DNA of 64,000 nucleotides. Origin: Apostichopus japonicus (lineage: Eukaryota > Echinodermata > Holothuroidea > Aspidochirotida > Stichopodidae). Made by a program: the position numbers and the translations under genes. The stretch spans positions 14,440,501-14,504,500 of the forward strand of contig NC_092566.1 of assembly GCF_037975245.1 (NCBI RefSeq). The letters run 5' to 3'. The notes below the pieces were generated by a model. It did no database searches and was not told the origin of the DNA. It worked only from the letters and a program-made list of their open reading frames with translations. Of the stretch, positions 1 to 64,000 are shown piece after piece (positions within the stretch are counted from its first letter, which is position 1; every line of letters starts with the position of its first letter).

Positions 1-700
1 GTCTCACAAGAAATCCACTGAACTTATTGGAAAATTAAATGCTTAAAAGTCCTAACCAAATAAGAACACAATCGCGGCGCGGGTCATCCAAGTACAAAAT
101 ATAATTGCTTCCTCGGGTTACTTCCGGGGCAGGTTCACTCTGTTGGGGGACATCTCTGGGGTAGGTTGCTCTTCACTATTGACCTATCAGCTGTCAATTA
201 AGTTACTAAATAATTGCCAGAAACATTACTTAACCCGAATCTAAATTTATAAATGGGTCTCATCAGTGTCCTTAAATAAATTTGTAGATACACATCCGTC
301 ACCAAGAATATTCCTACCAAAACAAAATAGCTATTAAACTCTATTTCTCCCATAGTTCTCAAAAGTGATAGAGGCTTGGGAGCCAGTACATGTATTCCTA
401 GAAAACAAGGACCACACAAAACAATTACTATGTTTAACAAAGACAAAGGTCACACAGGGCCACCTGACCACAAACTGTTGCTCTGTAGTAGTAGCAAAAA
501 GTGACACTTTAGGGAACTCCTCAATCTACCAAAGTAAGTTATTCATTGTCAAATGAATAAAACAAAATGAGAAAAAGAAAGGAAAAGATCAAATGAATGA
601 AAAAAATTGGAAAATGAGAGAAAATGATCAACATAAACAACAACAAAACATTAACCAGGTTATGCTTTGGTTACACAAAGAATCCTTTCTGAGTTATATG
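1..700. repeat. Interspersed repeat shared with the Kolobok-like element at 61.4-62.0 kb
   Basis: Two blocks match the interior of the transposon near the right end of the window in the same orientation and order. Bases 1-35 match about 61411-61445 (shared AAGAAATCCACTGAA). Bases about 441-680 match about 61776-62010 (shared AAAGGTCACACAGGGCCACC and the AAAGGAAAAGATCAAATGAA stretch). The sequence between the blocks differs. I read this as part of a second, rearranged copy of the same element family. No terminal inverted repeat of the family is visible here, so the copy is truncated or its left end lies outside the window. Confidence 0.6.
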
Positions 701-1007
701 ACTTCCTCGTCACTGTCAACATGACCAACGCCCAAAGCCACTTGCTTAAGAAGAAGAAGTGTTCCTCTGTTATGTGTAAACAGATTGTCTTTGGCAATAG
801 CATTTTCATCCTTTCATCATATCTCTGTTCAGCAGCTTCTTTGAGCCGTTTTTCAGCATCTCGTGTCAGACACTGAGACAGCTGTTCTGTCTGCTCGCTA
901 CCAGATCTTCTTCCTTTCGAAAATTCGAAAGTTTTTGTTGTGCCAGAGAAATCTCTGGAGAGGAAGCACCTCAAATGTTCTTTTCTTTGGAGCCAATGGG
1001 CCTGCAC
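660..1007 (-). other. Open frame of 115 codons beside the repeat, function unknown
   Basis: A minus-strand open frame with a charged, possibly coiled-coil stretch (RDAEKRLKEAAEQRYDERMK). It abuts the block that matches the 3' side of the THAP gene in the 61-63 kb transposon, so it could be a tail exon of a related element gene. I see no family motif in it. It may equally be a chance frame. Confidence 0.2.
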
Positions 1008-1060
1008 TTACATCTGCAACAAATAAAAACCAAATTTGTTTGGTTGATACAGTATTTTGA

Positions 1061-2466
1061 ATTGTCCTGTCGATCACACTGTGGTTCACATTAATTGTCT
1101 ACACTGGAACTAATAAGCCATTTGATATTACATTTATGTCAGTGTAAGTCTGGAGCCATGAGCTTGGTAGGGCATAGGTACAAACCCACACACTACAAAG
1201 GTTTGAGAACACATGCAACCCTACTTGACAGGATTTCTCATACTAAAAGAAGGCCTCACCATACATGCATCAAAGTAAAATAAACCAAGCAAGATGCTTT
1301 GATATAAAATATTTTATTCCAAATTTTTAAAGAGCTATAATAAGACTATAGGTGCTACTAAATCGAGTGCCATGCTGATGTTAAATACCTGGAAACTTAA
1401 AAATGCCAACTCGCTTTGTTAGGTGTACAAAATGCAAAATCTGAGACTAGGCAAAACTGTAGCATTGCCTAGGCCTATATACTTAGTGGCCCATATATAA
1501 GCTACATTACACGCTACATTTGTTTGTGTGTGCCAGTACTACCAGTAGCCATTGAGACATGCTCTGGGCTTTGTTAGGTCCTGTTTTGACAAATTAATCC
1601 AAGACTCGAGGATAGACCACAAGCCTAGGCCGACATTGAATATTGATAGGCCTAACGTTAGTCTGCCTATCGAACCTACACTGGTGTTGATTTCATTTCT
1701 TTGTTTCATGACAAATAAAACATGAAATAAATTGGTATCATAAAATAACAGATACCAGTATATAATAGCTATCGTTCTATCCTTCATGGGTGCTACGTAA
1801 ATCACTTCTAGTCTAAGGGAAACTAGTAGTAGTATGGTATTGAAGAGCCTTTTCCTAAATTTTCATAGTTGGCATTCGTATCACATGAGGAAGTTATGTA
1901 TACTTTCTTGTCACAGTAATGCTCTAACAAGAGTATTACTAACAGGCCTAGAATTACCTTCATCGTTCGTGTATTGAATTATGGAAGCACCTTCTAGGCA
2001 TGGAAATTTGGCACCCTTAATACTGCTTCATATCTCGGCACATTTGACGTCGGTTTGCCAACTATTGGCTGTAAATTTCGTTAGACTTTCAGCCCATCGT
2101 TCTCTTGTTATGCAGTACGTTATGCAGACGAATTGTAAACACGTTACATACACACAGTCTGTGGATATACATCACGCCGAGCCGAGCAGTTTCTGTATCA
2201 GCTGACATATCACATGATACACAATAAGGATTTTGATTAGCTCTTTACTGAAATATCGCTGCGACGGGAGAAGTCCTAACAACGCAAAGCGGACTAAATG
2301 AGTCCGTCTTAAACTGCTGTTTACTCTTAAAATAACACTTCTCGAACCATCCAACATCGAGAATTGTAATTAGCATATGAAAACACACCAGAATATGTGG
2401 TCAAACCTTCGTACTAAATATGTGCAACGACAGTGAACGATATCGAGCCTGCCCCGATGGACTAGT
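1061..2466. other. Intronic stretch with no recognised feature
   Basis: This lies inside intron 4 of sialyltransferase copy A. Only short frames without family motifs are present. No sialyltransferase exon is found here: the motif L exon (exon 4) of copy A is absent from 1-3415 and must lie upstream of the window. Confidence 0.5.
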
Positions 2467-3115
2467 ATGGACGAATCTACAAGCCTTGAGTGTGGCTATT
2501 GTAAGAAAGTGGGTCATACTATGGCTGATTGTTGGACCCTGAAAGGGAAGGGAAAGTCCCAGCAACGGAGTTCAACCACGCTAGCCCATGTGCGTCAACT
2601 GCCGAAGGGAAATATTACTGACGAAGTGTCAAAACCCAAAGTGCAAAGAAATGAGCAAGTGGGAGAGGAATTTTAGCCCTTCATTTCAAATGGTTATGTA
2701 TCACTACTAGGTGACAAGGGTACACCACAACCCATTACACTTTCAAGGGGGAAAAGGAGCAGGCTTCATATGAATTATGGAGTGTGCACTACCATCCTCT
2801 ACCGAAAGCTGTACAGGTTCCTATATTTCAGTTGCGGGTTAAAGAATATAAGCCAATTATGTTCCCTTTCACAAAGTGTATTTAGAGTCAAGCTTGAAAC
2901 TGGGCCTGAGATAGGTGTTAGGCCTTATCTCTCTGCTAAAAGTGTTGCACTATTGTTAGGCAATAACCTAAGGGTATCAAAAGTATTCCAAGAACTAGAT
3001 TTTGGGAAAAGCCGAGTGAACAAAATGAAACAGAGCTCATGGTACAAGAAATTCCAGGTTTATTTCCAGCCTGTGCTATCAATCGAGCTATTGCTGAAAG
3101 TCTAGAGGGAAAAAA
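2467..3115 (+). pseudogene. Ty3/Gypsy gag-pol fragment (zinc knuckle and protease region), dead
   Basis: The start encodes a CCHC zinc knuckle (CGYCKKVGHTMADC, pattern CX2CX4HX4C), the nucleic-acid-binding end of a retroelement Gag. It is followed, with frame breaks, by the region that in Ty3/Gypsy Pol holds the aspartic protease, ending with the family-like stretch GVRPYLSAKSVALLLGNNL. The catalytic DTG triad is not present: its expected place reads SRGKR/GKG. The same fragment with the same defect occurs at 63.36-64.0 kb. Homology to that copy starts near 2476, and the upstream gag part is missing here. It sits in intron 4 of sialyltransferase copy A. Confidence 0.75.
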
Positions 3116-3415
3116 TCTTCTGACTGTGACTTATATTTAAGTGACACCTTTATGGCTCACCTTGATGAAAGTGAAATGTCTCCAGGAACCAACCAGAAGA
3201 GATTTACGCTGTCCACCAGAGAAAACAAAAGTGGAACAGTTTGACTAGCGATTGTTGCATGAACAACATCCTTTCTTAAAACAGGGCATTCATGGACTCT
3301 GATCTCTGAACATGGCATTGAACAGGGCTTTTTCTATTGCCATTCCGTAACAATGATTACATGTTCTAGCAGTATAACCCACCAATTCCATATTTTCGAT
3401 TCTTCTGCTTTTCAG

Positions 3416-5178
3416 ATGTAACGCAGCACCATTGGAACCTTTTGCCGCCGACGCAGGAAGTAAAAGCAATATCACTTCATTTAACCCATCCATATTTAAA
3501 CAAAGGTTTGTAAATTATTTAGCACTCTGTTAAGGAAGTACAATAACGTTTCACTTGTATGAGCATTCACTGATTACAACTCTTGGCAGTACCTTCGCGT
3601 CCTACCCCAGGAAGTCGAAATTTTTCCAATCATTATTTGTTCACTTCATCTAACTTGTTGTAGAAAATATTGCTTGTTACTTTCGTCAATTTTAAATGAA
3701 TAATACGCCAACCTCAGTCTTCTTCGAGCGAAAATATGCTAAACAGATAATATCTCAGTTAACTAGTTTTGTCCAAAACGATCGAAACTTGTAAAAGTAA
3801 CACTTACATACATCGCTTTATTTTAATAAAGTTGACAACGTGAAAAGGCCTGTGTTATAATTAGCAGAAGACAAAAGAGGCATATGAAACTTGCACGGCT
3901 ATTCAAAACGTATACGAATCTACAAATGTTATGGGATCACCACGAAGTTATAAACCTATCAATATTACTTGTTCTAACAAGCTAGGTGGAACGTTACTTG
4001 CGTTTTAGGTTATAAAAACCTACCAATTACTTGTTCTAACGAGCTAGGTGGAACGTACTTGCGTTTTAGGTTATAAAAACCTATCAATTACTGGCTCTAA
4101 CGAGTTAGGTGGAACGTTACTTGCGTTTTAGGGTATAAAAACCCATCAATTACTTGCTCTAACGGGCTAGGTGGAACGTTAATTGCGTTTCAGGTTATAA
4201 AAATCTACCAATTACTTGTTCTAACGAGCTAGGTGGAACGTACTTGCGTTTTAGGTGATACAAACCTATCAATTACTTGTTCTAACTAGCTAGGTAGAAC
4301 GTTACTTGGATTTTAGGTTAAACAAACCTATCAATTATTTGTTCTAACGAGCTAGGTGGAACATTACTTGGCGCGTTTTAGGTTATAAAAACCTATCAGT
4401 TACTTCTTTTAACGAGCTAGGTGGAACGTTACTTGCGTGTTCTTTTCCTCTTTTTTGTACCTCTTGTAGATATCACGGCATATCTAACAAAACACACATC
4501 GGGAAGTTTTTAAAAGATATGAAACAGTACCACGGTTACTTGTGGGGAGCCTGCTTAAGTTTTGCGGGTTTTACAAAAGTGTGTAAAAAAGCAATGGACG
4601 CTTACAACATTACAGAAAACACTTTCGTCCTAGGACATCCGGACCACTTCAAATACTTTAATGGCTTCTGGAGTAAACGAGGATACAAGGGTCGTCTTTC
4701 TACAGGTAAGCAGCTCTGCCATGATAGAGAACTTGCCCCACACCACCCAGGAATTAACTCTACATTATCAGCACCTCAACACCATCTCCCCCTCCTTCAT
4801 TCCTCCGCCTTCCATTACCCTTCCGCCGGTATATTTTAACATATGTATGTTAAAACTATAATCTGCTTCTATAACTATACTGCTCAGTTAATAACCTCAT
4901 ATCTCTTCTCTTTTTTCGTTTTTATTCAATATTTAGGTTTCTTTTACACTAGTGATGCTCTTAGTCGATGCAATGAAGTACATCTGTATGGATTTTGGCC
5001 GTTCAAGTCGATCTTTCAGAAGGATGGTCCTCGCAATATAAATTACCACTACTTCGATAATCTCCCCTTTCCTGGTACAACTAAAAAGTCTCCTCATGCA
5101 ATGAATAAGGAATTCTCTGTCCTTTTGCAACTTCATACTTTTGGAATAATTAAGCTACATTATGGTAAATGTGACTAA
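3416..5178 (+). CDS. Alpha-2,8-sialyltransferase-like gene, copy A (exons 5-7 only, 5' part off window)
   Basis: Three exons: 3416-3505 (90 nt), 4470-4705 (236 nt) and 4937-5178 (stop TAA). Acceptors end in TTCAG, TTGTAG and ATTTAG; donors are GTTTGT and GTAAGC. The first exon encodes the second half of sialyl motif L (CNAAPLEPFAADAGSKSN). The second encodes the variable middle (MKQYHGYLWGAC). The third carries motif S (STG...SRCNEVHLYGFWPF), motif III (HYFD), motif VS (HAMNKE, the H-x4-E pair) and a terminal GKC typical of ST8Sia. This family transfers sialic acid from CMP-sialic acid to a sialylated glycan in the Golgi. Phases and exon lengths equal those of copy B. Exons 1-4, including the membrane anchor, are not in the window. 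The product call is sure at family level; linkage and acceptor cannot be read. Confidence 0.9.
3948..4438 (+). repeat. 62-bp tandem repeat, about 8 copies, in intron 5 of copy A
   Basis: The unit contains GAGCTAGGTGGAACGTTACT followed by TGCGTTTTAGGTTATAAAAAC and a CCTATCAATTACTTGTTCTAA block. The GCTAGGTGG core recurs about every 62 bp from 3981 to about 4415, with point changes and 1-3 bp indels. The array ends about 30 bp before the exon 6 acceptor. It is a minisatellite, not a CRISPR: there are no spacers. Confidence 0.9.
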
Positions 5179-5182
5179 TAAA
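5177..5182 (+). promoter_or_regulatory. Candidate polyadenylation signal overlapping the stop codon of copy A
   Basis: AATAAA overlaps the last two bases of the TAA stop. Copy B has the same arrangement at 31500-31505. A second AATAAA lies at 5401-5406 and would give a more usual 3' UTR of about 240 nt. Which is used cannot be read from sequence. Confidence 0.35.
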
Positions 5183-6276
5183 AGAGAAATTAAACCAATA
5201 TACAGTTTATCTAGTTGCAACCGTGATTGGAAACTTGAGCGACTTGGAACGGAGAACCAATTCATCTAGCGAGAACATTTGCAACGCAAACCTCTCCAGC
5301 GTCCTCATGCCACTTCACATTAATTCCTCTAATTCCCTACGAAGAAAGATAATATGAAGCCAAATTGTCATACTTTTTCCTTTTTAATATTAATTTGATG
5401 AATAAATTGAGGAAGTAAAAGCAGATTTCATGTCACATTCATAACTTCATCGAAATCACTCAACATACTCAACATCTGACAAAGTAGCATCACCAATAAT
5501 GATCGATTTTTTGAAAGACTCATGCAGGTGAGTGGCCTAAGTATTTGGTGCTATAAGCAGATGCTTTGGTAGTGTTGTCTAGGTCTAGGATTTTGACCAC
5601 TGAATATGTTAGACACATTATAATAGAGTGCCTGAAATGTTTTGACAAGAAAGTCACCGGTAACTGCCCGTATTTCCTGTATGTACTGCTAATTCAAATT
5701 ACGCAGAGACTTTATGGAGGAAGTAGTAGGTGTGCCAAAACTTGGTTGCTTTCTAATTCATCAAAAGGTACTTATATGATTTCCACAGACCTGAAGAGGA
5801 AACGGACTTCCAACATTACAACAACACTAACGATCAAGATAGTAATGAAAAAATAAGATAAGATATAAAAAAAAACATATTAAATTTCAAAAACGTGTTC
5901 CAATTTGCGAAGTTGCACAATGAAGAATAAAGGTCTTGTCGGATGGGATTGCATTTTGTCAAATGAGTGATGTCATTGACATTATGCCATAAACACTGAA
6001 CAAAATTTACATATACTCGTACGCTCTTCATTATTTAGAGTACGAAGAATCCTTCATAGGTTTTTTAGTTATTATTTAGGTATTGCCTTACACAACAGGC
6101 CCCTTAAGAAGTATGGTATTGAACTGATGAAATTTGGCATTTTTGGTGGGGGGGGGGGGGGGGAGGCTGCGGCGTCACAGACTATATCTTGCTTTATGAA
6201 AGTGAGGGTGAAGGTGGTTTTGAAAAAAACGTAACATAATAGGTTACTTTGTAATTTACGAAATCTGCAAGCGGTA
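5183..6276. other. Intergenic, 3' flank of copy A; nothing clear
   Basis: This is AT-rich sequence with a 16-bp G run near 6149-6164. No frame with family motifs was recognised. The proximal part probably includes the 3' UTR of copy A. Confidence 0.5.
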
Positions 6277-6281
6277 CTTAC

Positions 6282-7238
6282 TGTCACGAGTATGCTTGAC
6301 GCAAGTCTAACGACTATCGTGCAGCTGTATAAATTTACTGGTGAATATTCATTTGTTGTCTGTGTTGCTCACGAAGTTCAAATTAGTAACATACGACATT
6401 CTAGTATATGCTTTGTTTAATTCACTGATTGCTCGACGGGCATCAATGGAATTTGTGCAAGTCTTTGTTTAGATTAATTTGCATAAAATGCAGGTAAAGG
6501 GTTGGTATGAATAGGCCGGGTAAGCAGGTCAGGGCGTGGTATTCGTGTTTGGTATAGTATACTTGGTGCAAGGGTGCTGGGTGCACCACAGCAGTTACTT
6601 GTTGCAGTTGGACACGATGTCCGTTGGGCGACGCTAGCCCGCAGTACTTCACTATTCTAATATAGTATATGTAGGGGCAACTTCAGTTCCCCGCTGGTGA
6701 ATTCGTGGCAATATATATATATATCTTGTCATATATCGTAAAGGACGTACCGAAACGTGTAAAAGCCGGAAACTGACCGAATTCCGTAAGTGTCTCATTT
6801 TCTTATGTATACTAAGTCAAACCTTACTATGCAGTAGAGGGAACGCAACTAGTTAGTCGTATTCTTGTGTCTTCTTTGAGTGTAGCGAGGCCGGAATATG
6901 TTAGAGATTGGAAAGCACATATAAAATATTTATGAGAAGTTTGTTAGTATCGAATGTCTGTATAGGGAGGGCATATTGTAAATAGGTGATAAGTGTTAAT
7001 AAGGTGTAAAATCATGGGATCATACAGTGAGATCAATGCATGTTTGATATGTTTCATATTGCCAATGTAACGTCTTATTTGTGTGAAATATTTGTTTATA
7101 CAATGCGTACATTTTACGTTGTGTTTCAGGGTTTTTGCCCCTGGTTACGAGGAGTAAATAAAACTCATAGAAAAGACACACGCCATCCGCCTCGAGTATT
7201 TACGTTGTCCAGCGAATAGTTTTACCTTACCCGTGACA
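6282..7238. mobile_element. Solo LTR, 957 bp, with perfect 5-bp target duplication
   Basis: The segment begins TGTCACG and ends CGTGACA, the short inverted TG...CA ends of an LTR. It is flanked by CTTAC at 6277-6281 and again at 7239-7243. It contains a TATA-like stretch (about 6712-6724) and AATAAA near 7155-7160, as expected for an LTR promoter and poly(A) signal. There is no internal gag or pol, so it most likely formed by recombination between the two LTRs of a former element. It is not related in sequence to the LTRs at 31.6-38.7 kb. Confidence 0.85.
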
Positions 7239-7243
7239 CTTAC

Positions 7244-10200
7244 TCAACTTTTTACACATCTCACCGAAAAGAGATTGTTCTATCAGGGTTGTACTGAATT
7301 AATGTGTTTTGGTATAGCATTAATGTCTCCACTGTTTTTGTTTATCTTTCTTTCGATAATACCAACAGGTTGACTTCTCTATCAGTGGAATGACGTTTTC
7401 TATGATATTTTTATCTCCAAAGTTTGAGGGGTTGATGGGATGTAACATAACACCAAAAACATCTCAATGCGCAGGCATATCAAATCTGACATTGTGGTTC
7501 AGGAGTGTAAACACGTTCAATGACAGAGTGGGAAAAAACCTAAAAATGTGATGAGCATTGGGGTGAGTAAGGACACTATGCGGGATAAAGGTTTCACAAA
7601 TTAATGTTTATTATAATCAATATGACGTATATCCTCTATCGGCCGGCTGACGCATTTTATATCATACTTCTGAAATATTACCACCATGGCTTCTTTCCGT
7701 TCTGCTTTAATAAATGCTAAAGGTAATATCAGTATTCGCATGCTAAAATAACTAAAAAGTTTTCAACGAGAACCAGTAGCGTATCTATATAATAAAAGAC
7801 ACCCGGTGGATCCTTCCGTCGCCCCGTAAAAGGAATGTCGTCCTGGCGCATCTCCCCTTGCGAATTTGTTTGTTAATGTAAGGTGGCTTGGTGGCAAAGG
7901 GGTGATTTGGCAAAACTTTGAACTGATTATTTGTTAAGGATTTCTCATTCTTTCATAAATGTTAATTAAGTTATCCTTTTGTTTGTTCAAAATATTCATT
8001 TTTAAAGAACAATTTAATTGGCTTAAACCAACACAATGATTTATAAAAATAGGGAATAATTATTTTCATTTCATTTTATTTTGGGGGAAGGAGCTGTGGC
8101 ATGGCACATCCCCAACCCCACCCTCCGCCGCTTAATACGCCACTGGCAAATACTTTCTTGGAGATTCTGACCTTAAACGGTTACTCCCATAGATCAATCA
8201 AATACTGAAGTAGTGTTGTTTTGTTACACAGCTAAATGTTTCAGTGAATAAGAGGAATACCAATGGGTGGCAGAAAAATGTGTTTTAATTAAATGTGGAG
8301 CATGGGTGGGCATTGTCTGACTTACTAGCCTATATGGAGTGAATAATGTTGACCTTTTAAGTATGAAACACAAAAGACAGTTTGTCGCGTATTTTCCTAC
8401 GGAATGGATAATTCTTTTCGTAAGACAGGTACATCCGGTATTTAAACTTAAACTTCATCACAGTATGATATTCCATACGTCCAAGAAAACATCATTAATC
8501 ATTTCACCAGTTTATATAGTGTGATTCTGGCTAAAAAATAGATTCAATCGGAAGGCTATTATCACTAAGCTTACAGCTGTGAAATACTGAAAAAAATTCC
8601 GTATTTGACCTTATATAAGATATTATTCCGCTTTGCGATTTTAATAGGGAAATATACTTGTTGGACGGGATCCAACAACGGTAACACGGGGTGGCGGTTC
8701 ATTCTATAGTACATTATGCATTTCACAAGCATAGAAAAAAAACGTGATAGGCATGTTTTCGCATTACCTAAGTACTGAATTCATTGGTTGGTTTACCTAT
8801 TAACATGTAGATCATATTACGTTACGAACAAGGCTAGGTGCACAATGTACACCGTTTTGACTCTTTACAGCACAAACGGCTCAATGGAATTTGTGTCACC
8901 ATGTTAACTACAATTCATCATAAAATGGATTGAAATACTTTCAACGTTGCATTACCCAAAATATTTTTGAGCTTAATTGTAAGAAGTGGAATACTGGATT
9001 CAGGACCCCGTGACCACATTGCTATTCTTATTAAAATCACTAAAAATCCTCAATATGCAAGATATCATCAATACATGTATTGCAATATTCACATATCAGT
9101 CAATAAAACACCTGATATGGTAACCTTATAACTTCAATGATTTCTTCAAGAAAAACAATGCAATCCACCCTCACTCCACTTGATAGTCAAATCACTTGTA
9201 TTCCAATACTTCTCCTTTGTCATCTTCTGTATTAAGTTTTCGGTCTGACGCCATGCATTAAGTTAAGGTGTTCACTACTTGGCACAATAACCAGGACGTA
9301 TAAGTGTTAACTGTTTTAATCGTCCTAGTAGGTGTACATAAATTCCCGTTACATCAAGTTGTATACTATGACGTAGACATTCGAGCACCTGGCATTTTGT
9401 TCGCTGAGCTGAACTATCAGGCCTCCGGAAGAATGGTGACCGCAACTCGGAGGAGAGTTCTGTGAAATAGTAAATTATAACGAGCAGTACGGTATCTTAG
9501 GCAAAAAGTTTAGGCTAGTATCAAAGTAGCTGATTGCAACATTAAGCGCGATACTATTTGAAGAAATCTCATGCAAAACATAATCTATGTGTGGTATTAT
9601 TTTTATCAACAAACTTTCTTTTTCAACTGTTCGTAGATATTGTAGGTGCTCAGAATATTTGTATATTCATTCGTGAGTCATATGACTTCCTAGCTCTGCA
9701 CTATGTACTAAGGAAGGTTACGCTAACTTGATAAGCCTTGATAAGCCACGTTATTGACATTAATTAATTCGACCTGAACTGTGTGAAACTATTTATCTAT
9801 CTTTTATCTATCGATCAGTATTCTGCGTTAAATAGCTCTAGTTCATTCGGTGCGTAATAAGTAGCATTAGATGTAGTATGCCGGGTTGTTGCATCCCGTA
9901 ATTACGTTTTTTTAACGGTTTCCGTTATGCGTAATGCAAGGATACTTGTAAGCACTATATATTGCAAGCACAATTTTTATTAATCCTGCAGAAAGATGGG
10001 GCTTTGAATAAACGGTACCACTGTGCCACAGGCAATTGGATATCTCCTTCATTGCCATCTCTTCGTCGAGACTCTATTTCTTCAAGCCCAGCTTTAAATA
10101 TTCCGCCACCATACTATTTATGTTTTAATTGATAGCACATTGGTATGTATTGTGTTCCTGTCTTGTTCATGGCTGGGCAGGGCAGAAAAGGGGTGTTGCA

Positions 10201-12029
10201 CTGGCGGGTAGGTCTGACTTTTTCTATATCTAGTTTCTTTCCCACTTCTTGTTAGCAAACAGGTAGGATACCATTCTACAAGCCCAAATAGGCTTCTTTG
10301 TACATCCTCTTTTCGTTCTAAAGTTATAGCTTATTTTATGTTACTCTTGTCCTTTCGTTCACTGAAAAGTATGATAAATAAACAAACGAAACGAACCCGT
10401 GAAATACCGTATCCAACATACTGATACATCCACATGCCGTAATCAAATTTAATATACATTTATTGTAGGACTAATTCGTCGATTGGGAAAGTGCAACGAG
10501 CAGTTAATACTCATTTTCCGTCGTTTGCCGATGTATTGACACGAAATATGTCTTGTATACGCTGTACACATTCGATGCCAGTTGTTCACATATGGACACG
10601 CCGCATTTCGGGAAAACGATGTCGCTATTGCAATAAGTTACTGACCCTACTTCTATAAATAACATCTGAGTTATCAAACGTTATCCACCCGGAACCTTTG
10701 ACATCTAAAGTCAGTTACTAATCAGCAGTTAAGACGCATTATCGAATGACACAAACGTATTGAAAGTTGAAATATGGCAAGGTCCAAACTGAACATGAAA
10801 CTACTAATGACTTCTGAGTGCAGTCACTTGGTGGATTTAACAGACAAGAGGGACAGGAGGATTGTCAACTTGTTAAACGGTTTCCACATCATCAAACTCG
10901 TTCTTTGAAAGAAAAAATATCTAAAAAGTAAGCATATTGTAGAAATTTAATGAAGAAATTGTAAGTTTTTTATATAATTTTTTTTTTTATATTGAACCAT
11001 TCAGAACATTTTATACTAACTGCATCATTGTTGATCTCCTCAAGAGTTTTGAAAGATGTAACAGTTGAAAAATGATTCAAAACAGCACAATTATGTTGAA
11101 ACATTTTGATCAATTTACTTAACATTTAAATTTATGTTCAATAACCACTAAGAGTACAGCTCTAAATGAATGTTAAGAAAGATAGCCAAAAAAAAATGAA
11201 GATGACTTGGAGGAATGTATACCGTGAGCTGATGACGAGCGTGTTATCCCACGAGAACCCAGTGCAGAGAATAAAAGGTAGTCTACACTATTAGTGTTAG
11301 GATACAGTAAAATGTGTATTTTTTTCCTTCGCGGTCCCTGCAAATTCCCAGAATGAACTTGCGTCCCAAGAACCCGCCAGAATGGGCGCGAATTTTCTAG
11401 AACTGTCATCACACTGTTTATCAATGAATCACTTCTGCGAAGATACAAGAAACATACAGACTGTGTGTTGCTAGTTTTATGAATAATTTCATAAATCGTT
11501 TAACGAGAGTATGCCAGAGATATCTAGAATAAAGCTGAACTGGTATAAATGCTTGGATCTTCACGCATGGCAAGCAGAAAAAGAGACTAACATCACCTCC
11601 AGAAGACCGTCTCTTTGCTTTTCCTATACTCAGAAGTTATGTATAGTTAGCCTATTTGCTGCATTCTCATAATATTATACTATGGCCTAACCAACATTGT
11701 AGTTAAATTTCTTCCGGTTTATTGACTTTTCGGTTTACCAGAAATCAATAAATAAAGGATTATGCAAACAATACTTATATTTACAAGCTAATAATAAGTT
11801 GATCTATATTCTAACAATACGGTTATAAAGTTGTACTTCCCAGAACGACGAACCTTGAAGCCAGGTTTTCATAAATTTAACTTTTGACCATGTACTAAAA
11901 TGCGCTATTGTATATCTCTTTTAACAATTTTGTCCACCTCCTTTTCATCAATAATTCTCTTATCAAAACAAAGTGGACACCTTCTATTCAAACTCCTTTT
12001 TAACGATACTAAAAACATAGACAAGTCTT
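7244..12029. other. Intergenic, no recognised gene
   Basis: About 4.8 kb of AT-rich sequence. The longest frames (for example 11173-11448 minus) show no motif I recognise. It probably contains old, unrecognisable repeats. Confidence 0.5.
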
Positions 12030-14150
12030 TCCCATGTTAGCCTAACCTATGTATTATAGTGTTTGGAACCCCACGTAAAAATGCATCAAAAGTGAGTATC
12101 AAATTCCTAACAACTACCCTTTCAAAAACTTTATGAACCCAGGATATGGCTCTTGATATGTGTGTACATTCCCAAAACACGTGCCGAATATTATCTGGGT
12201 TCTTGCAATAGGAAGAGAGACCATCTCCAATTCCCCACCTGTGCAGCTTCTCTGTCGAACTCCCTGCGTGAACATTGCCCCGTGGGTAATTCTCCAATTT
12301 AGAACTTTTAAATTATTACATAAAATCGGGAGAAACACCATTTTCCAAATACTAGCCTAGTCGCAAGATGGATCATTGCTTTGAACCCTAGGTATAACCG
12401 GGCCAGTGTCCACAATACTAACCAATTTATTGCTCCTAGAAAGCTCTGTAAACAAAGGGTCTATCGTGTGATGGAACTGGACAATTGAAATCGCTCTACT
12501 GTACGATGTTTTTGTGTTATGACTATTGGGAACAGAATTGGACCACAGATGGGGGTGCAAACGTCGAAGCTTAACAGACAACAAGTACTTAGCAAAGAGA
12601 TGATTACACCAGTCGAAATCTATGTGACAGAGAAACGGAAGCCAAGGTTTCACATGGGCTTTCATCTTAAACTCGAAATGGTCCAAAACCCAAACCTCCA
12701 GAACTATAGTTTAACGAAACGACCTTCCGTGCCACTAATTCGGTCCTTCCTCCCGATAAAAACTTAAAGCATAATTGATTAACCTTCGCAACAATGTCCC
12801 TACTTGGATATAAAACCGGAACAATGTAATAGAGGAAATTAACAAGTATTCATGACCGCCACCTTTCTAAGCAAAGTAAGATACCGTTTGTCCCACGCTT
12901 CAATCTTAGACTTCAGTTTATCTAGCTGCTTCTCCCAAATACTACAAACACCCTCCTCTCAACCATTCAGTCTTACTTAGATTTAATGAGGCTCCAGTAG
13001 ACTTCTTGAACCTCTAAAACGCCCGAAAATTCTCAATTATATCAGTCTGACTTATTGCGATACACGTCACATCGTCTGCGTACTGCAATTTTTTTGTACA
13101 GACTTTCCTTTTCATCTGGGTAGATAAAGACCTCGGATACCACTTAGCTTCTCAATGTATCTGGCTAACGGTTCACCACATGAAACATACAATGCTGGGG
13201 ACAAAGGGCAGCCTTGACGAACTCCCTGATGAATGATGATATCATCCGTGACACGACCGTTACATTGACAAGACTTTTGATATTGTGTACATAAGTTTGA
13301 CGCATTTACGAAAAGTACTTCCAAATTTCATTTTAAATAAAAATTTAACAAACATTCCCAATTGACTTTTTCAAACGCCCTGTGTTGATCCACCAATATT
13401 AGAGCACATGGATAACGAACAGTGGCCAAATTAGTATGAATGCTACGGCTAGGCACAGAACACGTTTAATAATCATTAACAATTTTAGACATAACGGTTG
13501 ACATTCTTGCTTAGAAAATCTTCGCTAAAAGCTTATAATCAGTATTCAATAGACTAATTGGTCCATGGGACTAAAGGATCACCACTGTTTTTAAAACAAA
13601 GTTATAACAGCAGATCTCTGCGACCCAGTGAGATACCCCCTCTTGAACACATCACTGCAAACAAATGCTTCCAACTAAGTCAAAGAGAGTACATGAAATT
13701 CACGGGGAGCCCATTGCTTCTTGGGGATATCGACTTGCCATGGGTCATAGAGACTAGGACTTTCTTAATCTTAGTTAGCCTAAGGGGCCTTTCTAACCTT
13801 TCACCCTCTTCTTTTCATAAAGCGTTTTTGACGCAGTCCAAGAACTCATCTGGGCATTGTCCGTCTACGTTAACCTCCTCTTTATAAAGGTTGCTATAAA
13901 ACGCATGAAAAACTGCTAAAATATCCTCATTATAGAAAACTCTACCCCTTGATTCCCGTGCTTACAATTGCTGTGTACATTGCACGTGCGTGTTCTCGTT
14001 TATAAAACGAACCTAGCTCTAGCCCGGAGTATGGCACCTCTGCTTTACTCTTTTAAAATACGATCAATTTGAACCCTGTTCCTGGTAACCCAAGTTTCCT
14101 TAAACTTAGCCAACTTTTGACGTTTCTCTCTCGCACGACTATGTTAGTCC
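12030..14150 (-). mobile_element. LINE ORF2 remnant (L1/Tx1-like reverse transcriptase), decayed
   Basis: Read on the minus strand, the reverse transcriptase blocks come in the right order. Near 13400-13360 there is a VDQHRAFEKVNWE block (motif A region). At 13240-13180 there is GVRQGCPLSPALY (motif B). Near 13095-13065 there is the catalytic YADDV. Near 12330-12060 there is a cysteine/histidine zinc-knuckle-like tail (YCKNPDNIRHVFWEC). Stops and frameshifts separate all blocks. The blocks match L1/Tx1-type LINEs rather than LTR elements. The endonuclease part is not recognised. Confidence 0.75.
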
Positions 14151-14265
14151 ATATGGGAAATAATTGCTGATTTAATGTCCGTACGAATTAAAAATTTAAT
14201 ACCGGCATGACTTCTCAGCCAATCACCATGTAGCTTTATATGCCTATATTATATAGAATTAACAA

Positions 14266-15696
14266 ACCGGCATTAAATAGAATTAATACCGGCATTAAAT
14301 AGACAAATGACATTAGCGAATTTTGAAGCTGTTGTCATGCTCTGAGCAAGTGTTAAAAGGATTGTCTGATAGCCCTAAGAAGTTACCTTCAAAAACGATA
14401 AATACTGTAACTTTCCAAACATGTTGTCAAAGTATGAGAACGCTAATGTTGCGTTTGACATAGAAACGATTTTTTAATCGTTAAGGATAGACATTTCAAA
14501 TATGATTTGAACAGTAACGAACGTGACGTCATCTTCGCAAATGCAGATTGCGACATAACCCACAGTACCTGCAGTAATCATAACAAAAACCGCGTTTGTA
14601 TACAGATTAATTTCTTCCTTGATTTTCGGTGAAATTTCTTATAAATATATGTAGTATATCGGTGGTTTCGTGGTCTTTGTGTAACACAAGATAAGTTTGA
14701 AAAGCAGACATGTTTACATTGCGATGTTCAGCTCCAATGCGAAGAATGTTTGCATGTAGGCTACACAATCGGACAGTTCTGCGAAGCCTACGCTTCTCGG
14801 TACTACATTCTGCTCTGACATCGATTCCGCCAACTTTCATCTTTTGTTGTTCCGAATACTTTTTAAGTTTCATTTTACTGTAAAGTTGTTCCGTGAATTT
14901 TGTTTCAGCGATTTCGAAGAACAGTTTATGAACGGTGGTTTGAGTGTGAGAGTGTATTATGTGCAACGTATCCTAACTGGGTATGCTAGGCTGTATACGT
15001 TCGCGATATGTACGTAATATATAATAGGCAATCACCTGTGCATGTACACACGAGAGTGCGGAAATAGGAGTGCTAACTTCAAGTCGCTCGTTTTGCCTAT
15101 TTGCTTCACTACGTCAATCATAAAATTGATGCGTTCGAGCAAACAGTGCTTTTAATGAGAAACTGGTGAATTTGAAAACCAGATTTCTACAAGAAGAAAA
15201 CGTCGAATGGGGACAATTTTCACATGGTTAGAAAGAAAAAATAAGAACTACAAGGATCAACTACAATCAAAATCTTCCACCAGACAATTCCTTTAACCCC
15301 TCTTGCAACATATATTTCTGCAACGCAATGGCACGCATGACAGACAAAGACCAATTTCTGCATGATTTTCGTCGAGAAGCGAACGATACTTTGTAGGTTA
15401 TTGAAAAATGTTGACTCCCAATCCCAAGTTTTACCAGTTGGTAATGCTTTGAACCGTTTTGTTAATCTTTGAAGAGCATTACATTATTCAAAACTTGGAA
15501 ACCTCCTTAATGAAGACGATTATAATGTCGCATCAGTGTGTCTCTGGATGAAATAACGGGGTGAAGTTTCACGCCTCGCACAAGAGCTGGAAAAACGCAA
15601 GGAAGCTTGTCAATAACATTGCATATTACACTATAGCGGACTAAACAAAGATGGTCTATCTATTTAATCCCGGTATTAATTCTATTTAATGTCGGT
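14266..15696. mobile_element. Probable non-autonomous DNA element with 38-bp inverted repeats inside the LINE
   Basis: The left arm at 14266-14303 and the reverse complement of 15659-15696 match at about 36 of 38 positions. Each arm is two head-to-tail copies of an ACCGGCATTAAATAGAATTAAT-like unit. A third half-unit continues outward on the right to about 15735, and both outer flanks share a TATATAGAAT-like stretch, so the true ends lie a little outside the arms. The interior (about 1.36 kb) holds a minus-strand frame at 14607-14966 of unknown function and no transposase. It separates LINE ORF2 remnants on the left from LINE ORF1 remnants on the right. Confidence 0.55.
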
Positions 15697-15779
15697 ATTC
15701 ATTGTATTTAAGACCGGCATTAATTTTATTTATTCTATATATTTTGGACGAGCCTGACATGACGGAGTAAGAACGTCTT

Positions 15780-16700
15780 TTCTCGTGGGGCTCTAGATAT
15801 CGGCTTTAAAGATACAAATCTTCCACCAAAGTTACAAAAAGAATTACAAAAGAAAGCAATTATACTTGCTAACATTATTGCGAATAACATGAAGAAAAGA
15901 GGCAGACACTTGGCAGTTTTGGAAAGAAAAATGGATCACGCTTGCATCCCAATCGAACCTATCCTCCAGCCTAACAGGAACCTCCTCGACACAACGCAAT
16001 CTAGACCTGGTATCAGATTCTGAAACGAACTACGACACTAGAACCATGTCCGAAAGCTTCACAAGGATGATGGATTAAGTTATGTTGAAAATATCTAAGG
16101 AATTTTAGAAGATAAAAAACGAGTTTGGAGAAGCAATAGACCGCCTGACGAAATCTATTGGAGAATTGAGAAGTGAGAACAAATTTCTCAAAGAGAGCTA
16201 CTAAACTCAACAAAAAAAAAAGTCGCTAAACTAGAAGAAGAAAAAACGCTCCACGATACGATGCTAAATCAGCAAGAAATATTTTCTCGCCGAAAAACAA
16301 TTGTCAACGTTAAATCAGCAGAAGGTGAGAATTGCATTTAAATTGCGCAAAACGTTTTCAAGGAGACCGGAATCCAGGCTTGTAAGATAGAGAGAGTCCA
16401 TAGAGACTTCAGACTCGTGGAAGGTAGAGAAAAGATATATTTCTAAAAGTGTCTTCTTACCAAGACAAAATTAATATTTTGAGGAAGGCAAGAAGAACTC
16501 TCGCCAACAAGGAGTACTATATCGTGGATCACCTGACAAAAACAGTCTTAAAAGAAAAAAAGAAAATTGAGTCAGCAGGTTCAAGATTTGTTTCTGGCTG
16601 GAACCAAACTTCGTTTCGTTTGTGGAGCATGGAGGGGAAGTGATGGAAGACCTTACAACTTTCTTAAATCGGGATTGGAGACTGGAAAAGGCCATATCAG
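15780..16700 (+). mobile_element. LINE ORF1 remnant, plus strand (opposite to ORF2)
   Basis: Translating on the plus strand in shifting frames gives a coiled-coil part (FGEAIDRLTKSIGELRSENK), an RNA-binding middle (ERVHRDFRLVEGREK) and a tail with INILRKARRTLANKEYYIVD and AGTKLRFVCGAWRGSDGRPY. This is the layout of L1-like ORF1 proteins (coiled coil, RRM, C-terminal domain). Several stops and frameshifts make it dead. Its orientation is opposite to the ORF2 remnant at 12.0-14.15 kb. Confidence 0.6.
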
Positions 16701-17760
16701 TTTGAGACGGATTATGGATATTGTAATAACACTAACTTCTTCTCTTCGGTTTCACTTCAATTCACTGGATGGATGTCAGATATGGTATGGAAAAAGGTGA
16801 GTCCATTCCGGAGTAGAAGTGATGAGATAATTAGATGAAAAGAAAGTCACTAAAGACTTAAACAATTTCAGTCAAAACTTGAATGGATACACAGAACGTA
16901 GTAACAATAGGAATACAACAGGTTACGCAATGTTACGGCAAAACAATAAATAACCATGTTATTTGAACCGGGTGGGAGGCGATGGTTCCCCAACAACGGT
17001 GCATTAACCTCTGGTATCAGGACTGGTATCAGGACGCAGTACTTGAGTGGAGGGGTACGATGGCGCTGACGTAGAGATGACGTCATCAGTAAATGTAGCA
17101 TATGAATATGCAAGAGGTAAAGCATGCCAATAACAACTTTGAAGACATTAAGATGTTTCTAACTCTTTGTTATTTTGTTTCTACGGATTGTTTTGAACTA
17201 ACTTTGGCATTAACGTCCAGCTCTAACCTTGCAAATTGTGCATAATGAAACTATTGATATTTTTAATTTACTTTCCAAACCAATGAGGGAATGAATTTTC
17301 TAAATGCAAAGTTCAAGCACAGTAACCGTATATGCAAAATTTAGGCAGTTAATGTTATTTTTACATACAAAGTTTATCAATAGCCTTAAAATATTGCTAT
17401 GGAATTTATCAATATTTTATCCCTGGCAAGAAAACTCATCGTTGTAATGAATTACTATGTAAAGTGATTTTCATGTGCAAGTTGAGAGCCAGGTGCTTAC
17501 TATATAGAACAAGGTTTTAATTTATGGTAAATTTTGTAAATTATGTTGTGTTCTCGTCTGTATATCTGTGTTGGTCAAATTCATTGTTTGTTTGTTTATT
17601 TATCTATTTATTAAATTAGTGTAGTGTGAGATAGAGATTGAAAGTTGTATCGTGGGGTAAATCATGGGATCGAAAGTAGACGGAGTTCCTGTCACTAGAG
17701 TGGAACGCAAGGACGAAGGTGACACTTTATAGAAAAACGAAAAGAAAAGGTCAGAAAATC

Positions 17761-17840
17761 GAAAAAGAGTCAAAATCACGATACAAAAATGTCGGAAAAC
17801 GAAAAAGAGTCAAAAACACGATACACAAATGTCGGAGAAA
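17761..17840 (+). repeat. 40-bp tandem duplication (2 copies)
   Basis: 17761-17800 and 17801-17840 share the unit beginning GAAAAAGAGTCAAAAWCACG, with about 5 differences. The surroundings are purine-rich. Confidence 0.8.
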
Positions 17841-19278
17841 CAAAAACAAAAATCGAAAATAGGTAAGAGAGTCAGAAAAAATAGAGAAAATGAAATGATT
17901 CCAAAAAAATAATGTCCCCCCAAAAATGTCAGACAAACAAAAACAAAGTCAGAATTATGAAAAACTAAATGAATTATGTGACACTACGGGTTGCTGTTAT
18001 TGGCAGTTTATACTATTTTTTTCTGGCGTGCATTGCTTACTTGAAATGTTGTTTTTTTCTGATACATAAGGTTTGATATGTTATTTTAGCTTGCCACTCT
18101 CTATATGTGTTTTTCATTTCCTAATTGTCTTTTTAGTTAGTCCTTCCTTTTCATTGAAACCATGTTGTCAGGACCATTTCAAGTCGTCTAGCAATGTCAC
18201 CTTCCATTTCCTGATATGCAGTTCTTCAAGTCGTTCTGTAAATTTCATACTAGTTTATGTGAAATCTTATATTCAGAAACCATGCTGCCATCTAACTCGC
18301 CACTGAATATGGTCCAGTCTTAAGAGGGAGTTTCACGAGACAAATTTATTTTGTAATTTCAATTGTTTCTTTAGAGTTGCTTTGATATCTTATAAATCTC
18401 ATTTTGGCGTACCTGCAAATGCTTTCTGCATGACATCATTTTGCATTCATTCATTTAATCATTCTCTTGCTTTCAGCTGATATTCTTGTTACAAAATCAA
18501 AACAGTCATATTCCTACAAATTCTCTCTGTAAAATATATGACAATAGTTTTCTTTTGTTGATTAAGATTGAATAGTGATATTTTGGTCCATTGGTAAGAT
18601 GCTATTCCACTTGAAATGTTTCTCTCTGTGTTTAGTAAAACACATCAGTCTGCTTGTTGAGATGATTATAGTTTTAAATTGTTGTTTGTTTGCCCTGATG
18701 TTACTGTGTTTTGACTAGGGCTTTCTTACGTAACCATATTTATCATTCATTAGATGAAATCATATTGATGTTCATGAAATTATTGTTATTGCTTCTATCA
18801 TTATCTTTATGTTTTTCTTCTTAGCAGCAGTTTCAATAGATAATGTATAGATAATGTATAGTGAAATATTACTTTCAAGCATTTCTGTTGTCTTTAATGA
18901 TCTGCTTAGTCTTTATTGGGGCTACTGAATGCTAGACAAGCACTTTATCAAGGAACTTGCAAAACTTCCAAAACCATCATCATTGACAATTTCCTCTATA
19001 GATAGAGACAAGTTTTCTGTTTTGTGCAACGTCTCATCCCCATTATCCCCAACCCTCCCAACCCACCGCTCCTCACCTCCCATGCCTCTGTCCCTGAACA
19101 TGTCTACATATTTGTAGGAAGGCAGATCCTTTAGATGTACCTGTATCCAAGCCTTTATATAACCTGCATCAAGGCCTTAATTGCCCAAATAATGATATAA
19201 GCAGTCTGCAAAACCCATCTCTGATCAAGAACGTGAACCTATGAGTGATGCCAAGTATCTCTATGTAATACGTATTTA

Positions 19279-19489
19279 TTAATTATAGCCTTATATGACG
19301 ACATATGTGTTGAATATGCATATTTTTCTACGACGTAGTTGATCGCCGCCATTTGGTTCGCTTGCCTGATACCCTCAAAATTTCATTAATTAATTATGAT
19401 TTTATATGATGACATATATGCACATTTTTCTACGATGTAGTTGATCGCCGTCATTTGGTATACACTTGCCTGATACCCTCACAATTTCA
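19279..19489 (+). repeat. Direct duplication of about 105 bp
   Basis: 19279-19384 and 19388-19489 share TATATGAYGACATAT, CTACGAYGTAGTTGATCGCC and TTGCCTGATACCCTCAMAATTTCAT, with a small internal indel. It lies about 0.6 kb upstream of the start of copy B. Confidence 0.8.
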
Positions 19490-20125
19490 TGCGAACGGAA
19501 AACATCTGTACGTGTCCGTATTAGAGTATGAAAAACGTAGAATAACATCTTGGAATTGTGTTTTAGGTATTCAAGAATCTTCTGTGGAATTATTTTTCAT
19601 GTTCACTGGATGGAACTATGATTTTGGCCATTTTTCGACACTCTCGTTGACTGAATAATACTGTACATGCCTGTTTCTCTTTAACAATCTATTTCACCGT
19701 ATGTATCTGTATTCTTTGTATTTTCCTCCCGATCGTGCATTTGTAACTTCAACCAGTAACTCAATCAACTGTAAGTGCTGTTTGCGTTTCGTACAGCCAT
19801 ACCGATCTTGAACATAACAAGTTTCGCAAGGTCAAATCCCAAACTGTTAGCATATTTATTCTTAAATCATGTATTGTTATGTCGTCGAATGCAATTGAAC
19901 CACATATCATATAGCTACATCATCAATGTATTGTTTTTAACAACAGGCCTACATTACTTTGGTGTCAATTACCTCAAGTCCTCGCATTCTGAACATTAAT
20001 TTTCTTCAGTGGATCTTCCGAACTTCCGTACTTTATGAGTCATCGAGCACCAACAAAAATTCACACACATTTAACGTGATCATGTTTGAGTTCGTATGAC
20101 CATTTCTAAACATAATTACATCAAC

Positions 20126-23100
20126 ATGGGACGACATTGTCGCATTGAGCGTCTAGGAATTATTCTGTGCTTTGTATGTACTGTAACCGTTGGTTGGTGG
20201 TATACCGAGTACTATGTGCGAAGATATACATTGACAATTCAAGGCAAAGAACGAATAGACAGTGTCAACACAAGGGACACGAGTGTACAGGCAACATCAA
20301 CATACCAAAGGAACATCTTTACAATAAGGTAAATCCATCATTATATGATAGCGCCGTCTATGTGTAAACGCTAGATTTGAACGAAATCTGTTATATATTC
20401 ATTAATGATAATTATGCTACAATTACATCACCAAAAATACTTGATATTTAAAATAGTGACATAAAATGTGATATTCGAATGACGATGTGTCTAAGTTAGC
20501 TCATCATTTTAGGTATAACACGGAATGCTTTTGAAAGTCGCCGGCCAAAATAGGAAAACTGTTTTCATTATAAGTGGCAAGACTCTTTGTCTTTTCTAAA
20601 CTGGGCTGTGTGTTGTAGTTGATATGTTATTTTATATTGCTAGTGCCATACTAAGATGTCGAGCAATAATATCTAAAAATATCTAAAATATTGTAAGTTT
20701 GGTTCTCTGTATGTTTGCGTAAGGCAGTTAAATATGTAATGAAGGTCACATGATCATCCTTCAAGCATTATAGGTTATATAAGGAGACTGCTTATCAGAA
20801 CACAATCAGACTTGAATCAACGAAAAGTGGATCATGTACCGCATCTGTAGAACATACGTACACTGCTAAACGTTGAGCAACCATTTCGTTGGTCAAGTTT
20901 CTTCGAGTAAGAGTATTGAGTAATCTTTGACCATATAATGGTTACTCATATTACTAATCACCCTTTATACCCAATGTATTTACTCAATCAAGGCGGTCTA
21001 GTTTTGCCCAACAAACATACGAAACTGAAGTTTGTTGGTTTTTCTTTTTGTCTTTATTTTAGCTACCTGATACGAAGACCAGCGTTCGAATAACTGTTGA
21101 ACATGTTTTGCCCGTATTTCGACATCGTATAATCTACCATGTCGAGGGTTCATGTTTAGAGCAGAGGCCTAGGCCTTAAGACCTTGCAAAGAAGAGTTTT
21201 GAATAGTTAGCAGGCATACGCAAAATCTTGATCGCAATATCAAAAATCCTTCTGTTGCAGCTCAAAACTGAGCATTTCTATCATTTTCATCACAGTAATA
21301 TCTCCAACCAAACTGCTATTTTTGATGAGCAGAACGAGAAATTGTTTCTGTACGGAAAATTGCTACAACGTGAACACAAATTCAACGGAATAAATATTGA
21401 AAGACTGAGGTAAGTAACCTACATATATGTGCGTGCAAACTATGATATGTTACTAGGGTCATTCCGTGTCAAATCAACCAGTGGTCCCCAGGTGACCCTC
21501 TCAGATTTTGATGAAACTTCATCAGAATGATTGAGTATGTCCCAAATGAACACATACAAAAAATTAAAATCATACTCCATGTCGTTTTGAAGATATAGCC
21601 CGTTGAAATTTGGCCGAGGCGGCCATTTTGTGCTTGCGCGATTTGCGAAAAGTGACTTTTGTGATATTTTCCAACTTTGAAAGCTCAAAATTCAGTCCTT
21701 GTACCAGGTAGAGAGCTTAAATTTGGTATTCTATCTTACTTCTTGCCAAAATTTATGAATCTGCACTCAGAGGGTCACCTGGGAACTTTTCAGAAAATTG
21801 GTTGAGGCGGAATGACCCACTAAGTAAATGATGACAATGGTGGTGGAACAGTTGCCGATGGTTTTCTTCATTCAGTTCACCTATTCTATCACAACAGTAG
21901 ATCTGCTACGCTCTGCGAAGAGGAGTGAATCGGCGAATAGTAGCGCTGAGACAGGGGCGGATGTGCCTTTCACCACCCGGAACGGGGCTCCGCAGGGTAC
22001 AAAGCGTAACAAATTTCAACAACTTGACCGATTGGCAAATAGATTAAAGATTTGTAAAGAGTGTAACAATATTATAGATTTATTGCTGCATATTCCCCAT
22101 ATTATATTTTTCATTTACTGATTATCTTCCCTAATGTTATTTGTTAAACAAGGGTTGATAGGAAGCTGCTGTGATTCACACGTTTCATGTAATTTACGTT
22201 TATGGTGCAATTATAGTCATATAACACACCGTGGTTACCACAGGTTGTCTACTTGATTCGCTATATAAACTACACCCCTCCCCTACCTCCACCCGAACCA
22301 AGTGACTGAATTTTGTCGCCCATTTAGTTCACGAACAAGTGCTAGATGAAGAAAATGTATATCACTTTTTTTCTAGGCATAGAATCATACTTGGAGTAAA
22401 TATAGTTCGTTTATAACTATTTACTCTGGTTAGGAAAATTTCCCTGAGATAATCTTCTGATGTAAGCTCTTTGTAAGACGCAAAAAAAAAATATTATAGA
22501 ATTCTCGGCACTAGATACACTGCTTCATTCTGACATAGAGCAAGTTTTTTTTTGTTATACATTAGATATCTTTTTATATGCATAGAAGTCAAGATACCTC
22601 TTAACTGAACACAATTTGGGATTTCGGTGTGATTATTCAACTATTCTATTTGGGAGATTTGTCTTTACTTTGTCTCAGATTTCCCAAAGAAATTCATCTT
22701 GAAAATAAAGCGAAACAGTTGCAGGATATGATGCAACAGTATTTTTTAACAAAAATATCAACATGTTTTGGGCTAGGTTTAGTATTTTGCCACTTTATGC
22801 AGAATATTAAGGTGTTCACTGTATATTGATACAACTGAATACATAATACAACAAATATATAATGTAGGGTGCCTTTGTGATATGGTTTTAATACGATTGA
22901 GGTTTACAATCTGTTTGTTACAGCTTGTACATTCACACGAAATGTAAATTCCTTTTCAACCTATGCACATACATGACCGTTCTGGGTAGATAATTGAGCA
23001 GACCAAAGATGTATATCTGCTGTGTTAGAAATTATCTGTGTTCAACTTGGCAATACTGTCCAGCACACAACTCTCTCAATGAATATGTATAACCCTGACA

Positions 23101-26100
23101 TGCCATATGCAGTCAAAATGAGGCTCACAGTTATGGTGTAATATATGACAAAGACATGTTTAGTGGCTTGTGTATTTAAACAACATCAATGATGAGGATT
23201 ACCCTTTTTCAATGCAGGTAGGTTATGTGATATTGCCAGTTGGAATATTCGAATAGTGTTCATTCAGTTACCTGATCGTGATCCTTACCATGATCGTGAA
23301 TAATTCTCCTCAACTCTTAACCTTATATATGCCTCAAGGTTATTATTCAACGCTGTTGTGGGTGGTCCTTTATATTGACTAACCACCATTGAAAGAAAAG
23401 TACAATGATTTACCGACAGGCATTTTTTTTCCTTTTGCATAGGGAAGAAATTCATCAGGAGTTGGGAACAAATATAACTAATCTATTGTTTGTTACTAAA
23501 GAAAATTCTCCGATCGGATCAACATTACCTTTTGTCAGTGAGAAAGGCTTCTGGAATGTGTCATCCAAATTTTATGAATCGTTACCAAAGGTAGGAAAAC
23601 AATAAACATAACGAAACGAAACGAAAAATAATTGTGCTGATGATATGGGTTTTTTCTTCTGGACAACGAAAATTCTTCAACCCTAGCATTTTTCGTTTTC
23701 TAACTAATTAAAAAACAGCACGCGCCTCTTCAATTTTTCAGAGAAAAAATTGTAAACATCTGGGCACAGCTGAAGCGGAATATATTTGGTTTGCTCTTGT
23801 TTTGCCTGTTACGTCGAATCTACAGGTAGTTACCACTGTAACATTATAGTATATGGCATAATTGTTAAGGGAAGGTTGTCAGTACCTGGTCAGTGCTGTC
23901 CTTGGTTCATTAAACAACATGGAATCATCAACTTCCTATGTTTTACCTCATTCACCAGCCCAGACTTGCGGATCATTCACTGCAAGACTCTTGGGGTCAC
24001 CAACTTGTATGATTGTATGTGCACATAGATCTAGATACTCTATGGACTCTTGTGCTCCGTGCATGTAAATACCATGTGAAACAAATCCAATGATGATACG
24101 CAAAGGAAACAAGAAAGTTATGATCGAAGTTTAGTTCCAAAGCAAATTGACAAAAGGAAACGAGAGCTCGTGTTTGAGTCGGATACTTATTTGAACAAAC
24201 ATAAAATCTCCCGAAACTAATCTCCTCTGCTATACAGTTGTTACGAACAAAAAGAGAGTTCACTAACATCTTATGGGCAAATGTGGACTCAGCCTGTATT
24301 GGAATTGGTAAATAATGAAACGACACTAGACGCTCACGAATATGTGTGATATTCTCAGAAAAACCCAATTCAACCCCAACCCATCTGCCAGCTCTCCATG
24401 CGAATTCTTCCTGAAACATGAAAAAGACTGATGGTGACTGAAAACATGCTAACAAACTCCCTCCAGTGGGTCCGTTTAGGACTAAATCCGGACGCGTAAA
24501 GGTCTAGGGACACCTATGAACAACATTGTTCTAATCACTCTAACAGGCATTAGCAATCCTGAAAGAAGCTGTAACTCCCATCAAAATCCATCAAAGATTG
24601 ACCATTTTACAAGTCTTTTCTTAATTTTTATTTTTATTGACAATTAAATATTTAGCTAATTGTGCACATTAATGATGTAAATCGGATTACTGCCTAATTA
24701 TCTGTTATGTTATTACATTGCTTTCACAACCTTCGTTTCAAGGACACTGAACACAGTTTCGTGGCCTCGGCGGTTTTGTGGTAATTTGTCTTCTTTGAAA
24801 AGAGGAACACCACATTATTCAAATGATATATTTGGGCTTGCAATGAGGGGTTAACTATAGGCTAATTAGGGCCAAAATATGAAATTTTAATGAGCGCAAA
24901 GCACCACATCATAGTTTGCACATAATTAATGAGTTTCCCAGATTTATAAAAAACCACAAAAGTGTATATCCTGTCAATGAAATGAGCTTTTCATAAACTT
25001 TCAACAGATTTTGAATGATATTATTACACACAACATATGTACCGAATATGGGACAAATTGGCTAGGTGTCCGTAGTTCTTTAATTTTTCAGGCAACGTAC
25101 ACTACTCTGAGTGTGGTACTGTTCTTCTGTATCTCAAGAAGACATCACTGGTAGTCAGTCTAGTCGTTCATTGTAAAATCCAAATCTTACACGGTCAGAT
25201 CAATTTTTATCAGAGAAAGGCGAAACCGCAAAGAGATCTGGAGGATCTAGCAAGACTCAGCCACGAGCGGCTGAACCGACAGTTGTTGAATGACTCTTTG
25301 AGTTCCTTTGACAAAATGCTCCTCCACGTCGTAAAAGACGTATATGGAAATCGTATAACGTACTTGACCACCTTCCCTTCCAACATCATTTATATCTCAT
25401 AATTGAGTAGTTCTTGTCTGTACTTTCCCCCTTCCCTTGATGTGTGTTATTTACTACATAGTTATCAGTGACCGAATCATTCTCCCTCGACTGATGATTG
25501 TAGATGGGTGCCATAGCACCCACCCACCCCCTCACAAAAACCACTGGTAATGTAATGAAAGCCTTGTTTTGAGACTGCAGGATTGATTAATACTACGTTT
25601 AAAATACGTAGGCCTACCAATTGATGAGAATATCTCATGATAAGAAAAAACAATAGATCAGACTTGTCTACTGGGATTGAGAAAGGTAAATGGAATGCAG
25701 CCAACATTACCAGGTGTTTCTCTAAACCAATATTAACGGAATGTAAAATCGATTGTTCAGACTTCTAACCAGCAATGTATACAAACTCGTCATTATAGCT
25801 CCCAACATTGCACTATTATAATCACTATATTAACGCAATTAATACAATTAATCTGATTTTCGAGAAGAGTTTAAACATACTTTGTTGATATATTACGGGC
25901 ATATACAAACTTCAATCGTCTGGAGCCGAGTGGGCGTGATGAAACGGTAAAATACATATAGACATTTCGCTATTTTTACGAGTAATATAGATAAATAAGT
26001 TTACTGATGTATATAACAAGCGTCCATACACGTCAATTTTAATTTGATATTAGTTCTTACTTCATAATAAATGAAGGGCAGCTGTTGTTATATTTTGCAC

Positions 26101-28096
26101 TTGTCTATGTTTACGGTCTAGGTTGTGTAACACGCAATATATAGACCGCCGGTATTGGTTTGATGATTCAATTAAAAATGTTATATATTTATTTAACAAT
26201 TCATCAGCTTTCTGGTCACTTTGCCCAACAACCATTTCGCCCAACTGCCATTTCTCCCAACCACCCTGGTCATTTCGCCCAACCAGCATGGTCATTTCGC
26301 CTTACCAGCATGGTCATTTCGCCCAACTTTTTTTTACTAATATTCAGTCAGATTAATATTACTTTTTCTATATTTCACTAGTTCAATTTGATTTATTTTG
26401 GGTTATGTTACATTGTGGTAAGTAAATAAAGTGAGGTCCGCTCGATATCGATCGGAGTCTGAGCAGTTATTTCGGGTATAATGGGAGGATTACACTACTT
26501 TAGGCGGTTACGCGTACAATGGAAGTTATATTAATATACAAACAAAGGGGAATCGGTCTTCATAAAAACCTATCAAACCTAACCCCTAACACACTGATCC
26601 ATCATCAAGTTTCCTTAATATTCGGTTCGTATCCCGTAACGTTAACAATTCCCGAACGTTTCCTTTCTAAAGTTATACAAAGTAAAGGACTTCAAGTTTC
26701 CTTAATATTCCTTAATATTCGAACGTTTACTATCAAACCTATCAAACCTAACCCCTAACACACTGATCCATCCTCAAGTTTCCTTAATGTTCGGTTCGTA
26801 TCCCGTAACGTTAACAATTCCGAATGTTTTCTTACTAAAGTTATACAAAGTAAAGGACTTCAAGTTTCCTTAATATTCCTTAATATTCGAACGTTTACTA
26901 TCAAACCTATCAAACATAACCCCTAACACGTACACTGATCCATCTTCAAGTTTCCTTAATATTCGGTTCGTATCCTGTAACGTTAACAATTCCCGAACGT
27001 TTCCTTTTGAAGTATCATATTTAATCAAGGTTGGGCGAAATGACCAGGCTGGTTGGGCGAAATGACCAGGCTGGTTGGGCGAAATGACCAGGCTGGTTGG
27101 GCGATATAAGGGCGGCTTGGGCGAAATGGTAAGGTTGGGCGAAATGGCAGTTGGGCGAAATGGTTGTTGGGCGAAGTGAACTGCTTCCATTCATCACGTT
27201 CAGTCTCAATCTCGGTTCTTCTCTTAACAATTACCTATTTTACTAGGCATTGAGATTGACACAACACATTAATGGGACGGTGCCACTCACATTCACTTAT
27301 TAAGAATTAATGCGTCAACATTATTTTCTTATTGTTATTTTTTTTTTACATTCAGAACTCTACGTTTAATAGGCTAAACCGGTGCAGTGTGGTGGGCAAC
27401 AGTGGTTCTCTCCTACACTCTAATTGTGGAAAGCATATAGACGAAGCTGAGTTTGTATATAGGTCAGTTGGCATGAAAGTAATATATCTTTTGGATAACA
27501 AATCGTACTGCAGTAAAGGGGGAAAATATAAATTTGAGACATATTGGAGCAGCTACTCTGTGTTGTTTTCTTGGCGGAGCATGCATGGTATAGAAAGCAG
27601 GGACATTTAGAAATTGCGCTCGTTGTGCTTATTGATTAAGTAATATGTATATGTGGAATCTCACATTCAAAAGCAGTAATCACTACGAATTCTTCTTTTG
27701 TCACCAATTTATTGTCAAATAATAGCCTCATCATGAATTTCAACGGCATTTGAAATATTCTCTTTTTAAAAATCTGCAGGTGTAACGCTGCACCCTTGAA
27801 ACCTTTTGCAGCTGATGCAGGAACTAAAAGTAACCTTACCTCCTTTAACCCAAGCATCTTTCGAAAAAGGTTAGTTCACATTGGTTGTGCAGTTATCTAT
27901 CACTGTTACAACACTGTTATTATGCCGGTTTGTACATCATTAACGGTACGCCAACATTGTTGAGCATGTGTTGAAGCAAGATAATGTCTGATAATATGCT
28001 CAGTGTACATCCTGTTGGAAAATGGGTTGAATCATCGATCAACGAGCGCAGACTGAAATAGTAAAGTAGTTGATCTTTATTATAATCATTTTATAC

Positions 28097-28164
<68 letters not shown>

Positions 28165-29542
28165 GTCATTCCGTGTCAAACCACGGATGGCTGTTGCTGC
28201 ACCCTCTCCAAAAATTCCCAAATTTTTAGTATGATTGACACACTACAATATAAGCATATTCTGAAAATTCCAGTTGCATTGCTTCACAATTGGTACATTT
28301 ATAACACTTTGAAATCCGCAATTTGTCGCCACCATGACATTTTCTTGACTTTTTTCTATTACAGATGTATATAGAGTCTATTCCATAGAACAGGAATATA
28401 CAAAATTAGGCTACAAAAATATTGTCTTGTGGAGTTGGGTCATCTTAAAAGTGTCAAAATATTCGATTTTTGTACTTTTCACTAATTTTTTTTTATATTT
28501 ATTATGTCTAGTACAAAAAAAAAATAAAGATTACAATGCTTTCCTATAATATATTTGCAAGTTGTGCAACTCTTAAGTTGCTATTTCATGCTGCGATTCA
28601 ACATGAGGTAGGGGTTTTGATGCCAATTTTTTACCAAAGTAACCACTTTAAATATAAGTATAAAGTTCTTACACCTAAACAAATTTCAGGGTTCTAGCTT
28701 ATCTCAATATTAATTTATGAAGTATTAAAGTTGCTCCGATATACAAAAGGGGTCGTCTTTGACAGCCAATAACTCAACACGCTTCATGTTGAAAAATTCT
28801 GATAATTTTTTCTGGAAGAGATAGTACCACCCTGTTTGTACAACAAATTTCAGGAGGGTGTTTTGCCTTATTTTGAATTGAAAAATCCTCAAAGTTTGGG
28901 ATTTTTACAAAAAAACGTTTTTGCCTGTTTTGATGTTCCACATGTTTTGAGCCTGGGTATTGTACTTCAAGGTCATTCAATTCAGTACTGTGCAGTTTTA
29001 AATTTCATATAAACAAATACTATTTGCCATGTACTTGTCTGTTTCTGGTTTAATTCATTTAATTAAAAGACTTAACTATATAAATGACTGTCAACCAGTA
29101 CATACATGTACAGTGTGTAACAGTACACGCATACATGTGCTGTGTGTACATGTACAGTGTGTATTAGTGTTAGGTGTAAACATAGTCTTCTGGCATTCAT
29201 TTTCCTTATCCAAATGGATCCCCACCAATACACACACTGTACATGTACACCCAATACAATGTATATACTGTACACACTGTACATGTATGTACTGCTGAAT
29301 GCACAACTTGCAAATATAATATAGGAAAGTATTGTAATCATTATTTTGTATTGTTTGTACTAGACATAATACTCTCTGAAAGAATCAAGTACACTGAAGC
29401 AATGGTTTAGGAACAATTCATCAACTGAAATTTTTAGAATATGGTTATGTTGTGGTGTTCCAACCATAAAATAAATTTGGGAATTTTTCAAAGATGTCGA
29501 ACTACAACATACTCCAAAATTTGGTGATTTGATATGGAATGA

Positions 29543-29637
<95 letters not shown>

Positions 29638-31504
29638 CAAAAAATAAAGACTAATAATAATATTGGTTAGATTTGCGTTTGCTTTAAGTCGTTAGCTTTA
29701 TATCTCTTTCAGATACAAAGGAATTGCAAAACAGTCCTATCTGAAGAAGTTTGTGTCGGATATGCAGCAGTATCACGGATATCTGTGGGGAGCGTGTTTC
29801 AGTCGCAGTTCTCATTTAGACATGTGTATGAAAGCAATCAGCGGCTATAACATCAAAGAAAACGTATTTGTGCTGGCTCATCCGAAACACTTTAAGTACT
29901 TTCAAGACTATTGGATTCGACGTGGAAAGAATAACTACCTTTCCACAGGTAAGGTTTCGCAAGAAGAACAGACTAAATAATTTTGAAAACTTAAAAACGT
30001 AACACTTGACTTTTGTATTAGCAAATCAGCAATTTAAGATTGACCTTTCTCAAAGTAGGAAAGCTTACAATTTTAATATTCTGTATGTTGAGACAGTGAT
30101 TGTTCTATTTTAATTTGCCAGACACCTACTTGATCCTTGATCAAATTTTAAGCGTCTCGGAGTTTAAGGTGGAATTGTAAATAGTAGCAGTATATATATG
30201 AAGTTAAAAATCATGTAAAAAGTCATTTAGGTGTGCAGACATAAAGCACCCATTATTTAATGTAATGATATTTAGGCGCATCACCTTAATTATAAATGAT
30301 TTGACAAGCATATAAAGTATTAAATGTGATTGTCCAAAGTGAACTTGTCATCATGTGTTTAGTGTGTGGCAATGATAAAGTTTAGCTATGGAGAACGTAC
30401 TTAATTGCCCATGTCATTAGACATATAACTTGCATAATATAATCTTGTTACTGTTATGTGCTATTTCAAAGTTTGTGAAAAGCCAACGTGTAAAATATAC
30501 CTTTGCATCAACAAGTTACGTGCGATGAGGAAGATTCCCTTAGTAACAAACGATAATAAACGATCTAGACCACCACTATTGTACTGTGGGGGGGGGGGGG
30601 GGCTTTGGTGTTAAAAAGTACAGGGGAGGGGTCTAAAGGGAGGAATGATCCTTACCCTTTAAGAAATTTGGGGGAAATGGAGTAAAGGCAAAAAGTGCTA
30701 TGTTCGGCAAAATATTTTTCGACTACTAAGGTTCTACATATTTGACATGTTGTGTATTTATGTACTTAACACTAGGAATTATTGTAATATTTTGTCTGCC
30801 AGTGTGGAGAATTTCTTCGGGGACGTGTATGTAGCTGCACCCGTCGTTACCCTTAATCTCGAATTGCACAGGATTTCCAGCGATTACACTTTCCCCAGAT
30901 ACCCCCATCCCAACTGGTACTTATCAAAAATGTGTAGAAACGTGCTAACTGTTTGTATTATTTACAGCCACTGGTTGCAGAACTCAACTAATAATCTGGT
31001 AGCCTTCTAACATCACAATACTATACCATTAGATCAATTACACGAAAAGGCAATGTAGGAATACATTGAAGAAATAGGCTATAGGCTAGTCTAAGGGCTC
31101 TTTCCATTCTTTGAAATGTAAATACATACTAGGTAACATGTAATCGTAGCTTATTCCATCTACACAGCTCAGACAGTCATATCACTGTCTCGACTAGTTT
31201 TGAAATTAAATCACAGTAGCAATTTAAACATCTTTCTTAATTAATCAAATTCATATTTTCCTTTTTCAAAGGTTTCTACTACACCAGTGATGCATTAAGT
31301 CGCTGTAATGAAACGCACCTTTATGGATTTTGGCCATTTCCAAGAGCATTTGACGATATTTCTTCTTACAATGTTTCGTATCATTACTTTGAAAAGCTCG
31401 AAAACGAATGGAAGGAACCCCATGCGATGAACATAGAGTTTTCAATTCTCGTGCAGCTTCATCTTCTTGGTGTTGTAAAGATTCACATTGGAAAATGTGA
31501 ATAA
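20126..31504 (+). CDS. Alpha-2,8-sialyltransferase-like gene, copy B (complete, 7 exons, about 376 residues)
   Basis: Exons: 20126-20328, 21296-21409, 23443-23590, 27356-27462, 27780-27869, 29713-29948 and 31272-31504. All introns are GT/AG and the phases join cleanly (2, 2, 0, 2, 2, 1). The start MGRHCRIERL is chosen over an upstream in-frame ATG at 20096 because copy C also begins MGR in the same context (ACATGGGACG). Residues about 10-27 form the single membrane anchor (GIILCFVCTVTVGWW). Exon 2 is a stem with N-glycosylation sites (NIS, NQT). Exon 4 carries sialyl motif L (RCSVVGNSGSLLHSNCGK), completed in exon 5. Exons 6-7 carry motif S (LSTG...LSRCNETHLYGFWPF), motif III (HYFE), motif VS (HAMNIE) and terminal GKCE. 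Length and motifs fit the ST8Sia branch of GT29: Golgi type II enzymes that use CMP-sialic acid. No disabling change is seen. Acceptor and linkage cannot be told. Confidence 0.93.
21456..21818. mobile_element. MITE, GGGTCATTCCG family, in intron 2 of copy B
   Basis: The 363-bp element starts GGGTCATTCCGTGTCAA and ends as the reverse complement of GGGTCATTCCGCCTCAA. It is flanked by ACTA on both sides (21452-21455 and 21819-21822), a possible 4-bp target duplication. It is non-coding. Two larger relatives lie at 28163-29544 and 40832-41303. Confidence 0.8.
21823..23442. other. Rest of intron 2 of copy B; no recognised element
   Basis: AT-rich sequence. A 97-codon plus-strand frame at 21828-22121 has no family motif and no counterpart in copy C, so it is not called as an exon. 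Confidence 0.5.
23591..26215. other. Left part of intron 3 of copy B
   Basis: No recognised element. The longest frame (23997-24455 minus, 152 codons) shows no motif and is treated as chance. A short KGETAKRSGGSSKTQPRAAE-like reading near 25210-25270 could be an old repeat but was not identified. Confidence 0.45.
26216..27179. mobile_element. Element with minisatellite-type terminal inverted repeats, intron 3 of copy B
   Basis: The left end (26216-26335) reads TCACTTTGCCCAACAACCAT and continues with repeats of GGTCATTTCGCCCAACCAGC. The right end (27029-27179) is the reverse complement: GGTTGGGCGAAATGACCAGGC repeats ending TTGGGCGAAGTGA. The outermost 40 bp of the two ends match almost perfectly when inverted. 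The 0.7-kb interior is itself a tandem array of a 168-bp unit. No coding capacity is seen. I would call it a non-autonomous, foldback-like DNA element; its superfamily is unknown and no clear target duplication was found. Confidence 0.7.
26572..27010 (+). repeat. 168-bp tandem repeat, about 2.6 copies, inside the element
   Basis: ATCAAACCTAACCCCTAACA starts at 26572, 26741 and (with one change) 26909. Each unit continues with TTCGGTTCGTATCCCGTAAC and TCCTTAATATTCCTTAATATTC blocks. Confidence 0.85.
28103..28162. repeat. (TA)n microsatellite left of the MITE
   Basis: About 60 bp of (TA)n ends directly at the left inverted repeat of the MITE at 28163. Confidence 0.9.
28163..29544. mobile_element. 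Large MITE, GGGTCATTCCG family, in intron 5 of copy B
   Basis: It starts GGGTCATTCCGTGTCAAA and ends GATTTGATATGGAATGACC, the inverted form. Long subterminal inverted arms continue inwards: the left arm after 28230 reads as an inverted version of the right arm before 29450. (TA)n on both sides suggests it entered a TA target. The interior carries a 200-bp hairpin (29097-29296) and no recognised protein. Confidence 0.75.
29097..29296. repeat. 200-bp inverted repeat (hairpin) nested in the MITE
   Basis: The left arm (29097-29170) holds AGTACATACATGTACAGTGT and TGTACATGTACAGTGTGTAT. The right arm (29226-29296) is the inverted form of the same blocks. The loop is about 55 bp. It looks like a foldback insertion that sits in only this MITE copy. 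Confidence 0.75.
29545..29632. repeat. (TA)n microsatellite right of the MITE
   Basis: About 88 bp of (TA)n starts right at the end of the MITE and ends about 80 bp before exon 6 of copy B. Confidence 0.9.
29949..31271. other. Intron 6 of copy B
   Basis: No recognised element, apart from a 16-bp G run near 30587-30602. Frames at 30726-31010 are without motifs. Confidence 0.5.
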
Positions 31505-31505
31505 A
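31500..31505 (+). promoter_or_regulatory. Candidate polyadenylation signal overlapping the stop codon of copy B
   Basis: AATAAA runs from the last codon through the TAA stop. No other AATAAA is seen before the retrotransposon LTR at 31647, so the transcript may end within about 140 nt of the stop or inside the LTR. Confidence 0.35.
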
Positions 31506-31646
31506 GGAAGACTAGAAAAATTCACAACGGGAAATGTGTAGAAGTCCATCCAGTTGAGTTACAAATGTATAGTCGTGAGTCGCTAGGTCTTCACGTTTAC
31601 TGTTTAAGTAAAACTCATGTATCCCTGCAGTTTAGCGATGTACAAA

Positions 31647-33068
31647 TGTAAATAGCTCTATTTCTTCTACTTCTTCTCCCCCATCCTAGTGGTTAGGTAA
31701 TAGGTACGCCTATACTCTTCCACATCCTGTGCTCATATTCCCTTGTATAATTAGTAGTGAGCCAGTGGCAACAGTACTTTCTTTATTCTGCCAAAGTTGC
31801 TGGTTGCAGTAAACATCTTCTCTTCTTACTTTCTTTTCTTAGATAAGGGATGCTTTGTCTTACTTGTTTCAGTTATAGGATAGACATTTGTATGCAGATT
31901 AGTCTGTGTAATTAGCTCTGATTGGTTCTGAGTGTTACTCTTGGTATCTAGGGTGTGTATAGCCAATCAGAGGTGTTAAGAGGGTCACATGTTGTTACCC
32001 TGTGGTTTAGGTGTTTCCTCCAAGGTGTTTTAGGAGAGAGAGGCAGTTTAGTTGTCAGCCAGTCAACAGGGCATGTTTGTATATTAGCCACCCTTGACAT
32101 CATGTAGTCTGTACACTACAGTATACTTATATAAAAAATAGTTAGAGAAGTTGTCTATCTCGTGCTTAAAGAATACATATATATCCACATAAATATAACT
32201 TTACTGGAGGATTTAATTGTTAATTATTGATTTGCTGTACGTTTGTAAACATTATTCCATCGTTTATTTAATGGATTATAAGGAACTGAGAGCTGTGTTC
32301 TGCTAGTTGCCGTTTTGTATTTACATATCTTATACCTGGACTTCACCAACTCTTTCACCTATTTTGTACCTGGACTTCATACCTACTCTCCTTGGGAAGA
32401 ACATTTCTTTGAACAAACAGTATATATTATTTATTGGCATATATTCCTGGAACTCTCACCCATATCTATTTTCACTGGAGTATTCATGGAACTCTCACCC
32501 ATATATTATTTACTGGAGTATTACTGGAACTCTCACCCATATCTATTTACACTGGAGTATTACTGGAACTCTCACATCACTCACCGTCCTTTTCGTAATT
32601 TCCTGTTATCGGACATTCATCAATCCTTAAAAACGTTTCATTACCGTGCCTACCAGTCAACTACATTGCTGTGCCGTGCTGCTGGACTATACAGACCCGC
32701 CCGCCAGATAAGCTCTATCTCTTTTTTTTTTTATTAATGTGCACACGTATTAGTCTTGTGGCCACTTGACACCCCTAGTTGTTTATATCAATATCTCTAG
32801 TTTTCATTGTTGATACAAGTGTAATTGTGTAACAGTAAAGAGTACTTTACCAAGATACCTTATGTTGCATAGTTTCATGTGTGTGACCGAGCAAATATAA
32901 CTACTTTCTATGTATACCTAACAGCCAGTCTTATTCTTTTTTTTAGCCTGTTGTATTTGTAATACAGTGGTCAGCTGTCTTCACACATCGTGACCACTTG
33001 GGGGATTCCCAATAATCTTGTTGTACAGCTAGCTGCTGACAAGAACCACATATCCCGCAACTCTTACA
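31647..33068 (+). repeat. 5' LTR (1422 bp)
   Basis: It starts TGTAAATAGCTCTATTTCTT and ends CCCGCAACTCTTACA. Compared with the 3' LTR it holds about 976 extra bases (about 31753-32728), including a 38-bp minisatellite. The shared parts are nearly identical. Confidence 0.85.
32436..32577 (+). repeat. Minisatellite of about 38 bp in the 5' LTR
   Basis: Four copies of a unit with CTGGAACTCTCACCCATATC followed by TATTTACACTGGAGTATTA. It is absent from the 3' LTR. Confidence 0.8.
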
Positions 33069-33271
33069 TTGTTAGTACGAGTGGGGTATTCAATTATTGC
33101 TTCCCAAGTGGCAATTGTCATTACATAGTATTTATTTCAAACGTTGTTGTACTTGAATAAGACTGGTTGATAGGAGACTTATTTTAATAACATTTCAGTA
33201 TTTTGCTTAAATGGTTTCTTTAATACTTCTATATATTTTTGCTCACAAGTTGTTTAACATTAAGAATAATT

Positions 33272-34195
33272 ATGAATGATAACAACATTGATTCTGTGAC
33301 ACCTGACTGCTCGGGAAACCAGCCTCTCCCTGCAATTTATATCCCCATAAATCATCAAATGTCTACCTTTGTGGGTAAGCCAACTAGTAAGAACGACCCT
33401 AGCTGGGGGGGGGGGGGGGAATGGAAGTCTAGCATGAAAGCTGCATTCAGAGCATGGCGGACCCCCCAGGACCAACAGGTAGAGTTGGCCCTTCGGTATC
33501 TGGGTGGTGTAGCACGGAGGGAGGTGCTTGTTCTAGAGGATGACCAGCGACCAACCCTTCATGCAGTGCTTAGGCACTTGGAAAAGATTTATGGGACAAT
33601 ACACCCTTAACAACCCTGATGAGTCGATTCTACGCCAGAAACCAGCATAGGCACGAGAGTATCAGGCAGTACTCCCTCTGCCTGGAAGAACTTTTACAGC
33701 GAATTATAAAGTACCCATCATCCATACCTGACAAGGACAAAACCCTAAGGGATAGGTTCATTGAGGGAATTTCGGACAACTCCATCAAGATGGAGCTACG
33801 GAGAGAAGTCAGGAAGGATAGTGACATCAGTTTCAAAGATATAAAAGATGAGGCCCTTGAGCTGGAAGGCGCCACTAGGATGGACAGTGCTGAAGTCATC
33901 ACAGCTGAACATCATCAAGTAGGGATCCCCACTGCACCGGTCCAAAGTACAACGCCCAACAATGACCCAGCCTTCAAAGAATGGCAGAAGACAATGGAGG
34001 CAGCATTCTCCAATATGCAACAACAAATGCTGCACTTGCAGTCTATGGTTGCCATGGCAACACCTAGAAACCGACCAACCGGTGGAAGAACGGCTTCAGA
34101 CCAGTTTACAGACGATGGTCGACCTATCTGCAGAACCTGCAACATCCAGGCCATGTCGCCAGGAACTGTAGAAAGGCACGAAGGTCCCCACCACA
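33272..34195 (+). pseudogene. Retrotransposon gag remnant
   Basis: It opens at an ATG (MNDNNIDSVT). A central capsid-like part contains FYARNQHRHESIRQYS, and a zinc knuckle lies near 34130-34175 (CRTCN, then GHVARNC in the next frame; CX2CX4HX4C). A frameshift lies near 33608 and another inside the knuckle near 34145. A 16-bp G run near 33405 looks slippage-prone but the frame passes through it. Confidence 0.75.
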
Positions 34196-34196
34196 C

Positions 34197-34577
34197 TTGT
34201 CAGCAGATGCCACCCCTTTCCAACCCCAGACAACATCAATTCACCCTAACGAGGCAGAGCAATCCACAGTTGTGGGCCAAACTATGGAATGCTCTGCCTC
34301 GTTAGGCTCATCTATACCAATTAGGGACATCAAAGACAAGGTCGTTGGAGATCACATGGTAACCAGCTTTCTTAAAGAGGGCCACCCTATGCCATGTATC
34401 ATTGACACCGGCTCCCAAGTGACGACCATATCAGAAAAATACTTCCTAGAACACTTGGTCGACAGACATCATCCATCTGGCTCTCTCCATTGGCTCAGAC
34501 TTAAAGGTGCAAACCATTTACCTGTCCCATTTTCAGGATGTGTGGAAGTCATTTCCGTCAGTCATTTCCGATGTTGA
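34197..34577 (+). pseudogene. Retrotransposon aspartic protease region
   Basis: The frame contains IIDTGSQVTTIS, the DTG/S active site of retropepsins, near 34399-34434. In Ty3/Gypsy elements this enzyme cuts the Gag-Pol polyprotein. The frame is closed by a stop before the RT; the next frame (34642-35121) continues the linker. Confidence 0.8.
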
Positions 34578-34641
34578 AATTAATATCATAGTCCTCCTTG
34601 TTCCTGAAAATGCTGCCAGTGGCATTCCCTGACTATTAGGA

Positions 34642-36286
34642 ATGAATGCCATAAGGCTTTGCAAAGAGGTGCTCTTCAATAGTCAGGACATGAAGTTGAA
34701 TCCATCCAGAGATCATTGTACACAATCAGCAGAATTACTGCAATTTATACAGATGGCTGAGGAAGAAATGGAGAGTGAGGATCTGTCCAGAATTATAGGT
34801 AAAGTGTCAATACCCAGGGGCCAATCTGTATTATTGCCTGCCAGACATGAGATAATCATAGAGAGCTACTGCGATTTAGGGAAAGGGAGAACTTGTGGTC
34901 AGGGGATAATAGAAGCACTACCTGATGACCAAAACAACTTAGCAAAGGATATTTTAGTGGCCAAATCATTGTCTACAGTTACTAACAATAAAGTGCACAT
35001 TAGACTTCTTAACATCAGCACCAGTGACAGCCTGCTCAGGAAAGGTTCAGTTTTGGCACAATTACATGACGTGGAGGTATTACCTAATCAGACTCCAGAA
35101 GTAAACTTAAGTGCATATTGATCAACAAACAGTAGAAGTTGTTATCTCTGAGCAACATGCTACAGTGGTCAATGAAAGTGCTAACTCTCAAATACCTAGC
35201 CAGTTGCCAGTACCTGTTAATGTCAACACTGAAACTCTTTGTTCTGATGAGGTGGCTATACTTGCTAAATTTCTTAATGACCATAAGGAAGTTTTTGCTA
35301 AAGATGATGGTGACTACGGGTGTACAGATACTATCACACATCAAATTCCAACAGGTGACAGCCCACCAGTGAGGGAAAAATATAGAATGATTCCGCCCAA
35401 ACTTTACCAGGAAGTAAAAGATCAAATCAAACAGATGCTAGAAAAGGGGGTCATCCAAGAAAGCTACAGTCCATGGGCAGCTCCTACTGTGTTAGTAAGG
35501 AAGAAAGATGGAAAGATAAGGATTTGTGTGGATTATCGCAGACTGAATGCTCTTACTAGGAAGGATGCCTACCCTCTCCCCCGAATTGATGAGTCCTTAA
35601 ATGCGTTGGGTCATGCCAAATTATTTTCCACCCTAGACTTGGTGAGTGGCTACTGGCAGGTCGCCATGAATTCCGAAGATCAGCAGAAAACAGCCTTTAC
35701 AACACCTATGGGACTGTTTGAATTTCAAAGAATGCCCTTCGGTTTATGCAACGCTCCAGCGACCTTTCAGCGATTAATGGAGGCCTGTCTGGGAGACAGG
35801 AATTATGAGTCTGTACTTCTGTATTTAGATGACATCATCGTCTTCTCTGAAGATTTCCCATCACATCTTCAAAGACTAGGGAATGTCCTGGACAGACTAA
35901 GTAAGCACGGGTTGAAGGCTAAACCAAGTAAGTGCCACCTGTTGCAGAAGGAAGTACACTACCTTGGTCATGTCGTGTCGGCAGAGGGTATATCTACAGA
36001 ACCAGAAAAGTGTGCAGTCATCAAAGACTGGCCCACCCCCGCCTCTGTATCAGATGTGAGATGTTTTCTGGGTATGGCAGGTTTCTACAGGCGATTCATT
36101 AAAGATTTTCCAAAGATCGCAGGTCCATTGTACGAGCTCACATCTAAACCAAAGAACGGGCTACCCCTGAAGAAAGCCTTTGAATGGTCACCCAGATGTC
36201 AGGATGCTTTTGAGCACCTAAGACAGGAACTGTCCTCACCGCCGATTCTAGCCTATGCAGACTATTCGCTGCCTTTTAGACTGTAA
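34642..36286 (+). pseudogene. Retrotransposon linker and reverse transcriptase
   Basis: The linker frame 34642-35121 overlaps the RT frame 35111-36286. RT blocks seen are WAAPTVLVRKKDGKIRICVD, a motif A (STLDLVSGYWQVAM), a motif B (FQRMPFGLCNAPATFQ) and the catalytic YLDDIIVF near 35822-35845. This is a complete RT fold of Ty3/Gypsy type. A TAA at 36284-36286 separates it from RNase H. Otherwise this stretch is well kept. Confidence 0.9.
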
Positions 36287-37327
36287 ACTGACGCTAGTGC
36301 TACAGGATTGGGGGCAGTATTGACACAAGTTCAAGAAAACAAAGAACGAGTAATAGCTTACGCGAGTCGAAGTCTCCGAAAAACAAAACGGAATGACCAG
36401 AACTACAGTGCGTTCAAGTTAGAACTACTAGCAATCTCCTGGGCGGTAACTCAAAAGTTCAAGTCATACTTACTCGGCGCTGAATTTGTTATTTATACAG
36501 ACCATAAACCCCTACAGTTCCTAGCTACAGCAGACCTCGGAGCCATTGAACAGAGATGGGTAGCAAGACTTGCGAATTTCCACTGCAAGATTGCTTACAA
36601 GCCAGGCAGAGAAAATACCAACGCTGATGCACTGTCCCGACGAATGACTCAGGCTCAAGAAGCCCCTTGTAGTACACCAGACGATGAGATCATCTACAAC
36701 CTCCAGCAGCATACAGATTGTTTGCTTCCTTTGACAGAGCAGGAATTAACCAATCAGGAACCTCCACCAAGCATTAATGACGACTTTAGGAACAGACAAG
36801 ACCTAGATCCAGCAATAGCTGAAGTCAAGAGATATGTACATTCTGGGACACGCCCCACATACAATGGTGACTCGACAGAGGTGTCATTGTTACTCAAACA
36901 GTGGAGCAGCCTAAAGATACTTGATGGGTGTCTCTATAGAAAGATCCTGAGAAGTGGTCACCATGACCCAGTAAAGCAATTTGTGGTGCCGTCCAGTTTA
37001 AAGGTCAGCGTTTTCCAGGGTTTACATGACCAAGCAGGACATTTTGGAGCCACCAGAACACTGGCACTTATTCAAGAGCGCTTCTACTGGCCCAACATGA
37101 GGAGTGATGTCCAGAAGTATTGTGCAGAATGCGAACGTTGTAATTTAGCTAAACCACCGACATCAACAACAAGAGCCCCACTGGTTAATCTTAAGGTGTC
37201 AGCCCTCCTGGAACTTGTGGCTCTTGACTTGCTAAAGCTTGATCGTTCTACAGATGGTTTTGAAAATGTCCTAGTCATCACTGACTACTTCACCAAAATA
37301 GCAGTTGCAGTCGCCACCAGAAAGTAA
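36287..37327 (+). pseudogene. Retrotransposon RNase H and integrase N-terminal half
   Basis: RNase H starts with TDASATGLGAVLTQ just after the stop at 36284 and includes YTDHKPLQF and NTNADALSR. The integrase zinc finger follows (H...H in LHDQAGHFGATRT, C...C in CAECERC), then the start of the catalytic core (VALDLLKLD...VLVITDYFTK). The frame ends at TAA 37325-37327. Confidence 0.88.
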
Positions 37328-37949
37328 ACTGCAGTAACAACGGCAAGAGCCCTTTGGTAGCATTTCATCACGAAGTATGGTTGCCCAGCACGAATCCTGT
37401 CAGACCAAGGTGCTAACTTTGAATCCCGGTTAATTAAGGAACTTTGCCATATGTATAACATCCATAAGAACAGAACTACATCCTACCACGCAGCTGGAAA
37501 TGGCTTATGCGAACGGTTCAACCGTACCCTTATAAACATGGTGCGTACTTTGTCTGGTACCAGTAGTCAGGTACCAGTAGTAGCCCAGTGACCCCACTAC
37601 TTGGAATACCAATTCCACGGCAGATACCCGACGGTACCAGCAGCTGCGATGATGAGGACATGAGGACAGCGTAGACCACCATAGTGCTGATGAAGACACA
37701 GACGCTTCTGATGGGCAGGAACCAACACATCCTCCTGTGCTCACCACAGTACCCGATATTCCCACCCTAGAATCAGTTCAAGTAGATCCCACTTTGTATC
37801 TCAGACGGTCACGTAGAACCAAAGGTTTACCTCCCGAGGAGTCATGTGTCAATAATATAATAAGTAAAGATTTTTCCCCCATTGTAATTTCTATGCAATG
37901 GTTAGAAGATGGCTTGAGTAAGGCTAGAGCATCTAATTTCTTCAAATAA
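37328..37949 (+). pseudogene. Integrase core end and C-terminal tail, broken
   Basis: After the stop the core continues with ILSDQGANFES (second catalytic Asp) and AGNGLCERFNRTL (catalytic Glu region) up to about 37560. A rearranged stretch of about 170 bp follows. An open tail at 37737-37949 (LRRSRRTKGLPPE) resembles the C-terminal end of such integrases. Confidence 0.7.
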
Positions 37950-38250
37950 GGTGTGCTATTGTGTATTCATTTGTATTTTGTACCAAGACTTACCGGTCTT
38001 TGTGGTATGATCCTTGCCAGAGGATCCGATTGCTTTAAGAGATACTGTATTTTTTTCATGTACAAGCTAGAAGTTGTAAGACTGTTGTACTAGGAAGTTA
38101 GGAAACTGTGTTAGTTACAGCCTTATGGTCTCACCAGATTGGGTATATACTTCACAAGTATATTCTGTATGTTTCCTTCATTTTTTTTTTTTAAACTTTG
38201 TTTTGTGGTTATTGCTGCAAGAAGTTTTCATTGGCAGTGTAAGCCAATAT

Positions 38251-38264
38251 AAAGCGGGCAGGGA
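38251..38264 (+). other. Polypurine tract of the retrotransposon
   Basis: AAAGCGGGCAGGGA lies directly before the TGTAAATAG start of the 3' LTR, the place where plus-strand DNA synthesis is primed in LTR elements. Confidence 0.7.
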
Positions 38265-38711
38265 TGTAAATAGCTCTATTTCTTCTTCTTTCTCTCCCCC
38301 ATCCTAGTGGTTATGTAATAGGTACGCCTATACTCTTCCACATCCTGTCCTCATATTCCCTTGTATAATTTTTTTATTAATGTGCACACGTATTAGTCTT
38401 GTGGCCACTTGACACCCCTAGTTGTTTATATCAATATCTCTAGTTTTCATTGTTGATACAAGTGTAATTGTGTAACAGTAAAGAGTACTTTACCAAGATA
38501 CCTTATGTTGCATAGTTTCATGTGTGTGACCGAGCAAATATAACTTCTTTCTATGTATACCTAACAGCCAGTCTTATTCTTTTTTTTAGCCTGTTGTATT
38601 TGTAATACAGTGGTCAGCTGTCTTCACACATCGTGACCACTAGGGGGATTCCCAATAATCTTGTTGTACAGCTAGCTGCTGACAAGAACCCCATATCCCG
38701 CAACTCTTACA
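38265..38711 (+). repeat. 3' LTR (447 bp, internally shortened)
   Basis: It begins TGTAAATAGCTCTATTTCTT and ends CCCGCAACTCTTACA. It lacks the roughly 976-bp middle of the 5' LTR; the junction is in a T run (GTATAATTTTTTTATTAATG), suggesting deletion by slippage or microhomology. Confidence 0.85.
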
Positions 38712-38810
38712 CAAACTCTTCAAAGTATTTAACAAACATTGATTTACTTTGAGCAAAACAGAAAAAAATAAAGTAAAGATATGTGCTATAACGTAAAACT
38801 CATAGGGTTT

Positions 38811-39285
38811 GATTTGGTCAGTTATGAACTATCACATTTCAGGTTTATAATATGTCTTTTTATTTAACAAGATTTTTTCATCTTTAAACAGTAAAGGTTA
38901 GACTAGAACGTGATTTGAACCAACGACCTCGTAGAATAACAAGTCCTTCCCTCTACCACCTGAGTTATATCCAATCCTTAGTTGTTGAAGATATCTATAC
39001 AACGGGATGTATATTATATAAAAATTTAAAAGTGCAAAAGCAACCATTAGTTCACTTCGAACAAAGCAGAATAATCAAATTGGTAGTAGGCGCTCCGATT
39101 CAAATTCTGTAAGGTATACGATTTGGTCAGTTATCAACTATCACATTTAAGATTTATAATAAATTATATTATGTTATAATATATCATGCTATATCTTATG
39201 ACCAAAACTGTACAACTCTACCAACTGAGTTGTATCCAGTCCTTAGTTGTTGATGATCCCTATATAACGCGATATGTATGTATAT
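38811..39285 (-). repeat. Two head-to-tail tRNA-derived SINE-like units
   Basis: Unit 1 (38811-39020) and unit 2 (39119-39285) share GATTTGGTCAGTTATSAACT, TGAGTTRTATCCARTCCTTA and ACGSGATGTAT-like blocks. Read on the minus strand, unit 1 has a tRNA-like head: an A box (AACTCAGGTGGTAGAG) near 38970-38955 and a B box (GGTTCAAATCAC) near 38922-38911. Unit 2 lost the B box. They are not functional tRNAs: no cloverleaf closes. Confidence 0.55.
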
Positions 39286-39540
39286 ATAATTTCTAGGGAA
39301 AAAAAGTTGATTCTTACATACTTTCCCTAGACTAACCCTATCCAATAAGATCAAAGGAAAAATTTTTTTTGGCTATATTTTTATACTTTATCAAATAGAC
39401 TGGACCCAGTTTCAAAACTTGACTGAAAAGGATGTGACTGATAAATAATTTAACTCTATTGAAGTGTCTATACCTTCAAAAATCGTGTTAACATAAAAAC
39501 CTATTTGCATGTCTTCCTTTTGCAATGATTGTGTTTATAA

Positions 39541-40831
<1,291 letters not shown>

Positions 40832-41303
40832 ACTATTTTGTATTGTTTGTACTAGACATATTAACCTCTGAAAGACTCAAGTACCCTGAAGCAATGGTTT
40901 AGGAGCAATTAATCACTTAAAATAGCACATTTTTTAGTGAAAAGTACAAAAAATATTTTGACACATTTAAGTTGACCTAACTCCACAAGACAATGTTTTT
41001 GTAGCCTAATTTTTATATTCATGTTCTATGGGACTCTATATATATCTGTAATAGAAAGGTAGTAGGATGTTTAATTGCTGATAAATGAGACCTCAAAAGT
41101 CAAGAAAATGCCAAAATGCCACGGTGGCGACAAATTGCGGAATTTCAAAGTGTGATAAATCGGCCAATTGTGAAGCAATGCAACTGAAATTTTCAGAATA
41201 TGCTTATTGCATGGTGTTCCAATTATACAATAAATTGGGTATTTTTCAAAGATGTCGAACTACAACATACTCTAAAATTTGATGATTTGATATGGAATGA
41301 CCC
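40832..41303. mobile_element. Third GGGTCATTCCG-family MITE, rearranged
   Basis: 40832-40920 matches the right inner part of the 28163-29544 element in direct orientation (TTTTGTATTGTTTGTACTAGACAT). 40935-41230 matches its left arm inverted (CTCCACAAGACAATRTTTTTGTAGCC). The end, GATTTGATATGGAATGACCC, is the family terminus. The left terminus is missing. Confidence 0.75.
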
Positions 41304-41854
41304 AAAGGTCAAATGGTCCCTAATGATAGATTATAAATTTGGTCTTAACATCATACTAACACATTATCCGAGTTTCAAAAGGGAGATGTGATATCCCCTC
41401 AATCCCTCATACCCCCTCAATCCACTCCTGCCCGTTGAAAACTTTTCTTCCTATACCGTTAAGATACTTTAGCGAACTTGGAAAGTTAAAACTTTAAGTC
41501 AACGGTTGTGGTGCGACACTTATGTTTTTTTATATTTGTTTCGTTTATATTAGATAAGTGAAACACACAGTTAAACATAAACAATGGCCGTCCTGGCTTT
41601 CAATAATACAATTTGTGAGACTGAGTTACAATTAGTAGTGTATATCATTCTATACGAACCATTAGTACATCAGACAGACATATTTTGTTCTGAATGGCGA
41701 CTACCTTCTGCTTCATGGCTCTAATGAGCTGCCGTAATATATTTACATGACCATTATGTCAAGAGTAAGTAAGTCGAATAACAGATAACTTCATGTATGC
41801 TGATCAAGCAAAGTCGTGCATATGGAACACTACGTCATTGGAAGCATAGCAAAC

Positions 41855-44054
41855 ATGGGACGGAATTTTCGAATGAAAGGTATGAGATTTTATCTGACAC
41901 TATCTCTTATTTCGGTTGTAGTCATCGGTTGGTTGTCCGTCAAACTTTACGTACGACCTCGTGTAAGTCCAATTTATTCTGACGATATACACATCCTGAA
42001 CTTCATAGAAGAAAGCAACTTTCAACGCCAACATGCAGGCGAGGAAAGGTAAGAAAGAATCATAACGATGCAGTAGTTATTTCTGTTTTCTTTTCTTTTT
42101 CCTTATTCTTTGTCTATCTGCTTATATATATTTCCAAAGGGTCCCAAGGGAATTTGAAAAGAAATTGGCATGAAGGTTGTTTTTCTTTCTATAGTGAAGG
42201 TTGAAACGTACAGAAATGAAATAAAACAGAAAGATTAATCATATTGGTGTTCGTACAAACAAAAACATCTTTTCGTTTTCCATTACTGGTTGAAAGCCGT
42301 CTCTATCGCAATTACTACTGGAGTTTCGGTAAATAGTTTAGCCCTGTTTTAGTTTGATTATAAACACGGCTACTTGATTGAAGAGCACGGCCTTTGTTAC
42401 CATCAGTAACAAATCACTTTTTAAGGACACAACTGTAATTGGCAGGTGTAGTTGGCTCATACATATATATACATATATTCATCAACTGACAAGTTAGACA
42501 ATATGAAGGCAGTTGCGTGCGCAGGATCTGAAAGCCTTGTCGAGGGGGAGGGGATTCTAACTTTCCCCTACTGAGGTAGGTAACAGCATGAACCTTTAGG
42601 GTCCTATATATATATGTGTGTGGCCGAATGCAGATCAAGGATTTAAACAGGAGGGGCGTAGCTCTGTCGGGATGGTTGAAGCGGTCTCATACGAAGAAGC
42701 GTATGAGGTTCCTTTCCCAAAGTTAGACGTAACATGGTGGCATTCTGAAGCAAATGTAGACTATTAATTAAATTCATAATATACGTTTTTATACTCGTAT
42801 TTGCTAATAAATACACTAGAAGCTTTGTGTGAGGTTGAAGAAGAGGGTGTGCACAAGACTGAATGTTTTTCGGGCCGAAAAGGGCAATGGAGGTAGCGAC
42901 CATGGTCCTAGATGCCCAACGCCGCTCCTCTTGCTCTACGGTCTACCCTCTCTCTTGGCGCAAGCTACTGTGTGAAGATGGTTGGTAGTTACCAAAGTAA
43001 ACATTTTTAGCGATATCAAAAGAAAGGATCTTGCAACAATGATCTTCACAATCTATTATTTACACTACATTGATTTACATTAATGTTGATAACAAACACT
43101 GTCGTTGCATCCCTGTTTGTACGTGATAATGACACATATTTCGTACGCAATCTGCCTACAACATGTAACATATAATTATTTCTGTCAGAATTAAATGAAA
43201 TCTCAAAATGCTTTGTGCTTTATTTTAAATGTCTTTTCTTGCCCTCTTATCTAACGTCATGATCAGGGCAATTATATGATATTGAACAATCTTTTATTCA
43301 AACAATGTGTAAAGGGAATTTATTGGTCCAATCCTAAGATAAAGAAGATATTTGGCTTGATTTATGTTAATAATAATGTTTATTTTAACATCGTTTCAAG
43401 ATATATTTCATCACGTTATTCCAGCAAACACAACAACAGGAAAAACTGATCACTGTTTGGCTTATATATATTAAAATGTGTTAGAGTTTCTCAAAAGTGC
43501 AGTTTGACCTTTTTTATGGGTAAAAATTAAACGGCACAGTATTTATTAGCAAACCCTTACCTTTAAACCTAATTACAGACCTAGTTTATAGTCTAAACAT
43601 GCTCCAGAATGCAACATCATTGACGTGTGATTTTTCATTTTTGTTCTAGCGGTCAACCTATGCTACAACGACCCCTAATCCGGGCTCTCTCCTCTAGTAA
43701 AATATCTTAGGTTTGCCTCTGGTCTTATAGTCATAAGGGTTCATGCTCGTACCTAAATTAGTCAGGTGAAACTTTGAACCCTCTTCCGACACAATTGAGT
43801 TTTCTTGAAGTTTATAAGTAAGTCTAACCACCGATTTTCCTGAGTATATAATACATATATATTTATATATATATATATTAATAGAGAAAACCAGATAAAT
43901 AAGTTATCACTCATAATTGACAAATAAGGAGTAATGATTTAGAAAATACTCCTTATTTGTCAATTATGAGTCATATCTTATTTCCCTGGTTTTCTACATT
44001 AATATTTTCTTTATATATATCTATGAAATTTCTATATATATAAATTTCTATAAT

Positions 44055-44110
<56 letters not shown>

Positions 44111-44142
44111 ATTATAGAAATTTATATATATAGAAATTTCAT

Positions 44143-44200
<58 letters not shown>

Positions 44201-46478
44201 GCGAGTGTGAATGTTTCTTACATTTATGATTTTATTGTAGCAACATCTCGCGAAGACTCGCGGTCTCGAGTGACCTGAACGAAAGTCTGTTGCTCTACGG
44301 AAAGCTTTTGCAACTTGAACACTCTTTCAACGCAACAAATGTGGAATCATTCAGGTCAGTTAAACATAACTTTTATATATAAACATTATGTCAAATAAGA
44401 GGAATTATACCGTAAAATAACGTCACCAAAGGCGAAAAAAATGGCGAACAGGTTGAAAGTTGTTTCACTGTTCCTGATTTTCCAACTCTCTACGATTTCA
44501 ATTATATATTTATTCATTTGCCATTGACGTTTACCGCAATTTCATTAACAAAGTGTGTTCAAAGTATATCTTTCGAGATCCGGCTTTAGGAATCACAAAT
44601 GATTTCGAGTTGATTAGCATCATGTTTGATCTCTAGAGTAAGGCAAATATGTGACCAAAATATAACTAGTATTGTTCGATACAGGTGACGGGCGCCTGCG
44701 GTGGAGTTGTGGCCTTCTTTGTCGGTTTTGGGCCTCTGGACGTACGGTCAGCGTCCATAGCCTAGTGGTTAGGGTGTCCGCATATATGTAGGGCGGGGGG
44801 CCGGATTCGAATCCCGGTTGAGGCTGGAAGATTTTTCACTTTTCTGGATTTTCCAACTCACTACGATTTCTTATATATATATATAATATCAGTGTTCGAT
44901 TTTTCCGGTATCGCATCGCAAAATGCGATCCAATACGACAAACTTGCGAGACGTTTCCAAATCAGCATCGCACATTGTGCCGATTTGTGCGATACAAATT
45001 CCTAGTCAGATTTGGGAGCAAACACTCAAACCTTAACTTACGAACTGTCGATCACAATGTAGAAGTTATAATTTATTGAGTTTATACTCAATGTACAACT
45101 TATTCACTTGACCGTATAGCGAAAAAAAAACCTGAAAAAATAATATCCTACCATAGTTAAGTGTAAAGCAAATAGCCTAACCACCTCGGCGGTTACGGAT
45201 CTCACGTAACTAAAAGGTTCCCTGGCAACGTGCCAAAAAAATGTTAACAAACAGGTGTTACACAGGGGATGAGCTCACAGTTGTTGGGAAGGTACCTGGG
45301 CAAATTCGCAGCACATGTACCGTGGTACAGTAGTTGGGTATAGGGTTAAACACTGCAGTTGTAAAAATGTACGCATAGTGCACGCTATTCATTGTTAGGC
45401 AGTCTAGAAACGGGGCTTTGCTGAACGTTGTTTGTTTCATAATATCGGAAGTTTTGTAAGTTGCACTTTTTAAAGACTGAAAGACAGATTAAATCTCTTT
45501 TCATTTTATAACATAATATAGCTACTTTAACTTGTCATTTTAAAATTTTCATCAGTTTCGTGACAATTTAAATAAAAAAAGTTGTCAGTATTTTGCATCC
45601 TCAACTGCGAATTTTTTCATCGCCAGACATCGCAAAAAATGACAACAATTTTCGGGGGCTTTCGCCCCCAGGATCCCCACGAGGGGTTCTACCCCATGAC
45701 CCCACCATAGCCCTAAGACGGGCCCCTGGACACCACGCCTTTATGCTCGCACGTTACGCGTGCTAGGCAGGCGAACACCGGCGGGAAATCGGATGTTCGC
45801 GGGAAATTGAACAAGGTTTTCCAACACTGCTGAACTGTGCAGTTACTGTATGCATCATGTTCAAGGTTTTCACGGAGGCCTTTGAGGAAATGAATAGTTA
45901 GTACAGTGTATATATGCTGCACTAATGCTGTGTGTAGGCCAAGGTTCACGAAAGTCATTGGTTATATTCGCGCGCCGTAGACGTGTTTTTAGATGTTACG
46001 GAGAGTCAGGTTTCCATGGATATTAATCGAAAATGAATCTGAGTTTAACTGACGCTAAAGAAATGGATCGTCTTGGGCAGATTAACAAATCATTGCAAGT
46101 ATAAATAAGTACAGGTAGCTCTGCTGTTAAAAAGAAAAGTTCAATATCGGTTGCTGTTATCGGCAATTAGGCAAAATTTTACCGATACCGATATGCTGCC
46201 GATATTGCAAATATCGGCCGATACCGATATTGAAAACGATTATCGTAGCAACACTAGTATAAATAATAATAATAAACAAACATTTTCTAGTTAATACATT
46301 GATCGCCAACATTTGGTCCGTGTTGTGGTAATTTCAAAACTGCTATTCAATATTGGGGAACTGCTATGCAACAAAAATATTGTATAGCAATTGTCGAAAT
46401 TTGTTGCTATGCAATTTTTTGGCCAAAAGTCGAACACTGTATATATATATATACATATATATATACATATATATATAC

Positions 46479-46537
<59 letters not shown>

Positions 46538-49500
46538 AGTTAAGTTTGAAGGACTGAGATTTTTTCAACAAGTACAGCACTCAGTAGGAAGTATGTTCAT
46601 CAGCCATTGCCATATGGGGTCAACCATGGAGTTTGAACCATGCACTCTATAACACTGAGCAGTTTCACAAAGGGGCTAAGTATTAAGAAGAGATGTTCAC
46701 ACTTGAATTGAAGAATTTTGAACGCAATCATAGAACTGATGCATATTGATATTACCCAATATAATAATATATTGGTTTGGTCATATTTTAACAAACAGTT
46801 AAACATATTGGCAACCGTCGGCCTCTCTGTTCACCTAATATTTTTTCTATATGTGAAACTTTAAAAATGACAAACTTGTTTTGGTAACAAATCTGTCACC
46901 AACAGATTTTAAACAGCTTCATGTAACATTTTCTAACCGAAACAAAAATGGAAATTCATGCTTTTATGTGTCTTCATGTTACTAACGATTAAGTTAGTTT
47001 GAACAGACGTGTCAAGAAGTGTTCAATGTTATTGTTACATCAAGAAACACTACTATGTTACACAATTAGGCAAACATGTTATTACTGACACCGTGACACT
47101 CTGACAAATAACAACCTCATTTCACCTACAATATTCAAGCTGTTGTCTGACATAATGTAATGCTACGCATGATCAATTAGCTCTCTATTCTATAATCTAT
47201 TGATAGAAACTGATGCAAATTACTGTTCACGTGCTTGTGTTTAACTTTTTCATTAAAAAATGTTGCTATTTTTAGAAAGGATACATTGTCACTGATAAAT
47301 CTGGTTTCTCTTTCTCTCTCTCCGCCTCTCTCTCCACCCACCTCTCTGGCTTCACCTCCCTCTCTTTCTATTCCATTGTTTTGTTTCGGTTTCGTGGGGA
47401 GAGGGGGGTCTAAGATATATGCGTTCAAACTTCAAAATAGTGTAAAAGTTTTACTTCCTTGTTTTTTTTACAAGATGCAAGACCTTAGTTTTATTGTTAA
47501 CTTGTTTCACTCAAAGATGTCTATTAATGTTGGATATTTCAAACCGCTTCAAACCCTACAAAAATATAAATAAATTAAGCTTTTTTTGAAGAAGCCTAGA
47601 CGTTATCCGACTTACCTCTTAAACAGAGAAAATAATTTGCGTATGATCAAGGAAATCCATTAATATTATATGGATTGGTTTGTTTATAATCATTGCAATA
47701 ACAAGATACCAAATGTTATTTCTGCTGTTGTGAGCCATTCTAATGTTTTTAATTACTCCATCATAACTCGTTATAGGAATTTATTTAAAGTAGCGTATCA
47801 TCACAATCAGCACGGTAAATTGCTTATTAACAAAAACATTTACAATCTATGGCAGTCTCTGTCTCAATGTGTTAAATCTGCTAAGTTTCTAAAGTCGTTT
47901 CCATGTAAAATCAAGGATGATCTTCTCAACAAGTACATGTAAAGATGTTGACTTTAAACTTTGTTCTTTAAATACCATACTCTTTTCTTTCCTCTCTGAA
48001 GTTTCTTTCCTCTCTGAACTAAATTTTAAGTGTTTCTTTGTTTTTTATATCTACTTGGTCACTAGCTGAGATGTTTTGCTATAGTCCTTAATATGTGAAA
48101 ATAATTTGCGTATGATCAAGGAAATCCATTACTATTATATGGATTGGTTTGTTATAATCATTGCAATAGCAAGTCCTTCATAACATATACTGTATGCTAA
48201 GAATACTCTCAGATATACATTTGCGTAGGTGATTGTTGTACGTCACTAATTTATCTATATGAAAATATTTTAGAAACTTTTTCATACTATTTTTCGCTTT
48301 GAGATCCAGCTATTGTAAGGTATAATTCCCTGAACACTTGGTCTTTAGCATAACTGATGAGACATTCTAGTCCAATATAATGGACACAAACTCAACCGTG
48401 CCAAGAACTTGTACTTCGACCAGCAGGACTCTAACGTGTCAATACTTTGTAATAGGTAATGTAATGAATGTTGTAGATTATAATATACACTGCACGGTCC
48501 AAACGTCGGCTGTTAACATACATATAGCTATAGGGCGTTTCTGGTCCAGCCCTTTTCTCTGGAATGGTAAACAAATACGTATGAAATATTTCACATGCAG
48601 TTTTGGGAAGTTAAAAAAGTTAATCGATTGCATAAGGTACGGCATAATTACTGTTCGTCCAGGGGGCCAATCGAATCGAGTTAATGCTATCACCGAGACA
48701 AACCATTTGCTGAAGGCCAGGGCTTTTTCTTACCATAGAACCGTTTTGAATGAGCCTCGGGATAGTGTAATTAATCTAGTGTTAGGCATGGTCAATTATT
48801 TACCTCTTCAACTTTAAAACTAACATATGCCTGCTGTACAAAAAGTTCTGTTCTAATATAGTAAATGTATTTTCTTAGCATAACCACAGAAGCTCCATGA
48901 GATTCGATTCCATGCACATGGTGATTGTATAAAACCTGTCTTTTTTTAACGCCATTTAAATTTGCTATGTGCACGGTTATGGTTATAGGCCGGGGCACGT
49001 GGGGTCTCCCACTATCAACTTCCTTTCGTTGCGCCGCTGTGAGTCGTACGGTACAATAGTGAGATAAAACAGTCACAGAACAATGAAATGGAGTATTTTA
49101 TTGTTTTTACAGTTTCTCTGGTTTCGGTTTGAGATCTAATTCAACTATTTTTTATGATTACCTTTAACAGAACCGAAATCTACAAGGAGTTGGGCACAAA
49201 TGTAACCAAATTATTGTATTTGACCAAAGAAAATTCTCCAAAAGGTCGTAAATTGAGATATTACGTATCTACGAAGGGATCCTTTGATACATCGTCAGTG
49301 TACGATAAACTACCAAAGGTAAGAGAAATAGACTGAGAGAAAAGACCTGGAAAAATATGATCAACAATCAACCCCTTCCATAACCAACGTTTTTTACCAT
49401 AAATAATAATCATATACCCATACATCATCAACAGGTAGTAACTAGTCGCAGATTGTGGTATTAATGATTTTTGCAACAGGATATTATACACGGGAGCTGC

Positions 49501-52500
49501 TATGACCTGGAAATTGTTCACAATTTAATAGGTGTGGTAGTATGCTAGACTATATATTTAATGTGACCCTTAGTGATCCTTAGAATATCAATCGATGGAT
49601 AATCAATGTCTCTAACTGATGTCTTCATGGTCTGATAAATATTTCTTCCTCTGCAATACCCTGAAGTCGGGCATGGGTACAAAGGATCGACAGACCATAA
49701 AATGTATCCTCTAAATTTAACAGTGTATGGTAGTAGGCCTGTAACGTACAGTAATTGGTAGATATTGGTAGATGTGGGTTCTGGCCACTTTCAGAATTGA
49801 AGCACTGACAATTAAGTTCTGCACTTGCAATGTTACTAGCTATGATGAAGAAGTAACACACTAGTCTGTTCGTTTGACTATCAACTTTCTTGTCAATATA
49901 AGTGTCATATTATATACCTTTGTAATATTTCTTTAAATTATGTGCCTGGAAAGTAACTTATATGTAAACTATTGCTTGACTTCTGTGTTCCTCGATCCTG
50001 GTACTCGAGTCGTGTGTAGGAAACTTCGAAGAGGTTTTGTGTTTAAACATGGTCATACATGGTCATGAGTATACGAAACTACCAAAGGTAACAGAAATAT
50101 TTAAGGGATAGTCTAAGTAGATTTTAAAATATCGACAATCGGTTAAAACGAAGATTATGCACAAAATGTGCTGCACTTAGTCAACATTGATTATAATTTG
50201 TGAAGACTCTTTGCCATCCAGAAGAAATAAAAACAAGAGCATCAATGATGCAGTATCTCAATACTGGAAGTTTTAATTTTGATTCCTAATTTCAAATCTT
50301 TGCTCTGTCTCTACAATTATCAATATCAATCATGGTACAACAAATATATAACTTGCATTTTTGCTACTTTGCCACGAACAGTCTCTGCAGGTTACACTTT
50401 ATCCTGCTAGTCTTGCCTTTAGCGCTCATTGCCTGTTAGTCGAAAGAACGACGTTGCAAGGTTTAGTAATGTCATAGAATATTTAAGAACTTGTTTTTCA
50501 TGTGGTATCCTTCATCTTAGGTCAGTCTCTGTTGGACTTTTTGGTCATATAGTTGATGTCAATGACAACAGCCAAATTAGAAGAGGCGAACAACTCGACC
50601 ATATTCTTGATGCCTGCCTTGAGAGCTAGGCCTATTGACCTACTGTATGTTACTGTAGACTGTAGTGGTGACTACCATCAAAACTGTGTCCACTTCTAGA
50701 TATCAAAACAACCCACGTTTTTCCATCTCAATTTTTCGGACATGAAGATTTCATGGATTTATGACTTGGAAAAAATAATGTAAAAGAAGATTACAAGTTT
50801 TTATATGCAAGTGATGGGTGGCCTCCTCTTCCCCTAATAGCCACCTCAGTTCCTCTCCATTTTGTTATTTTATTTTAATTCTTTGTACATTTGATGTCAA
50901 ACAGTACAGGTTCAAAAGAAAGCTAAACATACTTCTTATAACCTTATACATCTTAGGCCTATATCCTTATAAATAAAACATAACCTTATACAATTTTTAT
51001 AGTCTTATCAAAGTTGTGATGCTATGGCCGGCTCCTCTTTTATACGTACCCATCAAACAAACTTACCCTGGTCCTTCCTAGGAAAAGCTGTCTGAACACC
51101 AGTACAATGCTAATGTGGCTATCACTGAAAGCCTAATAGGCCTAGTGGCCTATATATATATATATATATATATATATTTTTAAATTGCACTAGGCCTACA
51201 GTAAGTAGCCTTCAGAAATACAAGAATGTGTATACGTAATTATACAAAATACATGAAGGGCAATCAAACAAACTTATCATGGCCCTTGCTCTGAAAAGCT
51301 ACCTGAACACCATTATAGTGTTCAACCGATTATGCATAACAGAAAATACCGATTACTGATTATTTTTTTCATAATCGTACCGATTCCGATTATTTGAAAA
51401 TGAGAAAATATCCCGTTTATACGAAATCGGCAATAAAGTTTGACAGAAACAATTATTGTTGTGATTTTCCCCAGTTTCCTTTTGCTTCGTTGTTATACAA
51501 GGCTCTAAGGTATCATTTTGTATGTACCAAATTACCTCTGGAGTTTCTCGGAAAGAATTTTTTTTTTTTTTAAATTTCCAAAATACGGAGATATGACATC
51601 CTACCTAGTCAGCACTGTGCTAAGCGAATGGCCTAACCACCTCGACGTGAATGTCACCTGTTAATGGCTTGAAATGGGCTACGAATAGTTACTCAAAATA
51701 TCCATCTCAAAAAGTATCTCAGACAAACCATCCATCTGCAATCTTTACCAAAGTGTAAATTTTAATGACATATTGCCTTCATTCCGACATTATTTTGCAC
51801 TTATTTTCAGTATTATACCGTTTATGAACAAATAGAAATGTTACGAACTTGAAGTTAAACATACCTATTCGTTACCTATATAACTCCATTCAGGTTCAAT
51901 TAGAATGTGTAAGCTTAGGCCAATCAAACTGAAAAGCAAATTGTACCATCGTAACTTGTTTAAAATTACTCTAAAATGTAATACCAGATTGATGTAAAGA
52001 AATAATAACAACTAGAAACTACTCCAATATAAAATATAACATTCCCTCTATAAGACATATCACTTACATTACCTTCCAAACAAATGCCGATTTCCAGAAA
52101 ATTGAAAGTTATAAACTAAGCTACGCAATTTTTTTTTTTTTTTTTTGCAAACCGATGGTTAGGCTACATTTCCCATTGACTTAGTGTGGTTGTTAGGCTA
52201 ACATGTGGTCGAAGATTGCAGTTTCCGTGGATATTTTTAGTTTTTATTTGCGACACAACTAGAGCGAATAAACAGATGTCAAGTTTAGATTTCCATGCAG
52301 TTGATTTAGTGTGAAGTAAGGCTACTATGTGGTCGGAGATTTGTGAGGATTTTAGGTTATTTTCGCTGGTACTGCAGGCCGTAATTTACCACGGGAAGTT
52401 CCCGGTGATTGTGCGCGACCCTCTCGCACTGCTTCAAATTTTGATGCGGGGTGAGAAAACTGTTTGCGCGATTCGCGATGCAACTGCAATTCCTAGCTAA

Positions 52501-54600
52501 AGCAAACGCATGTCACAATTAATTTTACACAGACACCTGATATAAAGAGGGCGATTTTTTTATATTTCATTTTTCTTTTTCGCACTCGTAATTGTGCTTT
52601 AGGAGGGCTTTTTAGCACTTGCGAGGGCGAATCGCCCGTTGCCCCCGCTTATTTCCTACCCTGTCCAGCACATTCCTGAATTCGCGAAATTGCTATTGCT
52701 GCTATGCTTACTGTGCCAAGAAATATGCAGCCAATAACCACGAAGGAAGCAAAATCGGCGACCCTGGCAGCCTAATTTGATGAAAGTATACACTGTGAAA
52801 GACGTATAGGGGGTGCCTTTTTTTAATATTTCGTAGTAAAAGAACAAACCTAATTCATCAGTTGATATTTTCAACTTCCATATGTTTTTGAATAATGATA
52901 TTTTCACCTTCCATATGTTTTTGAATAATCGGTATGACATAACTGGTATTCCACGTAATTTTTACCGATTCCGATTATGTACCGATTATGCAATATTCGT
53001 ACCGATTCCGATTCCGATTAGGTTAATCGGTTGAACACTACACCAGTACTATCCTTAAATGGATGTTACGTAGAATTCAGCAGTACAGAATGTAATTAGC
53101 ATGCAATACACTAACACCTCGCGTACCTAACTACAGAACAGAAAATTGTTCGCGAGGGTAGCCATTTTCGTATATCTAACATGTAGCTGTTATGAGTCAT
53201 AGCCAATCTGCTACAAAACAGACTTGGGGGCGGGGCTTAATCATCAAAAACGGACCTTTTTACTAAAAGTAGGGGCGGCAGCTCAGTGTTGTTTTAAGAA
53301 AGAAAAATCATTTAAACATCAAATAAAGCAAATAAAAGCCATTAAATGTCATATACATGTAGTAAAATTCTTATTAATACCTACCTGTAAACAACAAATG
53401 GAAGTTTAAAATTTTAATAAAATATATAATACATAGGACCCTATCTTAGACGATACCACTGTTGAAAGACAGTTCTATTCTATTCTCTTTCATAAAACAT
53501 AAGTTTTGGAGCGTGTGCAAAACAGGTCTGCCAAAGTGTACGTGTTTTCAGTCCAAATTGGCCCGATTTGGACATAAATCGGTGAAAAAGTCACAGAATG
53601 AGATACAATTCTGGAATAAAAAATAGTAACTTTTGTTGGTCTATATGATATATTCTTGCTCTGGAAATTCCAGAGTAAAAGAACTTTGTTTGAAGACGCT
53701 GAAAAATTTTTAAGAGAAGAGAAAGTCCCACTTACTGTTACAATATCTCTATACATGTAATGTATTGAGATAAAAATTAATACAGCTGAATGTAATCTCC
53801 AGGACGGTATCCTCATGTGTCCTGCAATGCAATCAATTCGGTTAAAAGCGCAAAAGTCAACCTTTCAACGTACAGAGTGAAAACATCACCTTCTTAGACC
53901 CATATTTGAGGTAAATAGCAATTAGCAAATGTAGCTCTTTGATTTTAAGGTTCATTGAAATCCATTGTATATGTTTGTGTGCCTTCATATGATCTTAGTC
54001 AGATCTGGTTTTCGGATAACATTTAGTAACAGAAGTAAAGCACTTTTAGGCAAGACTTTTGACAGTTTTCTTGTCACCAAAGTAATGACCCAATTATAGT
54101 TCGGAGCACTTTGAAAGCGATTTAAATACAGGCCGTTATAAATACGGCTTGTACTGGTTCGAAACCAGAACTTGTCATATGCCCGTCGAAAATGAATAGA
54201 TAACAACTGCATTTTATATATATACAATGTCATGTGATGCATTTTAATATGACGTATAATTAAATACCTTCATCGATCTTCAATTTAGTTAGCCCATCTT
54301 AACTGCAAAAAAAATATTTATCCCCTAATTCTTGTTCCAAACACCATCCCGTTTTGAATTAGATGTGTGTGTGTGTGTAGCATGTCTACACCATAGAAAG
54401 CTTTCATATATTCTTAATTCAGTAACTCAATATTTTATACTGTTTTTTTTATTGCTTCCATATCTGTATTCATATTATCTTTTTCATGTTTAGAACTCTA
54501 CATTTGATAGACTAAACCGGTGTCACGTGATAGGAAACAGTGGTTCTCTCCTACATTCTAATTGTGGCAAACAAATCGACGACGCTGATTTCGTGTACAG
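41855..54600 (+). CDS. Alpha-2,8-sialyltransferase-like gene, copy C (exons 1-4; 3' part off window)
   Basis: Exons: 41855-42048, 44241-44354, 49171-49318 and 54494-54600, each with GT/AG borders and the same phases as copy B. The start MGRNFRMKGM matches copy B in context. An in-frame upstream ATG at 41816 would add 13 residues. The membrane anchor is FYLTLSLISVVVIGWLSV. Exon 2 encodes SLLLYGKLLQLEHSFNATN and exon 3 IYKELGTNVTKLLYLTKENS. Exon 4 carries motif L (RCHVIGNSGSLLHSNCGK), about 83 percent identical to copy B over this exon. No exon 5 was found up to 64000, so intron 4 exceeds 9.4 kb. No stop or frameshift is seen. Family and role are as for copy B. Confidence 0.9.
42049..43860. other. 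Left part of intron 1 of copy C
   Basis: No recognised gene. A stretch near 42660-42715 looks faintly like a class II tRNA (TCGGGATGGTTGAAGCGGTC, hairpin around ATACGAAGAAGCGTAT) but lacks a good B box and is not called. Confidence 0.4.
43884..43996. repeat. Inverted repeat, 49-bp arms
   Basis: The left arm 43884-43933 and the right arm 43948-43996 pair over AGAAAACCAG...ACTCATAATTGACAAATAAGGAGTA, with 25 inner bases perfect and a 14-base loop. Possibly a small foldback MITE. Confidence 0.85.
44012..44155. repeat. Near-perfect palindrome with (TA)n core
   Basis: The arm TATATATCTATGAAATTTCT and on to TATAATATAAATTA (44012-44062) is inverted at 44101-44155. The core is (TA)n. It lies 85 bp before exon 2 of copy C. 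Confidence 0.85.
44695..44880 (+). repeat. tRNA-derived SINE
   Basis: 44750-44822 holds an A box (TAGCCTAGTGGTTAGG) and a B box (GGATTCGAATCCCGG) at tRNA spacing, but the acceptor ends do not pair, so it is a SINE head, not a tRNA gene. The tail GATTTTCCAACTCACTACGATTTC is followed by a TA-rich end. A second tail fragment lies at about 44455-44505. Confidence 0.7.
44890..46439. mobile_element. hAT-like non-autonomous element 1, intron 2 of copy C
   Basis: The left end is CAGTGTTCGATTTTTCCGG. The right end, inverted, is CAGTGTTCGACTTTTGGCC. CAGTG termini are typical of hAT. The flanks are TATAATAT and TATATATA, so an 8-bp target duplication is possible but masked by the AT tract. The interior is non-coding and includes an ATCGG-rich inverted patch near 46136-46256 that looks like the end of another hAT-like element. 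Confidence 0.55.
46440..46535. repeat. (TA)n / TATACA microsatellite
   Basis: About 95 bp of TA with periodic ACATA interruptions, directly right of hAT-like element 1. Confidence 0.9.
46536..47639. other. Intron 2 of copy C, no clear element
   Basis: A CT-rich microsatellite lies near 47305-47375. No recognised gene. Confidence 0.45.
47640..48175. repeat. Segment bounded by 80-bp direct repeats
   Basis: AATTTGCGTATGATCAAGGA and the following TTATATGGATTGGTTTGTT block occur at about 47632-47712 and again at about 48100-48175. Between them is a 90-codon plus-strand frame (47670-47942) ending KFLKSFPCKIKDDLLNKYM, of unknown family; it could be the tail of a retroelement protein. Confidence 0.6.
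48176..49170. other. Right end of intron 2 of copy C
   Basis: A 145-codon plus-strand frame at 48380-48817 has no motif I recognise and no equivalent in copy B; not called as a gene. Confidence 0.4.
49319..51048. other. Left part of intron 3 of copy C
   Basis: Contains a possible remnant of exon 3 (listed separately). Otherwise no recognised feature. Confidence 0.4.
50066..50099 (+). pseudogene. Possible remnant of a duplicated sialyltransferase exon 3 with its donor site
   Basis: TATACGAAACTACCAAAGGTAACAGAAATA resembles the end of exon 3 and its splice donor at 49300-49329 (GTACGATAAACTACCAAAG, then GTAAGAGAAATA). About 27 of 32 bases match. The rest of the exon is not visible upstream. 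Confidence 0.4.
51049..51315 (+). repeat. Direct repeat of about 65 bp flanking 140 bp
   Basis: 51049-51115 and 51252-51315 share CAATCAAACAAACTTA, GGAAAAGCT-like and CTGAACACCA blocks. The second copy is interrupted by hAT-like element 2; its continuation resumes after 53048. A (TA)n of 30 bp lies between the copies. Confidence 0.7.
51316..53040. mobile_element. hAT-like non-autonomous element 2, intron 3 of copy C
   Basis: The left end is TAGTGTTCAACCGATTATGC. The right end, inverted, is TAGTGTTCAACCGATTAACC. The 8-bp flanks are CACCATTA (51308-51315) and CACCAGTA (53041-53048), one mismatch. Eight-base duplications and short TIRs are hAT hallmarks. Both ends are rich in ACCGATTCCGATTA-like subterminal repeats. 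No transposase is seen in its 1.7 kb. Confidence 0.75.
53049..54493. other. Right end of intron 3 of copy C
   Basis: No recognised element. A 12-bp (TG)n run lies near 54366. Confidence 0.45.
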
Positions 54601-56219
<1,619 letters not shown>

Positions 56220-57610
56220 AACATGTTACAGAAGTGGTTTGCCAAAAGATCTGAGTAACTGGACAGGACCAAAATATGTTAGAGGGCCTCATCCTCGGGA
56301 TAACAAAATGTACACACGGGTTGTCTTTTAGTTTAATTTTATGTAAATAAAAAAGAGTTGGTACCAATAGTTCTATGAATAAATATTAAATGGCTTTCGT
56401 ATCGCTAACAGCAAAAGGAAGCATGAACACATTCTTTCAGTTGCCATTGAAATTACCAGTTTGTTTCCACTTATAGAGACAACTCTGTAGAGCATACGTT
56501 TTGGTTTAAGAAGGACGTTATAAGTAACGTTAATAGGGGTGAGTTAATTATAAAAACGTATCAAACGATAAACCTTATCAGAACAGCTTTATTATGCATT
56601 ACATGGTTTCCACTCCCTGTGGATTGCCGCTAAAATTTCATAATTAAAAGTATAACGGGAATTTCAAACTTTGTAGTGAATGCAGTATAGGTAACGGTAT
56701 TACCATTAAAGAAATACTATATATAAGCTTTCGACATTAAAATATATCAGAAAATTATATCGTTATTACTTTTTATATATGAACTGTTCACATCATATTG
56801 ATGAGAATAATGATCTGGAGGCCGACCAAGTACAGGATACCTGATAACTAACAGGTGTTTGAAATGTCAACATCATATTTTGAGAATTTGAGCCCTTTGA
56901 AAAGAAATTTAACTCCATATCTTTTTAAGGGCTACGTTATAAAGTGTTTCCCTGCTTCCCAACCTCTCAACTAAATAAAGTTTTACCCATTTACATTTTA
57001 GACTTTTTGAAAAAATAACCCTATGTCGACCATATTAAGTCCTTTATTGCAATGTTGGTTCAATAACACCGATCTTTTAATTTTATGGGCTTAATTGACC
57101 AAATAAATTTGTAGAAAAGAGTATCTAACTATATAAAAAAGATTTTGGGGGTCAGGTAATAACGACAATTAATAGACTAGCTGAGAAACCTTATCGATCG
57201 GTGTCAGATTTTTGGGAAGATTGGAGATTCAAAACATTTTAATACGAGAAATTTTCGCTAAGTAATTTAACGTAAAAAAGTCTTCTTGATGATGCGTAAA
57301 TAATATTTCCTAGGTACGTATTAGGACCATCACTAATCCTTAAAAGAAAATTGCGAAAATAAGTGACAGGATTAGGGAGAAGAGGACCTCATGGCAAATC
57401 ATAAGACTTATCTAGATTAACTATCATACCTGAGACTTTTGAATACCTATTGAATACTGAAATAACTTCATTTATCGAGTTTTTGGAACCATCAGTAATC
57501 ATAACAGTATCATCAACGTAATCAATAATCTTTAAGGTTCGATCACTGATTGTAATACCTTGGATTAGTAGATGATCTATAGGCTGATTCATTCCCTGGT
57601 TCCTCATTAA
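56220..57610 (-). mobile_element. LINE ORF2 fragment, minus strand
   Basis: 57389-57607 minus encodes IIDYVDDTVMI (the F/Y-x-D-D active site) followed by a NRYSKVSGMIVNLDKS-like block, as in L1-type reverse transcriptases. Near 56340-56225 minus, a cysteine-bearing PCVHFVIPRMRPSNIFWSCP reading matches the zinc-knuckle-like tail of such ORF2 proteins. The stretch between is full of stops. Confidence 0.65.
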
Positions 57611-57982
57611 GATACTTTTAATTAACGTGACCTGTATATAACCTTAAGTTAAGTATCACTCGTAGTTACAGTAATTGATTTTACCGAAACAATTAAAACT
57701 GTACAGAATGGTTTAAAGGTAGGTGATTGAACGAGAATTATATTTGATATAAACATGAAACGACGCTATTTTTCCATTTATCTACCTGGGTACAGAAGTT
57801 AATTTCATAATTTTGCTGTTGCCATTCCGTAAAAGGAAAATTGGGAGCCTATCCCGGAACGAACATCTCAGGCTCATTTTTAAATTATTTGAAGAAGGGG
57901 AATTACCTCTCACAGACAAAAATGATTGGCTCTATTTTATTACGCACTACTGTGTGGTATACAGTAGTACCCAAAGGTTACA

Positions 57983-58537
57983 ATGGAATGTGAGGTAGAT
58001 AGTTTCGTTCAGTCACCTGTGGAGTCTCTAAAACCTTTAAAACGGTCTGAGCTTGTACAACTGTGAGAATACTTAACAATTAAAGTAAAATCAGCGGACC
58101 GTAAAGCTACTGTAAGGAGAGTGTTGATTGGAACTCTGATTGACAAACACAATTTTTGAGTAATTTCTTTAAGAAAGTGCTCAATCTCTTTGTCTTGCTC
58201 AGGTTAATGCCGACCAAGACATCAAATAAATCTATTTAAGTTGGAATTTCCAGAGAAAGAGAAATAGAGATGCAACTTGAGATAGGCCTAGAACGTGAAA
58301 TTTAATTCCGAAGAACTAGAATTGATGTGACAATCCTCCCCAAGATCGGCATTTGCCAAATTGAAGAGTTAGCCAATTTCCTATAGTGGCCTGCAGGTCA
58401 ATGGGCCCTGTTCCTGCAGAATTCATTGACTGAACAGACTCAAGAAATGTATGTTCCCTTGTCAATATAACAGCCTTCTATCTATGCTGTGGTAAAAGAA
58501 ACTATTCTTAGAGCATATCAGTTAGTTCCTGAAGCCT
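57983..58537 (+). pseudogene. Ty3/Gypsy gag remnant, left part, interrupted by a transposon
   Basis: After an ATG at 57983 the reading gives FVQSPVESLKPLKRSELVQL, then after stops a charged coiled-coil stretch, and before 58538 TVKETILRAY-type sequence (VVKETILRAYQLVPEAF). These blocks resemble the N-terminal and capsid parts of retroelement Gag. The frame stops at the TTAA where the Kolobok-like element begins and resumes at its other end. Confidence 0.65.
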
Positions 58538-58541
58538 TTAA

Positions 58542-58640
58542 AGAGGTCGGGACACGGTCATACGTCAATCATTGGAATGAAATATTTGGACAATTTGATA
58601 GACAAATTCTTTTGTTAAAAAACCGTTATTTTCGTGTAGA
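58542..58640 (+). repeat. Left terminal inverted repeat of the Kolobok-like element
   Basis: It pairs with 62943-63047. Best blocks: AGAGGTC, GTCAATCATTGRAATGAAAT, TTTGATAGACAAAT and AACCGTTATTTTCGTGTA. Confidence 0.85.
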
Positions 58641-58803
58641 AAATATCAAATGAAATAACAAACTATGACGCAATCTGAACCCGGAAGTGAGAAAAACATA
58701 TTTTGCATGAACGACGCTACGCTGACATCATTATTCACTGTGTGTTAACGCGTTTTCATCAACTTGAAATCAATTACATAACTAAGCACAAAATTGATCA
58801 GAA

Positions 58804-60747
58804 ATGTCTCAAAATTCCGACGAGAATTCAGAGGAAAAAGAATTGCGCCTGTCCTACTCTTCGTCGAGTTTTGATGAAAGCGAAAATAGCGATGATGAAG
58901 AAGAAGCATTTGGTTTGCAACCATACTAATTCGAGCCAGTGGCAGTTGCGAGAGGTGGTGCAGAAGGAGATTTGGGAGACAAAGCTCCGGCAGTTCCTGA
59001 CATTGATAGGCTCCAAATTGACGTTAATGAATGGTCAGTACATGATTTAATGTATTTTGTTTAAATGTTCCACATTTATATGTTTCTTATGAAAAAAACC
59101 TCTTATCGAGTCGTTCCGTTAATTTCGTGCAACTACTAGAGACTACAAGTACTACATCTAGTAATCCATTACCGTACAACTTACAAGTTCTGTTTGATGT
59201 AGCTTAGGGCATATTCAATGAAATTATCATAGGACAAAGCAGTATCATTTTGATAGGAAATAAACGGATAGGAAAATTAGTTCAGGTAAAATATAACAAG
59301 TAATTTGACAATGCAAAAATATTTAATCAAACACTAACAGTGGGTCTAGGCTAGGCTCATACTGGAATTTTTGCACTCAATATTTTCTACATCATCTATT
59401 TCAGTTGCGCCCACCATACCCAGCAGAAAATAGGAATACTGGATTAATTGTCTTTTTGAAAAATGACTTTCAGTTCTTTCCCAATCTAAGGCTTACATTT
59501 TGTATGGGATTGTGGTACAAACCAATAAACATATTACATAGTGTCAATTATTGTCTATACCTAACCAGTTATTCAAAACTTGTTGATGCAGTTAAAAATG
59601 GTCTTATATTTGGTGTCGTATGAACTACATGAAAGCCATTTTTTTCTATGACATTTGTTTTCGACTGTAATTTGCAGGTGCACCTGTGAAAATTGTACTG
59701 CAATGCCAACAGCAGTAGAATGCAAGTGTTGCAGGGAGATTGAAGAAGTGAAAAACAAAGTGGACAGCCTAGAGGATGATAGTGTGTGGTGCATAATCCA
59801 ACACCCAAGCTTTCAAAGTGTATGTCTGGACATTTATTTCATTGAAACAGCATATCATGACTACCGGCAACAATATGGAGAGCTGCAAGAAGAACATTCA
59901 CTCATGTAAGTATAAGGTAGTGTACCTACATAATTATAAAACCTTTAATTAAAGTTGGGTACTAAAAGATATGTGAAGACAATATTTTAGCAGGATTTAC
60001 AGAATGTAGAATTGCCAGATATGTCTGTAAATCAGATTGGAAATAATTTGTTTCATATTTATTTCAAATTTGTAATGTAATATGAAAAAAGGTGAATACT
60101 GAATACCATCAAACTATTAGGCCTATAAAGCCGGTGCTATTCCCTGGTTTCAATGACGCAAGTGATATAATGTTGTTTGTGCAAGGACAGAACACAGATG
60201 ACTCAGACAATGAAGTAAACTCATAGCCTCTTGCTTGGAAGACCGACTCATCAACTCAATACAGTACCTACCTGTACCTGGAACAGGGAATAGCATATGC
60301 ATACATGTAAGTGCAGAGAAAATGGGCCATTTCCCCACTCTTCAGTGTCTGCACCTTTGTCTGGGGAGTGTTTGAAAAACTCTACTAAGAAGTTAGAAAT
60401 AAATCATGTTAAGAAGTGAAACACTCCATTTTGAGTTTTTTTTCACAATGCATGTTTTGTTTTCAAATCTTATTTACAGATTTTGGTTCGTTGCCAATTG
60501 GAAACATTCAATTCAATGGGCTTGATTCAGTGTTTTGTAATAATGCATTTTCTTATATTTTATTATTTCCTTTTTTTTTTCTGACAGGCATTACAGATAT
60601 GTTGCTTACAGGCAACTAGTCAGGTGGTGTTGGAGGTATCTTGGCAAAAAACACAGGGTGACCATTCCTGCTTGTGCAGTTACAAAGATTAGGGAGTGCT
60701 TCCCTTCAGCTGGGTATGTGGGGTTCCAGTACCCAGAACTGGACTAA
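58804..60747 (+). pseudogene. P2X7 C-terminal (ballast) domain-like gene, 3 exons, one premature stop
   Basis: Exons: 58804-59033, 59678-59905 and 60588-60747, with GT/AG borders and matching phases. Exon 1 starts MSQNSDENSEEKE and is acidic; a TAA at 58927-58929 (after GLQPY) breaks it. Exon 2 holds the cysteine cluster WCTCENCTAMPTAVECKCC, then WCIIQHPSFQSVCL. Exon 3 holds HYRYVAYRQLVRWCWRYLG, then IPACAVTKIRECFPSAG and a YVGFQYPELD end. The order CxCxxC, ExxCC, HP-F--VCL, RY-AYR and P-C----IR--FP---G-Y-GF matches the zinc-binding cytoplasmic ballast domain of vertebrate P2X7 and its many invertebrate relatives, which lack the channel. No channel part is present here. Its function in the element is unknown; the reading is sound but the stop makes this copy likely dead. 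Confidence 0.8.
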
Positions 60748-61407
60748 TTACCGCTTGCCGACACAGGGACAAATATCGTCAGCATGAAGCATCGCTTAAA
60801 TGGCATTCAGATTTGCTGGCTTTAATTTTGCATTGTTCCCATGAAAGGAATATTCACATTATTTCATTTGTATAAAAATTGATTGGTGAAAACCCCATGT
60901 TTGTATATTATACAACAAACTATATAAAAAATGAATGAATTAAAAATAATGAAGAAAATAAATTATTTCTTTGTCATTTTTCTTATTTGATTGATAAAAG
61001 TCATACACATTAAACATCCATTATTTCAAACTTTGTTACATTTCTGGTGATGGTAATAGTCTCTTTCTAAAGCACTCATTCCAATCTTCAACAAAAGTTT
61101 TATGAAGTGACTTTCATAATACATCCCAAACAGCCATGCATTCATCCTGAGACTAGATGCTGAAAAACCTATATGCAGGTGTAGCTGGCCAAAAACACAG
61201 TGACCAGGCAAAACTACATTTTTAGGTTTTGGAAAATGACAAGTGGCACCTTCCCATGAGGGTAGGGTCGGTTAACTCTGAGATCGTGGGGACAACTTGA
61301 AAAGGCGGGACGCTCACACAAAAAATAAACATATTAAGGCAAAATAATTGGTTTACTATGCACATGAATCGTGCATTAAAAGCAATGAGGTCACTTAAAC
61401 AAGAGCT
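60748..61407. other. Middle of the Kolobok-like element, no recognised gene
   Basis: Holds AATAAA at about 60957 for the plus-strand gene and a 61-codon minus-strand frame (61026-61211, FGQLHLHIGFSASSLRMNAW) of unknown family that could be part of the transposase or tail of the THAP protein. Confidence 0.4.
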
Positions 61408-62010
61408 GTTACGTCTTGTAAGAAATCCACTGAATGTATAGGAAAATACGGTTCCTCTACTCTAACACTGTTGTTATTATAAGAAATTATGTTGATCTTG
61501 TGCACAACCATCTCAACTTATCCTTCCTCTGTTCTCCTCTTACTATGCAAACTTGGCTTATAGTATCTCCCCCTTAACTTTTTCCCCTACTATCATACCC
61601 TATTCATTCCATCCCATAATTCCTAAAATACATCCCATCATTATAAGAATACATCCCATATTGTAAGAAAACATCCCATATTTTAGTGTATGGAAACTCA
61701 CTGAAAACCAATCAAACACAAAGTTTGATCATTGAATATTCATAAACCGTTTTTAAAGTCAGGTTTTTAAAGAGAAAGGTCACACAGGGCCACCTGACCT
61801 CAAACTGTTGCCCTGTAGCAGTTAGCCATGAAAGTGAAAATTTTGGGAAATCCTCAATCTACCAATGTAATACTTAATCATAGTCAAATGAATAAAACAA
61901 AGTAAGAAAATGAAAGGAAAAGATCAAATGAATAAAAACAAAAATAGGAAAGTGATAAACATTAACAACAACAAATCATAAAATAGGCTTTGCTCTGGTT
62001 ACACAGGCAG
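61408..62010. repeat. Part of the Kolobok-like element repeated at 1-700
   Basis: 61411-61445 and 61776-62010 match 1-35 and 441-680 in direct orientation. It includes a stretch rich in ATCCCATA repeats (61613-61680). Confidence 0.6.
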
Positions 62011-62104
62011 TATCTTGCTTGTAAAGTATTGTGACCTCAGTTATCAAAATTTATATGCAACTGAATACTGAAATTTTACATTAAATAGAAAAGAAAAATG
62101 CATA

Positions 62105-62741
62105 TCAACAACCCTTCCCTATTGTTGACTGGTTTTCTTGAACCTGGCTTTCTGCCTCTGTAGAGCATCTTGCTTGGTTGGTTTGCTGATACCGACTTGA
62201 CTTGGCTGTAGGCATATGCCTAACGTCATGCTTAGGCCTAGTACTACTACTGCTAGGATCTTGGAGAGAAAATAACTGTAGCTTCGTATTTTTCGTGAAA
62301 TTGGCTCTTGCCGTAGGCTGTCGTGGTGAAATCGTGTATTTCTTAGGGGTGTCCGAACTTCGCAGTGTTCCGAACTTCGCAATACTGACTATAGTACTTG
62401 TACTTGTAGCGCTTACGGATGGCTCCACTAGATCGGTCGTTTGTTTCCGTTTGATTGTGGGGTACTTTCCGGGCAAGAGTACCCTTCCCCTACTCTCGCC
62501 AAGTCAAAATCGTACCTTTGATTCATGCGTTGAATCGAAACGTTCTTACTTCTTAGTGGTTCAAAACGGTCACTATAGAGCTATAGTCTGAACACGCAAA
62601 GTCAGACCGACTGTTGTGCACAAACTGAGTCCATTTTCTACGGATTTTAGAATCTTTCGGATATCTATGAAGGCTGATTCCTGCTCTTTTGGCCTTTCTG
62701 CAACCACCAACAACACACCGAACCGGCATTTTTGCTCGCAA
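62105..62741 (-). pseudogene. THAP-domain protein gene of the Kolobok-like element, frameshifted
   Basis: Read from 62729 on the minus strand: MPVRCVVGGCRKAKRAGISL, then HRYPKDSKIRRKWTQFV. This is the start of a THAP zinc finger (CX2-4C, then the W and F core). After RSDF the frame is lost; the next block in a shifted frame is YSDRFEP where C-S-x-H-F-x-P is expected, so the third Cys and the His of the C2CH set are replaced. A third frame resumes with KYPTIKRKQ (the AVPTI-like end of THAP domains) and runs as a Ser/Thr-rich tail to 62105. THAP fingers bind DNA and head several transposases. Clearly decayed. Confidence 0.75.
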
Positions 62742-62942
62742 AATAGGTATAACTTAACAAAATTCAGTTTCGTAAAGACTAGCACTTGTTTACCTCTGAA
62801 CGTATAGGCTTATCTACCGCGTCCCGACGCCGTGTACAGACAGTGCATGTCATACTAAACATCGTTCATGCAATGACGTCATTGAGTCTGAAGGTTAAAG
62901 TGCTTATTTTTCGAGCAACGGTGGGACGTTATTTTTTTCATT

Positions 62943-63047
62943 TGTACACGAAAATAACGGTTTTTAGCAAAAAAGTTATATATTTGTCTATCAAATGATC
63001 CAAATATTTCATTTCAATGATTGACATATACCCGTTTCATGACCTCT
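62943..63047 (-). repeat. Right terminal inverted repeat of the Kolobok-like element
   Basis: Inverted counterpart of 58542-58640; ends GACCTCT just before TTAA. Confidence 0.85.
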
Positions 63048-63051
63048 TTAA

Positions 63052-64000
63052 GCAAAATTTCATTCGTTAAGGCAAATAGTGCTTGTCGAAGAATTTCAAA
63101 AGAGTGCAACCCCCCCCCCCCCGCCCCCGAAATCAAACACATTTAGATTATTAAGCTTTAGATGAGCAAAAGGCTCCAACACTTGAAAACGTTGCTGTGT
63201 TTGCAGATGATTATTCTTTAACACATAAGAGGGTATTTAGTAAACTAAAGACATGAACTCCAAAATTTCAAGACAAAGCAAGTAAATATTACAATAGGGA
63301 CCATGAAAACCAGGAAAGATCTCACTACGAGTCCCAATGAAAGAAAACGTAAGGACGCATCTTCAAGCCTTAAGTGTGGCTATTGTAAGAAAGTGGGTCA
63401 TACTATGGCTGATTGTTGGAACCTCATGAAAGGGAAAAGAAAGTCCTAGACAAGGGAGTTCAACCACGCTAGCCCACGTGCGTCAACTGTCGAAGGGAAA
63501 TATTACTGACGAAAAGTCCAAACCTAAAGAGCAAAACACTGAGCAAGTGGGAGAAGAATTTGAGCCCTTCATTTAAAAGTGTATCACTTCTAGGTGACAA
63601 GGGTACACCACAACCCATTACAATTTCAAGGGGGAAAGGGAGCAAGCCTCTCAGTAGTTATGGAGAGTGCACTACCATTCTCTACCGGAAGCTGTACAGG
63701 TTCCTATATTTCAGTTGCGGGTTAAAGAATGTAAGCCCATTATGTTCCCTTTCACAAATTGTATTTAGAGCTTGAAACTGGGCCAGTTGAGATAGGTGTT
63801 AGGCCTAATCTCTCTGCTAAAGGCGTTACACTATTGTTAAGCAATGACCTAAGGGGATCAAAAGTATTCCAAGAATTAGACTTTTGTGAAAAGCCGAGTG
63901 AACAAAATGAAACAGAGCTCATGGTACAAGAAATTTCAGGTTTATTTCCAGCCTGTGCTATCACTCGAGCTATGACTGAAAGACTAGAGGAAAAACATCT
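63052..64000 (+). pseudogene. Ty3/Gypsy gag-pol remnant, right part (runs off the window)
   Basis: The Gag reading resumes directly after the TTAA (QNFIR), then continues past a C run (63110-63121) with DEQKAPTLENVAVFADDYSL and the zinc knuckle CGYCKKVGHTMADC at about 63376-63417. The protease region follows (GDKGTPQPITISRGKGS), where GKG replaces the catalytic DTG, and reaches the LLLSNDLRGSKVF-like stretch. Frameshifts are frequent. The part from about 63365 is closely similar to 2476-3110. Confidence 0.75.

Follow-up and report, generated by a model that had tools for sequence, protein, structure and literature searches.

A P2X7 ballast-type gene in a probable decayed Kolobok transposon of the echinoderm Apostichopus japonicus

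A 4,506 bp element of the Apostichopus japonicus genome carries a gene resembling the C-terminal ballast domain of the P2X7 receptor, which raises the question whether such a gene is part of the transposon or a passenger picked up from its host. The element occupies positions 58542-63047 of the window, the 64,000-nucleotide stretch of NC_092566.1 that was analysed. Neither the link between transposons and P2X7 nor the proposed path to the receptor is new here, both having appeared in print in 2022: in the text on Kol0 Kolobok elements, Kojima and Bao name their ballast protein KolX and derive P2X7 from it (PMC9587614). The best explanation of the window element is, with high confidence, that it is a decayed copy, without a DDE transposase, from a Kol0-type family of Kolobok DNA transposons. 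Its features are as follows.

58538..58541, no strand: TTAA target site, left copy (exact end match)
58542..58642, plus strand: left terminal inverted repeat (TIR), starting AGAGGTC (arm alignment; at least 29 genome matches)
58804..59033, plus strand: KolX exon 1, encoding an acidic N-terminus and the PYxFEP motif, with an in-frame TAA at 58927-58929
59678..59905, plus strand: KolX exon 2, with all but one of the seven zinc-type cysteines
60588..60747, plus strand: KolX exon 3, from RYVAYRQLVRWCW to the C-terminus, with the seventh zinc-type cysteine and its own stop codon
61769..62005, no strand: dispersed repeat, 84% identical to window positions 439-677
62105..62753, minus strand: remnant of a THAP gene, spread over three frames and running towards KolX, with a start codon at about 62729 (PF05485 and copies)
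62941..63047, minus strand: right terminal inverted repeat (arm alignment)
63048..63051, no strand: TTAA target site, right copy (exact end match)

The boundaries are defined by the sequence TTAAAGAGGTC, which matches exactly at 58538-58548 on the plus strand and at 63041-63051 on the minus strand and thereby places both the TTAA sites and the ends of the element. The arms align in two segments (70 nt at 87% and 25 nt at 96%) with an overall identity of 81.5% across 108 aligned bases, so that the inverted repeats of about 100 bp with TTAA on both sides described in the initial annotation are confirmed. The local alignment scores 75.5, while 500 dinucleotide shuffles reached at most 23 and 985 random window pairs at most 26.5. 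The termini, AG ... CT, agree with the 5'-RR ... YY-3' rule given for Kolobok elements (PMC9587614). When the joined flanks were compared with the window, no uninterrupted paralogue of the insertion site was matched; the sole match of the right flank within the window lies at 2465-3118 (89%) and was rejected as a third sialyltransferase unit, as it adjoins retroelement-like frames, among them a zinc-knuckle-like one at 63249-63449. An Rfam search of window positions 55000-64000 gave no match at gathering scores, and viral contigs held zero exact matches to a 24-base TIR pattern.

The three KolX exons are separated by GT-AG introns and join into one frame of 205 codons, which matches the Pfam family P2RX7_C (PF20478) with 41.4 bits against a cut-off of 23.5. 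This is the sole domain found by Pfam in the joined exons, with no match there to the P2X channel domain that in a P2X7 receptor is fused to the ballast. In the ballast, seven cysteines surround zinc ions (PMC9587614), and all seven positions aligned to them, in a pairing made in this analysis and not taken from that paper, are cysteine in the window KolX and in 32 of the 35 rows of the alignment, a count that includes the window row. The KolX alignment also keeps the residues that correspond to R546 and R578 of P2X7. By its PF20478 match and its seven cysteines, the window KolX is predicted to be a ballast-fold protein. The earlier description of a three-exon gene with the cysteine pattern of the P2X7 C-terminus thus stands, with the correction that exon 1 contains an in-frame TAA, the single stop in the 205 codons.

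As no stop interrupts exons 2 and 3 and the whole frame has just one, even though the transposase is gone, one could argue for a host gene that was domesticated in the manner of nanor and survives within an old transposon. The position of the stop speaks against this, since it falls within the loose PYxFEP motif that is kept in 32/35 aligned rows, and it is common to three other copies: among 14 other exon-1 copies the codon is TAA in L010, L013 and L026, CAA in ten and CAG in one. In addition, when the other copies are translated in frame, most of their exons have stops or have lost the frame, and the A. japonicus gene model P0003 takes exon 1 in another frame, which together makes domestication very improbable.

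On the opposite strand, the THAP remnant scores 30.2 bits against PF05485, above the cut-off, over profile positions 1-43 of 87, with the remainder lying in other frames; a protein search with its pieces gave zero matches at E 0.001. The convergent THAP gene of the initial annotation therefore holds in its orientation and its domain, but what is left is a remnant, and tblastn with the L036 protein as query found no DDE match in the element.

Whether the ballast gene was captured only once could be decided from other copies of the same ends, the very search that had been proposed as the refuting test. The genome search with the TIR gave at least 29 matches, and all 27 outside the window were taken in, spread over 19 loci (L009-L027). 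Nine TIR pairs, the window included, were obtained, all with TTAA at both ends; the left end reads AG in every pair, and the right end is likewise RR throughout, with AG in seven pairs, GA in L016 and GG in L013. KolX exons are present in 8/9 pairs and THAP pieces in 9/9, with the two convergent in all eight KolX-bearing pairs. As L010 and L013 have common flanks, these represent eight independent paired insertions, seven of them with KolX. Beside the single TIRs of 11 further loci, KolX was found in seven, among them L023 and L024, which are duplicates of each other. The genome search returned a THAP match in 7/10 family copies.

A host gene transduced once as cargo is what the window copy would look like if taken alone, and L017, which has the same ends and THAP without KolX, would agree with it; the recurrence of KolX in the same place and orientation in eight of nine pairs and beside the TIR at 7/11 single-TIR loci, together with the pairing of KolX with transposases in other families, leaves this explanation scarcely any room, and for the window family single capture is refuted. 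No KolX was found within the 9-10 kb examined at L009, L022, L025 and L027, which have one end each. With the same L036 query, tblastn found no DDE match in any of L009-L027, and hence no transposase with the DxxH motif inside these elements or the window copy; membership of the family in Kolobok therefore rests on the ends, TTAA, THAP and KolX.

The association of ballast genes with transposases is seen across the A. japonicus genome. A Kolobok-type DDE match lies within 8 kb of 27 of the 31 strong P2RX7_C matches, and in 27/27 cases the two are convergent. These 31 matches reduce to about six families and do not count as 31 independent events; in the blastn grouping, which covered 30 of them, five of the six families show the pairing. 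In the null comparison, which covered the 30 matches on contigs of known length, 26 were near a DDE, while random positions gave a mean of 0.14 and a maximum of 2. When all 150 scored P2RX7_C matches are considered, a DDE lies within 8 kb of 44, with 0/61 among the weakest. Three copies with KolX and DDE are 99.5-99.8% identical, with a transposase frame of 550 aa without stops. A second such family starts with TTAA|AGGGG, as seen in two copies whose flanks differ; its right end was not reached up to C21:13388800. In the L036 family, a cysteine-rich frame upstream of KolX had no Pfam match. The KolX-paired DDE has a D-V-W-H motif, DxxH being described as the signature of Kolobok and its relatives (PMC9587614). 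Together with the recurrence of KolX in the TIR copies, this pairing supports the ballast gene as a standard gene of Kolobok elements, which bears out the earlier suggestion that it is their second gene.

The same cannot be said of THAP, as none of the 31 strong KolX matches has one within 10 kb among the THAP matches listed (145, obtained by scoring 150 of the 557 candidates); these data give no support for THAP as a general part of KolX elements. One locus, C17, has all three in the order KolX (20707092, plus), DDE (20709390, minus) and THAP (20715157, minus), with a DDE match of 28% containing four TGA and a KolX match that covers profile positions 144-192 only. From its arrangement, the window family looks like a shortened form of this layout.

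A piggyBac-type element, which would account for the TTAA sites as these are also used by piggyBac, is hardly credible, since KolX proteins of that type are described as lacking most of the seven cysteines that the window KolX has in full, the 5'-RR termini are those stated for Kolobok, and KolX in A. japonicus pairs with a DDE bearing the Kolobok signature. Kol0 is one of the closest known systems (PMC9587614): it shares the TTAA, the 5'-RR ends and a seven-cysteine, ballast-type KolX with the window element, and a DDE convergent with KolX with other loci of the A. japonicus genome. The window copy differs in lacking the DDE and in its broken KolX, and its host is an echinoderm, a group absent from the passage on Kol0 distribution, which includes vertebrates, annelids, cnidarians and sponges. 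XKol, a Kolobok from Xenopus, resembles it in TTAA, AG termini and THAP, which in XKol is part of the transposase; in contrast, XKol transposases exceed 600 aa, and the XKol paper makes no mention of KolX (PMC6004289). With TTAA, 5'-RR ... YY-3' termini and a partial THAP domain, the element can be filed as Kolobok only as a DDE-less derivative, by analogy with T2-MITEs, whose assignment is based on their termini and TTAA (PMC6004289).

Copies of this Kolobok-type family as a rule have two convergent genes reading from the ends inward: KolX, predicted to be a zinc-stabilised ballast-fold protein, and a THAP gene reduced to its DNA-binding N-terminus. The DDE transposase would most likely be supplied in trans by an autonomous relative, the THAP protein may contact the terminal repeats, and KolX could have an accessory role in transposition. 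The exon-1 TAA in separate insertions fits movement in trans after the loss of KolX, provided that the C-to-T change had a single origin.

KolX proteins appear from their sequences to fall into two classes, which were not found in the published literature searched, with the window KolX in class I, marked by PYxFEP. Class II proteins have the ballast in one exon, as P2X7 does, and are usually beside a DDE gene with no listed THAP in reach. The window KolX shares with the P2X7 ballast (PDB 9e3m, 8tr5, 6u9v; Rump 2020, PMC7016195) the cysteines and the residues aligned to R546 and R578, whereas the P2X7 ballast is fused to an ion channel and encoded in one exon, and the window gene, from class I and thus more remote, spreads it over two exons after an acidic exon 1. 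P2X7 sequences score 93 and 89 bits against class II and 57 and 60 bits against class I. In a tree that left out L042, P0076, P0071, P0075, L032 and L040, P2X7 is split from class I with support of 100/100; in the first tree, which included L042, P0076, P0071 and P0075, the split of P2X7 plus class II had 76/84. The placement of P2X7 inside class II has support of 89/80, while class II on its own is not rejected (AU p 0.441). Class I, judged by these comparisons, is not the class nearest to P2X7. A profile built from 35 KolX sequences detects residues 472-594 of P2X7 with 6.3e-14, while the window KolX alone gave no match in the PDB at E 1. No class I relatives were found in viral contigs or in bacterial and archaeal genomes, and none of class II in viral contigs.

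The A. japonicus gene model P0003, named in its source as a putative alpha-2,8-sialyltransferase, is close in sequence to the window gene. Its first 53 residues equal exon 1 of the window in a shifted frame and its exon 3 differs at 2/42 residues; unlike the window gene, it is joined to sialyltransferase exons. P0003 could represent either the window insertion as it stands in a different assembly or a separate copy, and is probably a chimeric prediction; the right-flank match at 2465-3118 is no guide to its location. Taken jointly, we give an even chance to a reading in which the P2X7 ballast derives from class II and not from class I, its exon is a KolX exon captured from an element 3' of a P2X4-like gene, and the P0003 sialyltransferase model is a present-day case of such a fusion.

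These results test independently, across the whole genome of an echinoderm, the view put forward in 2022 of the ballast domain as a transposon protein: in A. japonicus, a transposase match lies head-on to 27 of the 31 ballast matches that are best preserved. Given this pairing, database labels like "P2X purinoceptor 7-like" are likely misleading when given to short genes of this kind. The genome comparison supports the published link between transposons and P2X7 and, at the sequence level, points to the other KolX class as the nearest kin of P2X7. With two KolX classes and their exon layouts at hand, the origin of the P2X7 tail becomes testable, both as to which class and as to what exon entered a vertebrate P2X gene.

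The element under study, 4,506 bp long and located at the end of the window (58542-63047), had been described as a transposon with terminal inverted repeats (TIRs) and TTAA on both sides, and this is borne out: TTAA-AGAGGTC is read inward at both ends without a mismatch, and the TIRs share 81.5% identity across 108 aligned bases, with a local alignment score of 75.5 that is far above chance (maximum of 23 in 500 shuffles). Its contents include KolX, the ballast-fold (P2RX7_C) protein of Kol0 Kolobok transposons, the ballast being the C-terminal tail domain of P2X7:

58804-59033, 59678-59905 and 60588-60747, plus strand: KolX exons, with GT-AG introns
about 62729, minus strand: start of the THAP gene, matching the first half of PF05485
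61769-62005: dispersed repeat common to window 439-677, within the space after the THAP start

The joined KolX exons form a single frame of 205 codons, which reaches 41.4 bits with Pfam P2RX7_C in a profile search (X put at the stop codon). The three-exon gene with a P2X7 C-terminal domain proposed in the initial annotation was thereby recovered, but its codon 42 is TAA. The minus-strand THAP gene held up only as a match to the first half of PF05485; the sequence after this start sits in different frames, and tblastn with a Kolobok-type DDE (transposase catalytic domain) protein from the same genome found no DDE in the element.

A genome search with the left TIR gave at least 29 matches, and the 27 examined outside the window represent 19 loci. 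TIR pairs are present at eight of these loci and in the window; all nine pairs have TTAA flanks on both sides and THAP pieces, and eight have KolX exons (the exception is L017), the two genes being convergent wherever both occur (8/8). As L010 and L013 have identical flanks, there are eight independent insertions, seven of them with KolX. KolX also adjoins the TIR at seven of the 11 single-TIR loci, including L023 and L024, which are mutual duplicates (97-98.5%); at L009, L022, L025 and L027 it was not found in the 9-10 kb examined. For this family, the alternative that the ballast gene was captured only once is contradicted by these other KolX-bearing copies. The termini and target site of the element are established, as are its genes, their arrangement and its recurrence. 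Among the 14 other copies that retain exon 1, the exon-1 TAA recurs in L010, L013 and L026, while ten have CAA and one CAG. Since these insertions are separate, the shared TAA fits movement in trans after the death of KolX; alternatively, the C-to-T change may have occurred repeatedly.

Other features of the window are:

32726-38711: retroelement that reads as Gypsy-like, flanked by direct repeats of 99.1% identity and encoding RT, RNase H and an integrase zinc domain
2465-3118 and 63349-64000: 89% identical pair, the second overlapping a zinc-knuckle-like frame and reaching the window edge
57389-57643, minus strand: reverse transcriptase fragment, below the Pfam cut-off
3949-4441: tandem array with units of roughly 62 bp
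43854-44025: imperfect palindrome, 172 bp at 81%
3417-5175 and 27781-31501: two sialyltransferase (GT29) gene copies, by exons

The protein model P0003 of the host, Apostichopus japonicus, includes the KolX exons too: its residues 1-53 are identical to the window KolX exon 1 read in a shifted frame, and its sialyltransferase portion aligns with window 3417-5175 at 87-97.5%. P0003 is probably a chimeric gene model, derived from the window insertion or a sister copy. The second GT29 copy matches P0003 at only 54-71%.

Genome-wide, a P2RX7_C profile search returned 471 candidates, and the 150 scored include 16 intact open KolX frames of 161-213 aa (L028-L043). The frame adjoining L036-L038 has the letters TDAH, DVWH and ESF, which, guided by the DxxH rule in the available text of Kojima & Bao 2022 (PMC9587614), reads as a putative Kolobok DDE core; its only Pfam match was Mutator, below the cut-off. 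Searched against the genome, this frame gave at least 138 matches, from the 131 candidates scored out of 230; several are open over ~550 aa. The 31 strongest KolX matches have E 8.3e-21 or better, and 27 of them have a DDE match within 8 kb, convergent in every case; on contigs of known length 26 of 30 are paired, whereas 1000 random draws averaged 0.14 and never exceeded 2. These KolX are copies and not independent events, the 30 examined loci forming about six blastn families; the pairing is seen in five of these (L042 is the exception). DDE matches accompany 44 of all 150 scored P2RX7_C matches within this distance, all convergent, and none of the 61 weakest; KolX lies within 8 kb of 43 of the 88 transposase clusters.

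The weakest rows are mostly one repeat type in dozens of copies, matching the ballast profile over its C-terminal quarter only and having one inner TGA in most. L042 (C19:11523823, ORF 1324-1962) has a ballast domain, with neither a DDE match within 8 kb nor, in the comparison of 30 loci, any sister copy; its frame begins after a pyrimidine tract and AG, resembling a last exon, and it is a candidate domesticated KolX. The L036 family (L036 with L058) has a cysteine-rich frame upstream of KolX (3460-3708, minus strand), which had no Pfam match and is perhaps an extra first exon.

THAP searched against the genome gave at least 145 matches (150 of 557 candidates scored). Merging neighbouring fragments by hand reduced the 138 transposase matches to 91; for 11 of these, a THAP among the 145 listed lies upstream on the same strand, at most 10 kb away. 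No listed THAP is within 10 kb of any of the 31 strongest KolX. One of the 11 loci, on contig C17, also has a convergent KolX, both matches being weak (DDE at 28% with four TGA, KolX covering profile 144-192). In a second family with KolX plus DDE, TTAA is directly followed by AGGGGCGTGG at one end, as seen in two copies whose flanks are unrelated.

KolX falls into two classes. Class I comprises the window gene and database relatives like it, with P0076, P0071 and P0075 apart on the tree; its alignment (the window gene and 34 of the 84 database relatives retrieved with it, 35 rows) keeps a loose PYxFEP motif in 32 rows and the second W of WCW in 33. Class II comprises the A. japonicus genes L028-L041 and L045, each encoding the complete ballast in a single open frame, most of them adjoining a transposase (exceptions L030 and L041). 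In a comparison covering the window, 11 loci of A. japonicus and 83 database proteins, two P2X7 ballasts reach 93 and 89 bits with the top-scoring class II gene, versus 57 and 60 bits with the top-scoring database relative. An unrooted tree of 29 sequences separates class I (19) from class II with P2X7 (10) at a branch support of 100/100, and a wider tree including long branches at 76/84. P2X7 groups with L029/L030 at 89/80 in the former, but the AU test does not reject a class II that leaves P2X7 out; P2X7 is represented by two PDB chains only, presumably mammalian.

The P2X7 ballast is encoded in one exon, exon 13, according to the available text of Rump 2020 (PMC7016195), and resembles class II KolX in this respect. 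The same text places the ballast domain across animals and does not mention transposons. The accessible portion of PMC9587614 assigns the cytoplasmic ballast fold to KolX of Kol0 elements, derives P2X7 from a P2X4-like gene fused with KolX and regards nanor as a likely domesticated KolX; no mention of two KolX classes was found in that portion. No other paper making the Kolobok-P2X7 link was found in the open-licence PMC literature; PMC9319628 contains a single mention of each term.

For the window family, the DDE transposase would be supplied in trans, THAP would bind the element ends and KolX would be an accessory factor. All seven cysteines are kept in 32 of 35 aligned KolX rows, R156 in 35 and R188 in 33, these arginines pairing in the present alignment with rat P2X7 R546 and R578 (residue names from the available text of PMC7016195), and open KolX frames adjoin open transposases in copies 99.5% alike. 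Together with the constant convergent layout, these features lead us to argue that KolX serves the transposon, tentatively as a nuclear scaffold or a nucleotide-dependent cofactor of the transposase.
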